NCBI RefSeq assembly: GCF_028898845.1
Contig: NZ_CP118575.1
Location: 248,001 to 312,000, forward strand
Length of the DNA: 64,000 bases
Reading direction: 5' to 3'
Source of the DNA: Streptomyces sp. WZ-12
GTDB taxonomy: Bacteria; Actinomycetota; Actinomycetes; Streptomycetales; Streptomycetaceae
In this document: in pieces, positions 1 through 64,000 of the stretch
Layout of the letters: each line of letters begins with the position of its first letter
How positions within the stretch are numbered: the stretch's first letter is position 1
Program-made: the position numbers and the translations under genes
Notes under the pieces: model-generated
Seen by the model: only the letters and a program-made list of their open reading frames with translations
Database searches by the model: none
Told to the model about the DNA's origin: nothing

Positions 1-606
1 GTCGAGGACCTGCGCACCTCCGCCCTCGTCGGCTGGGATGCGGCGAAGGAACTGCTCGGCTTCGACGGCCACCCCACCTCCGTCTACGAACGCTCCGCCG
101 ACAGCGACGTCGAACACGTCCGCGACCTGCTCGCCAGGACCACCAGCCCCCAAGCGCCGCACGAAGTCAAGGTCTCCAACCCCTCCGATGCCCTCGCAGC
201 CAAAGCCGCCTCCGAAGGCGCCTTCACCAAACTCCTCCTCGGACTCGGCGGCGTCGCCCTCCTCGTCGGCGGCGTCGGCGTCGCCAACACCATGATCATC
301 TCAGTGCTCGAACGCCGCCACGAAATCGGACTGCGCCGCTCCCTCGGCGCCACCCGCGGCCAGATCCGGCTGCAGTTCGTCACCGAATCCCTGCTCCTGT
401 CCGGCCTCGGCGGAATCGTCGGCATCGCCCTCGGCTCCCTCGCCACCTGGATCTACGCCACCACCAGCGCCACCCCCTGGCTGGTACCGCCCATCGCCAT
501 GGCCGCAGGATTCGCGGCTACCTTGCTCATCGGATCACTCGCCGGCCTCTACCCCGCCGTACGCGCCGCACGACTCTCCCCCACACTCGCCCTCCACACC
601 ACATAA
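1..606 (+). CDS. ABC transporter permease, FtsX/MacB-like, C-terminal part
   Basis: The frame is open from base 1, so the gene starts outside the window; 201 residues remain, ending at TAA 604-606. The signature stretch ERRHEIGLRRSLGATRGQI (about residues 103-121) follows one hydrophobic segment (about 77-100) and precedes two more near the C-terminus, as in the FtsX domain of MacB-type permeases. Such proteins pair with an ATPase to export peptides, lipids or antibiotics, or to transmit mechanical force across the membrane. The substrate cannot be told from this part. IS5 remnant sequence begins directly after the stop codon, so any downstream operon partner is lost. Confidence 0.9.
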   Translation, partial: VEDLRTSALVGWDAAKELLGFDGHPTSVYERSADSDVEHVRDLLARTTSPQAPHEVKVSNPSDALAAKAASEGAFTKLLLGLGGVALLVGGVGVANTMIISVLERRHEIGLRRSLGATRGQIRLQFVTESLLLSGLGGIVGIALGSLATWIYATTSATPWLVPPIAMAAGFAATLLIGSLAGLYPAVRAARLSPTLALHTT

Positions 607-812
607 CGACGTTGTCGACGAGTAACGGGTTGACCCGCGATTGATGATCTTGGTCACGTGTGGGGACATGAGGAGGGTCACGGGAGTTGTCCTGAGTGTG
701 ATGATCCGCCAGGCCCGTGTAGCTATCTCCCATCCCGCCTTCTGCGGTGTCCCGGAGCAGTTCCTGGGTGAGTTGGTGGCCGAGCTCGCGCCGCGCTGGG
801 AGGCGCGGTGCG
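607..812 (+). pseudogene. IS5-family transposase, N-terminal fragment
   Basis: The motif GTAACGGGTTGACCCGCGAT near 618 recurs, with one mismatch, at about 5183 as the outer end of another IS5 remnant, so it is a terminal repeat. The open frame 641-812 includes SHPAFCGVPEQFLGELVAEL, resembling the N-terminus of IS5-type (DDE_Tnp_4) transposases. It is cut at 813 by the end of an IS6 element. Only the left end of the element survives. Confidence 0.65.
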
Positions 813-1116
813 GGCGCTATCGGGTTGTTGTGGGTGGCGTGAGGTGATCTTGATGTTGGGTCGTTGTGGGAGGGGTCGGTCGTGGGGTCCGAGGGGGCGT
901 CGTCGTACAAGGGGTACTGCTTCCCGGCCGAGGTGATCGCTCACGCGGTGTGGCTGTATCACCGTTTTCCGCTCTCGTACCGGGAGGTCGAGGAGCTCCT
1001 CTTCGAGCGTGGCGTCGTCGTCTCGTACGAGTCGATCCGCGCCTGGTGCACCACGTTCGGCCCGGCCTACGCCAGACAACTGCGTCGCCGCCGGCCTCGC
1101 CCGGGCGACAAGTGGC
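813..1116 (+). mobile_element. IS6-family element, 5' fragment (copy 1 of 4)
   Basis: It starts at the IS6 terminus GGCGCTATCGGGTTGTTG and carries the first 84 or so codons of the transposase (start 864), including the N-terminal helix-turn-helix region up to PRPGDKW. It stops at 1116, where unrelated sequence and then an ISL3 element begin. The intact order is seen at 3606-4464. Catalytic residues are missing, so it is inactive. Confidence 0.85.
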
Positions 1117-1129
1117 GGGGATGTCAACT

Positions 1130-2612
1130 GGCTCTGTTCCGTAGTCGGTGGTGACGCTGGGTTCTGCTTATGGGAGGAGGATGCGGTGGCGGAGGAGGGC
1201 GAAGCCTGCTCGTCCGTGCATCTGCCTCATGATCCTCTTGGTGCGGGTGTTGACGCCCTCGGTGCGTCCGTTGTGGTAGGGCAGGGTGAGGCCGGCGTCC
1301 ACGGCGGCGCGGTCGAGTTCAAGGCCGTTGCAGAAGGTCTGCAGGTGGGGCAGGTCGGCGGCCCGGACTGCGGTGATCCATTCGGTGAGCCGGGCGTCGT
1401 TGCCCGCGGCCGGGGCCAGCAGCTCGGCGAACTCGCGGACGAGCCGGGCGAGTTCGGTCATCTCAGGACAAGCAGCGGTGAGAGCTTCCAGGAGGGTGGT
1501 CTCCTTGGTGCGCAGGTGTTCAGGGCGGGTGAGCAGGAGTCGGGTGGCGCGTCGCGGGGTGGTGACCGGGCGGTCGCCTTCGGCGCGGCCGTGGTTGAGG
1601 TAGCGGACCAGCAGGTTGGCGCTGCCGGTGTAGCCCAACTCCCGTATCTCCCGCAGCAGGTGGGTGACAGGGACTGCGGGATCGGCCGCGCGGCGGGCGC
1701 GCAGATGGTCGCGGTAGGGGTCGACCAGGGTGGGCCGGTACTGGGGAGCGATGCGCAAGGCCGTCGGCTCGGGGATGCGGGCGTAGCGTTTGACGGTGTT
1801 CAGGGCCAGTCCCAGACGGCGGGAGCAGTCGAGCAGGCCGACGCCCTGGCTGAGGAGGCCGTGGATTTTGTGCCAGCGCTCGCGGGTGGTCTGCTCACGG
1901 ACCCCGCCGGGGCGGGGCGGGTTGACGGTGGCCCAGCAGGGAGCATGGGCGCGGACCTCGGCCAGGACCTTGTCGCACACGTTGCGGAACAGGTGCCAGC
2001 GGTCGCTGACCTGCACCGCGTCCGGCAGTGCCCGCCGGATCGCCTCGGCGTAGGTGACCGATCCGTCCCGGCACACGACCTCGATTCCCCTCTTCCCGCG
2101 CAGCCAGGTCTCCAAAGTGGCGGCCTCGCGGTCGGGGAGAACCTCGACGCGCTGGCCGGTCTCGGCGTCGATGACGATCGTGGCATAGCGGTGCCGGCGG
2201 CGCAGGGCGAAGTCGTCGACCCCGATCACCCGTGGAACGCGGACCTGCGGCGCGGGGATGCGTCGCAGCAGGCGCAGGGCGGTGGCATACGAGACCGGTG
2301 TGGCCAGCCACCGGGTGAGCCGGGCTGCCGCCCGGCCGCATAACTCCTTGACCACCTTGGAGATCTGGCCGGTCAGACGCGTGGTGCGGCGTTGATGGCG
2401 TTCCAGCAGCCCCGGTATCTGTTCGCGGAAGGTCTGCCGCCGGCAGCCCAGGACAGGGCGGTGACCCGGACCGCCTCGCCGTCGCCCGCAACATCCTCGA
2501 TGACCAGCGCTGACAACCCCGAAAACACCACAGCCACAAGCTCGTTGACATCCCGCATGAGATGTCAACGACACGCATCACCCTTCGTCACCACCAACTA
2601 CGGAACAGAGCC
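1130..2612. mobile_element. ISL3-family insertion sequence (type a)
   Basis: Inverted ends GGCTCTGTTCCGTAGT(C/T)GG lie at 1130 and, in complement, end at 2612, giving a 1483-bp element. It carries one minus-strand transposase. The flanks (TGTCAACT left, AGAAGTTC right) show no 8-bp target duplication, so this is not a simple insertion. It separates an IS6 fragment on the left from an IS5 C-terminal fragment on the right. Confidence 0.85.
1168..2558 (-). pseudogene. ISL3-family transposase, internally deleted and frameshifted
   Basis: From the start at 2558 the protein begins MRDVNELVAVVFSGLSALVI, then loses the usual zinc-finger segment and resumes in another frame with PVLGCRRQTFREQIPGLLER. 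The rest of the ISL3 DDE domain is clear (VIGVDDFALRRRHRYATIVI, VSDRWHLFRN, ending MHGRAGFALLRHRILLP). The missing N-terminal DNA-binding cysteines and the frame change predict an inactive transposase. A continuous frame exists from 2574, but its first 55 residues are out of frame for the family. Confidence 0.8.
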
Positions 2613-2777
2613 AGAAGTTCGAACACCGTCCAAGCCACCCTGCGCGCTCCGGTCGAACGGACGATCTCCCGGATCAAGCAGTGGCGGATCTTCCGCCACG
2701 CCCGCATCAGCCCGACAGACTCACGTCAGTCGCCGCCGCGATCATCACCCTCATGATCTACACGTGAAAAACGCTCC
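2613..2777 (+). pseudogene. IS5-family (DDE_Tnp_4) transposase C-terminal fragment, copy 1
   Basis: The frame reads NTVQATLRAPVERTISRIKQ and then WRIFRHARISP, the conserved C-terminal helix of DDE_Tnp_4 transposases. A one-base deletion relative to the copy at 42401-42555 then breaks the frame before the final NRLTSVAAAIITLMIYT. The similarity between copies ends about 2777. In both copies the fragment directly abuts an ISL3 end. Confidence 0.7.
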
Positions 2778-2800
2778 TGGTCTCGCCGCGATAGAGCCTA

Positions 2801-3496
2801 TCACGCTAGCCAATGCCGTTCGTCTTCTTTTTCTGCCAACAGTCGGGCTCTATAAACCCGTGGTGTGACTTTGAGTTCTCGCGCAATTTGGTGAGTTTGT
2901 AGGTCGGATTCTTGTGCCGTGGCTAGTTGCACAGCAGTGATCAGTTTGCGAGATGCCCACAATTCTGCAGTGCGCTCCTGCATGATGTGGACAGTCGACT
3001 CCAATTCCTCATTCGCGTAGACACACTGACGGTGACCCAGTGTAACGTGTGCGAGCTGATGAGTAAGTACACAGCGTTTCTGGGTCGAAGTCAGATCCTT
3101 GTGACAGTAGACCCTTCTTTGGTCGGGGTCCCAGGCTGCCATTACATCTGGCAGCTCAATATATTGAATTGCGATGTCAAGTTTTTTCAACTCGACTTCG
3201 GGGTCGAATGCATTCGCCCTGGCTGAGTGTGAGTCTCTGTTTGGGGAGACGGGGGGCTGTTCCTGTGTCACGCTCGGACTGCCTGGCCCCTCTCTCAGGC
3301 TGGTACCGACTGGCTGGAATGCAGCCAGGTTAAGAAGAGACTCTGGCCCGGGCTGTTTCATCAGTGGGCGGAGTGCAACTTGAACGTCATAAGCGGGCGT
3401 TCCATTGAGTAGAGCATGCGTAGCGGCGCTGATTGATGAGTTGCGGGCTCTGACTGCTTCCTTGACTGCCTCGAGAAGGGAATCGAGACTGGTCAT
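2801..3496 (-). CDS. ImmA/IrrE-like metallopeptidase-fold protein with altered active site
   Basis: The 231-residue product (ATG at 3496; an in-frame start at 3595 would add 33 residues, and neither has a clear Shine-Dalgarno) has a C-terminal ImmA/IrrE-like region. The motif reads LTHQLAHVTLGH, where the family usually has HExxH; the catalytic Glu is Gln (codon CAG). The downstream ERTAELWASRKLI matches the conserved third-ligand helix, and a helix-turn-helix-like tail follows (ESDLQTHQIARELKVTPRVYRA, in two parts). Family members cleave phage or ICE repressors, act as stress regulators, or serve as toxins or antitoxins. Gln here suggests a binding-only role, or a pseudoenzyme. The gene has lower GC than its neighbours and is boxed in by IS remnants. 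Confidence 0.6.
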   Translation of the reverse strand: MTSLDSLLEAVKEAVRARNSSISAATHALLNGTPAYDVQVALRPLMKQPGPESLLNLAAFQPVGTSLREGPGSPSVTQEQPPVSPNRDSHSARANAFDPEVELKKLDIAIQYIELPDVMAAWDPDQRRVYCHKDLTSTQKRCVLTHQLAHVTLGHRQCVYANEELESTVHIMQERTAELWASRKLITAVQLATAQESDLQTHQIARELKVTPRVYRARLLAEKEDERHWLA

Positions 3497-3605
3497 GGAT
3501 GTCGGGTGCCGTAGGGTGTTGGTCACGTCTATCCAACGGCTGTTTTTTCGCGAAGGCACTTTTTTTGCGCTACTTGAGTGATCAAAGCTACACATTCAGC
3601 CCACA

Positions 3606-4464
3606 GGCGTTGTCGAGTTGTTGGTGTGGGTGGTGAGTTGGGGTGTGATGAGGGTGCGGGTGTGTTCGCGGTGGCGCCTTGGTCAGCCGGTCACGGTCGC
3701 GGCGGTGACGGTCTTCCAGACGGTGAAGTGTTCGGTCATTTCGGTGCGGTAGTCACTGGCTGTGAGCAGGTGCCGCCGGGGTCGGAAGTGTGAGGAGATC
3801 TGGGAGAAGCAGGCAAGGGATGTCTGGGCCGCTCCGACGGGGGGAAGTTCTTCATGGCGCGTTCGCGTTGTCTGGTGGGCTGTTGGCTGTTCTCGGCCCG
3901 GTTGTTTAGGTACTTCGAGGTGCGGTGCTCGACCGAGGGCATGACCTGGCGGTGGGTGGCGTCGTAGGAGCGGAGTTTGTCGGTGACGATCACGCGGGGC
4001 AGGTACGCGTACTCCTTGAGGAGCTTGCGGAAGAACCGCTTCGCCGCCGTGGTGTCCCGCTTGTCCGTGACGAGAATGTCGAGGACGTTGCCGTCCTGGT
4101 CCACCGCGCGCCAGAGGTAGCGCATCCGGCCGTTGACCTTGATGAACACCTCGTCCAGGTGCCACTTGTCGCCCGGGCGAGGCCGGCGGCGACGCAGTTG
4201 TCTGGCGTAGGCCGGGCCGAACGTGGTGCACCAGGCGCGGATCGACTCGTACGAGACGACGACGCCACGCTCGAAGAGGAGCTCCTCGACCTCCCGGTAC
4301 GAGAGCGGAAAACGGTGATACAGCCACACCGCGTGAGCGATCACCTCGGCCGGGAAGCAGTACCCCTTGTACGACGACGCCCCCTCGGACCCCACGACCG
4401 ACCCCTCCCACAACGACCCAACATCAAGATCACCTCACGCCACCCACAACAACCCGATAGCGCC
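3606..4464. mobile_element. IS6-family insertion sequence, full length (copy 2)
   Basis: The imperfect inverted ends GGCGTTGTCGAGTTGTTG (3606) and, in complement, GGCGCTATCGGGTTGTTG (ending 4464) bound an 859-bp element, a normal size for IS6. The flanks AGCCCACA and CCTGCCAG differ, so there is no 8-bp target duplication. IS6 elements move by replicative cointegration and often lose the duplication by later recombination. Confidence 0.85.
3683..4413 (-). pseudogene. IS6-family transposase, frameshifted near its C-terminus
   Basis: The start at 4413 gives the N-terminal HTH region and the DDE core (HLDEVFIKVNGRMRYLWRAV, VTDKLRSY, NNRAENSQQPTRQRER). At about 3840 the sequence GACGGGGGGAAG replaces GACGGAGCGGAAG seen at 19413. 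The net one-base loss moves the last 50 or so codons (SLACFSQISSHFRPRRHLLT ... TVWKTV) into another frame; the shifted frame stops at 3736. All three acidic catalytic residues precede the shift, so residual activity cannot be excluded. Confidence 0.8.
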
Positions 4465-4566
4465 CCTGCCAGCCGAAGCCGAAAAGGTTCGGGCTGACAC
4501 GATACTCGTACGAAACTTACGCTCGTCGCCTTTTATGCCATTTCCCGGAAGCGATCCCCGCTCATC

Positions 4567-5031
4567 TCAGCCAGCATTAACAGGCTTGGGCATGGGATTC
4601 AACTGAAATGTTGCCTGCCCGCTGTAAACCGGGGTTGGATCGGCCACAGGGTTTGTCCCCCCTGGAGGAATAAACTGCGCTGGCGTGTCAGGGGTGAACG
4701 TGTAACTCATCGGAGAATTATCGTTCACCACTACCGGATTCCCTTTAGTGTTCGTCTGGCGCGCCTTATGTCCAGCCGCGAGCGTAAATTTAATTTTCCC
4801 ACTACCCGGCGCGGAGGGTGCACCCAGCGTCGCCGGGGCGTTGTATTGAGCGACTGTCTCTGGTGAGATATTTTCAATATCCTGCGGAATGCAGACTACT
4901 TGACCTCCCGCCGAAAAGCCTCCCGTTCCATCCAGAGTGACGATAACGGGAGTTACCCAAGTCGGAACGAGAGGCATCGTGGGTACTGGTACATTAATTT
5001 TATCTCCCTTGCGAACTACAAGGTTTCCCAT
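4567..5031 (-). CDS. Small beta-rich protein, possible PAAR-like spike-tip component
   Basis: The 154-residue product starts MGNLVVRKGDKINV (ATG 5031, with GGAAGGG about 9 bases upstream; another ATG lies at 5037). It is rich in Gly, Pro, Thr and Val, has two Cys at most, and has no signal peptide or membrane segment. The pattern of short strands, 'GSGKIKFTLAAGHKAR', a central 'KGNPVVVND' turn and the end 'DPTPVYSGQATFQLNP' recalls small PAAR-like (DUF4280/DUF4150-type) proteins encoded with contractile injection systems; this is recognition by eye and is weak. It has lower GC than its surroundings, like the sheath gene at 45507-47579. It stands alone between IS6 and IS5 remnants. Confidence 0.5.
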   Translation of the reverse strand: MGNLVVRKGDKINVPVPTMPLVPTWVTPVIVTLDGTGGFSAGGQVVCIPQDIENISPETVAQYNAPATLGAPSAPGSGKIKFTLAAGHKARQTNTKGNPVVVNDNSPMSYTFTPDTPAQFIPPGGTNPVADPTPVYSGQATFQLNPMPKPVNAG

Positions 5032-5182
5032 TTGCATCACCCTTCCAGAGAGTCGTAAATGGCAGACCCCGTCACCCGTGAGCATCTCTCCTCGTTTGCT
5101 CTCTAGCAAGTAGGTGGTCCGTCATTCACCCAAATAGTCCTATTGCCTGCATGTACGAGGCAAGGCGAAGCCTGTCACGGCA

Positions 5183-5670
5183 TCTGTAACGGGTTGACCT
5201 GCGATTGATGTTGGGATGTGTTGGCCTGGAGGTTCGGCTGATGGTTGGTTCAGCGGGTCGCCGGGCGGACGAGGACGAGTTCGGTGCTGGTCCTGCGCCG
5301 GGGGATGCGCCTGGCGGCGCGGTCGGAGACCAGGGCGGCGACGGGCGCGGTGGGTTTCTCCGTAGGTTTCGCGGCGTCCGGCGTACCGCTGAAGCGGGCG
5401 CCACTGGCGGTGTTCGGCGTTGGCGTGCTCGACGCAGATCCGCCGGGAGGACTGGCGGCGTTTGTGTTGGCGCCATCCGTAGTACTCGGTCAGTGGGGCG
5501 TTGTCACCGTCGAGGCCATTCGGCTTCTTCGGCGGGGCCGAGTCCTGGTCGGGGAACTCGTTGGCGAGTCCGCGGTAGCCGTCGTCGACTTCGGCTTTCA
5601 CCGTAGGGTGGTGGCGGAACTGCTCGGCGATGCCTTCGGTGCGGACTGCGGTCTGGTCATGCATTCTGCC
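5183..5670 (-). pseudogene. IS5-family transposase, C-terminal half with frameshift
   Basis: The minus strand encodes GRMHDQTAVRTEGIAEQFRH, VDDGYRGLANEFPDQ, SAPPKKP and ICVEHANAEHRQWRPLQRY, the DDE_Tnp_4 catalytic half. A one-base shift near 5343 moves the terminal ALVSDRAARRIPRRRTSTEL into another frame. The outer end (about 5183) carries the same terminal repeat as the fragment at 607. It is cut off at 5670 by the IS30 remnant. Confidence 0.75.
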
Positions 5671-6293
5671 AGGGCGTTCGGCCCCGGCCGCCCGTCAACT
5701 TCCCCGATGATGGGGCGATGCGCATCTCCCACGAGGCGATCCACCAGGCCCTCTACATCCAGGGACGCGGCGGGCTGAAACGCGAGTTGACGGCCTGTCT
5801 GCGCACCGACCGAGCTCTGCGCGTCCCGCGGGCACGGACCCGAGGGCGGGGCAAGAAGTTCGTCACCGACGAGGTTAGGATCTCCCAGCGGCCCGCCGAG
5901 GCCGAGGACCGGGCGGTGCCCGGGCACGGGGAAGGCGACCTCATCATCGGCTTGAACAGCTCCGCGATCGGCACCCTGGTCGAGCGCACCACCCGCTTCA
6001 CCATGCTGCTGCACCTGCCGCCGATGCCCGGCCACAGCGGCCCCCGCGCCAAGAACGGCCCGGCCCTGGCTGGTCACGGAGCCAAGGCTGTGCGTGACGC
6101 GATCTCCGCGACGATCACGGAACCTGCCCGAACAGCTCCGCAAGTCGCTGACCTGGGATCAGGGCGCAGAGATGGCCCAACACGCCCACCTTCGCATCAA
6201 ACCGGCATCGAGATCTACTTCGCCGATCCACACAGCCCCTGGCAACGCGGCACCAACGAAAACACCAACGGCCTCCTCCGCCAGTACTTCCCC
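5671..6293 (+). pseudogene. IS30-family transposase fragment
   Basis: The frame reads VNFPDDGAMRISHEAIHQAL, then GEGDLIIGLNSSAIGTLVER and, at the end, YFADPHSPWQRGTNENTNGL, all typical of IS30 DDE transposases. The 5' third is missing. Two compensating frameshifts lie near 6118 and 6200 (the middle segment LPEQLRKSLTWDQGAEMAQH is in another frame). The 3' end is cut at 6293 by an IS3 end. Confidence 0.85.
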
Positions 6294-6679
6294 TGAGGTT
6301 CCCCCGAGATGCGGAGGATGGTGACAGAGGGTCAGATGGTTCTCATGAGAGGAACATCGACCATGGCTGCCCCCAGGAAGTACTCGCTGGAGTTGCGCGA
6401 GCGTGCGGTGCGGATGTACCGGACCTCCGACCCGAAGCCCCAGATCAAGCGACTGGCCATCGAGCTCGGCGTGCATCCCGAGGCCCTGCGCGGCTGGATC
6501 CGGCAGGCCGAGGCCGATGCCGGCGAGCGGGACGACCGGCTGACCAGCGACGAACGCGTCGAACTCGCCGCGCTTCGCAAGGAGAACGCCCAGCTCAAGC
6601 GCGCGAGCGAAGTTCTGCGGACGGCCTCGGCTTTTTTCGCGGCGCAACTCGACCCGACCCGGCCCAGGTGACGGGGCTC
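6294..6679 (+). mobile_element. IS3-family element type A, 5' part with intact orfA (copy A)
   Basis: It begins at the IS3 terminal repeat TGAGGTTCCCCCG and holds the whole orfA (6363-6671: MAAPRKYSLELRERAVRMYR through FFAAQLDPTRPR), a helix-turn-helix plus leucine-zipper DNA-binding subunit. It also keeps the T TTT TTC slippery heptamer used for frameshifting into orfB. orfB is cut at 6679 by the IS21 end. The complete 1323-bp form is at 43637-44959. Confidence 0.9.
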
Positions 6680-6796
6680 TGTGAACGGTCTCGTTATTCC
6701 CCAGGGCTGGGGTCACGTAATTCCCCAGCCCCTCGCGTGATCGGGGTCAGTCTGAGGACTTCTTGGGGCGCTTGTTCGGCCGGAAGCTGGGGCCGT

Positions 6797-7501
6797 TCAT
6801 GATGACTTGGTGGCTGGTGTTGATGAGCCGGTCCAGGAGCGACTCGGCGACGACGGGGTTTGGTTTGGGAAGAGCGGATACCAGTCGCTGGGCGCCCGGT
6901 TGCTCGTGATGATCAGGGACCGGCCCTGGCGTTCGCTGACCAGCTCGTAGAGGTCGTCGGCCTGGGCCGCGGTGAGCTGGCGCATGGCGAAGTCGTCGAG
7001 GATGAGGACGTCGGGCCGTACCAACTCGCGGATCCGTTTCGCCCAGGTGCGGTCCGCATGGCCGCCAGCCAGGTCCGCGAGGACGCGACTGGTCTTGGCG
7101 AAACGGACGTTGGCGCCCTGGCGGACGGCGAGATGGCCCAGGGCCTGGGCGATATGCGTCTTGCCGACCCCGACCGGACCGAACAAAATGACCGACTCCC
7201 CAGCGTGGAGCCAGCGCAGGGCTCCGAGGTCTCGGATCTGGGCGGCGGGAAGCTTGGAAGAAGCAGCGAAGTCGAACTCTTCCAAGGTGACCTGCTGCTC
7301 GAACCTCGCCCGGTGCAGGCGCCGTTGGAAGGCGACGGTCTCGCGGCGGGTAATCTCGTCCTGGCAGAGGATCTGGAGAAAGTCCAGGTGGCCGAGCTCT
7401 CCGCTGTGGGCCTGGGCCAGGCGGGCGTCGAGGGTTTCCAGCATCCCCGAGAGTCGCAGGGCCTTCAGCGATTCCCGCAGGGCGGTGTCCATCACGCTCA
7501 T
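6797..7501 (-). CDS. istB: IS21 helper ATPase IstB with altered C-terminus (copy 1)
   Basis: This AAA+ ATPase assists IstA in target selection. The Walker A motif GPVGVGKTHIA, the Walker B VLILDDFAM and the sensor ITSNRAPSDWYPLFPN are intact in 234 residues. Just after the LFPN codons the DNA contains the 5-bp unit CCAAA twice in tandem. This moves the usual tail (VVAESLLDRLINTSHQVIMN ...) out of frame, replacing it with SSPSRSWTGSSTPATKSS; the original tail would run to 6747. The copy at 58445 has the same change. Confidence 0.85.
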   Translation of the reverse strand: MSVMDTALRESLKALRLSGMLETLDARLAQAHSGELGHLDFLQILCQDEITRRETVAFQRRLHRARFEQQVTLEEFDFAASSKLPAAQIRDLGALRWLHAGESVILFGPVGVGKTHIAQALGHLAVRQGANVRFAKTSRVLADLAGGHADRTWAKRIRELVRPDVLILDDFAMRQLTAAQADDLYELVSERQGRSLIITSNRAPSDWYPLFPNQTPSSPSRSWTGSSTPATKSS

Positions 7502-9117
7502 CGAAGCGTCTCCTCGGCGTCGTGATGGACCTGGTCACCGAGATCGCCACCCGCGATCCCGGTGGATGCGACGGTCGCGAACAGCTGCTGGGGTCCGTGG
7601 AGGAAGGCGGCCGCTCCGGCATCGCCGCTGGTCTCGGGCTCGGGGTCGGTCTCGGTGCCGGCGACCAGGATTCCCTTGATGGTGCGATAGGAGGGATCAC
7701 CGACCGCGATCGCCTTCGCGCAGGCCGCTTCCAGCCGCGTCTCGCCGTACTTCTTGCGCAGGCCGAGAATCCCCTGGGCGGCGCGTAGCCGGTAGAGCGC
7801 GTTGATCTCCAGCAGCAGGTCGATGACGGTGCGGCAGGCGTCGCCGACCTCCGATGCCTGGGTGCGGCACCAGACCGGCGTCCGCATCTGGAAGGCGATC
7901 TTCTCCGGTGGGTAGTCACCCCGGTCGGTGCGTTTCCCCTGCTCAAGTGCCGCGTGAGTCTTGACCAGTTCACCGTTGAGGAAGACCTGGACCATCGTCG
8001 CGGTGGAGCGGACGTCGACCTTGCGGCCGATCAGTTTCCAGGGCACCGAGTAGAGGGTGCGGCCAACCTTGATGTGGATGTCGGGACCGACCGTCGCCGT
8101 CGACCAGCGGGCCAGGACGAACGCGATGGGCGGCAGCGGCAGCAGCGTCTCGGCCTCCACCGCCGCGAAGACGGCCGCCGGTGCCGCCCTGTCCAGCGGC
8201 CGGCAGTCACGGCGCCCAGCGACGTCGCGGCTCCAGACCACTGCCTCCTTCTGCATCTGTTCGAGCGAGGCGAACTCCCGGCCCCGCCAGAACGAGTCTC
8301 TGATATAGGGCATAGGCCGCTCGACCCTGGGCTTATCTTTTGGCTTCAAAGCGCGAGCTGGATCTACCAACGCCCCGTAGTGGGTGGCGAGTTCGGCATA
8401 CGCCTTGTTGATCTTCGGGTCGTAGAGGTCGGGCTTGTCGACCCCGGTCTTCAGGTTGTCGGGCACCAGCCGGCGCGGGACGCCGCCGAAGTACTCGAAC
8501 GCCGCGACGTGGGCCTCGGTCCAGGCGTGCTGATCGAGATGCACCACGGGCCGCATGAACATGTGCCTTGAGGCGGGCAGCACCATCACGAACGCCCAGA
8601 TCCGGTGCCGCTTGCCCGTCCTCGGATTGATCCACTGCCCCAGGAAGCCGTAGTCGATCTGGGCCTCCGAGCCCGGTTCGACTTCGTCCCGCAGGACCGT
8701 GACCTGCGACTTCTTCACCTCGTCGGGCAGCGTGTCGCGGATCCACCGGCGGAGGGAGGACTGGGAGATCTCCAGCTTGCGCTCGTCTCGCAGCCGCTGG
8801 TGGATCGTCGAGACGGTCACTTTCCCCAGCAGCGACTCGATGAAGTCACGGTGCAGGTCGATCTCCGGCCAGGTCAGCTGCCGCAGGCGCCGGTCGGCCA
8901 GCTCCGGGAACCACCCCTTGATCAGCTTCCCCCAGTCCGCCTCGCTCATCGGCGGCCCGCCCGGCGCGATCCCCGACGCCTCCGCCGGCGCCAGGTACTT
9001 CCTGACTGTCTTGCGGTCCACCCCCAGCGACCTGGCCAGATCGCTCTTCGAGCGGCCCGCGTACCAGTGGACGTAGATCTCGGTGATGTCGACCACGACC
9101 AGCGTTCTCCTTGCCAT
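7498..9117 (-). CDS. istA: IS21 transposase IstA (copy 1)
   Basis: The start is taken at the ATG giving MARRTLVVVDITEIYVHWYA (9117); an upstream in-frame start at 9207 would add 30 unlikely residues. The 539-residue protein has an N-terminal HTH (about residues 20-50, SLGVDRKTVRKYL), an integrase core with IDYGFLGQW and VPDNLKTGV, and a C-terminal beta domain (LYSVPWKLIGRKVDV). Its stop overlaps the istB start in ATGA, which indicates translational coupling. It is intact and could act if IstB is functional. Confidence 0.9.
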   Translation of the reverse strand: MARRTLVVVDITEIYVHWYAGRSKSDLARSLGVDRKTVRKYLAPAEASGIAPGGPPMSEADWGKLIKGWFPELADRRLRQLTWPEIDLHRDFIESLLGKVTVSTIHQRLRDERKLEISQSSLRRWIRDTLPDEVKKSQVTVLRDEVEPGSEAQIDYGFLGQWINPRTGKRHRIWAFVMVLPASRHMFMRPVVHLDQHAWTEAHVAAFEYFGGVPRRLVPDNLKTGVDKPDLYDPKINKAYAELATHYGALVDPARALKPKDKPRVERPMPYIRDSFWRGREFASLEQMQKEAVVWSRDVAGRRDCRPLDRAAPAAVFAAVEAETLLPLPPIAFVLARWSTATVGPDIHIKVGRTLYSVPWKLIGRKVDVRSTATMVQVFLNGELVKTHAALEQGKRTDRGDYPPEKIAFQMRTPVWCRTQASEVGDACRTVIDLLLEINALYRLRAAQGILGLRKKYGETRLEAACAKAIAVGDPSYRTIKGILVAGTETDPEPETSGDAGAAAFLHGPQQLFATVASTGIAGGDLGDQVHHDAEETLR

Positions 9118-9280
9118 CGGCTGTCCGACCAGCAGGCCCAGAGGCCCACCACCGTCGCCGCGATGACCAGGTCCCTCGATCCCGAACGCCTTCGTACCCA
9201 TGGCCAATTAGGAGAAATCGGGATGAGGAATTACGTGACGCTCAAACCACTCCAGATGGGGAAAAACGTGACCGCTCACA

Positions 9281-10133
9281 CGATCTCACCGTCATCGAAG
9301 TCGACCGCACCGACCGCAAGGCCCGCCGCGACAACGGCAAGTCCGACCCCGTCGACGCCTATGCGGCCGCGACCGCTGTGCTCTCCGGCCGCGCCACTGG
9401 AACACCAAAGACCCGCAACGGCATCGTGGAAGCCATCCGCTCCCTGCGCGTGGTCCGCAAGAGCGCAGTCAAGGCCCGCACCCAGACCATCAACCAGATC
9501 CGCACCCTGATCGTCACCGCACCGTCCGCGGTCCGCGAGAAGCTGCGCGATCTGTCCACCAGCGCCCTGATCGACACCCTCGCGCGCTCACGCCCCACCG
9601 GTGACCTGGCCGACCCGACCTGCGCGGCCAGAACCGCTTTGCGGCGTCTGGCCCGCCGCTACCAGCAGCTCAGCGAAGAGATCAAGGACGCCGAAAAGGA
9701 GATCGGACCGCTGGTCACCAAGGCCGCACCCCGGCTCATCGCCCTGCCCGGCGTCGGGCCCGAAACCGCGGGACAGCTCCTGTCCACCGCGGGCGACAAC
9801 CCGGGCCGGCTCAAGTCCGAAGCGGCCTTCGCCCACCTGTGCGCGGCCGCCCCCGTTCCCGCGTCGTCGGGCCGCACCAACCGCCACCGCCTCAACCGGG
9901 GAGGCGACCACCAGGCCAACAACGCCCTGCACACCATCGTCCTCGTCCGCATGAAGTACGACCCGCGGACCCGCGAATACGTCGCCCGACGCACCGCCGA
10001 AGGACTCACCAAGAAAGACATCATCCGATGCCTGAAACGGTTCGTCGCCCGCGAGATCTACAGGAACCTGCCACACCTACACACCACGACCACATCGCTC
10101 CCGCAGACCGCTTGACGATCTATAGGAGCTTCC
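9281..10133 (+). mobile_element. IS110-family element, 3' part (copy 1)
   Basis: The transposase frame opens at DLTVIEVDRTDRKARRDNGK, matching residue 84 onward of the complete copy at 53567-54634, and runs to the stop at 10115. The match to the second copy continues to TATAGGAGCTTCC at 10133, which marks the right end. The first catalytic Asp, the 5' part and the non-coding leader are missing, lost at the IS21 junction. It is inserted directly in a group II intron maturase gene. Confidence 0.9.
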
Positions 10134-10484
10134 GGCCCGACCTACCCGCATAAAGAGCTGATCCGCAGGCTCACCGCGAATAGATGTGAGATCTGCCAGC
10201 GACCCGGCAAGGTGGAGGTTCACCACGCCAAGTCGCTCAGGAGCCTCCAACGGGACGGTGACACATCCTCCGATTGGGTGAAGCTGATGGTCGAGCGCCG
10301 CCGCAAGGCCCTTGTGGTCTGCGACGAGTGCCATGGCCGCATCCACCAGAGGACGCCGCACGTGACTCCCGCGCAGTAGTCACTGGAGAGCCGTGCTGCC
10401 CGGAAACGGGCATGGCCGGTTCGGTGGGAGGCCGGACGGAAAAGGACCTGCTCAGCAGGCACCTCGCTGTCCGACCGACCCTAC
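10134..10484 (+). other. Group II intron, 3' half with maturase C-terminus and domain V
   Basis: From 10134 to 10379 the frame encodes the C-terminal HNH-type region of an intron reverse transcriptase (HKELIRRLTANRCEICQRPG, KVEVHHAKSL, VVCDECHGRIHQ). Downstream, GAGCCGTGCTGCCCGGAAAC, GGGCATGGCCGGTTCGGTGG and a purine-rich stretch match the domain V layout of bacterial (class C-like) introns. The 3' splice site is placed after CCGACCCTAC (10484), because the following CGGCAGTCTACG continues the IS481 reading frame. The 5' half of a matching intron lies at 58048. Confidence 0.8.
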
Positions 10485-11473
10485 CGGCAGTCTACGCCGC
10501 GAACTGCTCGACTCCTGCGGCCCGTTCGAGACGCTGACGGTGGCCCAGGCCAGTATCGAGGAGTGGGTACACGCCTACAACTACCGTCGGCCACACCAGG
10601 CTCTGGCACATGGCGACGCCGATCTCCAGGTTCCGCCCCGTGCCCGCGCCCTCGGCGCCACCGACTCCCCCGGAGCCGTCCGGGCCGCATCCCGAGCGGG
10701 TCCTCATCCCGCAGCGTGAGGCCGGACCGGACGACGGTGAGGCCGTCGAGGTCGACATGGTCATCTCCCCGGCCGGACGGATCGTGCTGCCCGGGAACAA
10801 CCAGCTGAAGTTCCCTGCCGCGCTGGGCGGGCACCCGGTCACGATCTGGGCCGACCTGCGCAGCATCCACGTGACCCTCGCCGGCGAGCTCATCCGCACC
10901 CGCCACTCCCGCCTCAGCTCCGAGGACCTGGCCCACCTGCGACTGCGCGGCCGGACGGCAGGCCCAGAGTCGGCCGCCTCTGCGGCACCGCGCGGGCCGC
11001 TCCCGGCAGCCACGGCAGTCGAAGTCGACCGCACCGTCGACCGCGACGGCATGGTCGCCCTCGCCGGACAGCGGCATCTGCTCGCGGTGCAGCTGTCCGG
11101 GCAACGCGTCACCCTCCGCCTGGACCGGCATCTGCTGCACGTCATCGCCGACAAGCACCTGGTCAAGACCACGCCCGCACCCATCACGCCCCGTCAGGCC
11201 GCGCGTCTCAACGGCGCCCGGTCGACTGCCGAACCGCTCCCGCCGCCACCCCAGGGGCCCGTCAAGGTCATGCGGAAGATCCCGGTCGACGGCATCACCC
11301 AGGTCGGAGGCCAGCGACTGCGGGTCGGCAGGGCCCACGCCGGCAAAACCGTGGTCATCATTGCCGAGGACACCGTCTTCCGCGTGCTCCACAACGACAT
11401 CGAGATCGGTACGCACGCGCGGAAGAACAACAACCGCATCAGCCACCTGCGAGCCACGACCCGCCGTTCCTGA
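10485..11473 (+). pseudogene. IS481-family transposase, 3' exon part with frameshift
   Basis: The sequence reads GSLRRELLDSCGPFETLTVA, then EEWVHAYNYRRPHQALA, the end of the IS481 integrase core. An extra base near 10608 then moves the long C-terminal extension (MATPISRFRPVPAPSAPP onward) into the next frame. The extension holds two beta-rich repeats (PAGRIVLPGNNQLKFPAALG and DRDGMVALAGQRHLLAVQLS). The inverted end GTCAAGGAAGTCCTGA lies near 11538-11553. It fits the 5' part at 57269-58047 exactly across the intron site. Confidence 0.8.
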
Positions 11474-11537
11474 CAAGGATCTCCTGGAACCGTCAACCAA
11501 CATCTGGAACCGTCAGGGATCTCTTGATGCCACCGTG

Positions 11538-11813
11538 TCAAGGAAGTCCTGAACCCCCACAGGCGGTGGCTTGGGTGCCGGTTTCCAGGCCCGTGGCGAC
11601 GATGGAGTACGTGCCGGAGGCGGGGTAGGTGTACTGGGCGTAGGCCTTGTAGATCCCGTCGAATTCGGTTACCTCGGCGTGGACTACATGGTCACCCTCC
11701 GGGCCTCTTTCGTCGTCGAAATTGACGGAGATTCCGGCGTCGGAGTCATCGGGAGGGACCTTATCGACGGTAACCCTGATGGACAGGCCGTTTGATTCGA
11801 GGCTGGCTGCCAT
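11538..11813 (-). CDS. Small beta-sandwich-like protein of unknown function
   Basis: The product is 91 residues with ATG at 11813 preceded by AAGGAGG about 10 bases upstream, a strong ribosome site. The sequence (LSIRVTVDKVPPDDSDAGIS, VVHAEVTEFDGIYKAYAQYT, ASGTYSIVATGLETGT) alternates strands like an Ig-like or PKD-like domain, without a signal peptide. The last codons (GSGLP and the stop) are supplied by the terminal repeat of the IS481 element, so the natural C-terminus may have been longer. I do not recognise the family. Confidence 0.55.
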   Translation of the reverse strand: MAASLESNGLSIRVTVDKVPPDDSDAGISVNFDDERGPEGDHVVHAEVTEFDGIYKAYAQYTYPASGTYSIVATGLETGTQATACGGSGLP

Positions 11814-11975
11814 TGTTTCCTCGCCTCCTTAGCGGTGCTGGACAACCGAGGGAGATGTCTGTCCGGTCGGCTGCGTTGGGAGAGTTGTGGGTGACAGTGA
11901 CTGCGAGACTTCTGTAACCGGCAGCCTGAGCGGATCGTCCCCGCAGCTTCGGAGGAGTTGAAGCCGCCCGTGCTC

Positions 11976-12016
11976 GTGGTGTGGTCCGGCCGCAGCACAC
12001 GACCGGACCACACCAC
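11976..12016. other. Perfect 14-bp inverted repeat (hairpin)
   Basis: GTGGTGTGGTCCGG at 11976-11989 is mirrored by its exact complement at 12003-12016 with a 13-base loop. No T-run follows on either strand, so it may be a GC-rich terminator, an operator or an IS-associated hairpin. It lies upstream of the small protein at 11538-11813. The surrounding 11814-12221 has no gene I can support. Confidence 0.6.
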
Positions 12017-12221
12017 AGTGTCGTCACAGGCCCGCCCGGACAGGAAGGTTCCAGCGGGTACCTCTCCAGGCACCTACCCCGCCTCAAAGGGAACGCTTTA
12101 CGACGTTGTCGGCTATTGCTGTTCGGGTGTGCTGGTCTGGGGATTCGGTTGGTGGGTTGTCAACGGACTTCTGGAGCGGCTCTGATCAACATCTCGGGAT
12201 GGCCGAGCGTGATTGGCTCAT

Positions 12222-12909
12222 GGGGGTCGGAAGTGTGAGGAGATCTGGGAGAAGCAGGCAAGGGATGTCTGGGCCGCTCCGACGGGGGGAAGTTCTTCAT
12301 GGCGCGTTCGCGTTGTCTGGTGGGCTGTTGGCTGTTCTCGGCCCGGTTGTTTAGGTACTTCGAGGTGCGGTGCTCGACCGAGGGCATGACCTGGCGGTGG
12401 GTGGCGTCGTAGGAGCGGAGTTTGTCGGTGACGATCACGCGGGGCAGGTACGCGTACTCCTTGAGGAGCTTGCGGAAGAACCGCTTCGCCGCCGTGGTGT
12501 CCCGCTTGTCCGTGACGAGAATGTCGAGGACGTTGCCGTCCTGGTCCACCGCGCGCCAGAGGTAGCGCATCCGGCCGTTGACCTTGATGAACACCTCGTC
12601 CAGGTGCCACTTGTCGCCCGGGCGAGGCCGGCGGCGACGCAGTTGTCTGGCGTAGGCCGGGCCGAACGTGGTGCACCAGGCGCGGATCGACTCGTACGAG
12701 ACGACGACGCCACGCTCGAAGAGGAGCTCCTCGACCTCCCGGTACGAGAGCGGAAAACGGTGATACAGCCACACCCCGTGAGCGATCACCTCGGCCGGGA
12801 AGCAGTACCCCTTGTACGACGACGCCCCCTCGGACCCCACGACCGACCCCTCCCACAACGACCCAACATCAAGATCACCTCACGCCACCCACAACAACCC
12901 GATAGCGCC
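12222..12909 (-). mobile_element. IS6-family element, 3'-truncated (copy 3)
   Basis: The sequence from about 12222 to 12909 matches copy 2 (3606-4464), including the end GGCGCTATCGGG in complement at 12909. The transposase starts at 12858 and has the same GACGGGGGG frameshift. The last 170 or so bases of the element, including the other terminal repeat, are replaced by unrelated sequence. It is inactive. Confidence 0.85.
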
Positions 12910-12961
12910 GACACCGGGGATACCGTCCTGAGATTCGCTGAAAGTTCACCGGCCGGATGGG

Positions 12962-14665
12962 TTATTGCAGGCGTGTGAGCTTCGATGTGAAGGATGGGGG
13001 TGTGAGATCTTCCTTCAAGGCGACGGGGACTTTCGTTGCTCCCTGGCCGTTGCCGACGCTCAGCACACCAACTTCGGTACCGGTCCTGGCTGAGTGCGGC
13101 GGTTTCTTACCGTCGCTGGTGATCTGCGGATTGAGTTGCATGCCTGGCACGCCAATCGCCTTGAGGTCGTCAGCGGCCACGACAGAGATGTGTCTGCCGA
13201 GACCGTCGTCCAGGTACCCGACGGTCTGTCCCTTGCGGACGATAGTAGTGGAGGTGAGTGCGTCGCGGACCGCCTGCACGATCTTCTTGCTGTTCTCCTT
13301 GACCAGGATGAGGCTGTTGGCGCCGTTGGGGTCGGGGCCGTCCACGTGCTGGTTCAGCATCGTCCCGAGGATCATTGGGGTCTTGTCGCCCACGGTTCTG
13401 TAGGCAGCCCACAACAGGGTTCCGCCTGCCGCAGTGTTGGACCCGGTTTTGATGCCTTTGACGCTCAGCTCCGACAGCAGCAGGTCGTCCATGTTGTTGA
13501 TCAGCGGCTGGCCCAGGCCGCCGATGGTGGCCTTCGGAATGGCGACGACCGCGCGGAAGACGTCGAATTTCATCACCGCCTCCGCCAGCTTGAGCTGATC
13601 CACTGCGGTGCTCACGGTTTTGTCATCCAAGCCGCTGGGGTCGGTATAGGCGGTGTCCTTCATCCCCAGTTCCTTGGCGGCATCGTTCATCTTTTGTATG
13701 AAGGCCGCCTCGGAATCGCTGCCGGTGGCCCAACGCGCCAGTAGCCGGGCGATATTATTGCCTGAGGGAATCATCAGCATCTTCAACATGTCTTGCTGGC
13801 TGAACTTCTGGCCGACAGTCAGCCCTTCAATGCGCGACTCGTCCTTGGCTTTGCCGTCTTCCACCGCCCTGGCGTCGACCTCGACCGTCGGCCCCGCCTC
13901 GTCCTTCCCCAACGGGTGCTCCCGGAGCAGGACGTAGGCCGTCATCACTTTGGCGATGCTGGCGGTCGGTACCGGCTTCTGTTCACCGTACGTGCCGATC
14001 ATGCCTGTGCCCTCCAGCTGGACTGCGGCTTGGCCCTGCTCCGGCCAGGGCAGTGTCAGCTGCCCCGGTACAGTGAACGAAGCAGAGGCCTCGTCGATGC
14101 GCAGCACCGGATGGGGCAACGGGCGGAACGTTTGGATGGTCACGAGCATGATGCCCAGCAGCGCGAGGAAGGGTGACCAGATCTTCAGTCGCTGCGCGAC
14201 TGCGCGGCTGGGAGTCATGGGCGGAGGCGGTCTGTTGGTGAGCTGCGCCAACAGTTCGAGGGGAGGCTGGGTGGAGGCATCTGCCGGTTCGATGCCTCGA
14301 GAGTCCTGCGGAATGCAAGGTCGCGTTGATGCTGAGGGGTCAGAGCATGGAGCGGGGTGTTCCGCGGTCTCCTTGTCCGAGGTTTGCAAGGCGGCGGCCT
14401 CGCCTGTGGGTGGGAGAGCTGGCTCAGGACCGGGCGGGTTGGTGGAGTTCGGGGTGTCGGCAGATTCCCGCGATTCCTGATTGCTGTCCTCGGCGCCTTG
14501 AGCGGTCGATTCTGCCGCGTCGACATCGGCGTCGGCGGAGAGCCCAGCTATGTCGGCAGGAAGGAGGTTCCTCGACTCTCCGTCAGACTTGTGGGCTTGA
14601 TTGTCTTGGGCGCGTCGCTGTGGCGTCCTGTTGTGTGACTGTGCGTCAGCGGACTTGTCTGCCAC
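12962..14665 (-). CDS. D-alanyl-D-alanine carboxypeptidase (PBP5/6 family), membrane anchored
   Basis: The GTG start at 14665 has AAAGGAG seven bases upstream. The 567-residue protein has a long low-complexity cytoplasmic N-terminus (about 1-160, rich in Ser, Asp, Pro), one membrane segment (about 170-188, WSPFLALLGIMLVTIQTF) and an extracytoplasmic D,D-peptidase domain. The active-site motifs are ASIAKVMTA (SxxK), SGNNIA (SxN) and KTGSN (KTG). It trims the terminal D-Ala from peptidoglycan pentapeptides and so limits 4-3 cross-linking. It follows the PBP gene at 14729-17035 on the same strand, with 63 bases between. Long acidic tails of this kind occur in Streptomyces carboxypeptidases. Confidence 0.9.
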   Translation of the reverse strand: MADKSADAQSHNRTPQRRAQDNQAHKSDGESRNLLPADIAGLSADADVDAAESTAQGAEDSNQESRESADTPNSTNPPGPEPALPPTGEAAALQTSDKETAEHPAPCSDPSASTRPCIPQDSRGIEPADASTQPPLELLAQLTNRPPPPMTPSRAVAQRLKIWSPFLALLGIMLVTIQTFRPLPHPVLRIDEASASFTVPGQLTLPWPEQGQAAVQLEGTGMIGTYGEQKPVPTASIAKVMTAYVLLREHPLGKDEAGPTVEVDARAVEDGKAKDESRIEGLTVGQKFSQQDMLKMLMIPSGNNIARLLARWATGSDSEAAFIQKMNDAAKELGMKDTAYTDPSGLDDKTVSTAVDQLKLAEAVMKFDVFRAVVAIPKATIGGLGQPLINNMDDLLLSELSVKGIKTGSNTAAGGTLLWAAYRTVGDKTPMILGTMLNQHVDGPDPNGANSLILVKENSKKIVQAVRDALTSTTIVRKGQTVGYLDDGLGRHISVVAADDLKAIGVPGMQLNPQITSDGKKPPHSARTGTEVGVLSVGNGQGATKVPVALKEDLTPPSFTSKLTRLQ

Positions 14666-14728
14666 TGGCTTCTCCTTTGCTCAAAGCGTTGCCGTCCTAC
14701 TCGGGCGCGATACTTCCGGGCGTCTTAG

Positions 14729-17035
14729 TTAGCCGGCTTCGTCCGGCTCTGTCGGTGTGGGTTTCACCGATGGGTTGTGGGTGGGTCCGGTCGGTCTGGG
14801 TGTCGGGCGGTGCGTCGGGGGTTGTTCGGGGGTGTCTGCCGGCATGGTGGGCCGCGGGGATGGTACGTCTGCCGGCGGCGTCGTGGGCAGCGGGCTGTAC
14901 GTCGGCGGCGCCGTCGTGGGTGCCGTCGTGGGTGCCGTCGTGGGCATGGTGTCGGGTGTGTGTGTCGGGGCCGGTGCCTCGTCGGAGTTGCTGCCGGTCT
15001 CCAGATCGAACGTGGTGTGGTCGCCCTTGACCGCCTCGAAGGTGTATGCCGACCAGATCCTGGCCGGGGTGCCGCCGCCGGCAACCTGGCGGGGGTTGCC
15101 GGCCGCGCCGGCGATCGAGACCTGGCCCCCCTTGGGGACGACGCGCTCCTTGCCGTCCTCCGTGACCTGGCGTGGTTCGGCGGCCTCGCCCCACAGGCCG
15201 ACCGCGGTGGCCAGGTTCGGAGTGTAACCGACGTACCAGGCCGACTTGTTGTCGTCAGAGGTACCGGTCTTGCCCGCCACCTGCCGGCCCTGCCGGTTCT
15301 TGGCCTCGGCCACCGACTTCCGGGCCGAGCCGTCGTCGACCACGCCCTTAAGCACCGAGGTTACGCTGTCCGCCGTCTCCCGGCTGATCACGTGGTCACC
15401 GGTCCCCTGCTTCGGCTCGTAGGTCCGTGTCGGGTGCTCGGCCTTCTTGACGACGGTCGGAGTGACCTTCTTGCCGTGGTTGGCCAAGGTGGCGTAGACA
15501 CCTGCCATCTGCAGAGGACTGGCGCCGTAGGAGCCGAGAGACATGGCCGGGTGCGCCTTCTGCTGTCTGATGCCGGTGATGCCGAGTTCGTCGGCGTCGT
15601 CCCGGACCCGGTCGAGCCCCACGTCCACGCCCATCTGCGCGAAGACGCTGTTGACCGACTGGTTCATGGCCTCCTGGACGGAGACGGGCCCGTGGTCGAT
15701 GTCGTCGAGGTTGGGTGGGGCGTATCCGCGGCCCTCCTCACCCTTCACCGGGACCTCGCTGTTGCCGTTGTAGACGGTCCGGGCATTGACCGATCTGCCG
15801 TCGTGTGTTTTCGCCTCGTTCTCCAGCGCGGAGGCGAAGACGACCGGTTTAAAGGTGGATCCGGGCTGATAGGTGGTGGTGGTCGCATTGCTCAACTGGT
15901 GCTCGGTGAAGTCCTGGCCGCCGTAGAGCGCGACGACCGCACCGGTATGGGGGTCCACCGAGACGGCGCCGACCTGTATGTCCTGGTCGGCTCTCTTCCT
16001 GGGGTCGAGCTTGCTGGTCAGCTCCGCCTTCACGGCGTTCTCGAGAAGCTTCTGGGTCTTCCGATCGATGTTAAGGGTAATCGTCCAACTGCCCTTGTGC
16101 AGCTCCTGTTCGCTCACGCCCTGTCTGCGTATTTCGGCATCGGCGGCCTGCACCAGATAGCCAGTCTGCCCCTCCGTGCCGGGCCTGGGCCTGGGAGCGC
16201 CGGGGGTCGGGAACTTCATCGCCGCGCGCCGGCCGGGGTCCAGGGATCCCATCTTCACCGCATTGTCGAGCGCATAGTTCCAACGTTCGGTGACCAGCTT
16301 CTTCCCAGTGTCCGAGGCGACTGCCCAGTCGTACTGGCTGGGGGCCTGGAGCAACGACGCGAGATATGCGCCCTGTTCGACGGTGAGCCTGGAGGAATCG
16401 ACGTCGTAGTACGCCTGCGCCGCGGCTTGGATACCGTAGGCCCCACGCCCGTAGTAGCTGGTGTTGATGTATCCGGCGAGGATCTCGCTCTTGCTGTACC
16501 GCTGATCGACCTTGAGGGAGATCACCAGTTCCTTGAGCTTGCGGGTGACCGTCTGGTCCTGGTTCAGGTAGTAGTTCTTGACGTACTGCTGGGTGATGGT
16601 CGACCCGCCCTGCTTGCCCTTGCCGGAGACCGTGTTCCACAGGCCGCGGACGGTTCCCTTGAGGTCCACGCCGTCGTCGTCGTAGAAGGACATGTTCTCG
16701 GCGGCGACGAAGACCTCCTGGACAGGCTTGGATATCTTCTCCAGACCGACGATGTCCCGGTTGACCTGTCCGAGACGGGCCAGAACCTTTCCGTCGGAGA
16801 ACTTGTACACATTGTTCTGGCGTTGAGCCATGGCGTTCGCCTCGGGGATCGGCACCGTCACGTAGACGGCATAGCAGGCGCCCATCGTAAGAAGGCAGAG
16901 ACCGAAGAACGTGCCGAGAAGCTTCTTCCAGGTGAAGAACCGGCGTATCCCTTTCCTTCTCGCCTTCCCTCTTCTCCGATGCGCTCCACGCCCTCGGCAG
17001 TGTTCTTCCGCTCGCCCCATGCCTCGGTCACCCAC
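14729..17035 (-). CDS. Bifunctional class A penicillin-binding protein (glycosyltransferase/transpeptidase)
   Basis: The 768-residue protein (GTG 17035; ATG at 17020 is an alternative) has a basic cytoplasmic N-terminus and one membrane anchor (about 40-62). The GT51 domain shows AAENMSFYDDDGVDLKG, KGKQGGSTITQQYVKN and RKLKELVISLKVDQRYSK. The transpeptidase domain shows GSTFKP, SVN in NQSVNSVF and KTGTSDDN. The last 100 or so residues are Pro/Thr-rich repeats (TAPTTAPTTAPPTYSP), likely spanning the wall. It polymerises and cross-links peptidoglycan. With the carboxypeptidase downstream it forms a small wall-synthesis pair. Confidence 0.93.
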   Translation of the reverse strand: MGDRGMGRAEEHCRGRGAHRRRGKARRKGIRRFFTWKKLLGTFFGLCLLTMGACYAVYVTVPIPEANAMAQRQNNVYKFSDGKVLARLGQVNRDIVGLEKISKPVQEVFVAAENMSFYDDDGVDLKGTVRGLWNTVSGKGKQGGSTITQQYVKNYYLNQDQTVTRKLKELVISLKVDQRYSKSEILAGYINTSYYGRGAYGIQAAAQAYYDVDSSRLTVEQGAYLASLLQAPSQYDWAVASDTGKKLVTERWNYALDNAVKMGSLDPGRRAAMKFPTPGAPRPRPGTEGQTGYLVQAADAEIRRQGVSEQELHKGSWTITLNIDRKTQKLLENAVKAELTSKLDPRKRADQDIQVGAVSVDPHTGAVVALYGGQDFTEHQLSNATTTTYQPGSTFKPVVFASALENEAKTHDGRSVNARTVYNGNSEVPVKGEEGRGYAPPNLDDIDHGPVSVQEAMNQSVNSVFAQMGVDVGLDRVRDDADELGITGIRQQKAHPAMSLGSYGASPLQMAGVYATLANHGKKVTPTVVKKAEHPTRTYEPKQGTGDHVISRETADSVTSVLKGVVDDGSARKSVAEAKNRQGRQVAGKTGTSDDNKSAWYVGYTPNLATAVGLWGEAAEPRQVTEDGKERVVPKGGQVSIAGAAGNPRQVAGGGTPARIWSAYTFEAVKGDHTTFDLETGSNSDEAPAPTHTPDTMPTTAPTTAPTTAPPTYSPLPTTPPADVPSPRPTMPADTPEQPPTHRPTPRPTGPTHNPSVKPTPTEPDEAG

Positions 17036-17104
17036 CTTCGATTCGGCTCATCGGACACACCATGACGACCTCGAAAACTAACACGACAAAGAAAACAAGA
17101 AGGC

Positions 17105-17121
17105 GAGTCGAAAGTCGACTC
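17105..17121. promoter_or_regulatory. Short inverted repeat upstream of the PBP gene
   Basis: GAGTCGA and TCGACTC form a 7-bp stem with a 3-base loop, 70 bases upstream of the PBP start. The following TCTATAGTGGATTAAT is the most AT-rich stretch in the gap. It could be an operator or part of a divergent promoter; this is inference from position only. Confidence 0.25.
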
Positions 17122-17144
17122 CAGGTGGTCTATAGTGGATTAAT

Positions 17145-17519
17145 GTGATTTCTTCTGGCCGTCTGAAATCGCGCTGCGTAGACCCTATGGCGGCATCCCT
17201 CGATACCCGCCGGGCCAAATGCTTTGATCGTCGTCACCCGCGATCATCCGATCTCGGAATTCAATTCGAATGGGGCGCGGCCTGCAGCGTAGCCCGGACG
17301 GCGGTACGCCCGTACGGCCTGCGGCCAGTTGCCGAAGGCACACGGCAACCACTGATGCTGGGCCCCGGATCCGCCCCTTCCTGCAACGCACCGGACACCG
17401 ACCCGGTGGGCGTCGAGATCATATGCCTGTGGAAGGGCAAGATCACTGTCTTCAACCCGCACTACCCCAACTCCGCCTGCGCGCAGGCGTCCGCGGTCCT
17501 GGTCGTCCCGATCCACTGA
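17145..17519 (+). CDS. Possible small protein or degraded gene end, unknown
   Basis: An open frame of 124 codons runs to TGA 17517-17519. Only the last 55 or so codons (from about 17355: CNAPDTDPVGVEIICLWKGK, ITVFNPHYPNSACAQASAVL) have the strong third-position GC bias of a real gene. The first part looks less coding, so this may be a gene remnant with a non-native start. No family is recognised. It converges on the kinase relic. Confidence 0.35.
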   Translation: MISSGRLKSRCVDPMAASLDTRRAKCFDRRHPRSSDLGIQFEWGAACSVARTAVRPYGLRPVAEGTRQPLMLGPGSAPSCNAPDTDPVGVEIICLWKGKITVFNPHYPNSACAQASAVLVVPIH

Positions 17520-17529
17520 CACCCGTCCC

Positions 17530-17947
17530 ACTCGCGGCCTCACCGGTCGGACTCCTCCTCGTACGGCGGGAGTCCGACCCGTACGGTGAGTCCGCCGCCC
17601 GGGTTAGCGACGGCGGTAACCGTTCCGTGGTGGGCTGCGAGATCGAGCGCACGATGGCCAGCCCGAGTCCATGGCCTGAACGCTCACCGGCCAGCCGGGT
17701 CCGTACCCGGTAGAAGGGTTCGAAGAGCCGGTCGACGAGTTCCTCGTCGACCGGCGTTCCGTATTCACGACGTTCGTGATCACCGCGGCGCCGCGGTGAT
17801 TGGCCAGCCGCACCGAACCACCCGGTACGTTGTGGGTGAGCGCGTTGTCGAGCAGGTTCAGCACCAGCTGCTGCAGGAGCGTGCTGCTGCCACTGACTGC
17901 GCAGCCTGCACTCTCTGTTTCGGCAGTGAGCAGGAGCCCCTCCAGCG
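17530..17947 (-). pseudogene. Sensor histidine kinase, ATPase-domain relic with two frameshifts
   Basis: Reading across frames gives LLNLLDNALTHNVPGGSVRL (N box), then GTPVDEELVDRLFEPFYRVR and SGHGLGLAIVRSI (F and G boxes), then HHGTVTAVANPGGGLTVRVG. Frame changes fall near 17761 and 17635. The sensor, membrane and dimerisation parts are absent; similarity stops at about 17947, where the protease gene ends. No response regulator is nearby. It is a dead fragment of a two-component kinase. Confidence 0.75.
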
Positions 17948-17948
17948 C

Positions 17949-18761
17949 TCAAGTTCGTGGCGGAGTGTGTCTTGTGGTTGTGTTGATCCAGTCGAGGAAC
18001 TGGCTGGTATCTGTGTAACGGCTGTGCCAGGCGTCCTGTGGTCCCCCGGCGCTGTTGGTGATCCCGGCCAACTTCCAGCCTTCCCTGCTACTGATGACCG
18101 CGGGGCCTCCGGAGTCCCCGCCATTGGCACCCCGGCCCTGTGAGTCGATGAAGTCGAGGAAACGGTCGTCCGCCTTCGCCAGGGGCAGCGTGACCTCCCT
18201 CAGGCGCTTGGGCCGTTCACCTTCTTCTGTGTACCCCCAGCCGAGAAGCCGCACTGGGGCATCGATCGCGGGCGTGCTGCCGGCAAGATTGACGGACGTG
18301 TTGGACACCGGCCGGTCCAGCTTGAGGAGCGCGAGATCGACCCCCCTGAATGCGGGAATCGACGGGTCGAACTCCGCGGTGGGATGGAGGTGGACGTCCT
18401 CGGCGGCCACGTTGGCCGTCGTCCCTCCACGGGAGGCATGGAGGCTGCCGATCCTGAGCCGCTCCGGCTTGCCCTTGTTCGTCTCCGGGTCGATGACGCA
18501 GTGTGCTGCTGTCAGCACCCACTGCTCGGAGATGAGTACACCGCCGCAGTGGTGGCCCTGCCCTTGTGCCCCTTGCAGCGATACCATCCACTCTTCGGCC
18601 TGCTGCGTCTCTTCCCCCCTGTTGATCGCATGTGCCGGCTCCGCTGCCGACACCAGTGCAAATCCGGTACACGCAGCTGCGGTCAGGTGCCGGGCGACGG
18701 CGCTGCGCCTCCTGCGCATGAGTGCCCCGGATACACGGGTCTTAAGGCGGCGTATGTTCAC
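17949..18761 (-). CDS. Secreted trypsin-like serine protease (S1 family)
   Basis: The GTG start at 18761 is chosen because GAGGAGGAG lies just upstream; a longer frame to 18953 would place extra sequence before the signal peptide. The 270-residue protein has an Arg-rich signal peptide (RRRRSAVARHLTAAACTGFA, cleavage after PAHA), then the S1 domain. The triad is visible: His in VLTAAHCV, Asp in GVDLALLKL and Ser in GANGGDSGGPAV. The only clear disulfide is HCGG...AHC. It probably degrades or processes extracellular or wall proteins. It follows the kinase relic tail to tail with no gap. Confidence 0.9.
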   Translation of the reverse strand: MNIRRLKTRVSGALMRRRRSAVARHLTAAACTGFALVSAAEPAHAINRGEETQQAEEWMVSLQGAQGQGHHCGGVLISEQWVLTAAHCVIDPETNKGKPERLRIGSLHASRGGTTANVAAEDVHLHPTAEFDPSIPAFRGVDLALLKLDRPVSNTSVNLAGSTPAIDAPVRLLGWGYTEEGERPKRLREVTLPLAKADDRFLDFIDSQGRGANGGDSGGPAVISSREGWKLAGITNSAGGPQDAWHSRYTDTSQFLDWINTTTRHTPPRT

Positions 18762-19095
18762 GTGCTCCTCCTCTGTGGTGATCTGTATTCCCGGAGCCTG
18801 ACCAAGAAGGACGTTGCGTTTCTGTAACAGGCTTGGGAGAGTTCGGGTCTTGGACGTGCTGGCCGAGTGGAGCGGCTCGAACTGCTCCGTAGCCGGTAGC
18901 CCGGGCAGGCCCGGGTTACAGCTGTACCAAGGGTGTGCGGGCTTGTGAGCCACGGCGACAGGCAGGCCGTGCCCTACAATCTGTGAGACGTCATCCGCTT
19001 TCCGAACGTGATCGGCTGGTTCGGGCTGGTCGGGTGTGAACTCTGGCTCATGGAGGGAGAGTTAAGACGATTCGTTCGTCTCGCTCGTGGAGGTG

Positions 19096-19181
19096 GCTGT
19101 GCCGTCGGTGCTCGGTCTGCTGGAGGCCCGGGAGAAGAAGGTTCGCGAAGAGGTGGCGCGGTTGCGCGAGGCTGTCGTGCA
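19096..19181 (+). pseudogene. N-terminal fragment of a coiled-coil ORF, cut by IS6
   Basis: A GTG at 19096 with GGAGG just upstream opens VPSVLGLLEAREKKVREEVA followed by RLREAVVQ, a charged helix likely to form a coiled coil. It is interrupted at 19182 by an IS6 end. Similar short ORFs are found next to Streptomyces transposases, but I cannot name the family with certainty. Confidence 0.4.
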
Positions 19182-19499
19182 GGCGTTGTCGAGTTGTTGG
19201 TGTGGGTGGTGAGTTGGGGTGTGATGAGGGTGCGGGTGTGTTCGCGGTGGCGCCTTGGTCAGCCGGCCACGGTCGCGGCGGTGACGGTCTTCCAGACGGT
19301 GAAGTGTTCGGTCATTTCGGTGCGGTAGTCACTGGCTGTGAGCAGGTGCCGCCGGGGTCGGAAGTGTGAGGAGATCTGGGAGAAGCAGGCAAGGGATGTC
19401 TGGGCCGCTCCGACGGAGCGGAAGTTCTTCATGGCGCGTTCGCGTTGTCTGGTGGGCTGTTGGCTGTTCTCGGCCCGGTTGTTTAGGTACTTCGAGGTG
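19182..19499 (-). mobile_element. IS6-family element, 3' part (copy 4)
   Basis: It starts at the terminal repeat GGCGTTGTCGAGTTG and contains the last 60 or so codons of the transposase. The frame is the undamaged form (GACGGAGCGGAAG), unlike copies 2 and 3. It is cut at 19499 by the IS3 element, so the catalytic core is missing. Confidence 0.85.
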
Positions 19500-19530
19500 T
19501 GAGGTTCCCCCGTCGTTCGGGAGGCGCTGA

Positions 19531-20484
19531 TCAGCTGGTCAGGAGGGGTTGACGGGGTTTCAGGTTCGCTCGTTCGGCCGTTGCCTGCTCGGCGTAGTAC
19601 TTCTCCTCGAATTCGATCGGGCTGGGGAAGCCGAGTCGTTCCTGGGTGCGGCGGGAGTTATAGAAGCCGTCTGTGTACTCGAAGAGCGCGAGGTTCGCCT
19701 CGGCACGTGTGGCGAAGACGCGGCCGCGCACGCACTCGGTCTTGATCAGCATCCACAGGTTCTCCGCGAGGGCGTTGTCGTGGCTGTCCCCGACGGAGCC
19801 CATGGACGCGTCAACTCCTGCCCGCAGCAGGCGAGTTGTGAGCTTGATGGATGTGTACTGACAGCCGTGGTCGGCATGGTGGATGAGCTTGCCGGGCTCG
19901 ACCTCGCGGGACGCGAGGGCGTACTCCAGCGTGGTCAGGACCAGGTCGGCGTCCGCGCGGGCGGAGGTCTCCCAGGCCACCACCCGGCGGGAGAACGCGT
20001 CCCGGATCGCCGACAGCCACAGCGGGCCCTCGCCGGTCGAGATCATCGTCAGGTCGGTGACCCACAGCCGGTTCGGCGCCGGTGCGGTGAAGTCCCGGTT
20101 GACCAGGTCCGGGGCGAGTGTGGCCTTCGGATCCCGGCGCGTGAAGCCTGTGCGGCGCGGGCTGATGCCCGCCAGGTCGGCCTCGCGCATCAGGCGCTCG
20201 ACCCGCTTGCGGCCCACGCGTGTGCCCTCGCGTTTCAGCACGGCATGCACGCGCGGAGAGCCGTAGATCCCGCCGGACTCGGTGTGGATCTCCTTGATCC
20301 GCTCGGTCAGCTCGACGTCGCGACGCCGCCGCTCGCACGGCTGCTTCTCGGCGCGGCGCCAGCGGTAGTAGGTGGAGGAGGCGATGTGCAGTTCCCGCAG
20401 GACGCACTCGACTCCCAGGTCAGGGTGCTCGTCGAGGAGCCCCGTCACCTGGGCCGGGTCGGGTCGAGTTGCGCCGCGAAAAAA
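19531..20484 (-). CDS. IS3 OrfB catalytic domain, expressed by -1 frameshift (copy B)
   Basis: Entry is from orfA by slippage at 20484-20478, giving FFRGATRPDPAQVTG in the new frame. The integrase core has NRLWVTDLTMIST (D), HHADHGCQYTS (D) and DNALAENLWMLIKTE (E). The region before it (HIASSTYYRWRRAEKQ, GIYGSPRVHAVL) is the HTH_21 part. The protein cuts and joins the element ends through an excised circle. Confidence 0.9.
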   Translation of the reverse strand, partial: FFRGATRPDPAQVTGLLDEHPDLGVECVLRELHIASSTYYRWRRAEKQPCERRRRDVELTERIKEIHTESGGIYGSPRVHAVLKREGTRVGRKRVERLMREADLAGISPRRTGFTRRDPKATLAPDLVNRDFTAPAPNRLWVTDLTMISTGEGPLWLSAIRDAFSRRVVAWETSARADADLVLTTLEYALASREVEPGKLIHHADHGCQYTSIKLTTRLLRAGVDASMGSVGDSHDNALAENLWMLIKTECVRGRVFATRAEANLALFEYTDGFYNSRRTQERLGFPSPIEFEEKYYAEQATAERANLKPRQPLLTS

Positions 20485-20753
20485 GCCGAGGCCGTCCGCA
20501 GAACTTCGTTCGCGCGCTTGAGCTGGGCGTTCTCCTTGCGAAGCGCGGCGAGTTCGACGCGTTCGTCGCTGGTCAGCCGGTCGTCCCGCTCGCCGGCATC
20601 GGCCTCGGCCTGCCGGATCCAGCCGCGCAGGGCCTCGGGATGCACGCCGAGCTCGATAGCCAGTCGCTTGATCTGGGGCTTCGGGTCGGAGGTCCGGTAC
20701 ATCCGCACCGCACGCTCGCGCAACTCCAGCGAGTACTTCCTGGGGGCAGCCAT
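20445..20753 (-). CDS. IS3 OrfA (copy B)
   Basis: The 102-residue protein MAAPRKYSLELRERAVRMYR ... FFAAQLDPTRPR has an N-terminal helix-turn-helix (about 20-45) and a C-terminal leucine-zipper helix (ELAALRKENAQLKRANEVLR). It binds the IS ends. Frameshifting at T TTT TTC (20484-20478) lets ribosomes continue into orfB to make the OrfAB transposase. Confidence 0.88.
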   Translation of the reverse strand: MAAPRKYSLELRERAVRMYRTSDPKPQIKRLAIELGVHPEALRGWIRQAEADAGERDDRLTSDERVELAALRKENAQLKRANEVLRTASAFFAAQLDPTRPR

Positions 20754-20819
20754 GGTCGATGTTCCTCTCATGAGAACCATCTGACCCTCTGTCACCATCC
20801 TCCGCATCTCGGGGGAACC

Positions 20820-21101
20820 TCAGTGTGCGATCCGGCGGGCACCCCACCGGGGATGTCGGCGGCGCAGCTCGCAGATCTCGGATTCCACCTCCGCAGACAG
20901 GCGCGTGGGGCTGTTGAGCGGTCGCCGGGAGCGGTCCAGCAGGCCGGGCATGCCCTCCTGCTCGAACCGCTGTCGCCAGCCGTGCAGGGTCTGACGCGAG
21001 GTGCCGTACCGGGCCGCGACCTCGCCGATCGGAGACCCACCGAGCACCTCGCGCACGGCCCGGTAGCGGTACTCGGCCAACTGCTGTACATCCACGACCA
21101 C
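20820..21101 (-). pseudogene. IS481-family transposase, N-terminal fragment
   Basis: From the start at 21101 it reads MVVDVQQLAEYRYRAVREVL, an HTH (ARYGTSRQTLHGWRQRFEQE) and LRRRHPRWGARRIAH, the start of an IS481 transposase. It stops at the IS3 end. It is related to, but different from, the copy at 57269. Confidence 0.8.
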
Positions 21102-21551
21102 TTACGGAAGCACTCCTGCCCCGCAAGGGGACGGGAGATCACGGGCATTCAGCCGAACGTGTCAACCATGTCCAGAGCACAAACGGTCAAGCATCTCCTG
21201 AGACCTCACACCGAGAGCGGGCACACAGCGGAGCGACTTGCCTGAATTGCCCGTAATGGCCGGGTGACGGTCTATCACCATGTACAGCCCAGAGGGTGGG
21301 CCGCCGGAGGGAGGCCCTGCGCTTCCCGAGTTCGTTCCCTTGCCGGAAACACTGGCCTTACCTGCGACTATCTCACTGTCGTGAGACTTGTGTGCTCATC
21401 TACGGCGTGTTGTTTGACCGTGCCTTTGTGTCTGGAGTTAAGTAGCGCTCAGCTTCAAGCGACGGAGGGTCACTCACCCTCGGGTCACTTGTCGGTTCGT
21501 TGCAGTGTCAGCCGGGGCGCAGTCGGCTGACCGTGATCAAGGGTTGTTGCG
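21102..21551. other. Non-coding leader of the replication module
   Basis: No convincing gene is seen in these 450 bases. GGGTCACTCACCCTCGGGTC near 21467 contains a short repeat of GGGTCACT, about 85 bases before the first gene, and could be an operator. No promoter could be assigned. Confidence 0.3.
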
Positions 21552-22043
21552 ATGCTGGACTTGGCAGATCTGATGCGACCGCGTTCGCAGCGGTGGGTCG
21601 CAGCACGTGCCGGGGTGGGCACGCAGACGCTGAGCAACCTGAATCGCATCGGGCTGATGCCCGCCGCCGATGAGATGCAGGCTGTGGACGCGGTGTTGGC
21701 GTTGTGCGCGCGGACGCTCGGTGCCAACCGGTCGACGAACCGGAGGGCGAAGGCGGGCGCGCGGACCAAGGAGGCGATGGCACGCGATCACCAAGTGATG
21801 ACCCTGGCGCGGCAGTTGCTGGAGGCCGGGCCGGTCGAGCCACGGACGACGCTGGTGGTCGACGGCAATCGCGTAGAGGTCCAGCACGCTCTGGAGGCGG
21901 TGGCTGACTGGCTGCACCAGGAGGGGGACGATGCCGAGCCACTGGTGCTGATGCCACTGGGCCGCTGGGCCACGTGGCTGCTGAAGGTCGTGGCCGAGGA
22001 AGGGGGTGCCGGCGTTGACGAGGTCCCCGCTTTGGCGTGCTGA
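21552..22043 (+). CDS. Hypothetical protein heading the replication module
   Basis: The 163-residue product (ATG 21552, AAGGG 8 bases upstream) starts MLDLADLMRPRSQRWVAARA. The N-terminal 45 residues (RWVAARAGVGTQTLSNLNRI, GLMPAADEMQAV) look like a helix-turn-helix with a MerR-like feel. The remainder is helical with no known motif. It ends about 110 bases before the Prim-Pol gene and probably belongs to the same transcript. A replication-control or DNA-binding role is inference. Confidence 0.7.
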   Translation: MLDLADLMRPRSQRWVAARAGVGTQTLSNLNRIGLMPAADEMQAVDAVLALCARTLGANRSTNRRAKAGARTKEAMARDHQVMTLARQLLEAGPVEPRTTLVVDGNRVEVQHALEAVADWLHQEGDDAEPLVLMPLGRWATWLLKVVAEEGGAGVDEVPALAC

Positions 22044-22150
22044 CGGCTCTTCGTCCGAGGTGCCCGCGTCAGTCTCCCCGCAGTGCCGCGGTGCCCGCGA
22101 GATGGGTGCGGGCGGCCTGCGTACACGATGGCGGCGGGAGGCGGACGGCT

Positions 22151-23224
22151 GTGGAGAGTAGGGCGGCCGAGGTGGCCGCCTGGTGCGCGCGGCAGGAGTG
22201 GCCTGTCTTTCCTCTGCAGGCTGGGCACAAGACTCCCCGCCCGGGGTGCAGCCGGTGTCGACGGGCCAGCGGCCGGTACGTGGCGCACGCGCCGGCCGGG
22301 TGCCCGTGTATCGGGCAGGGCCGCTGGTGCCACGGCTTCTATGCGGCCACCACCGACGCCGGGCGCATCGCACGGTGGTGGAGTGATCGTCCGGTGCCGG
22401 GCGTGGGGGTGGCCACGGGACCGGCCGGGCTGGTGGTCGTGGACGTGGACTGTCATGTCGAGGGCCCCGTAGAGGCGGGCCGGGTACTGCCCGCCTTCGG
22501 CGTGACGGAGCAGGAGGCAAGGACGGTCCGTACCGGGTGGGACACCTGGAATCTGCTGGCACGTCTGGCTGGGGGCTCAGATGCGGCGAATGCGGTGCGG
22601 ACGCTGGCGGTGGCTACCCCTTCGGGTGGGCGGCATCTGTGGTTCACCGCACCGCGCGGGACTCGCTGGGCGAGTTCGGCGGGCGGGGATCACGACGGGC
22701 GGGCGCTGGGCTGGCAGTTGGACGTGCGCGCCGAGGGGGGCTACATCGTGGCGCCCGGAACGCGGACCGTGGCAGGGGTGTACCGGGCGGTGGGCGAGGT
22801 CCGGGCACCGGCGCGGCTGCCGGGCTGGCTGGCCGGTGCGCTTGAGCGGACCGGTCACCTGCTGACGACGTCCACGCCTCGGCCGCGCGCAGCCGCAGTG
22901 CCGAATCTGGCCCGACAGATCGCCGCGCCGCAGGCGCAGTCCGCGTGGGCCAGCGCAGTGGCCGCGACGGCTCTTGGGCAGGTCGCCGAATGCGAGCGGT
23001 TGCCGGAGGGCAGTGGCTGGAGCAGCAAGCTGAACAAGGCCGCCTTCACCATGGGCGGTCTGGTCGCGGCCGGGCTGGTGTCCAGTGATGCCGAGGCCCG
23101 TCGTGCCCTCGTGGATGCGGCTGTGCAGGCCCGTCCGCGGCGTGAACGAGAGGCGCACAGGATCATCCAGTCCGGGCTGGCTGCCGGGCAGCGCCGCCCC
23201 CTGAACCCGACGAAAGACCGCTGA
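22151..23224 (+). CDS. Bifunctional DNA primase/polymerase (Prim-Pol)
   Basis: GTG 22151 is chosen because GGGAGGCGG lies upstream; the frame is open from 22037. The 357-residue protein has a Prim-Pol domain: WPVFPLQAGHKTPRPG, a Cys-rich insert (CSRCRRASGRYVAHAPAGCP, CIGQGRWCHG) and the metal site VVVDVDCH, with TPSGGRHLWF further on. Enzymes of this type make and extend primers for plasmid, phage or satellite replication. It is 3 bases from the SF3 helicase gene, so the two are co-translated. Confidence 0.9.
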   Translation: MESRAAEVAAWCARQEWPVFPLQAGHKTPRPGCSRCRRASGRYVAHAPAGCPCIGQGRWCHGFYAATTDAGRIARWWSDRPVPGVGVATGPAGLVVVDVDCHVEGPVEAGRVLPAFGVTEQEARTVRTGWDTWNLLARLAGGSDAANAVRTLAVATPSGGRHLWFTAPRGTRWASSAGGDHDGRALGWQLDVRAEGGYIVAPGTRTVAGVYRAVGEVRAPARLPGWLAGALERTGHLLTTSTPRPRAAAVPNLARQIAAPQAQSAWASAVAATALGQVAECERLPEGSGWSSKLNKAAFTMGGLVAAGLVSSDAEARRALVDAAVQARPRREREAHRIIQSGLAAGQRRPLNPTKDR

Positions 23225-23227
23225 GCC

Positions 23228-24766
23228 ATGAGCTACACGAGCGCCAGCTCGGCCGTGCCGACGAGCCGGGCCCCGGACGATGCGCCCTGTGACGCGGCGC
23301 GCGCGGCGCAGCAGCTGACGGCGGAGGCCGCCCCGGCCGCCGTCGCGCCGCAGCCGGTGTTGCTGCCGGATGAGCTGACCGATTTTGACATGGCGATCCT
23401 GTTCCAGCGCGTGTACGGCGACTACTACCGGTACGTGCACAGCATGGGCTGGTACCGGTGGGCGGAGTACCGGTGGGTCCCCGATGCCAACACCACCGCG
23501 ATCCGGTACTCCGCGATGCAACTGGCCTCCAACATGCCGCGCAAGGATCCGCGCGCGGATGAGAACGTGCGCCACCCGGACCGCGAGCTGTCGCGGCACC
23601 GCAAGCGCGCGCTCAGCGCATCAGGGGCGGCCGCGCTGGTGAAGATGGCCGAGACGCTGCCGGAACTCACCTTGCAGCCCGACGACTTGGACTCCGACCC
23701 GCACGCTCTGTGCACGCCGGGCGGGGTGGTCAACCTGCGCACGGGCGGGATGGTGCCGCCCTCGACCTCGCAGAAGCACAGTCGCGCCACCGCGGTCACG
23801 CCACGGATCATGCCGACGCCCATGTGGGACGCATTCTTGACCGACACCTTCGGGGACGACGCGGCCGGCCGGGAGATGAGGGCCTACCTTCAGACGCTGT
23901 GCGGGTACTCGATCTCCGGCGCGCAGGGTGCACAGGTGCTGGCCTTCTTGTACGGGGAGGGACAGAACGGCAAGAGCGTCCTGGTGGACGTGCTGCTGAA
24001 GCTGCTGGGTGAGTACGCCGACTCCGCCCCGCCCAACTTCCTGATGGCGTCCCCCTACGCGGACCATCCCACCGAGCTTGCCGACCTGCAGGGACGCCGC
24101 CTGGTGGTGTGCTCGGAAATCAACCAGGGGTCGAGGTTCGACGAAGCCAAGTTCAAGCTCCTCACCGGCGGCGACCGCATCAAGGCCCGCAGGATGTACG
24201 AGAACTTCTACAGCTTCGAACCAACTCACAAACTTTGGCTCGTTGGAAACCACCGGCCCGTGGTCCAAGCGGGCGGCTTCAGTTTCTGGCGGCGTATGAG
24301 GATCATCGAGTTCGACCGGATCGTGCCTAGCGAACGCGTCGTCGACGACCTCGGCGAACGCCTGGTCGCCAGCGAGGGGCCAGGTATCTTGCAGTGGCTC
24401 ATCGACGGAGCGGTGACGTATTTCAACGGCACCGACCTGCGGCTGGACGGCCCCAAGCGAGTCCGGCTGGCCACCCAGGACTACGAGGAGTCGGAGGACT
24501 CGGTCGGCAGCTTCCTCAAGGAATGCTGCGTCATGGGCAGCGAGTACCGGGTCCTGCAAAAACACCTGGGCGAGGCGTACCGGGACTGGTGCCGCGGGGA
24601 AGACATGGTGCCGGTGAACTCCCGCGAGTTCGCCCGCTCAGTCCGCCAGAAGCTGCACATCCGTACCGGACAGGAACTGCCCAAGACCAATGGTAAGCGC
24701 TTCTTCCCTGGACTCGGGCTGCTGTCCGAGAGCCACGACAACGAGGACGAAAGGACGGGAACATGA
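23228..24766 (+). CDS. SF3 helicase, D5/P4-type primase-helicase
   Basis: The 512-residue protein has the D5_N region (about 110-230) and an SF3 ATPase core: Walker A GEGQNGKSVLVDVL (about 245), Walker B GRRLVVCSEINQG, and motif C HKLWLVGNHRPVV. The C-terminal region (LGEAYRDWCRGEDMVPVNSR) resembles the winged helix of P4-type proteins. It unwinds the origin of an extrachromosomal or integrative element. With Prim-Pol it forms a minimal replication pair, and the repeats just downstream are a likely origin. Confidence 0.93.
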   Translation: MSYTSASSAVPTSRAPDDAPCDAARAAQQLTAEAAPAAVAPQPVLLPDELTDFDMAILFQRVYGDYYRYVHSMGWYRWAEYRWVPDANTTAIRYSAMQLASNMPRKDPRADENVRHPDRELSRHRKRALSASGAAALVKMAETLPELTLQPDDLDSDPHALCTPGGVVNLRTGGMVPPSTSQKHSRATAVTPRIMPTPMWDAFLTDTFGDDAAGREMRAYLQTLCGYSISGAQGAQVLAFLYGEGQNGKSVLVDVLLKLLGEYADSAPPNFLMASPYADHPTELADLQGRRLVVCSEINQGSRFDEAKFKLLTGGDRIKARRMYENFYSFEPTHKLWLVGNHRPVVQAGGFSFWRRMRIIEFDRIVPSERVVDDLGERLVASEGPGILQWLIDGAVTYFNGTDLRLDGPKRVRLATQDYEESEDSVGSFLKECCVMGSEYRVLQKHLGEAYRDWCRGEDMVPVNSREFARSVRQKLHIRTGQELPKTNGKRFFPGLGLLSESHDNEDERTGT

Positions 24767-24850
24767 GGCAGGGGCTGGCCCTGGGGCTCTCCACCCCACC
24801 CACTCCGTCCCGGCAAAACCACAGGTCAAAGCCTTCGCCACTCCGGCCAC

Positions 24851-24970
24851 AGGGGCTGAAAGGGGCTGACTCGAAGGAATCTCCTCATATTGAGTTCCGC
24901 CGCTTTGCGGCTCCACAAACTGAGATGTCAGCCCCTTTCAGCCCCTGGATGTCAGCCCCTTTCAGCCCCT
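24851..24970. repeat. Iteron-like 19-bp repeats, candidate replication origin
   Basis: TCAGCCCCTTTCAGCCCCT occurs at 24928-24946 and 24952-24970 as direct repeats with a 24-base period, and its exact complement lies at 24851-24869. Each unit is itself a doubled CAGCCCCTT. Related AGCCCCTTCAGCCCCTTCCC is at 25621. They lie right after the SF3 helicase gene in an otherwise AT-richer gap (24767-25114), the layout of a replicon origin with protein-binding iterons. Confidence 0.55.
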
Positions 24971-25114
24971 GCGAGTCTTCCTATGACGTCTGAAAACCTT
25001 CCTGACCTGCTACTTTCCTTCCACTGCGGAGGCAGTGGCGCAGGGTCTGACACTGGTCCTTCCTCAGCCCCGGTCCCGGCCCCGCGTCCCGCACCCCACT
25101 ACGGAGAGACACCG

Positions 25115-25555
25115 ATGTCCGACGCCTCGACGAGGAGCCTCTCCCAGGAGGTCAAAATCGTTTGGGTCGAGGGCAAGGACGACACTGAGGAGAAGTACGA
25201 CTACGTCCGGTGGATGTGGGAGAAGACCCGCAACAAAACCGGTAAGCCGAGCGGCGCCATGCGAGCCGGCCGCATCATTGGCTACGCAGAGCTTGAGGAG
25301 AACGCTGAACCCACCGAGCCCTCACGCCGATACCGGCGGCGCGTCTTCTACGTCAAGGACAACGACCGCAGCGAGCCTGGAGGTCAGTACCAGGACGCCA
25401 CGCCCCACGAAGCAGTGGATCCGCGTACCGTCCGGGCGGGGGTGCACGGACGGCTTACCAACCGGGCCCGAGGCCGCCGTCCTGTCCCGCCCAAGGCCCC
25501 GTCCTCCGTTGCCGCCCCGGAGTCGGAACCACCGTCCGACGGCATGCTGTCCTGA
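25115..25555 (+). CDS. Hypothetical protein of the replication module
   Basis: ATG 25115 has GGAGAG about 8 bases upstream. The 146-residue product begins MSDASTRSLSQEVKIVWVEG. The central part is charged (DDTEEKYDYVRWMWEKTRNK) and the C-terminus is disordered and rich in Arg and Pro. No domain is recognised. It lies between the iteron-like repeats and the WhiB-like gene. Confidence 0.6.
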   Translation: MSDASTRSLSQEVKIVWVEGKDDTEEKYDYVRWMWEKTRNKTGKPSGAMRAGRIIGYAELEENAEPTEPSRRYRRRVFYVKDNDRSEPGGQYQDATPHEAVDPRTVRAGVHGRLTNRARGRRPVPPKAPSSVAAPESEPPSDGMLS

Positions 25556-25767
25556 CTCGCTTTTGGGCGAACACGGCCCCTTGAGCCCCTGCCGCCCGTT
25601 CGAGGGATTGCCGTGGTTCTAGCCCCTTCAGCCCCTTCCCGCTCGACGAGACTCCTCTGACCTGCACGTTCAGTCCGCGTAAGGCGGGGACAGAGGCCGA
25701 ATTGAGCTCACAGACTGGCTCGCTCAGCCCCGCCGCACTGGCAAGGGCTGAGGAGCAGGGCCGTCGA

Positions 25768-26019
25768 TCAGGACCTTCCTCCACTGGCGACGTGGGGCTT
25801 GCGGCGCAGCAGGGCTCTGCGCTCACGCTCGGTCATGCCGCCCCATACGCCCCAGTCGAGGCGTTTGTCGAGGGCTTCCACGAGGCACTTGGTGCGAACC
25901 GGGCAGTCCGTGCAGATGGCCTTGGCTCGGTTCTGCCGGGTACTGTCAGCGAACAGTTCGTCCGGGTCGGCGCTGCGGCAGGCTGCGTCCTCGTGCCAGT
26001 AGGCCCCTGTACTGCTCAT
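25768..26019 (-). CDS. WhiB-like iron-sulfur transcription regulator
   Basis: The 83-residue protein starts at ATG 26019 with GGGGGAGGGAAG upstream. It has the four cysteines of the WhiB [4Fe-4S] site (AACRSAD, AICTDCPVRTKC) and the turn GVWGGMTERERRALLRR. Wbl proteins control gene expression by binding sigma factors and occur widely on actinophages and plasmids. It converges on the replication genes and could regulate them. Confidence 0.92.
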   Translation of the reverse strand: MSSTGAYWHEDAACRSADPDELFADSTRQNRAKAICTDCPVRTKCLVEALDKRLDWGVWGGMTERERRALLRRKPHVASGGRS

Positions 26020-26470
26020 CTTCTTCCCTCCCCCGTCGCGGCTCGGCGACAGCGTCGAGCCTATTGCGCAGGTCACGGCCGGTGTGCTGCGGGTGGCGGT
26101 CCGGGCGGGTGTGTATCCTGTGGCGCCCGGCTCCCACCACGGTGCCCGTCCAGTTGGCGGTCGCACGGGCCTGGGGGTGAACGTTCCGCGGGGTGGGGCG
26201 GGAGAGGTTTCGGATGGTCTCCGGGGCGCGTGGCGCGGGAGCGTGGGGCTGGCAACAGTCGTGTCGCGATAGCGCAGCGGGGCGAGTGTGCGCTGCGATG
26301 TTGCGTGCGGGTGGGGCTGCGTGGCGGCCCGACCACCTGTGTCGGTGTCCGGCGGCGAAACCGGCCACGGGTCGTCCTCGCTCTCAGCGCGCAGGGCGAC
26401 TCCTGCGGGGCTGCGGTGCCGGGACATGGGCCTTGCTGAAACGGAGTGGTTGATGGCGCTCTTTGAATTT
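26020..26470. other. Gap between whiB-like gene and ISL3b
   Basis: These 450 GC-rich bases hold no gene I can support. The left part must include the whiB-like promoter. Open frames here lack ribosome sites and family similarity. Confidence 0.3.
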
Positions 26471-28166
26471 GGCTCTGACCGCAGTTTCGTGAAGGTCATG
26501 GTTGGGTGAGGATGCGGGTCCGGAGGAGTTCTAGCGAGGCCCGGCCATACATGGCTCGCTTGATGTTTTCACCCGGTTTACGTGGCCTTCGACGGTGCCG
26601 GAGCTCCAGGGCAGGGTGAGGCCGGCGGTGACGGCGTCGAAGTCCTGGCGGAGGGACCCTGCGAAGCTCTGCAAGGGTTTCGGGGCGTCCTGTTCGGCCT
26701 GGCGGATCCACTGCATCAGCAAGAATCCGCGCTGGTGGCGGACGAGTTCTGCGAAGGCGCGGGCGAGATCGCAGGCGCGGGTGATGTCCGGGCAGGCGAG
26801 TCGGACTTGGAGCAGTCGCTCCTCTTGACTGTCGGTGAGGGTGTCGCGTGGGCGCATGATCCAGGAGGTGATCTTGCGGGGGCTGGGGATGTCGGCCCGG
26901 ACCGGTGCGGCGGTGCCTGCCCTGAGGGCGGCGAGGTGCTTGCGGACGACCTGGCGACTGCCGCGGTAGCCGCGTTCGTGGATTTCGTGGAAGAGACGGG
27001 TGCCGCTGACCTGGCCCTGTGTCTCGGTGAAGCGAGCGTTGAGGTATGCCTTGAACGGTTCCAGCGCGCCGTTGGGCCGACGGTCGCGGGCGGAGGCCAG
27101 CCAGTTGGTCGAGGTCGGTGTCGCGGAAGCGGCGCACGGTCTTGCGGTCGAGGTTCAGCCTCCGAGCGATGGCGCTGATCGTCCAGCCCTTCTCCACCAA
27201 GCGGTGGATGTCCTCGTAGCGGTGACGGGTCCGTTCCACGATCTGGGTGCCTGGCAGCTCGGCGGGCGGCAGCAGCATCGGTGGTGGCTCCGGCACGTTC
27301 GTCGCTGTCTCCTGCTCTGCGCGTTTGCGCAGGCAGTCGCGGTGTTGGTGGCAGGTCTTCTCCACCGCGGCGGACAGGTTCTGCAGCAGATGCCACCGAT
27401 CAGCCACTTCCAGGGCGTCCGGGGCGGCCTCCTTCACAGCCTTCGTGTAGGCGGAAGCCCTGTCGCGACAGATGATCTCCGCACCCGGATGGTCTTTGAG
27501 CCAGGCCGCGAACGTCTCCGACGTGCGGTCGGGCAGCACATCCACGACCCGACTGGCCTCGACATCGACCAACACAGTGCCGTACGTGCAGCCTTTGCGG
27601 AAGGCGAACTCGTCCACCCCCAGCACCCGCGGGGCACGGTCCGGCACCGGCGGCGATGTCAGCAACCTGAGCAGCCGAGTCCGGCCCGCGGCCATCCGCA
27701 GTTTGCGGCACAGCCGCGCGGCCGGACGGCCACCCAACTCCGCCGCGATCGACCAGAGCCAGCCCGTCATCCCGATGCTTGACCGGCGGTACCGCCGGTC
27801 AGCCCGCCGACTTGCTCGACGAACGTCCGGCGTGAACAGCTTGGCCGGTCGCAGAAGAACCGTCGCACCCGGAGCCGGACTGTGACTCGACGCGGACCCA
27901 ACGGCCTCTCGTCCAGGGAGCGTTGGTACGTACTGTGCACGCGTTCCGCCCGCTTCCGGCAGTCCGGGCACCGGCCCGGACGACCCGTGGACTCCGCCTC
28001 CAGCACCAGGCCGCCGGAGACATCGTTGACGCGCTCCACTCGCACATCGATCCCAGCAAACAGCACATCCTCGATCGTCTTGCTCGCCACGCCAGGGAAC
28101 ACCGTGCTGAAACGATCCCTCGTTCCTACCCCTGACCTGGGGATTCACGAAACTGCGGTCAGAGCC
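26471..28166. mobile_element. ISL3-family insertion sequence (type b)
   Basis: Perfect inverted ends GGCTCTGACCGCAGTTTCGT continue to GAA on both sides, at 26471 and, in complement, 28166, bounding 1696 bp. The flanks (TTGAATTT / GTGAACGT) show no target duplication. An IS21 element starts directly at the right end. Confidence 0.85.
26496..28102 (-). pseudogene. ISL3-family transposase with multiple frameshifts (type b)
   Basis: Segments appear in different frames: zinc finger (CPDCRKRAERVHSTYQRSLD, RRFFCDRPSCSRRTFVEQVG), DDE core (VLGVDEFAFRKGCTYGTVLV, VADRWHLLQNLSAAVEKTCH), then MRPRDTLTDSQEERLLQVRL and finally KRAMYGRASLELLRTRILTQ. At least three frame changes (near 27790, 27090 and 26545, others possible) make it inactive, though its ends are intact and could be mobilised by a related transposase. 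Confidence 0.8.
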
Positions 28167-28273
28167 GTGAACGTCCCCAGCTACGTACGGATGAAAAGGG
28201 ACAGCTAGGGGTGCACTGAGTCCTGTTTGCCCGGCACTCTGCTGCTTGGTTGTTTTGAGGCGATGGAGGGCGG

Positions 28274-29698
28274 TTGACGGTGGTTTTGAGTCCGCATCGC
28301 TGGCTGGAACTGCGGCGTTTCCGCGGTCTGTACGAGTCCGGAGCGATGAGCTTGTCGGAGATCGCCCGGGAGACCGGGCTGGACCGGAAGACGGTTCGCA
28401 AGTACCTCTTGGCGCCGGGCATGGTGACCCCGCCGCGCCGGTCGCCCAACGGGCGGTCTCTGGCGAGGAAGATCGACGAGTTCGCACCGTTGGTCGACTC
28501 GATGCTCCGTGCGGAGATCCTCATGAAGGGGTCGGTGATCCACGAACGGCTGGTGAAGGAATACCGGTTCACCGGCAGCTACCAGCGCGTCAAGCTCTAC
28601 GTTCAGGAAGCCCGCCCCAGGATCGCCGAGGAACTCGGCATCCTGCCAAAGGAGTTGGCGGGCATGCACCGTCGCTTCGAGGTCGTCCCCGGCGCCCAGG
28701 CCCAGGTCGACTGGGGCGACGAGGGCAAGGTCCTGGCCTACATGGGCATCACGAAGGTCTATTCCTTCCACATGACGCTGTCGTACTCGCGCGATCCCTT
28801 CTGCTGTTTCACCACCAGTCAGGACCTGCAGACCTTCTTCGACTGTCACCGCCGGGCCTTCGCCCACTTCGGCGGGGTGCCGATGACGATCGTCTACGAC
28901 CGCACAAAGACCGTCGTCCGCCGCCACGTTGCTCCTGGCGAGGCAGTCCCACTCCATCCGGAAGCAGTCGGATTCGCCGGCCACTACGACTTCGACATCG
29001 ATGTCCTGGCCGCTTACCGGCCCACCGGCAAAGGCCGGGTCGAACGCCAGGTCCTCATCGTCCGCGACCACGTCTTGGCCGGCCGTGCCTTCTCCTCCGT
29101 CGAAGAGATGGACGCCGCCTTCGCCTCCTGGGTGCCGCATCGACGGGCCCAATCCCACAGGACTCACCAGGAGATCATCGGCGAGCGGGCAGCCCGTGAC
29201 CATGTCGCCCTCAAACCGCTGCCGCCTACCCCCTACCTGGTGGCAGAGCGGCATCTGCGGCCAGTTGGCAAGGACTGCCTCGTCGCTTTCGGCGGCAATC
29301 TCTACTCAGTGCCGGCCCGACGCGTCCGCCCCCGCCAACTGGTCGAGATCAGGGCCACGAAGTCCCACGTCATGCTGCACTCCACCGTCCCCGATCCCAG
29401 CGGCGAGACGCTGTTGGCGATGCATCCGCGGGCGGTCGGCCGCGGGGCCCAGGTCGTCGAGGAGACCCACTGGGACGGCCTGCCCACCGGCAAGGGCCGC
29501 CGGACCACCACCGGCGACATCCCGAGACAGCCCCGGCACGAACGGCCGCTTGGCGAGGAAGCCGGAGCACTGCGGGCCCTGCTGAACCGGACCGCGGCAA
29601 CCCAAGTCAAAGTCAGCCGCCGACCACTGTCGGTCTATGACGAGCTGACCGGGACCCGCCCCTTCACCACCCACCCGAGCACGAGGGAAACGTCTTGA
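28274..29698 (+). CDS. istA: IS21 transposase IstA (type b)
   Basis: The TTG start at 28274 (or GTG 28280) has GGAGGG upstream. The 474-residue protein has an N-terminal HTH (MSLSEIARETGLDRKTVRKY), the integrase core (AQVDWGDEGKVLAYMG, FGGVPMTIVYDRTKTVV, GRVERQVLIVRDHV) and a C-terminal beta domain (NLYSVPARRVRPRQLVEIR). Its stop overlaps the istB start (29695). It differs from the IS21 type a IstA. Confidence 0.88.
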   Translation: MTVVLSPHRWLELRRFRGLYESGAMSLSEIARETGLDRKTVRKYLLAPGMVTPPRRSPNGRSLARKIDEFAPLVDSMLRAEILMKGSVIHERLVKEYRFTGSYQRVKLYVQEARPRIAEELGILPKELAGMHRRFEVVPGAQAQVDWGDEGKVLAYMGITKVYSFHMTLSYSRDPFCCFTTSQDLQTFFDCHRRAFAHFGGVPMTIVYDRTKTVVRRHVAPGEAVPLHPEAVGFAGHYDFDIDVLAAYRPTGKGRVERQVLIVRDHVLAGRAFSSVEEMDAAFASWVPHRRAQSHRTHQEIIGERAARDHVALKPLPPTPYLVAERHLRPVGKDCLVAFGGNLYSVPARRVRPRQLVEIRATKSHVMLHSTVPDPSGETLLAMHPRAVGRGAQVVEETHWDGLPTGKGRRTTTGDIPRQPRHERPLGEEAGALRALLNRTAATQVKVSRRPLSVYDELTGTRPFTTHPSTRETS

Positions 29699-30105
29699 GC
29701 GAGCTGGTCAGCACCCGCATCCGCAGCACGGCCGGCAAGCTCGGCCTGCCTCACCTGGCCGAAACCATCAGCGAGTACATCCGGCGGGCCGACGAAGGGA
29801 AGATGGGCTACCTCGACTTCCTCGACCTGGTGCTGTCCGAGGAACTCGCCGTCCGCGACGACCGCCGCTTCCGCCAGGGCCTGCGGCTCTCCCGGCTGCC
29901 CCACCACAAGACGCTGGACGAGTACGACTTCTCCTTCCAACCCGACCTCGACCCGCGCAAGGTCAAGGACCTGGCCACCCTCTCCTTCGTCGAGGCCAAG
30001 GCGAATGCCGCTCTGCTGGGCCCGCCCGGGGTCGGCAAGACACACCTCGCCGTCGCTCTCGCGGTCGCGGCCTGCCGGGCCAGGGCGATGAACCTTCTCG
30101 GGGGG
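29695..30105 (+). pseudogene. istB: IstB, C-terminally truncated (type b)
   Basis: The product begins VSELVSTRIRSTAGKLGLPH and reaches the Walker A motif (GPPGVGKTHLAVALAVAACR), then is lost at about 30105. Walker B and the sensor regions are missing, so this copy cannot assist transposition. Confidence 0.8.
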
Positions 30106-30167
30106 CGAGACGTCATGGTCCATCATGGATGGTCGAGTTGCCTGGTCTGCGGCGTTGGTGAAACGAG

Positions 30168-30223
30168 ACGCGGCTCCGGATGATCAAGGTGTCGAAGCCG
30201 TTGATCACGTACCGGAGCCGCGT
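30168..30223. other. Hairpin upstream of ISAs1 transposase
   Basis: ACGCGGCTCCGG (30168-30179) pairs with its complement at 30212-30223, and inside it TGATCAA (30181) pairs with TTGATCA (30201). The nested stem ends 4 bases before the transposase start at 30228. Such hairpins can block translation of transcripts entering from outside; alternatively part of it is the IS terminal repeat. Confidence 0.55.
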
Positions 30224-30227
30224 TCGC

Positions 30228-31418
30228 ATGTCATCTTCCCTGATCTCTGCCGTCACCCGCCACCATGACCAGTTGCCGGACAGCGGCACGTACGACGCCT
30301 GGCGCCTGGCCGATCTGGCCGGCTTCCTCGACCAGTTGCCCGACCCGCGCTGTCGGCGCGGACGGCGCTACTCCCTCGGCGCCCTGCTGACCCTGTGCAC
30401 GCTCGCCGTTCTTGCCGGGGCCACCGGCTGGGCCACCATCACCCGCTTCGCCATCGGCCTGTCCCTCGCGGACCGGCAGCGCATCGGCCTGGCGCGCGGC
30501 GTCCCCCGCGCGACCACACTGGCCCGGCTGCTGCGTCGGCTGGACGCCGACCTGCTCGATGACGCCCTCGGCGCCTGGGTCCAGCTCCAGCACGCCGATC
30601 CGCTCGCCACCCCGCAGGGCACCGGCCCACGCAAGAGAGGGGCCGTCGCGGTGGACGGCAAGACGGTCCGCGGCTCACGCACCCGCGATCAGCGCGCCGT
30701 CCACCTACTGGCCGCCTGCCTGCACGGCACCCGTGCCGTGATCGCCCAGCGCCAGGTCGAGACCAAGAGCAACGAAATCACCGCCTTCCAGCCCCTGCTG
30801 GCAGAGCTCGATCTGACCGACACGGTGGTCACCTTCGACGCCCTGCTCACCCAGCACGACCACGCCCGCTTCCTGGTCGAGGAGAAGAACGCGCACTACA
30901 TCGCCCTGATCAAGGCCAACCACCCCACGCTGCACGCCCGGTTGAAGCAGCTGCCCTGGAAGGAGGTCCCGCTGATGGGCTACACCCGCGCCACCGCGCA
31001 CGGCCGTGACGAGATCCGCAGGATCAAGGCAGTCACCGTTCCCGACCTGCCCTTTCCCCACGCGGCTCAGGCCCTGCAGATCGTGCGCCGCCGCCGCGTA
31101 CTGTCCACCGGCAAACTCACCCTCGAACGCGTCTACGCGCTCACCGACCTGACCATGCACCAGGCCACCGTCCCCCACCTCGGCGAACACGTCCGCGAGC
31201 ACTGGGGCGTGGAAGCCCTGCACCACGTGAGAGACGTGACCCTGCGCGAGGACGCCTCAAAGATCCGCATTGGCAACGCGCCCCGCGTCATGGCCGCCCT
31301 GCGCAACACCGCCCTCGCCCTGGCCGAGCTCGCCGGCTGGCACAACCATGCCGCCGCCGTTGATCACTACCGGTCACACCCCGACCACGCGCTCGACCTC
31401 ATCAAGCCCGTCCTCTGA
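30228..31418 (+). CDS. ISAs1-family transposase
   Basis: ATG 30228 (MSSSLISAVTRHHDQLPDSG) is preferred over the upstream frame from 30180, which runs through the hairpin. The 396-residue protein has the N-terminal DDE_Tnp_1-associated domain (LPDPRCRRGRRYSLGALLTL), GAVAVDGKTVRGSR, FDALLTQHDHARFLVEEKNA and the C-terminal REHWGVEALHHVRDVTLRED. It is full length. The right end of the element is lost where the IS3 element begins at 31467. Confidence 0.9.
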   Translation: MSSSLISAVTRHHDQLPDSGTYDAWRLADLAGFLDQLPDPRCRRGRRYSLGALLTLCTLAVLAGATGWATITRFAIGLSLADRQRIGLARGVPRATTLARLLRRLDADLLDDALGAWVQLQHADPLATPQGTGPRKRGAVAVDGKTVRGSRTRDQRAVHLLAACLHGTRAVIAQRQVETKSNEITAFQPLLAELDLTDTVVTFDALLTQHDHARFLVEEKNAHYIALIKANHPTLHARLKQLPWKEVPLMGYTRATAHGRDEIRRIKAVTVPDLPFPHAAQALQIVRRRRVLSTGKLTLERVYALTDLTMHQATVPHLGEHVREHWGVEALHHVRDVTLREDASKIRIGNAPRVMAALRNTALALAELAGWHNHAAAVDHYRSHPDHALDLIKPVL

Positions 31419-31466
31419 GAAAGATCGCGCCCTGCCTGCCGGGCGGGCTACTCAATCTACTTCACA

Positions 31467-32757
31467 TGAGGTGCCTCGAGGTTTCCGGACAGGCGTCCAA
31501 TAGGATCGCCTGGAACAGGGAACGAGGAACAAGCAGTGGCACCGAGAAAGTACTCCCCGGAGTTCCGTGAGGAAGCCGTCCGGATTGCCTTGAGTTCGAG
31601 CAAGACGGTCACCGAGGTCGGCCGGGAACTCGAGATGAATCCGGAGACGCTCCGTGGCTGGATGAAGAAGCACCAGAAGCGGAATGAGTTGCCCGCCGAT
31701 GCCGGCCTGCCCGTCAGTGAGCGTGCGCGACTGAAAGAGCTGGAACGGCGCAACCACGAGCTCGAGATGGAGAACGCCTTCCTGACAAAAAGCCGCAGCG
31801 TACTTCGCGAAGGATCCCCGGTAGCGAGCAAGTACGAGTTCATCGATGAGATGCGACTTGATACGGCGGAGTACGTCTACAGCGTCGAGTTCATGTGCAG
31901 CAGACTCGGCGTTTGCAGATCCGGCTACTACGAATGGCGCGACCGTCCAGAATCCGCAACAGCCAAGCGGCGCGAGGAACTGAAAATGCTCATCAAGAAG
32001 GCATTCGAGGAATCCGACAGCACCTATGGCTACCGGCGCGTCCACGCCCAGCTGGCCCGCTGGGGCCGCGCCGTCGGCCCGGAGCTGGTCCGCCGCCTCA
32101 TGCGCGAGATGGGCCTGGAACCCTGCCAGCCGAGGCCGAATCGTTTCGGCCTCACCCAAGCCACGGCCAGCCTGGTGCCAGACCTTGTCGGCCGCGACTT
32201 CACCGCCGACACACCCGGCGAAAAACTTGTCGGCGACATCACCTACATACCGACGACAGAGGGCTGGCTTTATCTCGCGACCATTATCGACTGCTGCAGC
32301 AAGGAAGTTATCGGCTACGCAATGGATGACCACTACCGGACGCCGCTCATCGTCCGGGCTATCCGTAACGCGGCACGAAACCGCAAGCTCACCAAGGGCG
32401 CGATATTTCATAGCGATCGCGGCAGCAACTCCATGTCCACCGAGTTCGCAGATGTCCTCAAGAAGCTTCAACTCCGAAAGTCCGCCGGGCGCACGGGGAT
32501 CTGTTTCGACAACGCGATGGCCGAATCATTCTTCGGAGTCCTCAAGAACGAACGCGTATCGCGCGTCACGTACTTGACCCGCGAGGCCGCACGACAGGAC
32601 ATCACTCGATACATAGAATTCTGGTACAATCGCAAGCGCCTTCACTCGGCAGTGGGGTACCACCCTCCCCGCGAAGTCCACGCCGAGCACCAGAAGCTGC
32701 GAATAGCCGCGTGAAATAGACCGCCAGACGACTGTCCGGAAAACGCGAGGCCCCTCA
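31467..32757 (+). mobile_element. IS3-family element type B, complete
   Basis: Imperfect inverted ends TGAGGTGCCTCGAGGTTTCC (31467) and, in complement, TGAGGGGCCTCGCGTTTTCC (ending 32757) are each followed by GGACAG and bound 1291 bp. The flanks (ACA / GCC) lack a target duplication. It joins an ISAs1 element to an IS1182 fragment. Confidence 0.88.
31536..32714 (+). CDS. IS3-family transposase, naturally fused OrfAB
   Basis: The 392-residue single frame joins OrfA (VAPRKYSPEFREEAVRIALS, coiled coil LKELERRNHELEMENAFLTK) to OrfB (SKYEFIDEMRLDTAEYVYSV). At the join (about 31785) the A-run has an extra base (CTGACAAAAAGCC). In the +1 frame the usual OrfA end AAAYFAKDPR and a stop remain readable. 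Catalytic residues are seen in VGDITYIPTTEGW, HSDRGSNSMS and AMAESFFGVLKNE. The fusion would be made without programmed frameshifting. Confidence 0.88.
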   Translation: MAPRKYSPEFREEAVRIALSSSKTVTEVGRELEMNPETLRGWMKKHQKRNELPADAGLPVSERARLKELERRNHELEMENAFLTKSRSVLREGSPVASKYEFIDEMRLDTAEYVYSVEFMCSRLGVCRSGYYEWRDRPESATAKRREELKMLIKKAFEESDSTYGYRRVHAQLARWGRAVGPELVRRLMREMGLEPCQPRPNRFGLTQATASLVPDLVGRDFTADTPGEKLVGDITYIPTTEGWLYLATIIDCCSKEVIGYAMDDHYRTPLIVRAIRNAARNRKLTKGAIFHSDRGSNSMSTEFADVLKKLQLRKSAGRTGICFDNAMAESFFGVLKNERVSRVTYLTREAARQDITRYIEFWYNRKRLHSAVGYHPPREVHAEHQKLRIAA

Positions 32758-33163
32758 GCCCGCGTTCCCGGGCCGCGGCCAGGACGCCGTCCAGGACCTC
32801 GCGTCCGCCCTCGGCACCGGTCAGCCGGTCTCTGAACTCGCAGAGCACCGAGTGGTCGAAGCCGGGGTCAGTCAGTTCCAGTCCGAGCGCGCATTTCCAG
32901 TCGATCCGGGCCCGCACCGCCTCGGCAGCCTGCCGGTCCGTGAGGTTCTCCACGAACTGCAACACCACCACCAAGGCCAGCCGCCCCGGTGACCAGGCAC
33001 GTTTTCCCCGCGCCGGGAACAGGCCCGCAAACTGCACGTCCGTGAACAACACGCCCAGCTCGTCCCGAACCCTGATCGCCAGACTGCCCTTCGGGAACGC
33101 CGCCCGCGCCACCCGCACCGTTTCTGCGGGAACCTCGCCCGGCACCAACGGCTTCATCGACAC
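32758..33163 (-). pseudogene. IS1182-family transposase, N-terminal fragment
   Basis: From GTG 33163 the frame gives VSMKPLVPGEVPAETVRVAR, AAFPKGSLAIRVRDELGVLF and ENLTDRQAAEAVRARIDWKC, the DUF772 start of IS1182 transposases. It is cut at 32758 by the IS3 end, so the DDE domain is absent. Confidence 0.82.
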
Positions 33164-33185
33164 CCGTGCCCCACCCCAAACACAA

Positions 33186-33228
33186 ACGTCGGTCTCCAAG
33201 ACCACAACCAGGTCTTGGAGACCGACGT
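33186..33228. other. Perfect 18-bp inverted repeat upstream of IS1182 transposase
   Basis: ACGTCGGTCTCCAAGACC (33186-33203) is mirrored exactly at 33211-33228 with a 7-base loop, 22 bases upstream of the transposase start. It is the strongest hairpin in the window. It may stop read-in transcription or hide the ribosome site. 33229-33375 shows no gene. Confidence 0.7.
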
Positions 33229-33375
33229 CACGCATGCCCCGCAATTCGCCAACAGCGTCCCCTCCGGGCGGCGGGCCGTCACCATGGACTGCCGCTATTT
33301 CTCGTGAACATCTACCGGCCCCAAGATCGCAAACTGCTGCCCAAACCGGCGGACAAACGCTGCCGCTTGAAGTGA

Positions 33376-33573
33376 ACGAAGCCAGTCCGCGACGTCACCT
33401 ACGACGAGGACCGCTCCCAGGTCCGTACCGGCAACGCACCCCGCGTCATGGCGAGCGTCCGCAACACCGCGATCACCCTCCTACGCCTCGACGGCCACCA
33501 CAACATCGCCGCCGCCTTACGACACCACGCCCGCCACACCGACCGCCCCATCAACCTTCTCCTGGCTGCATGA
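33376..33573 (+). pseudogene. ISAs1-family transposase C-terminal fragment
   Basis: The frame reads [40 protein letters not shown] and [12 protein letters not shown] before the stop at 33571-33573. It aligns with the end of the transposase at 30228-31418 but differs in sequence, so it comes from another element. The rest is missing. Confidence 0.75.
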
Positions 33574-33636
33574 TCAACGACTTTGCCAGAGCCCTGGGTA
33601 TGGGACACCTCATGATCATCGGGCTTAGACACCACA

Positions 33637-33852
33637 ATGATCACGAACCCCGTGCCTGCACTGCTATCCACCCCAACCGGTCACTACCCCACCAACCGCA
33701 CAACCCGGGAACTCGCAACCGCCCCGGGCGAACGCGCCTTCGCCCAACTCAAAACCTGGCACATCCTCCGCAAGGCACGATGCTCAACCAACCGGATCGG
33801 AATCATCGTAGCCGCCATCCATACCCTCTTGACCTGCGAAAACGAAGGATGA
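33637..33852 (+). pseudogene. IS5-family (DDE_Tnp_4) transposase C-terminal fragment
   Basis: ELATAPGERAFAQLKTWHIL followed by RKARCSTNRIGIIVAAIHTL is the typical C-terminal helix of DDE_Tnp_4 transposases. Only this end remains. It stops 20 bases before the 3' end of the giant gene on the other strand. Confidence 0.7.
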
Positions 33853-33872
33853 AAAAGGCTCAATGATCGAAT

Positions 33873-36800
33873 TCAAAAAGAATGGGTCGGCGTAAAATCT
33901 TCTTCGAATAATGCGAAGTCGTCGCATAGCCCAGTGCGCCCCGGCTCAACATAGAAGAAGATCTTGACCTTACTCGACGAGGGTGTCGTAAATCGAATTT
34001 GAACCTTCTGCCAGTAAGGAAGATCGATCGCCTTCGATGCCATATATGCCCCTTCCGTGGTTTTAACTCCTATCACGGGCCCTTTGCCTCTACCTGACCG
34101 ACCCCAGGCTTCCAGGATGTAACGTTTACCCGGAGTGAGACCGTTAAGTATTTGCTCGACCCCCCCTTTAGACTTAATCCCCAAGAACCCTACAGACTGT
34201 CGGCCAGAATGTTTTTCCTTGTAATTAAATTCTGGCTTATCCCCCCAAAATTCCCAGGACCTTAGGCCGTCGTCGAATTTCGGATTGAATATGAATTCCG
34301 TGGAGCTGTATCCCTGAAGCGTCGATACTGGGGAGAGGGCAAGACCTACTGCCGTTTCTGGCAGGGGTTGTCCTGCTGCAATCACGTCCACGTGACGGAT
34401 GAGCTGGTCTTTTACGGAATTGGCTATCCGGAGATAGATGTCTTTGGACTGTCGATCACTATAGCTGCTCTCTTGAGGGTTGTAACCGAGCGAGGTCATG
34501 TAACCAGACAGGCGCACTTTCGCCAAGTAGCCTGGATTTAACCCTTCGATCCATTTTTGATATTCGCCATATTGGGAAATTATCACTTGCCGCGCTATCT
34601 GCTGGCTCGCGGCCTGCCATCTTCTATCCAGTTCGAGAAGTTTTTCGTCGCGCTCATTCCCGGGTTTATGTGTGTCCATGATCTTCTGCTGCAGCGGCGT
34701 GATAATGCGGTGCTGTGCGGCTTCTAGCCTGTCGTTTATCACCTTTATGCATAGGTCGCGCATGTTTTTCATGAAATCGTAGGGATGGTCAAGCGCATCA
34801 TGGAGCAAGCTGTCCAGTACGGCCAATAATGCCGGCGCGGCAAGAAGGGCGCCGGTCACCAGTAGAGCGGCGGCACCTACCCCTGCGGCTGTCATTCCGA
34901 TGACAAGGACGTCGCCTGCAACGCCAAGGACGTCCAGGGCAATTCCCGGCTTATCCTGCTCTCTTGCTGTTAATTTCTGAGTCAACGAATAAGCGTTGGC
35001 AGCCAACGAAACCCCCGGTCCGAGGTATGCAATTTTTCGGAGTACCGGTTTGCCGAGTTCTAAAGCCACCGCGACCTTGTCGACGGCGAATGGCAGGACC
35101 ACCGCCCCTCCATGCAAAGCTGTTTCTATGTTGGTGGTGGTATCACTCTGTGGGTCCAGGAGCTGGATCGCCATTCCCACTCCGGCGCCGAAGGCCGATC
35201 CGGCGGAACCTGCACTTCCGCCTGTAAAGTGTCCGGCCAAGTCAGCCTTGGGGGCGATGGATCTGGTGATGGCCACCTGAGTGGTACCGGAGAGTATGCT
35301 GACTCGTTCAGCTGGAGCAGGAGTGACAGGGGGCACCGGTGTCGCGCTCTGTTCCTGGAGGCGCTCTGCTTCCCTCCCTATAATAGCCTCAGTGACGATC
35401 TGCGCATTCTGGCGGATCTCTTCCTGAATCCGGCCTGGAAGTGGGAATCGGTAGAGCAGTCCGTTTGCCGGAAGCCAAGCATCAAGCAAGGTACTTCCGG
35501 AGGTCTTGATAGTGATTCTTACTTCGTCGAACAGTCCGTTCGGTTCACATCCTGTGATGATGTGCGAGGGGTCCAGCGGATCTAAATACGGCAGGGTGCA
35601 CGTTGACAGACATCTGACTGTGCTGTTCCCTTTAATGATCTCCAAAGTAGGAAACCATGAAGTTTCCGTACGCATGTTCCCTGATGTGTCAATAATTTTG
35701 GTTTTGCTCCCGGTGATGGACACCCTGGTCCCGGAGCCATGCTGGATCAAGTTCCTCCAGCTTTCGCCCGTTCCGGGAGCAAGTGCTCCCGAGGGCAACT
35801 CGTTGACCATTTCCAAGGTGAGGAAATCCGGGGTGAGCGCCATGAACCGGTCCTCTCCCGGAAGGGGCTCCAAGTATAAGGTAGAGGCACGAGGAACTAT
35901 TTTTTGGGAGCCGGCCTTGATGATCGTAGATTTTGCGGGATAATTCTCCACCGTAGGCGTACCCGAAGAAGGTTTCTGCCCTGGGAACTTACTCACCCTG
36001 TTCATCGTGCGGACTCGTATATCATAGGGGCCCGTCACTTTCACTTTGATGTTTTCCATGTCGGCCTGCAATTCCCATTTAACGAATTTAGGAGATGTCG
36101 GCGCGAACACTTCCTGCGGCTCACCCCAAGGGTCACTTATCGGACGCCCCGATGCGGTGACAACCCTCTGTCGCGCCATTGGGACGGGTGTGGCTGAGTG
36201 GAACATAGGGTCCAGGGTCGGCGATGTCAGGGACGTTACATACGTCTCGTATTTATCTTTGTCACCCAGAGTCTCGGGAGATTTAGGGATTCGGCTGACT
36301 GGGAGGAATTTTCCGCCCGGCAGCGGGATGCTCTGCGGAGCGTTCGTAGGGATCTTGGCCTTGAAGCGGAACCCAGCGATGGGGTCGGCGTACGGCCCTG
36401 TAATGAAGTGCCGGACCTGCTCCCCCATTGGAACAGTACAGACATAGGATTCGACTCCCGCTGCAGTGTATTGCCATAGTTCACCATCGGTATAATCGCC
36501 TGCAGTCGGTACTGTAATACTTACATATGCGGCATAGGTTGTATCGGCGTTCGGGTCTGTGCGCGCTGTCCGGTTCTCTACGTATTCGTACTCCCTGAAA
36601 GGGAGGGCGCTTTCGCATGGAAAGAGAAAATCAAGGCGATAGTCCGTTCCGGGAGGCGAGTCAAGATGGATTCCATTTTCCCACAGTAAAGTGTACATCT
36701 GTCGCACGCTGCTGCGGCGCCAGAGCATCGGAACCGTGTTCTTTGTATCGGGCGGCATTTTCCAAGTGCTTCTCACAATGGGCAACGGATAATCCCGCAG

Positions 36801-39776
36801 AAGCCGGGTAGAAAACTCGGTCGTGTATCGCGGATACCGACCAGATATTTTATGAGACTGCCTGTAGGTAGGCAGCGTAGCCTGCGACAAGGGGGGTATG
36901 GTAGGGGTGACTTCGATGTCTCCTGTGGTGGGTTGCATGATTTCGTAGAATGTGGCGTGTGTCTGGGCGTGGAGGTTGATGGTGTGGGGTTGTCCGTCGG
37001 CGGGTATGGTGCCGAGGTGGTATGTGCCGTGGTGGTGCCAGTTGAGTGTGATGTTGTATTCTATTGTTGTGTCGTGTGTGTCGGGCTGGCCGGTGATTTG
37101 GAGTATCTTTCCGCTGAATTCTGTTGCGAGGCTGACGGTGTCGGGGAGGTCCAGGTAGGATGTTCCGTTGAGTGAGATCCTCTCGCCTTGGTACGGTCGG
37201 GCGGGGGCAGTTTCCATTCCTGCGGCCGGCCTCTGGGTGAATTCCTTCTTCTCTGTCCCAGCTGCTTTTTCTATGATTCTGGCCAGGCCGATGCCTTCCC
37301 CCATCATCAGTCCCTGGACGAGTCCCTCCTTTTCTTTCCCGGTCGCCTTTTCTATTATTCTGACCAGTTCGCGGATGTTGATGAAGGTTTCCTGTGGTTC
37401 TGCGAGTTCCGTTCCGGACGGGGCCTGGACCAGGGCCGGCTCCAGTACTCTCAGGACCTTTTCTGCTGCCTCTAGCTGCTGCTGGGTCAGGAGGAGGGGG
37501 GCGGCGAATCCGGTGAGGGGGAAGATGTCGGCGCTGCCGGGGATGCTGAGCGGGGTGAGGTCGGGCAGGGCGGGAACGGCGTTCTTGACGAGGGTTTTGA
37601 TGATGTCAGGGATATTGAGGAGGCCGGGGGTTTTCCAGAGGTTCTGGTGCTGGTTGCTGATGGGTGAGATAACGGTGAGGGTATGGGGTGTGAGGTCCAG
37701 GGGGAGGTACACGGTGTGGTCGCGTTCGGGGTCGTCGGTGAAGTGTTCCGTGGAGACTGTGGTGGTGTGGCCGGGGCTGATGGTGGTAACGCACACCAGG
37801 TCGGAGAGGTAGCCTTCGGGGAGGGGGGAAGCGGTGGTGATGCGGGGGACACCGTTGTGGAAGGTGATGTCCATCCAGTCGGGGGTGAAGAAGGAGGCCC
37901 CGCCCAGAGTGTGGTGGATGCCGTCGGCGCCGCTGGAGCGCATGCCGCTGTAACGGGGATGGGATTTGTTACTGCGGACAAGGGCGGGGGCGCCGTTGAC
38001 GGTGTCAGCTTTGAGGTAGCCAGTACCGACCCGGCGTGTGGTGGTGGGGGGCTGTCCGGGGCGGGGCGTGTCGGACGGGCTGGTGAACAAGCGCCCGAGC
38101 AGGCTCCGGTGCCCTTCGAGGACGAAGCCTGAGCGCTGGGGCTTGGTGGTCACCTTTTCGGGTGTGCCGAGGGCGATGCGGGCGATGTTGCGTAGGGACT
38201 CGCTGCCAGGGGTGTAGTAAGCGGTGTGGGGTGCGACGGGGCCGGTGACCGGGAAGTCTTCGTCCTCGGTCCTGATGCGGGTGACATCGCCGTACTTCAT
38301 GTGGGTGGGGTCGATGCTGAACCAGTTGAGTTTGCTGACGATGTCCTCCTTGTTGGCACCGGTGTAGATATGGGAGGCGGGGATATTGAGATGCCGGGCG
38401 CGGCGGCCGGTGCCGGGACTGCCCAAGAGGACCAGGTAGTCCGCATTCCCCCCGCCCACCGGCTGCCGATAGTAGGCCTCGTGTGCGGCGGCGAGAGTGC
38501 GGGCCCCGATGGTCTTCGCAGCATCCATTGCAGTGCCGACGCCACCGCCCGCCGCGATGTCGGCGGCTGTCGTCCCGACTCTCGCAGCGGATTTCGCAGC
38601 CTCGACTGCGATCTCGGCCGCCCCGCCGCCCGCCTGCCACGACTTGGCGGCAGGGCCCACAACGCTGTAGCCGACGGCCTCGGCTCCAGCGCCTTTCACC
38701 GCGCCAGTGACAGCGGCCCGCGCGGCGGCAGTGACACTGGTGCCGCCAGGGACGGGTTTCATCATGGCGTGACCGGCAACAACACTGCCGTAGCTGTAAC
38801 CGACCACAGTGATCACCGGCTGCTCCGGCAGCCCCTTCCCCGCCCTGACAGCGGCATCCCCCCGCCACAGGGCACGCCACTGGGCGAGATCGAGGTTCAA
38901 AAGCTGTGACCCCGCCTGGGCCAAGGCTTCGTTGCTGACCTCGCCCTTTACCGCCCACAGGTTTCGGGGAGCCTTATATCCCTGCCATGCCACGACCGCG
39001 ACCGGCACCTTGCCTGCGCCCGTGTCCTCGACCTGGATTTCTTTCAGGCAGGCCCGGCGGACGTTGCAGGCACTGCGCACCAGCTCATGGAAGTTCTCCG
39101 GGGCACTGCCCATACCAGGCACCAGGACCACCACATACCGCGCGGATTCGATCGGCCCGACTGCCACCGCCATCCGCCCAACACCGCCAAAACTGGGATC
39201 GTAGGACAGCACGCTGGCCGGGACACCTGCATCGACCTCCCCCAGAGCCCGCCACAGATACCCCGCAGCCTCCTTACGACGGCCCTCAGGCGAATCCCCC
39301 GGATCCTCCACAGTGAGTTCGGGGCGCCCGGCGGCCCCACCGAGACCGATACGCAAACCACCACCCTCCGGCCCCGCCTCGCCGGCCAGCGTCTCACCCA
39401 TCTCGGGTGCCTTCCTCACCCCCTTGACCAGCCGGGACACGCCCTCCCGCGGCAGCACCCTCTTCGGCACCACCGACTTCCCCCCCAGCAACGCCCGCCC
39501 CATGTCCCCCCACATCCGATCGCGGCACTCCTGGTCCAGCCCCCCAAACCCCCCAGACACCACCCCCGCAAACCCCCGCCACACACCCGGCCCCTCCGGG
39601 CCCCCGGATACCCCCATCGGATACTGCGCCGCGACGACAGCGCGAACGACTTGGGCCTTCTGGGCATCGCTCAGAGAAGGACGCCGCCGCTCTTTCTTCT
39701 TCTCACCACTGCTCCTCTGGCTGCCCCCACTCGTCCGGGGCTCCTGTTGAGATTTTTTGGAGGGGGACATCGTCAT
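33873..39776 (-). CDS. Giant multidomain protein: DUF1023-type alpha/beta-hydrolase, hydrophobic segments, CBM-like C-terminus
   Basis: ATG 39776 has GGAG 7 bases upstream; the product is 1967 residues with no signal peptide. The first 40 residues are basic, Ser-rich and disordered. About 150-550 matches DUF1023 alpha/beta-hydrolases: YVVVLVPGMGSAPENFHELV, nucleophile in VVGYSYGSVVAGHA, YLVLLGSPGTG and the His motif PHTAYYTPGSESLRNIARI. The middle (about 850-1530) is beta-rich and unrecognised. About 1560-1690 contains hydrophobic helices (AGDVLVIGMTAAGVGAAALL), then a helical part, and the last 150 residues resemble a CBM4/9-type jelly roll (FNPKFDDGLRSWEFWGDKPE ... CDDFALFEED). DNA for roughly the last 1000 residues is clearly lower in GC than the first 900. 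A toxin or injected effector is plausible but unproved. Confidence 0.72.
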   Translation of the reverse strand: MTMSPSKKSQQEPRTSGGSQRSSGEKKKERRRPSLSDAQKAQVVRAVVAAQYPMGVSGGPEGPGVWRGFAGVVSGGFGGLDQECRDRMWGDMGRALLGGKSVVPKRVLPREGVSRLVKGVRKAPEMGETLAGEAGPEGGGLRIGLGGAAGRPELTVEDPGDSPEGRRKEAAGYLWRALGEVDAGVPASVLSYDPSFGGVGRMAVAVGPIESARYVVVLVPGMGSAPENFHELVRSACNVRRACLKEIQVEDTGAGKVPVAVVAWQGYKAPRNLWAVKGEVSNEALAQAGSQLLNLDLAQWRALWRGDAAVRAGKGLPEQPVITVVGYSYGSVVAGHAMMKPVPGGTSVTAAARAAVTGAVKGAGAEAVGYSVVGPAAKSWQAGGGAAEIAVEAAKSAARVGTTAADIAAGGGVGTAMDAAKTIGARTLAAAHEAYYRQPVGGGNADYLVLLGSPGTGRRARHLNIPASHIYTGANKEDIVSKLNWFSIDPTHMKYGDVTRIRTEDEDFPVTGPVAPHTAYYTPGSESLRNIARIALGTPEKVTTKPQRSGFVLEGHRSLLGRLFTSPSDTPRPGQPPTTTRRVGTGYLKADTVNGAPALVRSNKSHPRYSGMRSSGADGIHHTLGGASFFTPDWMDITFHNGVPRITTASPLPEGYLSDLVCVTTISPGHTTTVSTEHFTDDPERDHTVYLPLDLTPHTLTVISPISNQHQNLWKTPGLLNIPDIIKTLVKNAVPALPDLTPLSIPGSADIFPLTGFAAPLLLTQQQLEAAEKVLRVLEPALVQAPSGTELAEPQETFINIRELVRIIEKATGKEKEGLVQGLMMGEGIGLARIIEKAAGTEKKEFTQRPAAGMETAPARPYQGERISLNGTSYLDLPDTVSLATEFSGKILQITGQPDTHDTTIEYNITLNWHHHGTYHLGTIPADGQPHTINLHAQTHATFYEIMQPTTGDIEVTPTIPPLSQATLPTYRQSHKISGRYPRYTTEFSTRLLRDYPLPIVRSTWKMPPDTKNTVPMLWRRSSVRQMYTLLWENGIHLDSPPGTDYRLDFLFPCESALPFREYEYVENRTARTDPNADTTYAAYVSITVPTAGDYTDGELWQYTAAGVESYVCTVPMGEQVRHFITGPYADPIAGFRFKAKIPTNAPQSIPLPGGKFLPVSRIPKSPETLGDKDKYETYVTSLTSPTLDPMFHSATPVPMARQRVVTASGRPISDPWGEPQEVFAPTSPKFVKWELQADMENIKVKVTGPYDIRVRTMNRVSKFPGQKPSSGTPTVENYPAKSTIIKAGSQKIVPRASTLYLEPLPGEDRFMALTPDFLTLEMVNELPSGALAPGTGESWRNLIQHGSGTRVSITGSKTKIIDTSGNMRTETSWFPTLEIIKGNSTVRCLSTCTLPYLDPLDPSHIITGCEPNGLFDEVRITIKTSGSTLLDAWLPANGLLYRFPLPGRIQEEIRQNAQIVTEAIIGREAERLQEQSATPVPPVTPAPAERVSILSGTTQVAITRSIAPKADLAGHFTGGSAGSAGSAFGAGVGMAIQLLDPQSDTTTNIETALHGGAVVLPFAVDKVAVALELGKPVLRKIAYLGPGVSLAANAYSLTQKLTAREQDKPGIALDVLGVAGDVLVIGMTAAGVGAAALLVTGALLAAPALLAVLDSLLHDALDHPYDFMKNMRDLCIKVINDRLEAAQHRIITPLQQKIMDTHKPGNERDEKLLELDRRWQAASQQIARQVIISQYGEYQKWIEGLNPGYLAKVRLSGYMTSLGYNPQESSYSDRQSKDIYLRIANSVKDQLIRHVDVIAAGQPLPETAVGLALSPVSTLQGYSSTEFIFNPKFDDGLRSWEFWGDKPEFNYKEKHSGRQSVGFLGIKSKGGVEQILNGLTPGKRYILEAWGRSGRGKGPVIGVKTTEGAYMASKAIDLPYWQKVQIRFTTPSSSKVKIFFYVEPGRTGLCDDFALFEEDFTPTHSF

Positions 39777-40015
39777 GGAACAGCTCCAGACCAGTAGAAG
39801 GGGGCAGTGCGCTTCCCTTCGTAATAGGGAGATGTCCCGTATGAAGAAGTTTGATGACCGACACGGCAGCTGTAGTTCTGGTGTCGTCGCTGGTCAGGAG
39901 TGTGCGGGGGTAGGTGTGGGCATGGGTAAGGCCACCCTGATCGGGAGTATCACGAAAGCGGCCCTGTCTCACTTTCGGTGGTGATGGTCTCGGCGACGGT
40001 CGAACTCGGACCCTC
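39777..40015. other. Upstream region of the giant gene
   Basis: No gene is supported here. It must contain the promoter for the giant gene on the minus strand, but no -10/-35 pair stands out. The IS21 type c end begins about 40016. Confidence 0.3.
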
Positions 40016-40091
40016 TGACGGCACATCAAAACTGACCCACTTGGTGATCTTCGTCTGATCCTGGCCTTGGTGATCAAGGGCAGGAGGAAGG

Positions 40092-41348
40092 GTGATCCTC
40101 GTGGAGGACTGGGCAGAGATCCGTCGCCTGCACCGGGCCGAGCAGATGCCGATCCGGGCGATCGCGCGACACCTGGGCATCTCGAAGAACACGGTCAAGC
40201 GGGCCCTGGCCAGCGACCGGCCGCCGAAGTATGAGCGACCGCCGAAGGGTTCGGTGGTGGACGCGGTCGAGGTGCAGATCCGTGAGCTGTTGCGGGAGAC
40301 ACCGACGATGCCCGCGACCGTGATCGCCGAGCGGATCGGTTGGGAGCGGGGAATGACGATCCTTAAGGACCGGATCCGCGAACTGCGACCGGCCTACGTT
40401 CCCGTCGATCCGGTCTCCCGCACGACCTATCGGCCCGGTGAACTGGCCCAGTGCGACCTGTGGTTCCCCGAAGCGCAGATCCCGCTGGGCTATGGCCAGA
40501 CCGGCCGGCCTCCGGTGCTGGTGATGGTGTCGGGGTATTCACGCGTGATCGCCGCGCGGATGCTGCCCTCGCGAAGGACCGGCGACCTGATCCACGGTCA
40601 CTGGCACCTGCTGTCGCAATGGCAGGCCGTCCCCAAGACGCTGGTCTGGGACAACGAGGCCGGCGTCGGCCGCGGACGCCCCACCAGCGAATTCGCCGCG
40701 TTCGCGGGCCTGCTCGCCACCAAGATCTACCTCTGCCGACCACGGGATCCCGAGGCGAAAGGGCTGGTGGAGCGGGCCAACGGCTATCTGGAGACCTCGT
40801 TCCTGCCCGGCCGTCACTTCAGCGGCCCGGACGACTTCAACACCCAACTCGACGCCTGGCTCAAGGTCGCCAACCGGCGCGTCCACCGAACCCTCGGAGC
40901 CCGTCCGGTCGATCGGTGGGAGGCGGACCGGGCCCAGATGCTCACCCTGCCGGCGGTGGATCCGCCGACCTGGTGGCGGTTTGCCACCCGGCTCGGCCGG
41001 GACCACTACGTCCGCGTCGACACCTGCGACTACTCCGTCGACCCCGCCGCCATCGGCCACCACGTCACCGTGCTCACCGACAACGACGAGGTCATCGTCC
41101 TAACCACCGGCGGAGAGATCGTCGCCCGGCACGTTCGCTGCTGGGCCCGCCACCAGACCCTCACCGATCCCGAACACGCCGAGACCTCAGCGATGATGCG
41201 GCATCAAGCACGGTGTCGTCCGACGGGCCAGATCCAGGCCGTCGGCACCGGATCCGGCCCGCTGGTCGAGGTCGAACAGAGAGAACTGGGCGCCTATGAC
41301 CGGCTGTTCACCGTCATCGACGGCGGCGTCAACAAGGAGGCCGGCTGA
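40092..41348 (+). CDS. istA: IS21 transposase IstA (type c)
   Basis: The 418-residue protein has an HTH (MPIRAIARHLGISKNTVKRA), an integrase core (AQCDLWFPEAQIPLGYGQTG, PKTLVWDNEAGVGRGR, EAKGLVERANGYLETSF) and a C-terminal beta domain (VRVDTCDYSVDPAAIGHHV). The start codon follows AGGAGGAAGG. Its TGA overlaps the istB start in ATG-A fashion at 41348. It appears intact. Confidence 0.9.
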   Translation: MILVEDWAEIRRLHRAEQMPIRAIARHLGISKNTVKRALASDRPPKYERPPKGSVVDAVEVQIRELLRETPTMPATVIAERIGWERGMTILKDRIRELRPAYVPVDPVSRTTYRPGELAQCDLWFPEAQIPLGYGQTGRPPVLVMVSGYSRVIAARMLPSRRTGDLIHGHWHLLSQWQAVPKTLVWDNEAGVGRGRPTSEFAAFAGLLATKIYLCRPRDPEAKGLVERANGYLETSFLPGRHFSGPDDFNTQLDAWLKVANRRVHRTLGARPVDRWEADRAQMLTLPAVDPPTWWRFATRLGRDHYVRVDTCDYSVDPAAIGHHVTVLTDNDEVIVLTTGGEIVARHVRCWARHQTLTDPEHAETSAMMRHQARCRPTGQIQAVGTGSGPLVEVEQRELGAYDRLFTVIDGGVNKEAG

Positions 41349-42049
41349 TGTCCCGCACTCCCACCGCAGGCGGCGAGTCAATGTTGACCCAGCCCGCAGC
41401 CGGGCCCGCGGCCGCCGGCCGTCGCACCAGCCAGCAGACCACCTCCGACCTAGCTTTCCTCGCCCGGGCCCTCAAAGCCCCGGCCCTGCTGGCCGCCGCC
41501 GACCGCCTGGCCGAACGGGCCCGCAAGGAGTCCTGGACCCACCCGGAATACCTCGTCGCCTGCCTCCAACGCGAGGTCGCCGCCCGCGAATCCCACGGCG
41601 GTGAAGCACGAGTCCGCGCCGCCCGCTTCCCCGCGGACAAGACGATCGAAGAACTCGACGTCGCCTATCTGCGCGGCCTGACGCGCGAACAACTCTCCCA
41701 CCTGGGAACCTTGGACTTCATCGCAGGCAAGGAGAACGTCGTCTTCCTGGGCCCGCCGGGCACGGGCAAGACCCACCTGGCCATCGGCCTGGGCGTCCGG
41801 GCCTGCCAGGCCGGCCACCGCGTCGCCTTCGCCACCGCCGCGGAATGGGTCGACCACCTCGCCGCCGCCCACCAGGCCGGCAACCTCGCCGCCGAACTCA
41901 CCCGCCTCGCACGCTACCCGCTCATCGTGGTGGACGAAGTCGGCTACATCCCCTTCGAATCGGAGGCCGCCAACCTGTTCTTCCAACTCATCTCAAACCG
42001 CTACGAACGCGCGTCCGTGATCGTCACCAGCAACAAGCCCTTCGGACGC
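41348..42049 (+). pseudogene. istB: IstB, C-terminally truncated (type c)
   Basis: Walker A (GPPGTGKTHLAIGLGVRACQ), Walker B (YPLIVVDEVGYIPFE) and the sensor (VIVTSNKPFGR) are present in about 230 residues. The usual final 50 residues, starting WGEVF, are replaced by inverted IS3 sequence at 42050. The shortened protein is probably not functional. Confidence 0.85.
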
Positions 42050-42335
42050 TGCGAAGCGCGGCGAGTTCGACGCGTTCGTCGCTGGTCAGCCGGTCGTCCC
42101 GCTCGCCGGCATCGGCCTCGGCCTGCCGGATCCAGCCGCGCAGGGCCTCGGGATGCACGCCGAGCTCGATAGCCAGTCGCTTGATCTGGGGCTTCGGGTC
42201 GGAGGTCCGGTACATCCGCACCGCACGCTCGCGCAACTCCAGCGAGTACTTCCTGGGGGCAGCCATGGTCGATGTTCCTCTCATGAGAACCATCTGACCC
42301 TCTGTCACCATCCTCCGCATCTCGGGGGAACCTCA
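42050..42335 (-). mobile_element. IS3 type A, 5' fragment (copy D)
   Basis: It runs from the terminal repeat (complement of TGAGGTTCCCCCG at 42335) through orfA codons 1-72 (start 42266, to VELAALR) and stops at the istB junction. The slippery site and orfB are missing. Confidence 0.88.
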
Positions 42336-42400
42336 CTCCGCCACCGCATCCTCCTCCCATAAGCAGAACCCAGCGTCACCACCAACTACGGAACAGAGCC
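42336..42400. mobile_element. ISL3 type a, terminal 65 bp
   Basis: The sequence is the complement of bases 1130-1194 or so of the ISL3a element, ending with its terminal repeat at 42400. It is the left end of that element, but it abuts the same IS5 sequence that the element's right end abuts at 2612. Confidence 0.8.
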
Positions 42401-42555
42401 AGAAGTCGAACACCGTCCAAGCCACCCTGCGCGCTCCGGTCGAACGGACGATCTCCCGGATCAAGCAGTGGCGGATCTTCCGCCACGCCCGCATCAGCCC
42501 GAACAGACTCACGTCAGTCGCCGCCGCGATCATCACCCTCATGATCTACACGTGA
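42401..42555 (+). pseudogene. IS5-family transposase C-terminal fragment, copy 2
   Basis: It matches 2613-2777 and keeps the intact ending NRLTSVAAAIITLMIYT before TGA 42553-42555. One base is lost near the left junction (AGAAGTCG against AGAAGTTCG). Confidence 0.7.
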
Positions 42556-42639
42556 AAAACGCTCCAACGCCGCTGCGTTAGGGCTTGAAAGTGCAGGTCA
42601 AGGGGCTGGGAGACGCAACGGGACTCCTGATAGATCAAC

Positions 42640-43636
42640 TTGTTGCGAAGCGAGTCGGTCGAGCAAGGGGTCCCGTTGCAGGAGAAGTCTGTCATCATCC
42701 GGAGGGTCGAGATGGCCGGGGGTGTGTTCGCGCCGGGGCATATAGGCGAGTTGACGCAGGTGGTGGACTTCGCACTGGTGGACGCGGTGCTCGCGGAGAC
42801 GCGGGCGGTGCAGCGGCGCATCCGGCTGCTGCCCGCCCGGGTGGTGGTGTACTTCGTGCTCGCCCTGGCGCTGTTCGAGGGGTGCTCCTACCGGGCGGTG
42901 TGGGGCAAGCTCACCGGGGCGCTGGGGGATCTCGGCCTGGTCTGTCCGCATTCCTCGTCTCTGTCCCGGGCCCGGCGTCGGTTCGGGGCCGGGCCGCTCA
43001 AGGTGCTGTTCGAAGCCGTGTCCGGAGCGGTGGCCTGGCGGGATTCTCCCGGCGCGTACTGGTCGGGAATGAGTACGGTCGCCTTCGATGGCACCGGCCT
43101 GCAGCTGCCGGACCGCGACCCGGTCACCGCCCGGTTCCCGAAACGGCACGGCGAGCAGCGCGAGTTCGGCTACCCGCTGCTGCGGCTGGTCACTCTGGTC
43201 GAGACCGGCACCCGCGCGATTCTCGGGGCGGCCTTCGGACCCGAGAATGACGGCGAACTCGCCTACGCCACCCGTCTGATGGGCCGCCTCGGCCCGGGGA
43301 TGCTGGTCCTGGCCGACGCCTGCTTCGACGCTTTGGGCTTCCTACGCGATGTCCGCCACACCGGAGCGCACTTCCTGGTCCGTTCCTCCGCCTGCCGCCG
43401 GCCGACCGCTTGTCAGCACCTGCCGGACGCTTGTACCTGGCCCGTCTTGCCGCCCCTTACCGGGCCGGCCACCGCTACAGCCCGCTCACCGTCCGCGTGA
43501 TCGAGGCATGGGTCACGGTCACACTCGCCGACGGCACCACCCACCGCGAGCCCTGGCGGCTGGTCACCAGCCTCCTGGACCATGAACGCCACCCGGCCGA
43601 CCGCCTCGTGGCCTTGTATCACGAGAGGTGGCAGGC
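42640..43636 (+). pseudogene. IS4-like transposase, frameshifted and 3'-truncated
   Basis: The frame encodes IGELTQVVDFALVDAVLAET, RIRLLPARVVVYFVLALALF (DUF4372-like N-terminus), STVAFDGTGLQLPDRDPVTA and LGPGMLVLADACFDALGF. Near 43430 the frame shifts to YLARLAAPYRAGHRYSPLTV, and the coding part ends at YHERWQAE, just past the catalytic Glu, where the IS3 element begins (43637). Confidence 0.8.
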
Positions 43637-43705
43637 TGAGGTTCCCCCGAGATGCGGAGGATGGTGACAGAGGGTCAGATGGTTCTCATGAGAGGAACAT
43701 CGACC

Positions 43706-44014
43706 ATGGCTGCCCCCAGGAAGTACTCGCTGGAGTTGCGCGAGCGTGCGGTGCGGATGTACCGGACCTCCGACCCGAAGCCCCAGATCAAGCGACTGGC
43801 TATCGAGCTCGGCGTGCATCCCGAGGCCCTGCGCGGCTGGATCCGGCAGGCCGAGGCCGATGCCGGCGAGCGGGACGACCGGCTGACCAGCGACGAACGC
43901 GTCGAACTCGCCGCGCTTCGCAAGGAGAACGCCCAGCTCAAGCGCGCGAACGAAGTTCTGCGGACGGCCTCGGCTTTTTTCGCGGCGCAACTCGACCCGA
44001 CCCGGCCCAGGTGA
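43706..44014 (+). CDS. IS3 OrfA (copy C)
   Basis: This 102-residue DNA-binding subunit has the same HTH and leucine-zipper helix as copy B. The in-frame heptamer T TTT TTC at 43975-43981 (codons TTT TTC) is a textbook -1 slippery site leading into orfB. Confidence 0.88.
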   Translation: MAAPRKYSLELRERAVRMYRTSDPKPQIKRLAIELGVHPEALRGWIRQAEADAGERDDRLTSDERVELAALRKENAQLKRANEVLRTASAFFAAQLDPTRPR

Positions 44015-44928
44015 CGGGGCTCCTCGACGAGCACCCTGACCTGGGAGTCGAGTGCGTCCTGCGGGAACTGCACATCGCCTCCTCCACCTACTACCGCTGG
44101 CGCCGCGCCGAGAAGCAGCCGTGCGAGCGGCGGCGTCGCGACGTCGAGCTGACCGAGCGGATCAAGGAGATCCACACCGAGTCCGGCGGGATCTACGGCT
44201 CTCCGCGCGTGCATGCCGTGCTGAAACGCGAGGGCACACGCGTGGGCCGCAAGCGGGTCGAGCGCCTGATGCGCGAGGCCGACCTGGCGGGCATCAGCCC
44301 GCGCCGCACAGGCTTCACGCGCCGGGATCCGAAGGCCACACTCGCCCCGGACCTGGTCAACCGGGACTTCACCGCACCGGCGCCGAACCGGCTGTGGGTC
44401 ACCGACCTGACGATGATCTCGACCGGCGAGGGCCCGCTGTGGCTGTCGGCGATCCGGGACGCGTTCTCCCGCCGGGTGGTGGCCTGGGAGACCTCCGCCC
44501 GCGCGGACGCCGACCTGGTCCTGACCACGCTGGAGTACGCCCTCGCGTCCCGCGAGGTCGAGCCCGGCAAGCTCATCCACCATGCCGACCACGGCTGTCA
44601 GTACACATCCATCAAGCTCACAACTCGCCTGCTGCGGGCAGGAGTTGACGCGTCCATGGGCTCCGTCGGGGACAGCCACGACAACGCCCTCGCGGAGAAC
44701 CTGTGGATGCTGATCAAGACCGAGTGCGTGCGCGGCCGCGTCTTCGCCACACGTGCCGAGGCGAACCTCGCGCTCTTCGAGTACACAGACGGCTTCTATA
44801 ACTCCCGCCGCACCCAGGAACGACTCGGCTTCCTCAGCCCGATCGAATTCGAGGAGAAGTACTACGCCGAGCAGGCAACGGCCGAACGAGCGAACCTGAA
44901 ACCCCGTCAACCCCTCCTGACCAGCTGA
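43975..44928 (+). CDS. IS3 OrfB catalytic domain, expressed by -1 frameshift (copy C)
   Basis: After slippage the frame continues FFRGATRPDPAQVTGLLDEH and contains VTDLTMIST (D), HADHGCQYTS (D) and NALAENLWMLIKTE (E), ending KPRQPLLTS. It differs from copy B by Leu for Pro in RLGF(L/P)SPIEFEEK. It is intact and potentially active. Confidence 0.9.
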   Translation, partial: FFRGATRPDPAQVTGLLDEHPDLGVECVLRELHIASSTYYRWRRAEKQPCERRRRDVELTERIKEIHTESGGIYGSPRVHAVLKREGTRVGRKRVERLMREADLAGISPRRTGFTRRDPKATLAPDLVNRDFTAPAPNRLWVTDLTMISTGEGPLWLSAIRDAFSRRVVAWETSARADADLVLTTLEYALASREVEPGKLIHHADHGCQYTSIKLTTRLLRAGVDASMGSVGDSHDNALAENLWMLIKTECVRGRVFATRAEANLALFEYTDGFYNSRRTQERLGFLSPIEFEEKYYAEQATAERANLKPRQPLLTS

Positions 44929-44959
44929 TCAGCGCCTCCCGAACGACGGGGGAACCTCA

Positions 44960-45365
44960 ATCTTCCACACAGCGCCATGATTGGAAGCTGTTCCTACAAC
45001 CAACTCCTTCTCATGCTCAGGACACACGGAGACGTGGAACTTCCTGCCGATCAGCGTGGCCACCCGCGCTGCGGTCCACACCTGGTCCTCCACCCAGCCG
45101 TGCGCGGCCGGACCCTGTTCGAGGCAGGCGGCGGTTTCTCCAGACAGCGCGGGGACAGACGACACCGCGATCCGCCTGGACCACGGGACGCCAGGGCCCC
45201 AGGCCCGCCGTCCCGCCACAACTGATGCCACTGGTAGGCCGATTTCCGACTCACCCGCAGGCGCTGTGCGACCTCCGACGGCTTGATCTCCTGCTCGAAC
45301 AACTCGGCCGCCTGTACTCGTACGGCCCCGCAGCGGTCAGTCCGCCCCCATCCGCATACCTCACA
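44960..45365 (-). pseudogene. IS630-family transposase, N-terminal fragment with frameshifts
   Basis: The pieces YADGGGLTA, VQAAELFEQEIKPSEVAQRL, RVSRKSAYQWHQLWRDGG, then CLEQGPAAHGWVEDQVWTAA and RVATLIGRKFHVS in two frames form the HTH half of an IS630 transposase. The DDE half is absent, replaced by the IS3 end at 44959. Confidence 0.78.
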
Positions 45366-45506
45366 CACAACGGAATACGACCAATACCCCAGCAACGTCA
45401 GGGGTTTCATGAAAGATCACCCTGACGAGCCGAAGTCGGTATTGATCGGCAAGCCCTAAACGCAGCGGCATTGCCGGGGGGTGGATCGAGGATCACCGAA
45501 GGTTTC

Positions 45507-47579
45507 TTATACGGCTCGAGCTTCCTGATGGGCCTGGGAAATCCGGAAGACGATGAACTCCGCCGGGCGTACCAAGGCGACACCGACGTCGCAGATGACC
45601 TTGGCAGCGGCGATAGTCTCGGGGGTGTTGTTGCTTTCGTCGCATACGACGTAAAATGCCTCCCGTGCGATGGCTCCCTGCAGGGCACCTGAGCGCCATT
45701 GTGTCTTCAAAAACTGGGAGACATTTGCGCACAAGGTGTCGCGGAGTTGCTGATCGTTCGGTTCGAAGACGGCCCAGCGTGTGCCGAGCTTGAGGGATTC
45801 TTCGAGGTAGTTCATCAAGCGGCGTAGGTTCACGTACCGCCACTGGTCTTCCTTCGACAGGGTGCGCGCGCCCCATACGCGGTTGCCCCAGCCTGGGAAG
45901 GAGCGGAGACAGTTGATGCCTTCGGCGTTGAGCGGATCCTGATCGCGGTCGGTCAGTTCCCGCTCCAAGGCCTTTACATCCTGTAGCGCTATGTTGGCTG
46001 GGGCCTTGTGCACTCCCTTCTCTCGGTCCGCTTTGCACCACACTCCTGACACAGGTCCCGACGGTGGTACCAGGTGGCCGCGGGATGTCTCCACCCACGG
46101 GTAGTACAGTGCCGCGTACCGACTGTCCGTATCCGTCAGCCCGAGTTCCCGCACGTACGCCTGCACCCTGTCCGGGTTCGCTCCCTTCGGCGGGTCCATA
46201 ATCACCATTCGGTTTTCATTCGCGCAATGTTGCGCCGCCTTCTGCCAAATTCCCGCCGCTCGAGCTTCGGTGATCCCGGGGATATTCCAGACATCGGGGA
46301 TCGTGACCATGGTGACCTCAGGAACTCTCTCCAGTGCGGTCAAACCGACCCCGGGAAGACTTTGAGACTCCCCGATAATACGCTCGATCAGCTCATCCGC
46401 CGGTAGAACGATCCCTTCATCGCTTGTGGTGCGTATTCCGGCTACCCAACACACTCCGCCACCGTTGGAGAAAAATCCATAAACCGCATCCCACAACGAA
46501 AAAGTCAGCCCAGCCTCCTGATGAGCCACCCCCACCGTGTGATACTCGCCCGCGGCGATTGCGACGATGTCACGCCAGCTATCAAGCTCTTCCGGAATAT
46601 AACCCGTATCTTCGCCGCTGCGGGTGTAGTGAACCTCGCCATTCTTGTCCACCCCCACCGTGTGAATCCTGCTCGCGGCGATTGCAACAATGTCACGCCA
46701 GCTATCAAGCTCTTCCGGAATATAACCCCAATCTGCGCCGCTGCGGGTGTAGTGAACCTCGCCATTCTTGTCCACCCCCACCGTGTGCGTCACGCCCGCG
46801 GCGATTGCGACGATGTCACGCCAGCTATCAAGCTCTTCCGGAAGATAACCCGAATCTGCGCCGCTGCGGGTGTAGTGAACCTCGCCATTCTTGTCCACCC
46901 CCACCGTGTGCATCAAGCCCGCGGCGATTGCGACGATGTCACGCCAGCTATCAAGCTCTTCCGGAATATAACCCGAATCTCCGCCGCTGCGGGTGTAGTG
47001 AACCTCGCCATTCTTGTCCACCCCCACCGTGTGAATCCTGCTCGCGGCGATTGCGACGATGTCACGCCAGCTATCAAGCTCTTCCGGAATATAACCCCAA
47101 TCTGCGCCGCTGCGGGTGTAGTGAACCTCGCCATTCTTGTCCACCCCCACCGTGTGAATCAAGCTCGCGGCGATTGCGACGATGTCATGCCAGCTATCAA
47201 GCTCTTCCGGAAGATAACCCGTATCTTCGCCGCTGCGGGTGTAGTGAACCTCGCCATTCTTGTCCACCCCCACCGTGTGATACGCGCCCGCGGCGATTGC
47301 AACAATGTCACGCCAGCTATCAAGCTCTTCCGGAAGATAACCCGAATATGCATGGGAGGCGGTATAAACCATCTCACTTGCCACAGCACCTGCTGGTGGA
47401 GGACCGTAAATGTCCGTGAACTCATTCCAGGAGCGTACGAGGGTGGGTTCGGCGGGTCCGGTGAGGGTGAATCCGATGAAGGCAGGAACGGAAGTACTGA
47501 CGCCAGCGATGGAACGCATACCGCTGAGCTGTTCCTCGACGTAGATACCAGGAGTGCTATACGGAGCAGGGGGAGGCAT
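45507..47579 (-). CDS. Contractile tail-sheath protein with inserted seven-repeat RCC1-like beta-propeller
   Basis: The 690-residue protein starts YSTPGIYVEEQLSGMRSIAG with VSTSVPAFIGFT, the usual N-terminus of contractile sheaths (phage tails, eCIS, R-type). Residues about 354-380 resume with LWDAVYGFFSNGGGVCWVAG, and about 560-690 is the C-terminal sheath domain (PGWGNRVWGARTLSKEDQWR, YVNLRRLMNYLEESLKLGTR, PAEFIVFRISQ). Between them, residues 80-353 hold six 41-residue repeats and a partial seventh, each with SWRDIVAIAAG..HTVGVDKNGEV, like RCC1_2 motifs; seven such units would close a propeller. Without the insert the protein would be about 415 residues, a normal short sheath. The ribosome site is weak (GGAAAG). 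No tube gene follows: IS debris begins just past the stop. Confidence 0.88.
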   Translation of the reverse strand: MPPPAPYSTPGIYVEEQLSGMRSIAGVSTSVPAFIGFTLTGPAEPTLVRSWNEFTDIYGPPPAGAVASEMVYTASHAYSGYLPEELDSWRDIVAIAAGAYHTVGVDKNGEVHYTRSGEDTGYLPEELDSWHDIVAIAASLIHTVGVDKNGEVHYTRSGADWGYIPEELDSWRDIVAIAASRIHTVGVDKNGEVHYTRSGGDSGYIPEELDSWRDIVAIAAGLMHTVGVDKNGEVHYTRSGADSGYLPEELDSWRDIVAIAAGVTHTVGVDKNGEVHYTRSGADWGYIPEELDSWRDIVAIAASRIHTVGVDKNGEVHYTRSGEDTGYIPEELDSWRDIVAIAAGEYHTVGVAHQEAGLTFSLWDAVYGFFSNGGGVCWVAGIRTTSDEGIVLPADELIERIIGESQSLPGVGLTALERVPEVTMVTIPDVWNIPGITEARAAGIWQKAAQHCANENRMVIMDPPKGANPDRVQAYVRELGLTDTDSRYAALYYPWVETSRGHLVPPSGPVSGVWCKADREKGVHKAPANIALQDVKALERELTDRDQDPLNAEGINCLRSFPGWGNRVWGARTLSKEDQWRYVNLRRLMNYLEESLKLGTRWAVFEPNDQQLRDTLCANVSQFLKTQWRSGALQGAIAREAFYVVCDESNNTPETIAAAKVICDVGVALVRPAEFIVFRISQAHQEARAV
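46524..47342. repeat. Tandem 123-bp coding repeats in the sheath gene
   Basis: Near-identical 123-bp units begin about every 123 bases (for example at 46537, 46660, 46783, 46906, 47029, 47152 and 47275 on the plus strand). Most differences fall in three neighbouring codons before the HTVGV motif and in the two or three codons ending each repeat. Synonymous sites are also conserved, indicating recent duplication or gene conversion. Confidence 0.9.
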
Positions 47580-47867
47580 AAGTGACTGCTTTCCGAGCCC
47601 CGGAGACAGTCACCAGGGACTCATCGGAAGTGACGGAACAGCCGGCGCGGGAAGGTCATGTCAGCTCGGCAAACTGCTGAAGCAGCTTGAATCCAGCCTT
47701 GCGTCAGCCAAATGAGGGAGAGTGATTTCACGTACGCTCGCCAGTCTGGCAGACCGGTACCGCCTAAAGCCTTCCCAACAAGAGCCCCTTAGGGGCAGGT
47801 ACTACAGCCTCAGATCTTGTGAATCGCCCCGTGTTTGTTGGAGGGTGTCGGCAACGGGTGAAATCGT
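47580..47867. other. Upstream region of the sheath gene
   Basis: No gene is seen in these 288 bases. It should include the sheath promoter (minus strand). GCCCCTTAGGGGC near 47781 is a small hairpin. The ISL3 type c end starts at 47868. Confidence 0.3.
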
Positions 47868-47919
47868 GGTTCTGGATCACTTTCAGTGCCGGGGCCACGG
47901 AGGGTCACCGAAACCGCGA

Positions 47920-48003
47920 TCATGAACGGCTTCGCGCGCTGAGCAGTACCCGTTTGCGGAGCAGGTCGAAGTTGGCGCGGCCGAACATCTGCCTCTTCAG
48001 CAT
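47920..48003 (-). pseudogene. ISL3 type c transposase, C-terminal end
   Basis: MLKRQMFGRANFDLLRKRVL followed by LSARSRS and a stop is the normal end of ISL3 transposases. It continues the sequence interrupted after SSGQVEG at 51511. Confidence 0.85.
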
Positions 48004-48061
48004 TTTAGAAGTTACGTGGAATCTGCCGGGGTGATCATGTCTCTCCGGTGCAACCACGGAC

Positions 48062-49144
48062 TTGGGAGATGGCTTGAGCGGCACGACGGTGCTCACGGAG
48101 AAGTGGCCGGTGTTCGGCCGGCACGAGCAGGCAGCGGCCTGGCTGACGGTCTGGACGGATCTCGGACGTGCACCCCGCACGATCGACGCCTACGGCCGGG
48201 GACTGGCCGAGTACCTGCTGATGTGCGAGCGGGAGGGTGTCGACCCGGTCGCCGCGAACCGTTCCCATATCGCCGTCTACGTACGGGAGTTGACCTCGCG
48301 GCCGCACCGCCGGGGTGCGAACGTGATCTCGATCGACTCGGGGGCGGGGCTGGCGAACGCGACGATCCAGCAGCGGCTCGTGCCGGTCCGCCTGTTCTAC
48401 GACTTCCTCATGGAAGAGGGGCTGCGGGAGTCCAACCCCGTCGGCCGGGGGCGCTACACCCCCGGCCGACGGAACGGCGGTCCGCAGCGCGGCCTGGTGC
48501 CCCGACTGACGAAGCTGCCGTGGATTCCCGGCGAACAGCAGTGGCTGAACGTCCTGGAGGTCGCCAAGCGCGAGCCGGTACGCAACCGCGTGATGCTCGC
48601 CCTGGCCTACGACGCCGCCCTGCGCCGCGAGGAACTGTGCTCACTGCGGACCGACGACGTCGATCCGGCCCACCGCACGCTGCGGATACGAGCGGAAACG
48701 ACGAAGAACCGGCTGGAGCGGGTGGTGCCCTACTCGGCACCGACCGGGGTACTGCTGTCGGACTACCTCGCCCACCGCGCCCGGATCAGCCGGGCCCGGG
48801 GACCGCTGTTCCTGTCGGAATCGCGGCGCAATCACGCCCAGCCGCTGAGCCTGTGGACCTGGTCAAAAGTGGTCCGCAAACTCGCGCTGACCTCCGGTGT
48901 CGAGCGGTTCTCCACGCATACCACCCGGCACCTGTGTCTGACCGATCTGGCCCGCATGGGCTGGGAGTTGCACGCGATCGCGTCCTTCGCCGGACACCGT
49001 CACACCGACTCGACCCTTCAGTACATCCACCTCTCCGGCCGGGACCTGGCCGACAAGCTGGCCCGCGGCATGGACCACATTCATGCCTGGCGAATACAGA
49101 TGCTCACCGCCCCGGCCGGCGCGACGGCGGAGGTGTCGCGGTGA
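48062..49144 (+). CDS. Tyrosine recombinase, Tn554 TnpA-like
   Basis: The 360-residue protein has an N-terminal SAM-like core-binding domain (about 25-125, APRTIDAYGRGLAEYLLMCE) and a phage-integrase catalytic domain. The active residues are visible: Arg in DAALRREELCSLR, HTTRH, the second His in FAGHRHTDSTLQY and the Tyr of that motif. It overlaps tnpB by GTGA. Length and order match TnpA of Tn554-type elements, which use paired recombinases for site-specific insertion. Confidence 0.85.
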   Translation: MGDGLSGTTVLTEKWPVFGRHEQAAAWLTVWTDLGRAPRTIDAYGRGLAEYLLMCEREGVDPVAANRSHIAVYVRELTSRPHRRGANVISIDSGAGLANATIQQRLVPVRLFYDFLMEEGLRESNPVGRGRYTPGRRNGGPQRGLVPRLTKLPWIPGEQQWLNVLEVAKREPVRNRVMLALAYDAALRREELCSLRTDDVDPAHRTLRIRAETTKNRLERVVPYSAPTGVLLSDYLAHRARISRARGPLFLSESRRNHAQPLSLWTWSKVVRKLALTSGVERFSTHTTRHLCLTDLARMGWELHAIASFAGHRHTDSTLQYIHLSGRDLADKLARGMDHIHAWRIQMLTAPAGATAEVSR

Positions 49145-51474
49145 TCGCATCGTCGCTGGCCATCGTCCCCGAGGACGTCGGCGGTCGCTGGTCCTGGCCG
49201 ATCATCCCGGACCGCTACGACACGACCGTCAAGGTCCGCCCCGCGGAGACACAGGCCGTCCTCGAACTCGGTGTGCGCAATCTGCGCCGGCTGCAGTACC
49301 ACGACCCGGCCGCACCGGGCTGGCGCATGATCGCACGGCTGCTGGGTCCGCTGGAGGCGGTCAACTCGGCACTCGACTCACCTCCCACTCCGCACCGCCG
49401 AAGGGCCATGCTCGACGTCGTTGCCCTTCTGCTGACGCACAGCGCGCAGACCAGACGGGCCTACTGGGGGTGGACCACGCAGGAGTGGGCCCATCTACTC
49501 GGCCGCACCCAGGCCGAGTTCCGGCAGAACGCACCCGCCTGGGCCGGGGACGAAGTCCGCCCCTACCTTGCGGCGCACGCCTACCTGCTCGGCTCCTTCA
49601 ACGAGTTCCACCAGCTCGGCAGCTTCCAACGCCTCACGCTGTCCTGGAGGATCTTCGGACGCGACCGCGTCACCAGCGAGATCGCCCGCCTCCGCACGGT
49701 CCTTGGCGCCTGGGGCTATCAACTGGGCCAGGACGACGACACACTGCTGCCGGCGGTCGCCTGCCAGCTGTTCCTGCTCAACCGCAGCCCGCACCTCGAG
49801 GACATGGACACCGCACTGTTCGACAGGGTCCGCCGCGACCGGCTGCTGGAGGGCGCCCGGCTGAACACCCTGCACGCCCTGCAGCGGGCGGTCGCCGCGC
49901 TCGGCTTCTGCGATCCACCCCTGCAGAGCACCGGCCGTCACTCGGCGCGGGCCACTGGCGGCGCCAAGATCTGGGAACAGTGGGCCGACCGCTGGCACGA
50001 CACCTCCACCCTCACCCCGCGCGTCCGCGGCAGCATCCGCTCCACCCTCCTGCGGGTCGGCCGGTGGATCGCCGCCGAACAGCCCGACGCCGCCGATCCC
50101 ACCGACTGGACCCGGCAGACCTGCGCGACCTGGATCGGCGCACTGGACCGGATGAAAGTCGGCGACTACGTCCAGCGCACGGTCGGCCTCAAGGACCGGC
50201 TCGGCAAGCCGCTTGAGGCACCCACCAAGGCCGGACAGATCACTGCGCTGCGGACCTTCTTTCGGGACTGCCAGGAGTGGGAGTGGCTGCCCCGCCGCTT
50301 CGACCCACTACGCGCTCTGGCGATCCCCCGCAGCATCACCGCCCTCCTCGGCCCCGACCCACGGGTGATCGCCGACGAGGTCTGGGCGAAGCTGTTGTGG
50401 GCCGGCCTCAACCTCGACCCCGCGGATCTTCCACAGACCCGCTCCGGACACTTCTACCCCTTCGAACTGGTCCGCGCGGTCACGCTGACCTGGCTGTTCT
50501 CCGGTCAACGCAGCAACGAGATCGCCCGGCTGAGACTGGGCTGCATCCGCTGGCAGCACGACGGGAACTCGATCGCAGGCGACTCGCAACAGGTGCTGGC
50601 CCGCGATGCGGTCTGCCTGCTCGACGTCCCGACCCACAAGACCGGCACCGCCTTCACCAAGCCGGTCGACCCGATCCTCGGCCAGGCCATCGACGTCTGG
50701 CAGGCCGTCCGCCCGGACCAGCCGAAGTTCACCGACCGCCGCACCGGCGAGCACGTCGAGCTGCTGTTCGCCGTCCGCGCCCGCCGCGTCTCCACCAGCT
50801 ACATCAACAACACGATCATCCCGATGCTCTGCCGCAAGGCCGGCGTCCCGGACGCCGACGTCCGAGGGAACATCACCAGCCACCGGGCCCGGTCCACCAT
50901 CGCCAGCCAGCTCTACAACGCCAAGGAACCGATGACGCTGTTCGAGCTGCAAGCCTGGCTCGGACATCGATCGCCACAATCCACCCAGTACTACGCGAAG
51001 ATCACCCCGAACACTCTGTCCAAGGCGTACTCCGAGGCGGGCTACTTCGAGCGGAACGTCCGCACCATCGAGGTCCTGGTCGACCGCGACGCGGTCACCT
51101 CCGGCGCCGCCGCGACCGGCGAACCCTGGCAGCACTACGACCTCGGACACGGCTACTGCACCTACACCTTCTTCGAGCAGTGCCAGCACCGCATGGCCTG
51201 CGCACGCTGCGACTTCTACACCCCCAAGGACTCCACGAGAGCCCAACTACTCGAAGCCAGGGGAAACTTGCAGAAAATGGCCGTCTCGATCCCACTCACC
51301 GAAGATGAACAAGCAGCCGTCACCGACGGCCAGAGCGCGCTCGACCGCCTCCTCGACAGACTCGCCGACACCCCCACCCCGGCCGGACCGACACCCCGCC
51401 AACTCGACGTCCCACCGAACACGCCCCTCCTTCCGATCCTCGACGTCCGCCAGGGCAAACCGCAGCAAGCTTGA
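49141..51474 (+). CDS. Large tyrosine recombinase, Tn554 TnpB-like
   Basis: GTG 49141 overlaps the tnpA stop (GTGA), so the two are translationally coupled; the frame is open further upstream but only as a shadow of tnpA. The 777-residue protein has a long N-terminal domain without clear motifs, then an integrase domain with Arg in FSGQRSNEIARLRLG, HRARSTIASQL, LGHRSPQSTQYYAKIT and the Cys-rich tail YTFFEQCQHRMACARCDFYT. It is longer than Tn554 TnpB (about 630 residues). Confidence 0.82.
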   Translation: MIASSLAIVPEDVGGRWSWPIIPDRYDTTVKVRPAETQAVLELGVRNLRRLQYHDPAAPGWRMIARLLGPLEAVNSALDSPPTPHRRRAMLDVVALLLTHSAQTRRAYWGWTTQEWAHLLGRTQAEFRQNAPAWAGDEVRPYLAAHAYLLGSFNEFHQLGSFQRLTLSWRIFGRDRVTSEIARLRTVLGAWGYQLGQDDDTLLPAVACQLFLLNRSPHLEDMDTALFDRVRRDRLLEGARLNTLHALQRAVAALGFCDPPLQSTGRHSARATGGAKIWEQWADRWHDTSTLTPRVRGSIRSTLLRVGRWIAAEQPDAADPTDWTRQTCATWIGALDRMKVGDYVQRTVGLKDRLGKPLEAPTKAGQITALRTFFRDCQEWEWLPRRFDPLRALAIPRSITALLGPDPRVIADEVWAKLLWAGLNLDPADLPQTRSGHFYPFELVRAVTLTWLFSGQRSNEIARLRLGCIRWQHDGNSIAGDSQQVLARDAVCLLDVPTHKTGTAFTKPVDPILGQAIDVWQAVRPDQPKFTDRRTGEHVELLFAVRARRVSTSYINNTIIPMLCRKAGVPDADVRGNITSHRARSTIASQLYNAKEPMTLFELQAWLGHRSPQSTQYYAKITPNTLSKAYSEAGYFERNVRTIEVLVDRDAVTSGAAATGEPWQHYDLGHGYCTYTFFEQCQHRMACARCDFYTPKDSTRAQLLEARGNLQKMAVSIPLTEDEQAAVTDGQSALDRLLDRLADTPTPAGPTPRQLDVPPNTPLLPILDVRQGKPQQA

Positions 51475-51510
51475 CAATTCTGATTCCACAGAATGGCTCT
51501 CGTATTCTGA

Positions 51511-53025
51511 CCCTCGACCTGGCCGGAGCTCCAGGAGCTGGACAGGCCGGCGACGACGGCGTCGAGGTCTTGGCCGAGGCCGGTGACGAAGGTGTGCAGG
51601 GCGGGCAGGTCGTCGGCCTGGACGCTCGTGATCCACTGGTTCAGGTCCCGACCCTGACGGTTGTTCATGAGCTCGGCGAACGCGCGGACGTGGTGGGCGG
51701 TGCGGTCGAGTGCGGGGCAGCGGACGAGGATCGCCTTGAGCTGCTGGGCCTGGTCATCGGTGAGACGGTCGGGATGGCGGGTGAGCCAGCTGGTCACGTC
51801 CCGCACGGACGGCGCCTTGCGGGGGGGCGTGCGGGAAGTTCTCGCGGAGCATGGCCACGTAGACCTTCACGACGTTCTCACCACCGGGGTAGCCGCGCTC
51901 GCGTACTTCCTCGAAGAGGCGGCGGGCGACGGTGCAGCCCTCCGCTCACCGCTGGTGCAGGTAGGGCTTGTAGGGGTCGAGGATGCTGGCCCGGCCGGCC
52001 CACCGGCCGACCAAGAGCTCGTCCGCGCTCGCCGCATTGGCGAAGCGACGGACGGTATTGCGGGCCAGTTCAAGCTGACGGGCGATCGCGCGCAGTCCGA
52101 CGCCCTGGTCGAGGAGGGCGTGAATGGCCGCGTGCTGTTCCCGGCCCCGGTCGGAGAGCCGGCCGGTTGTCCGCGGCCCTGTGGCAGAGCAGGCTTTGAG
52201 GTCCGCCTCATCGATGACCGCAGTGTCTCGGGCCGCGGCAGAGTCGTGCGGCTCACGCAGCAGAGCGCGGTGTTGAACGACTGTTTTCTCGACGGCCTCG
52301 GCGAGGTTCGACCAGATGTGCCAGCGGTCCGCGACGTGGACCGCGTCGGGAGCGCCGAGGCGTCCGGCTTCGGCATAGGCCGTGGAACGGTCCCGGCAGA
52401 TCACCTCGACGCCGGGATGGTCGGTGAGCCACCGAGCGACCGTCGCCGTCGTCCGGTCCGGCAGCAGGTCGATGGGCTGACGGGATTCGATGTCGATCAG
52501 GATCGTGCCGTAGTTGTGGCCCTTGCGCAGCGCGAAATCGTCGACCCCGAGCACCCGCGGCGTCGAGCTCTCCGGCTCCGGAAGGCGGCGGATCAACCGC
52601 AGCAGCGTCGACCGGCTCACCCCGGCCGCCAGGGCGTGGGACAGGCGGGCACCCGCCCGGCCGGCGAGCATCACGGCCAGGTGCTCCAGCACCGTTTGCA
52701 GCCCAGTGCTCCGACGACCGTGCCGTACGGTCAGGCCGTCGACCTGCTCGGCGAACGTCGCCTGCTGGCAGGAACGTTGACCGCAACGGAACCGCCGCAC
52801 CTGCAACTCGATCAACACCGGTCGCCCACCGACCGCGCTGTCGGCGAGCCGACGTACGTACCGGCTGTGCACCCGAGCCGACAGCGTCCCGCACGCTGGA
52901 CACACGGCCTGCTCCACAGCCGTCCGGGCCCGCACGGCCACCAACTCGCCCTCAGACACGACGTTTTCAATCACGACACCGTCGACCTGGTGGAACCACA
53001 GGTCCTGGAGGAGCACATCACCCAC
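51511..53025 (-). pseudogene. ISL3 type c transposase, main part, frameshifted
   Basis: From 53025 it has the zinc finger (VCPACGTLSARVHSRYVRRL, FRCGQRSCQQATFAEQVDGL) and the DDE core (VLGVDDFALRKGHNYGTILI, VADRWHIWSNLAEAVEKTVV), ending in frame at DPYKPYLHQR (51946). A shift follows and the other frame continues SVRDVTSWLTRHPDRLTDDQ to SSGQVEG at 51511. It is broken both by the frameshift and by the inserted element. Confidence 0.85.
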
Positions 53026-53099
53026 GGCCGTTCATGATCGCGGTTTCGGTAACCCTCCGTGGCCCCAGCACTGAAAGTGATCCAGAACCAAGACTCGGC

Positions 53100-53566
53100 C
53101 GGCGTTGAGCTCGGCTCAGTATGGCCACCAAGGTTGATTGGATTGGAGTCGATAGGTGATTGAGGAGTAGCTCTTCGGCGTGGTTTGGGGCCGGCCGGCC
53201 ATCGACTCTCGGTGTGTTCGCACATAAGAATGAAGCTGTTGCCTAGCTGACGACTGCTTCCAGGGGTGTCGTTCGCTGGCCTTGAGTCGGCTCTGCACCG
53301 TCGCTGCGGTCAGCCGAGAACGGAAGCGTCTGACAGTGAGGATGTAGATGGCATCGCCCGGAGGTCTGACTCTCCGTCTGACTGACGCTTCGGCTGTCCT
53401 TTGCTGGAACCGTCGGCCCGCCGGGCGATGCTGCTGCGCACGTGGCCGGTCGGGCGTCTGTGACTTCATAGGAGCCCGGCCAAAGGTCCCATCACTGTCT
53501 CGTCCGTCTGCCCGACCGGCGCGTGCCACCCCTCACGCGTCGTACGGAAAGGCAGCGAACTCCAGC
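53100..53566 (+). ncRNA. Candidate bridge-RNA region of IS110
   Basis: About 470 bases between the ISL3c end and the IS110 start codon lack a supported gene. In IS110-group elements the non-coding segment 5' of the recombinase encodes the bridge RNA that pairs with donor and target DNA. The exact left end and RNA limits cannot be set by eye. Confidence 0.35.
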
Positions 53567-54634
53567 ATGGCAGCAGATGAGATAGCGGTCATCGGCGGCA
53601 TCGACACGCACACCGACCTCCACCAGGCCGCGGTCATCGACACGGTGGGCCGTCGCCTGGCCACCGCGGCGTTCGAGACCAGCCCCGCCGGCTACCAGCA
53701 GCTCCTGCAGTGGCTGCGCTCCCACGGCGAAGTTCTGGCCGTCGGTATGGAGGGCACCGGCGCCTACGGCGCCGAACTCGCCCGCTTCCTGACGGCGAAC
53801 GATCTCACCGTCATCGAAGTCGACCGCACCGACCGCAAGGCCCGCCGCGACAACGGCAAGTCCGACCCCGTCGACGCCTATGCGGCCGCGACCGCTGTGC
53901 TCTCCGGCCGCGCCACTGGAACACCAAAGACCCGCAACGGCATCGTGGAAGCCATCCGCTCCCTGCGCGTGGTCCGCAAGAGCGCAGTCAAGGCCCGCAC
54001 CCAGACCATCAACCAGATCCGCACCCTGATCGTCACCGCACCGTCCGCGGTCCGCGAGAAGCTGCGCGATCTGTCCACCAGCGCCCTGATCGACACCCTC
54101 GCGCGCTCACGCCCCACCGGTGACCTGGCCGACCCGACCTGCGCGGCCAGAACCGCTTTGCGGCGTCTGGCCCGCCGCTACCAGCAGCTCAGCGAAGAGA
54201 TCAAGGACGCCGAAAAGGAGATCGGACCGCTGGTCACCAAGGCCGCACCCCGGCTCATCGCCCTGCCCGGCGTCGGGCCCGAAACCGCGGGACAGCTCCT
54301 GTCCACCGCGGGCGACAACCCGGGCCGGCTCAAGTCCGAAGCGGCCTTCGCCCACCTGTGCGCGGCCGCCCCCGTTCCCGCGTCGTCGGGCCGCACCAAC
54401 CGCCACCGCCTCAACCGGGGAGGCGACCACCAGGCCAACAACGCCCTGCACACCATCGTCCTCGTCCGCATGAAGTACGACCCGCGGACCCGCGAATACG
54501 TCGCCCGACGCACCGCCGAAGGACTCACCAAGAAAGACATCATCCGATGCCTGAAACGGTTCGTCGCCCGCGAGATCTACAGGAACCTGCCACACCTACA
54601 CACCACGACCACATCGCTCCCGCAGACCGCTTGA
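53567..54634 (+). CDS. IS110-family recombinase, complete (copy 2)
   Basis: ATG 53567 (MAADEIAVIGGIDTHTDLHQ) starts a 355-residue protein. The RuvC-like DEDD domain shows IDTHTDLH, GMEGTGAYG and GKSDPVDAYAAATA. The C-terminal Tnp20 domain shows LPGVGPETAGQLLSTAGDNP and the serine motif VPASSGRTNRHRLNRGG. These enzymes insert seamlessly, guided by a bridge RNA. The element's right end is TATAGGAGCTTCC at 54652. It is complete and probably active. Confidence 0.93.
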   Translation: MAADEIAVIGGIDTHTDLHQAAVIDTVGRRLATAAFETSPAGYQQLLQWLRSHGEVLAVGMEGTGAYGAELARFLTANDLTVIEVDRTDRKARRDNGKSDPVDAYAAATAVLSGRATGTPKTRNGIVEAIRSLRVVRKSAVKARTQTINQIRTLIVTAPSAVREKLRDLSTSALIDTLARSRPTGDLADPTCAARTALRRLARRYQQLSEEIKDAEKEIGPLVTKAAPRLIALPGVGPETAGQLLSTAGDNPGRLKSEAAFAHLCAAAPVPASSGRTNRHRLNRGGDHQANNALHTIVLVRMKYDPRTREYVARRTAEGLTKKDIIRCLKRFVAREIYRNLPHLHTTTTSLPQTA

Positions 54635-54828
54635 CGATCTATAGGAGCTTCCATGCACCTCACGAGCAGCAGAGATGCCCGCACTGTGTTTGTGTGTCGG
54701 GCCAGCTGATCCTGTCCACGCTTCTGCTGGGCGACTGAGGCTTCCTGCCCCACGTTATTCCTTGCCCGGCGCCGGAGACTTCCCTGTACTGGCTTCTGTT
54801 CTGAACGGCAGAAATGGAGAACTTCAGC

Positions 54829-56865
54829 ATGCCTGGACCGGATGTCACGGTCATCATCCCCGCATACAACGCCATACCGTATGTGACCCGCAGTGTCAGC
54901 TCTGTCCTCGGCCAGAGCCTGGGCGCGGACCGAATCGAGCTGATTGCAATCGATGACGGCTCCACAGACGGGACGGCGCAGGAACTCGACCGCCTGGCGG
55001 CGCGGGCGCCGCTGATGCGCGTGATCCACCAGCCGAACTCTGGAGGACCAGCGGGCCCTCGAAACCTGGGTATCGGCCAGGCTGCTGGCCGGTACGTCTT
55101 CTTCCTCGACGCGGACGACCACCTCGGGCCCGAAGCGCTGCAGCGCATGGTTGTCGTGGCTGACACCAACGGCTCCGACGTCGTTCTGGGTCGGATCGTC
55201 GGAGAAGGCGGGCGCAGCGCGCCTCGGTCGATGTTCCGGTGGAACCAGCCCAGAACCGATGTCTTCGCCTCCCGGGTCTACTGGACGCTGAATCCAATGA
55301 AACTCTTTCGCCGTGAACTGATCGACCGCCTCGAACTTCGTTTCGATACGAGCCTGTCGATAGGCGAGGATCAGCCGTTCGTCGCCACCGCCTACCTCGA
55401 AGCCGCTTCGGTATCCGTGATATCCGACTACGACTGCCTCCACTGGGTCGCGAGGGAGGACGGCAACAACATCACCTCCCAGAGGCATAGCACGCGGATG
55501 TGGATGCAGCTGTTCAAAACGATGACCGAGCTCGTCGCACAGCGCGTCCCGGCTGGCCCAGACCGCGACACTTTGATGCACCGGCACTTCGCTGTCGAAC
55601 TCCGCTCCGTGATCCTGCAGCTGTGCCAGGAGCCGCAGCGCAGCCGCCAAGACAGACTCCTGCGCGAAATGGCCGGCATGGTTGCGCTGTATTGGACCGA
55701 AGGATTGGCAGCCCGCCTGCCCGCCGTGGTGCGGCTGCGCTGCCATCTCATCCGCCACAACCTGCTTGAGGAACTCCTCTCCCTCGCTCGTTGGGAACTC
55801 GACCAGGGCGCCACCAGCTACGGCACTACTACCCTGGCCGCCACGAACCCCCAACTCCACGTCGAAAGCGGGCGCGCCTACGCCCTTTACCCCTACTTCC
55901 GCCACTCCACGCTCAACATCCCCGATGACTGCTACGACATCACCACTGAGCTCCCCGTCCGGCACCGCGTCGACTCCGCCGGGCTCAACACGACCGGGCT
56001 ACGCCTGACCGGCCACGCATACATCGACCGCATCACCACGACCCAAGTGAGCACCGAGCTCGTCCTACGCGAGCGATCCTCCGGCCACGAGCGCCGTCTC
56101 CCAGTCCGCCATACCCCCACCCCGGGCCTGGGAACCGACGAAGACAACGAAGGCTACGAGTACGCAATGGCCGGCTTCGACGTCACGATCGACCTGGCAC
56201 CGCTAACGGCCGGACTCTGGGACATCTTCCTGGCCGTAGGCGCCCAGGGCATCACCAAACAGGTCCGTCTCGGCAGCAACCGCACACCATCATCGACCAC
56301 CGCTACCACCACGCTCATCACGCCGCAGGGTACTGCAGCCACGCTGTACACCACCAGGCCGTACGGCAATCTCACCCTCGACATCGGCGAAAGCAAATAC
56401 CAAGTACCCCCACACCTGCGCGTGATGAACACCACATGGTCTCCCGATGTCCCTGCCACCCTCTCCGTCAACGGCCACTGCACCCTGGCGAGCTGGCCGC
56501 AGGGCTCGCTGGCGCTGCGTGCTCGAAACTTGGACGGCTTGGATCACACCGTCGCGGTGCAACTCACCGCACCCGACGGCACCTTCACCGCACTGCTACC
56601 GATCAGCACACCGGGGCAATGGCAATTCTCGCTTGACCTCGCGGTACCCGGCACAGGTGCACACTGGACGGTCCCCATACCACCGCAGGCATCACTCCAC
56701 CCCGCACGCTGGCACCGCCTCGGCCTACCCCACTACGCCAAGCCACTGCCCGGACACGACACACTGACCCTCCGGGTCGGACGAGTGCAACTCTTCGTAG
56801 CAGCACGGAATCGACTGAAGCGGGCTTTGGGTCAAGCCGTACGCTGGTCCGGAAAGGCTCATTGA
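54829..56865 (+). CDS. Family 2 glycosyltransferase with C-terminal TarS-like region
   Basis: ATG 54829 is chosen because GGAG precedes it by 9 bases; an in-frame ATG at 54814 has no ribosome site. The 678-residue protein has an N-terminal GT-A domain (about 1-230): VTVIIPAYNAIPYVTRSVSS, IAIDDGSTDGT, the metal motif FFLDADDHLG and SIGEDQPFVATAYL. About 330-650 is beta-rich with Ig-like repeats, as in TarS/TarP-type polymer glycosyltransferases. It lacks a signal peptide and likely decorates a cell-envelope polymer on the cytoplasmic side. It stands alone between IS110 and IS5 sequences; the operon at 61776-64000 may be functionally related. Confidence 0.88.
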   Translation: MPGPDVTVIIPAYNAIPYVTRSVSSVLGQSLGADRIELIAIDDGSTDGTAQELDRLAARAPLMRVIHQPNSGGPAGPRNLGIGQAAGRYVFFLDADDHLGPEALQRMVVVADTNGSDVVLGRIVGEGGRSAPRSMFRWNQPRTDVFASRVYWTLNPMKLFRRELIDRLELRFDTSLSIGEDQPFVATAYLEAASVSVISDYDCLHWVAREDGNNITSQRHSTRMWMQLFKTMTELVAQRVPAGPDRDTLMHRHFAVELRSVILQLCQEPQRSRQDRLLREMAGMVALYWTEGLAARLPAVVRLRCHLIRHNLLEELLSLARWELDQGATSYGTTTLAATNPQLHVESGRAYALYPYFRHSTLNIPDDCYDITTELPVRHRVDSAGLNTTGLRLTGHAYIDRITTTQVSTELVLRERSSGHERRLPVRHTPTPGLGTDEDNEGYEYAMAGFDVTIDLAPLTAGLWDIFLAVGAQGITKQVRLGSNRTPSSTTATTTLITPQGTAATLYTTRPYGNLTLDIGESKYQVPPHLRVMNTTWSPDVPATLSVNGHCTLASWPQGSLALRARNLDGLDHTVAVQLTAPDGTFTALLPISTPGQWQFSLDLAVPGTGAHWTVPIPPQASLHPARWHRLGLPHYAKPLPGHDTLTLRVGRVQLFVAARNRLKRALGQAVRWSGKAH

Positions 56866-56891
56866 ACCTCTTTCATCCCGACTCTTGAAGA

Positions 56892-57215
56892 GTGAAGTTG
56901 CTGGTCAGCGGGCCTGTTGGTGACATGGCGAAGCCTCCGTCGTTGGTGTGGTGTTCTCACGCATCACGCCGACAACGGAGGCTTCGTTGGTTCCGTATTC
57001 TGCCAGTCTCGACGTCTCGCACGAGCTCGTTGAGCATGTTGCCTGGCTGCTGCACGCACGGCGCCAGGAGATCAACTCGCGTTGGCGGAGGCTGGGTTGC
57101 TTCAAGCAGGCCCTGCTCGCGCTCGCTCACCTGCGGAAGAACGAGACGTTCGCCCAGTGTCGTGTGTGGCCTCAAGAGATAGCTGACAGAAGAGTCTCGG
57201 GAGAGGCTTGACGGG
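56892..57215 (+). pseudogene. IS5-family transposase, N-terminal fragment
   Basis: An 11-bp inverted repeat (GAAGCCTCCGT at 56930, complement at 56975) precedes VPYSASLDVSHELVEHVAWL, LHARRQEINSRWRRLGCFKQ and ALLALAHLRKNETFAQ, the start of an IS5-type transposase. The DDE part is lost at about 57150-57215, where the IS481 end follows. Confidence 0.65.
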
Positions 57216-58047
57216 TGTATCAGGACATTCTTGACGACGTCTCAACTGATCCTCGATCATGAACAGTTGTGGGTAATGAGGATGAATCGGGGCAGCGTGG
57301 CCCTGCGTGGCTCGTCGAGCAGCGGTACCGGGCGGTGCTTGAGGTACTCGACGGTTCGCCGGTCAGTGAGGTGGCCGTCCGGTACGGCGTGTCACGCCAG
57401 ACGGTCTACACGTGGAAGTCGAAGCACGAGGCCGAGGGGCTCGGAGGGCTGAGGGAGAAGTCCCGGCGCCCCCGGACCAGCCCGACCCGGCTTCCCTCCG
57501 AGGTCGAGGCCCTGGTGTGTGAGATGCACAGGGCGAACCCCCGCTGGGGTGCCCGCCGCATCGCCTTCGAGGTGGCCCGGACCGGCACGGGTGCCGCACC
57601 GTCGCGGGCGACGGTCCACCGGGTCCTGGCGCGCAACGGGCTGATCCGGCGCCAGGAGCAGAAACACCGCCGTAAGTACAAGCGGTGGCAGCGCGAGACG
57701 CCGATGCATCTGTGGCAGATGGACCTGGTCGGCGGGATCTTCCTGGCCGACGGCCGCGAGTGCAAGATGCTCGCCGGGATCGACGATCACTCCCGGTTCA
57801 TCGTCGTCTCCATCGTCCTGGCGGTGCCGTCCGGCCGGGCCGTGGCCGACGGATTCGTGCGCGCGATGCGGACCTACGGGGTGCCGGCCGAGGTCCTCAC
57901 GGACAACGGCAAGCAGTTCACCGGCCGGTTCACCAAGCCCCGGCCCGCCGAGGTGCTGTTCGAACGCGTCTGCCGGGAGAACGGCGTCACCGCCAAGCTG
58001 ATCAAGCCTTACTCGCCGACCACGACGGGGAAGATCGAGCGTTTTCA
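57216..58047 (+). mobile_element. IS481-family element, 5' part ending at the intron site
   Basis: It starts at TGTATCAGGACATTCTTGAC (57216), which pairs with the inverted end near 11553. The transposase (GTG 57269) is intact to GKIERFH: HTH (VAVRYGVSRQTVYTWKSKHE), NPRWGARRIAFEVART, catalytic LWQMDLVGGIFLADG (D) and VLTDNGKQFTGRF (D). After TTTTCA at 58047 an intron begins, so the third catalytic Glu is in KIERF, just before the split. Confidence 0.85.
57269..58047 (+). pseudogene. IS481-family transposase, 5' exon part
   Basis: The 259 codons end in the middle of His (CA|C) of KIERFH, exactly where the IS481 part at 10485 resumes with C GGC AGT (H-G-S-L-R-R-E). Reading on past 58047 gives only QCATRRPVVSPA and a stop within the intron. 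In its present place the gene cannot make a full transposase. Confidence 0.82.
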
Positions 58048-58195
58048 GTGCGCCACGAGGCGCCCCGTCGTATCCCCGGCATAACCGGGAGGAACTCGGA
58101 GGGAGGTTCTTGGGTCCAATGGCTTACCTGGATCCGAAAGGTGAAGGGGACCGTAGCATGCCAGGAAATCAGAGACCGGGTCCAGGCGTAAGAGG
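58048..58195 (+). other. Group II intron, 5' end fragment
   Basis: The intron starts GTGCGCCACGAGGCGCCCCG, matching the GTGYG 5' consensus and domain I start of bacterial group II introns; GAACTCGGAGGGAGGTTC and GAAAGGTGAAGGGGACCGTA follow as expected for domain I. About 150 bases remain before an IS5 remnant. The maturase gene and domains V-VI are not here; a matching 3' half is at 10134-10484. Confidence 0.75.
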
Positions 58196-58200
58196 ACGTC

Positions 58201-58327
58201 TCACGTGGTGACTTTTGCGAGTCTCTTGTAGCAGGTCAGGGTGGCCGCCAGGCCGAGGAAGGCGAGGAAATGGGAGCCCTTCCGCTCGTATCGGACGGTG
58301 AGGTGGCGGTAGCCGAACAGCCAGGGC
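58201..58327 (-). pseudogene. IS5-family transposase C-terminal fragment
   Basis: The minus strand reads PWLFGYRHLTVRYERKGSHF, LAFLGLAATLTCYKRLAKVT and a stop at 58201-58203, the usual end of many Streptomyces IS5 transposases. It is cut at 58327 by the IS21 end. Confidence 0.75.
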
Positions 58328-58444
58328 TGTGAACGGTCTCGTTATTCCCCAGGGCTGGGGTCACGTAATTCCCCAGCCCCTCGCGTGATCGGGGTCAGTC
58401 TGAGGACTTCTTGGGGCGCTTGTTCGGCCGGAAGCTGGGGCCGT

Positions 58445-59149
58445 TCATGATGACTTGGTGGCTGGTGTTGATGAGCCGGTCCAGGAGCGACTCGGCGACG
58501 ACGGGGTTTGGTTTGGGAAGAGCGGATACCAGTCGCTGGGCGCCCGGTTGCTCGTGATGATCAGGGACCGGCCCTGGCGTTCGCTGACCAGCTCGTAGAG
58601 GTCGTCGGCCTGGGCCGCGGTGAGCTGGCGCATGGCGAAGTCGTCGAGGATGAGGACGTCGGGCCGTACCAACTCGCGGATCCGTTTCGCCCAGGTGCGG
58701 TCCGCATGGCCGCCAGCCAGGTCCGCGAGGACGCGACTGGTCTTGGCGAAACGGACGTTGGCGCCCTGGCGGACGGCGAGATGGCCCAGGGCCTGGGCGA
58801 TATGCGTCTTGCCGACCCCGACCGGACCGAACAAAATGACCGACTCCCCAGCGTGGAGCCAGCGCAGGGCTCCGAGGTCTCGGATCTGGGCGGCGGGAAG
58901 CTTGGAAGAAGCAGCGAAGTCGAACTCTTCCAAGGTGACCTGCTGCTCGAACCTCGCCCGGTGCAGGCGCCGTTGGAAGGCGACGGTCTCGCGGCGGGTA
59001 ATCTCGTCCTGGCAGAGGATCTGGAGAAAGTCCAGGTGGCCGAGCTCTCCGCTGTGGGCCTGGGCCAGGCGGGCGTCGAGGGTTTCCAGCATCCCCGAGA
59101 GTCGCAGGGCCTTCAGCGATTCCCGCAGGGCGGTGTCCATCACGCTCAT
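58445..59149 (-). CDS. istB: IstB with altered C-terminus (copy 2)
   Basis: It is identical to the copy at 6797-7501, including the tandem CCAAA that shifts the last 25 or so codons (normal tail readable in another frame to 58395). Sharing of this change means the two copies descend from one already altered element, or were made by duplication. Confidence 0.85.
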   Translation of the reverse strand: MSVMDTALRESLKALRLSGMLETLDARLAQAHSGELGHLDFLQILCQDEITRRETVAFQRRLHRARFEQQVTLEEFDFAASSKLPAAQIRDLGALRWLHAGESVILFGPVGVGKTHIAQALGHLAVRQGANVRFAKTSRVLADLAGGHADRTWAKRIRELVRPDVLILDDFAMRQLTAAQADDLYELVSERQGRSLIITSNRAPSDWYPLFPNQTPSSPSRSWTGSSTPATKSS

Positions 59150-60765
59150 CGAAGCGTCTCCTCGGCGTCGTGATGGACCTGGTCACCGAGATCGCCACCC
59201 GCGATCCCGGTGGATGCGACGGTCGCGAACAGCTGCTGGGGTCCGTGGAGGAAGGCGGCCGCTCCGGCATCGCCGCTGGTCTCGGGCTCGGGGTCGGTCT
59301 CGGTGCCGGCGACCAGGATTCCCTTGATGGTGCGATAGGAGGGATCACCGACCGCGATCGCCTTCGCGCAGGCCGCTTCCAGCCGCGTCTCGCCGTACTT
59401 CTTGCGCAGGCCGAGAATCCCCTGGGCGGCGCGTAGCCGGTAGAGCGCGTTGATCTCCAGCAGCAGGTCGATGACGGTGCGGCAGGCGTCGCCGACCTCC
59501 GATGCCTGGGTGCGGCACCAGACCGGCGTCCGCATCTGGAAGGCGATCTTCTCCGGTGGGTAGTCACCCCGGTCGGTGCGTTTCCCCTGCTCAAGTGCCG
59601 CGTGAGTCTTGACCAGTTCACCGTTGAGGAAGACCTGGACCATCGTCGCGGTGGAGCGGACGTCGACCTTGCGGCCGATCAGTTTCCAGGGCACCGAGTA
59701 GAGGGTGCGGCCAACCTTGATGTGGATGTCGGGACCGACCGTCGCCGTCGACCAGCGGGCCAGGACGAACGCGATGGGCGGCAGCGGCAGCAGCGTCTCG
59801 GCCTCCACCGCCGCGAAGACGGCCGCCGGTGCCGCCCTGTCCAGCGGCCGGCAGTCACGGCGCCCAGCGACGTCGCGGCTCCAGACCACTGCCTCCTTCT
59901 GCATCTGTTCGAGCGAGGCGAACTCCCGGCCCCGCCAGAACGAGTCTCTGATATAGGGCATAGGCCGCTCGACCCTGGGCTTATCTTTTGGCTTCAAAGC
60001 GCGAGCTGGATCTACCAACGCCCCGTAGTGGGTGGCGAGTTCGGCATACGCCTTGTTGATCTTCGGGTCGTAGAGGTCGGGCTTGTCGACCCCGGTCTTC
60101 AGGTTGTCGGGCACCAGCCGGCGCGGGACGCCGCCGAAGTACTCGAACGCCGCGACGTGGGCCTCGGTCCAGGCGTGCTGATCGAGATGCACCACGGGCC
60201 GCATGAACATGTGCCTTGAGGCGGGCAGCACCATCACGAACGCCCAGATCCGGTGCCGCTTGCCCGTCCTCGGATTGATCCACTGCCCCAGGAAGCCGTA
60301 GTCGATCTGGGCCTCCGAGCCCGGTTCGACTTCGTCCCGCAGGACCGTGACCTGCGACTTCTTCACCTCGTCGGGCAGCGTGTCGCGGATCCACCGGCGG
60401 AGGGAGGACTGGGAGATCTCCAGCTTGCGCTCGTCTCGCAGCCGCTGGTGGATCGTCGAGACGGTCACTTTCCCCAGCAGCGACTCGATGAAGTCACGGT
60501 GCAGGTCGATCTCCGGCCAGGTCAGCTGCCGCAGGCGCCGGTCGGCCAGCTCCGGGAACCACCCCTTGATCAGCTTCCCCCAGTCCGCCTCGCTCATCGG
60601 CGGCCCGCCCGGCGCGATCCCCGACGCCTCCGCCGGCGCCAGGTACTTCCTGACTGTCTTGCGGTCCACCCCCAGCGACCTGGCCAGATCGCTCTTCGAG
60701 CGGCCCGCGTACCAGTGGACGTAGATCTCGGTGATGTCGACCACGACCAGCGTTCTCCTTGCCAT
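59146..60765 (-). CDS. istA: IS21 transposase IstA (copy 2)
   Basis: The protein is the same as the one at 7498-9117 over its full 539 residues, with the start at MARRTLVVVDITEIYVHWYA and an ATGA overlap with istB at 59146-59149. It is intact. Confidence 0.9.
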   Translation of the reverse strand: MARRTLVVVDITEIYVHWYAGRSKSDLARSLGVDRKTVRKYLAPAEASGIAPGGPPMSEADWGKLIKGWFPELADRRLRQLTWPEIDLHRDFIESLLGKVTVSTIHQRLRDERKLEISQSSLRRWIRDTLPDEVKKSQVTVLRDEVEPGSEAQIDYGFLGQWINPRTGKRHRIWAFVMVLPASRHMFMRPVVHLDQHAWTEAHVAAFEYFGGVPRRLVPDNLKTGVDKPDLYDPKINKAYAELATHYGALVDPARALKPKDKPRVERPMPYIRDSFWRGREFASLEQMQKEAVVWSRDVAGRRDCRPLDRAAPAAVFAAVEAETLLPLPPIAFVLARWSTATVGPDIHIKVGRTLYSVPWKLIGRKVDVRSTATMVQVFLNGELVKTHAALEQGKRTDRGDYPPEKIAFQMRTPVWCRTQASEVGDACRTVIDLLLEINALYRLRAAQGILGLRKKYGETRLEAACAKAIAVGDPSYRTIKGILVAGTETDPEPETSGDAGAAAFLHGPQQLFATVASTGIAGGDLGDQVHHDAEETLR

Positions 60766-60928
60766 CGGCTGTCCGACCAGCAGGCCCAGAGGCCCACCAC
60801 CGTCGCCGCGATGACCAGGTCCCTCGATCCCGAACGCCTTCGTACCCATGGCCAATTAGGAGAAATCGGGATGAGGAATTACGTGACGCTCAAACCACTC
60901 CAGATGGGGAAAAACGTGACCGCTCACA

Positions 60929-61154
60929 CAACGCGGCCGCCGAATCCTTCCACTCCTCGATCAAGGTCGAATACATCCACCGGCACCGCTTCGCCACCCG
61001 TGCCGGGGCCCGACTGAAGATCGCCACGTGGATCACGGACTTCTTCAACACCCGCCGCAGGCACAGCGCCGCCGGCGGACTGCCCCCGGTGGAGTTCGAA
61101 CGGACGATCACCGAAGCCCGGATGCGGGCGCACCAGGAAGACCGAGCAGCATAA
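60929..61154 (+). pseudogene. IS3-family (type C) OrfB C-terminal fragment
   Basis: The frame gives NAAAESFHSSIKVEYIHRHR, FATRAGARLKIATWITDFFN and TRRRHSAAGGLPPVEFERTI before the stop at 61152-61154. This includes the catalytic Glu helix and end of an IS3 integrase that is different from types A and B. The rest is missing at the IS21 junction. Confidence 0.82.
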
Positions 61155-61640
61155 GGAAGTCCTCCACGTTTCCAGGGGATTGACAGTCGGCGGTGACCTG
61201 CACGTTCATCCCGTGTTTCTTGTGCTTGCCGGAGTAGAACGGGCGGTCCGCGGCAATGCGGTCGATCGGCAGGAGCGTGCCGTCCAGGATCAGATATGCC
61301 TTCACCGACGCGGTGCGCACCGCGTCGGTGAAGGCTGGGGGCGAGGATGGTCAGGAGCTCGACAGTCTCGGTGACGTAGCGCGGTAGGCCGTCGTGGTTC
61401 CGACGCCGAACCCTGCCGCGAGCTGGGCATACGTGTGGCCCACTTTCAGGTGGGCGAGAGTGAGCAGGGCCTGGCGGCCAGCGCTCAGGCGCCGCCAACG
61501 CGAGCCGATTTCGTGGCGATGCCGTCGCAACTGCTGGGTGAGGAAGCGCAGGGCAGAGCTGGACACGTCGACGCCCGACGGGTAAACAAGCACGTGAAGC
61601 CTCTGGCGGAGCCGGTTCTCTTGGTCGAAAACCCATCTAC
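61155..61640 (-). pseudogene. IS5-family transposase fragment, several frameshifts
   Basis: It starts about 61593 with LVYPSGVDVSSSALRFLTQQ and GQALLTLAHLKVGHTYAQLA-type sequence, shifts to YVTETVELLTILAPS and then to KAYLILDGTLLPIDRIAADR and PFYSGKHKKHGMNVQVTADC. The C-terminal catalytic part is gone at the IS3 fragment. Bases 61641-61775 contain no gene I can support. Confidence 0.78.
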
Positions 61641-61775
61641 CAGGGGCCTCACCATGTTGTCAGCCCAACTGCCGGACCGGAACGTCAGGTTGGAAAGGGC
61701 TCAGTAACCGCATAAGCCGTGTCCAAGGTTCGGGGTCAAGGCCCCGCGTTGACTATCCAGCGCCTTGGTTTCCGG

Positions 61776-62432
61776 TCAGTACCGCTCGCAGAACAGTTGT
61801 GCTCCTCTCGAGGCGGCGCCGAGGGTGGTCAGCTTGTGGGTCTCACTCAACTTTTCCAGCAGTTGCCCGAAATGTTCGCTGCTGCGATCGAATTCCATAC
61901 AGAGGAACTTGATACTCTCCTGAAGTGTTCTGGACATGTCGAGGACGACAGGAACCTCGCTGCCCTCGATGTCCACTTTCAGTATGTCGATCGGCTTTCC
62001 GAGGAGCCTCAGATCGTCAAGGACGACATCCAAGGGCTCGACTGTCACCTCGACTCCATCGGCCCCGAGCCGGCTGCCGCCAGCTCCATCATTGATGGTC
62101 GCCTTTCCTGTGAAGTCTGACACAGCTTCGGTGATGATCATGCATCTTCGCGGGTCCACCCGGTCGACGTTCATTCTCAGTAGCTCGAGGTTGTGCGGCT
62201 CGGGCTCTATGGATACGACACAGGCTTGGGGTGCCATTTCCAGTGCGAAGCAGGTGAAAGATCCGATGTTCGCGCCGACATCGACAACAAGGCGGGCATC
62301 GCGAATGCGGTCGTGAACGTGGTACACGTCCTCGCACCACACCTCTCGTATAACATCGAAGTCGGCAGGGCACTCGTGGCGCACATGGAGGAGAACCTTC
62401 GGATTGTGCGTGGGTACGAGAATTGTTTTCAC
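61776..62432 (-). CDS. FkbM-family methyltransferase
   Basis: GTG 62432 has GGGGGGAG 7 bases upstream. The 218-residue protein has a SAM-binding motif RLVVDVGANIGSFTCFALEM, the acidic loop VSIEPEPHNLELLRMNVDRV and IDILKVDIEGSEVPVVLDMS, the hallmarks of FkbM (Methyltransf_21). Members O-methylate sugars or other small molecules. It starts 2 bases after the glycosyltransferase stop, so it is part of the same operon and may methylate the glycan made there. Confidence 0.9.
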   Translation of the reverse strand: MKTILVPTHNPKVLLHVRHECPADFDVIREVWCEDVYHVHDRIRDARLVVDVGANIGSFTCFALEMAPQACVVSIEPEPHNLELLRMNVDRVDPRRCMIITEAVSDFTGKATINDGAGGSRLGADGVEVTVEPLDVVLDDLRLLGKPIDILKVDIEGSEVPVVLDMSRTLQESIKFLCMEFDRSSEHFGQLLEKLSETHKLTTLGAASRGAQLFCERY

Positions 62433-62434
62433 TT

Positions 62435-63388
62435 CTATTCTCCCCCCAGAATTGCTAGCATCTCGCTTACTCGATGAACGTAAGTGTGGCGTTCGAGTAC
62501 AATTCGATGCATTCTCGATCGCGCACTCGAACGAGCTTGGTGATCGACCAATGCGTGCTCAATGATGCGTTCGAGATTATCGAAATCCCCCCATTTGTAC
62601 ATAGGGAGGAGTCCATCGAAATCCCCTTTGAGAAAATCTATCTCCGGCATGATCAGATAGCCGCCGCGTCCGGTTGTCTCGTAGACCCGGTCGGAACAGT
62701 ACAAGGTTTTCTCGTGGTCGAGACAGAGGCTATCGCCCACCGTAACGCCGGCCGACGCGTAGAAATCGTTGAGGGCTTCACCGCGCTCGACCTTGGGATG
62801 GTCGCCACCAGGGTTGCGCCAGGACCAGTTGTTGCGGACGCACATCAGTCTCAATGAGTCCACGACCTGCTTACGATAGGGCCAGGCCTTCGAGTGGTAG
62901 CCGTTGCCGTTGCTCCCGACGAAGGCCACGTTGCAAGCGTGCCGGGCGTGTGCCTTGCCGAAGTGGGCGGCGTCGTGACGGATTCCGGGTCTTAGCCAAT
63001 GATGGTTGACTCCCATGTCCCTCCACCGGTCCTGGTGTGAACCGTCCGCCGTGAAGACGTGGGAGGTAAAGAACATGGGGTGCAGCCACCACTGACGCGC
63101 GCCTCTGTCGCTGCCGTGGAAGATATCGAGGTGCAGTGTCGCCGTCCGGACGCCCGCCATGGCACACCGACGCAAGGTGTCGAGACTCTCGCGTAGGGGC
63201 TGGGCGTCGTCCCATGTGCCGGTCCACAGCAGGAGATCGGAGGCGAGCGCGGTCTCGCGGACACGGGCCCATCTGGTGGAATTCTCCTGTAATGGGATCA
63301 CCTGGTGCCCTAGGAACTCGAATGCTTTGCGCACGTCGTTTTCCGTGCTGTAGGCGGGTTTGAAGTTTCCCACGTATGCGACACGCAC
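62435..63388 (-). CDS. CgeB-like glycosyltransferase
   Basis: GTG 63388 has AAGGAGG 9 bases upstream. The 317-residue protein starts MRVAYVGNFKPAYSTENDVR (a GT-B N-terminal strand), has NVAFVGSNGNGYHSKAWPYR in the middle and CLDHEKTLYCSDRVYETTGR, GGYLIMPEIDFLKGDF in the C-terminal half, typical of CgeB/Glyco_trans_1_2 proteins. It likely adds a sugar to an envelope or secondary-metabolite acceptor. It lies 84 bases after the GT4 gene. Confidence 0.85.
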   Translation of the reverse strand: MRVAYVGNFKPAYSTENDVRKAFEFLGHQVIPLQENSTRWARVRETALASDLLLWTGTWDDAQPLRESLDTLRRCAMAGVRTATLHLDIFHGSDRGARQWWLHPMFFTSHVFTADGSHQDRWRDMGVNHHWLRPGIRHDAAHFGKAHARHACNVAFVGSNGNGYHSKAWPYRKQVVDSLRLMCVRNNWSWRNPGGDHPKVERGEALNDFYASAGVTVGDSLCLDHEKTLYCSDRVYETTGRGGYLIMPEIDFLKGDFDGLLPMYKWGDFDNLERIIEHALVDHQARSSARSRMHRIVLERHTYVHRVSEMLAILGGE

Positions 63389-63472
63389 GACGGCGACCTC
63401 CTTCCTCGGTCTCAGTCCCCGGGCGAAAGAGGCCGAATATGTCGGGCTGCGAAGGCTCGGGACATGTGTTCC

Positions 63473-64000
63473 TCAAACCCTGCGTTGCGAAAGATCCGAC
63501 AGCGCTCGTTTGTACAGGGGCAGAATTTCCTCCCAGCGCATACGTGCGGCCAGTTCTTTGGCCTGCTCGTGCATGTGTCGTACAGCGGCGGGATGTCGGT
63601 ACAGATGAAGTATTTCGTGGGCGAGTTTCGGGACGTCGACGGTATGCACGTCGACCCGGCCGCAGATACGGATGGTCGCGACTTCAGGCCGGACGGGGAC
63701 AAGCCACTCGCGGGGCAAGACGACATTGTTGGGGGAGACGTCTGTCATCAGGACGGGGATACCGGATCCGATGGCCTCCTGCGCCGGGAGACAGAGACCG
63801 CCGTATCGGCGGGGGAGCACCAGGACGTCGCCCGTCTGGAAGATGTCTGCCGGTCGCGGCATGGGGCCGACGAGGTGTATCCCGCTGCCGTCGAGCGCTC
63901 GCCGGAAGACGTCGTTCATCTGCTGGCAGTACAGCGTGAACACAGCGTCGGGCATGAGCGGCCGCACCGACTTCACGGCCTCGATGAAGGCCAGGGTGCC
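63473..64000 (-). CDS. GT4-type glycosyltransferase, C-terminal part
   Basis: The frame is open to the window edge (start outside). The visible 175 residues include DGSGIHLVGPMPRPADIFQT, VLVLPRRYGGLCLPAQEAIG, SGIPVLMTDVSPNNVVLP and a C-terminal helix, the donor-binding half of GT4 (Glycos_transf_1) enzymes; the usual EG.GLP motif appears as YGGLCLPAQEAIGSG. It is first in the visible operon GT4, CgeB-like, FkbM. Confidence 0.88.
   Translation of the reverse strand, partial: GTLAFIEAVKSVRPLMPDAVFTLYCQQMNDVFRRALDGSGIHLVGPMPRPADIFQTGDVLVLPRRYGGLCLPAQEAIGSGIPVLMTDVSPNNVVLPREWLVPVRPEVATIRICGRVDVHTVDVPKLAHEILHLYRHPAAVRHMHEQAKELAARMRWEEILPLYKRALSDLSQRRV

Follow-up and report, generated by a model that had tools for sequence, protein, structure and literature searches.

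A contractile sheath protein of Streptomyces carries seven near-identical RCC1-type repeats in a loop of its core, and all but one of the differences between two copies of its gene lie within these repeats. The best explanation, to which we give a probability of roughly 0.58, is that the repeats form a diversifying propeller for recognition, which a plasmid-borne injection system displays. The gene is a 690-amino-acid open reading frame with an ATG start on the minus strand, at 45507-47579 of the 64-kb window (the whole stretch of DNA that was analysed), and encodes a contractile sheath of the CIS-Sc type. The window corresponds to C2:248001-312000 in a genome of two contigs, of 9.17 Mb and 378 kb; the smaller, C2, is probably a plasmid.

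A Pfam scan of the frame placed Phage_sheath_1 at residues 451-574 (PF04984; 54.5 bits against a curated cut-off of 31.4) and Phage_sheath_1C at 576-681 (PF17482; 62.1 against 26.9), and the top solved relative of the whole protein was the Streptomyces coelicolor CIS sheath 8bky (E 2.2e-91). The match to 8bky is piecewise, with query residues 6-70, 362-387 and 402-683 aligning with residues 3-68, 65-90 and 239-525, which places the insert after the N-terminal part and ahead of the AVYGFF block. An alignment of 13 sheaths, the present one included, has 60 invariant columns and locates the insert between the SWxEF segment and AVYGFF. A sequence-only reading of this DNA had proposed both a sheath protein and an interruption exactly ahead of AVYGFFSNGGG, and both proposals are upheld by these matches. 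On the minus strand the gene divides into an N-terminal sheath part (approximately residues 1-74; 47358-47579), the insert with its seven RCC1-type units and their hypervariable positions (approximately residues 75-356; 46512-47357) and a C-terminal sheath part that begins just ahead of AVYGFFSNGGG (approximately residues 357-690; 45507-46511). The protein resembles the CIS-Sc sheath (8bky, 8bl4, 9gtp) in having the sheath core over both termini, and its modelled core matches by fold. However, the CIS-Sc sheath has an extra stretch of its own after the block (residues 90-239), whereas the present sheath has only a short stretch there and bears its insert ahead of the block.

The insert consists of near-identical 41-residue units of the form GY[LI]PEELDSW, which start at residues 80, 121, 162, 203, 244, 285 and 326 in both copies of the gene; in the DNA they appear as a 123-bp tandem repeat array of 6.7 copies with 93% matches (46526-47351, minus strand). 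Within the insert RCC1_2 scores 54.5 bits (cut-off 22; 8.3e-15), but in the same scan the unrelated families PF11800, PF13511 and PF07479 likewise exceed their cut-offs in the array. As repeats sum profile scores and three unrelated families pass, the profile score alone is weak evidence, and the RCC1 reading therefore also leans on a solved RCC1 structure that matches the array (E 5e-4) and on RCC1 arrays that align in register with it. The earlier description of the units as RCC1-like, and their number, seven, thus both stand. A degenerate unit end can be read in residues 69-78 (EMVYTASHAY). Because the N-terminal piece EMVYTASHAYSGY resembles the unit end EVHYTRSGxDxGY and the last unit stops after HTVGV, the two partial ends of the array plausibly share one blade; a closed ring with neighbouring ends would suit a loop, the core staying unopened.

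AlphaFold modelled most of the array in the full sheath with a pLDDT of ~40-49 and with helices where RCC1 units should have strands. Of the 25 other rows in the folding alignment, the second copy alone has RCC1 units across the array; RCC1 proteins tried as extra rows aligned onto the sheath part and were dropped. The propeller foreseen in the sequence-only reading was returned for a sister array on a cap protein (see below), that of the sheath being modelled at low confidence, and for the sheath array itself we infer the same fold. Compared with BLIP-II/RCC1 propellers, the sheath units are near-identical, their array is inserted in a sheath and its model is of low confidence. Near-identical blades are frequent in bacterial propellers, and in a set of highly repetitive ones RCC1/BLIPII made up 10%, with Actinobacteria among the prevalent phyla, according to the accessible part of PMC9218822. 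The sheath array shares the near-identical blades of that set, but no sheath or cap host protein appears in as much of that paper as was available.

Judged from the sequences of related sheaths, the loop before AVYGFF is a permissive site. Insert lengths were obtained for 29 of 40 rows, the other 11 being skipped as a motif was not recognised. The longest were the 302 residues of both present copies, followed by 184 (pSSP121038), 114-127 (eight long-insert sheaths), 25-49 (eight short-insert sheaths, among them the replicon's own second sheath with 37) and 7-15 (ten sheaths of the CIS-Sc type or other kinds). In loci L035 to L116 a sheath frame was recognised 69 times, and in 65 of these cases a distance of 60-61 residues separates the PG motif from the block. 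A parallel to the arrangement is found in tandem two-sheath clusters (L047/L121, L117, L118, L119, L120, L122; pSSP121038, L036), which have a short sheath core and an insert at the same loop; their inserts, however, measure 114-184 residues in the long paralogue and 25-37 in the other, are helical by look and show no RCC1 units. The helical character of the long inserts is a matter of sequence appearance only. In a tree of the sheaths, 19 rows fall together (92/99, not starred), namely the RCC1 sheath, the second sheath of the replicon and the two-sheath group; long branches meet at this point and leave the placement unsure. Since relatives carry other inserts at the same loop (114-184 residues where measured), the propeller is likely displayed away from the sheath core. 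The additional domains of phage sheaths lie away from the tube side and are mostly Ig-like (PMC9230969); the word 'propeller' occurs 0 times in the available portion of that paper. A Kitasatospora plasmid match that starts at query residue 325 was considered as a fused relative and rejected, its sheath (L035:11884-13020) having no such insert. In the tandem two-sheath Streptomyces clusters (L036, L117-L122) each paralogue has its own insert at this loop.

The second copy of the sheath gene lies at C2:65028-67097 on the same 378-kb replicon, with 97% protein identity, and both 690-residue frames are intact with seven units each. The block duplicated with it (45087-47822, minus strand; twin at C2:64605-67340) contains 37 differences in 2736 bp, all inside the gene: 36 fall in the 837-nt array and the remaining one, which is synonymous, in the gene's other 1236 nt. 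The codons that differ group into 16 clusters, 15 of them in the array (~1e-5 by hand if the clusters are taken as independent), and the 36 array differences include no indel and keep the frame. The rest of the gene has no nonsynonymous change between the copies, a result of little weight as the changes are few. Within the array pN is 0.048 against a pS of 0.027; we regard this nonsynonymous excess as suggestive only, as it is modest and exchanged codons are non-independent. All of this variation is seen between two copies in one genome and one assembly, and yields no rate.

The 23 codon changes inside units fall on 10 of the 41 unit positions. Over the 12 full units 31 of 41 codons are invariant, and two of the ten variable codons are synonymous and linked, so that few codons vary in otherwise homogeneous repeats. 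Several changes replace whole codon pairs (GCG TAT by TTG ATG; GTG ACG by AAT TAT) within otherwise identical DNA. Some pairs recur within one copy, the pattern expected of unit-to-unit exchange, and there are also pairs that only one of the copies has. We infer exchange among the units, which is not proven because recent amplification alone can explain near-identical blades (PMC9218822, in the part available). A genome search with the unit DNA (E up to 0.001) gave 14 matches, every one within the two sheath genes. A diversity-generating retroelement was rejected, as this search turned up no template repeat elsewhere in the genome. By DNA the genome also holds no other array that could have donated the private codon pairs, and its nearest other RCC1 gene, at C1:681 kb, shows a 38% match. 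At unit positions 3, 20, 21 and 41 all codons end in G or T across the 12 units, a small sample, and nearby third positions are often C.

We compared these positions with those of 116 RCC1-array proteins with at least seven pattern-recognised units, taken from the listed protein-search matches. The offsets that vary in the sheath have a mean within-protein entropy of 1.85 in these proteins, against 1.10 elsewhere. The agreement is incomplete: of the sheath-variable offsets, -5 and -3 show no particular variability in the 116 proteins, and three offsets that do vary in those proteins (+15, +18 and +20) are invariant in the sheath array. Going by RCC1 topology, the variable codons of the sheath presumably lie on one face of the propeller. 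The fungal HET-D/HET-E WD40 receptors offer a likeness in near-identical repeats, in repeat exchange (putative in the sheath) and in few diversifying codons per repeat, there four and on a propeller face (PMC1805685, seen in part). They differ in that the repeats are WD40, sit on an NLR and vary in number, whereas here RCC1-type units sit on a sheath with seven in each array.

A second array belongs to the injection cluster of the same replicon, where a Pvc16_N cap protein (L019:3298-5130; C2:202798-204630) ends in a different seven-unit RCC1-like array. AlphaFold modelled this array as a propeller of the RCC1/BLIP-II kind; in Foldseek's own order dynein-chain and RCC1 entries come first, and 3qhy leads only in a second-look alignment. 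A third protein (L136:8081-10399; C2:368080-370398) combines four near-identical repeats, Ig-like by look, with a related seven-unit RCC1-like array and is possibly a fibre or surface protein; a truncated copy of its N-terminus lies in the window at 11538-11813 (minus strand). Propellers as binding domains of injection systems have already been described in eCIS tail fibres with beta-propeller lectins (PMC12923769), but these sit in baseplate fibres, and 'sheath' and 'RCC1' each occur 0 times in the text of that paper that was available.

Neither the sheath fusion nor the cap fusion was found elsewhere in what was searched. At a cut-off of E 1e-25, too strict to recover even the genome's own distant RCC1 gene, the sheath array had matches in no genome but its own among 392 genomes of the genus and 396 of the phylum, and the cap array matched only its own among the 392 of the genus. 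Sheath and RCC1 domains occurred together only in the protein's own copy among the 120 listed of 1539 protein matches, the unlisted ones being free to hold a fusion; within that scope the earlier remark that no RCC1-type propeller is known in a sheath holds. Relatives of the array, among 120 listed of 1057, reach at most 45% identity apart from the own copy, and include kinase-domain and TIR-domain proteins. For the cap fusion, matches at 0.55-1.75 times the query length comprised the protein itself and one weak match, an ABC-transporter permease with RCC1 repeats. Viral contigs yielded no relative of the sheath array and no match to a degenerate motif. In the literature searched, to which subscription papers and preprints did not belong, nothing joined a contractile injection system sheath with RCC1, and what linked Pvc16 and propellers concerned tail fibres (PMC12923769, as far as its accessible text goes). 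The jumbo coliphage phAPEC6 has unusual fibres lining its sheath and encodes eleven RCC1-like proteins, but the latter are separate proteins, and no sheath fusion is seen in the available part of PMC7247149.

The 64-kb window contains no match to PF06841, PF04865 or PF04965, and so no tube, Baseplate_J or gp25 gene; those of the replicon are at 191-201 kb. A sheath gene beside tube and baseplate genes is instead found in the C2 cluster ~90 kb away, which keeps genes for sheath, tubes, hub, baseplate and ATPase. On either side of the RCC1 sheath gene, at 40092-44928 and 48062-53025, lie stretches dense in insertion-sequence and integrase genes (types IS21, IS4, ISL3 and rve), and repeated insertion-sequence-like DNA lies on both sides of the second copy. 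Directly downstream, mostly in the duplicated block, is a helix-turn-helix fragment, transposase-like by look (45051-45410, minus strand), with DNA relatives on 31 Streptomyces plasmid records. No upstream or downstream DNA was common to the sheath gene and the C2 cluster stretches compared with it; a downstream piece has a 78% relative at L138.

This setting would fit a history in which insertion sequences had broken a plasmid injection cluster and stranded the sheath gene, which with its array would survive, build nothing and drift. The flanking integrase and insertion-sequence genes, the want of tube, Baseplate_J and gp25 genes in the window, the insertion-sequence-like repeats adjoining the second copy on both sides and the truncated copy of the third array protein all speak for such a remnant. 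We nevertheless consider it unlikely, as both frames are intact with seven units, the array changes preserve the frame and the C2 cluster retains its sheath, tubes, hub, baseplate and ATPase genes; the lack of nonsynonymous change in the rest of the gene points the same way, though so few changes carry little weight.

It is less probable still that the insert merely stiffens or spaces the sheath, as inserts of relatives may, with its variation incidental. Other inserts, helical by look, do occupy the same loop in relatives, and the additional domains of phage sheaths have been proposed as tail stabilisers (PMC9230969, in the portion seen), but the variation favours positions that vary in other RCC1-array proteins, and the cap protein, which is no sheath subunit, bears an array of its own. 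Finally, near-identical 123-bp repeats are hard to assemble, and with a single assembly, without reads, tandem-repeat reads might have been wrongly merged so as to make the two arrays differ. This we regard as very improbable: the 36 differences come without an indel, keep the frame and include multi-base codon swaps at the same unit positions, codon pairs are private to each copy, and errors are not expected to favour 10 of 41 positions.

For the diversifying recognition propeller, we envisage a closed seven-bladed propeller of the RCC1/BLIP-II type placed in a permissive loop of the sheath core, where it would serve as a recognition module. All units would keep a near-identical frame; only a few codons of each blade, namely the pair ahead of the HT motif and the SGxDx loop, would diversify and be passed among units. 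Each subunit of an assembled sheath would show one propeller outwards, giving a dense array that may bind a changing protein partner and be selected by it. The injection cluster of the replicon, with which the sheath could co-assemble unless it joins one of the chromosomal systems or no particle at all, would have put a separate array on its cap protein. Against this reading stand the low-confidence model of the sheath array, the want of tube, Baseplate_J and gp25 genes in the window and the insertion-sequence surroundings of the gene. More tentatively, and with rather less confidence, sheath and cap may together display a polymorphic recognition coat of diversifying RCC1/BLIP-II propellers, the injection-machine counterpart of the fungal HET receptors. 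Exchange of repeats and diversification of codons would then retune what the machine binds or senses, be it a rival cell, a phage or self against non-self. Since the S. coelicolor injection system resides in the cytoplasm and has a link to cell death (PMC10066040, consulted in part), the propeller could act as a sensor within the cell in addition to binding outside it.

Targeting by contractile injection systems is usually credited to baseplate tail fibres, with sheath and cap treated as machinery. If sheath and cap each bear a binding propeller, hypervariable in the sheath, recognition could reside in the barrel itself, in many copies and evolving by repeat exchange, and the sheath would provide a natural example of a protein-scaffold display site. 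It would then become testable whether polymorphic recognition devices exist among the injection systems of Streptomyces.

Other repetitive or unusual frames were observed in the same material. A 1967-residue protein with Abhydrolase_8 and CBM_4_9 domains is encoded in the window at 33873-39776 (minus strand), partly in DNA of lower G+C (0.54-0.58). A frame with a 70-residue repeat lies between two tube genes at L018:18545-19501, and a Kitasatospora cluster has another repetitive frame (L035:14026-15336) at what seems to be a similar place.
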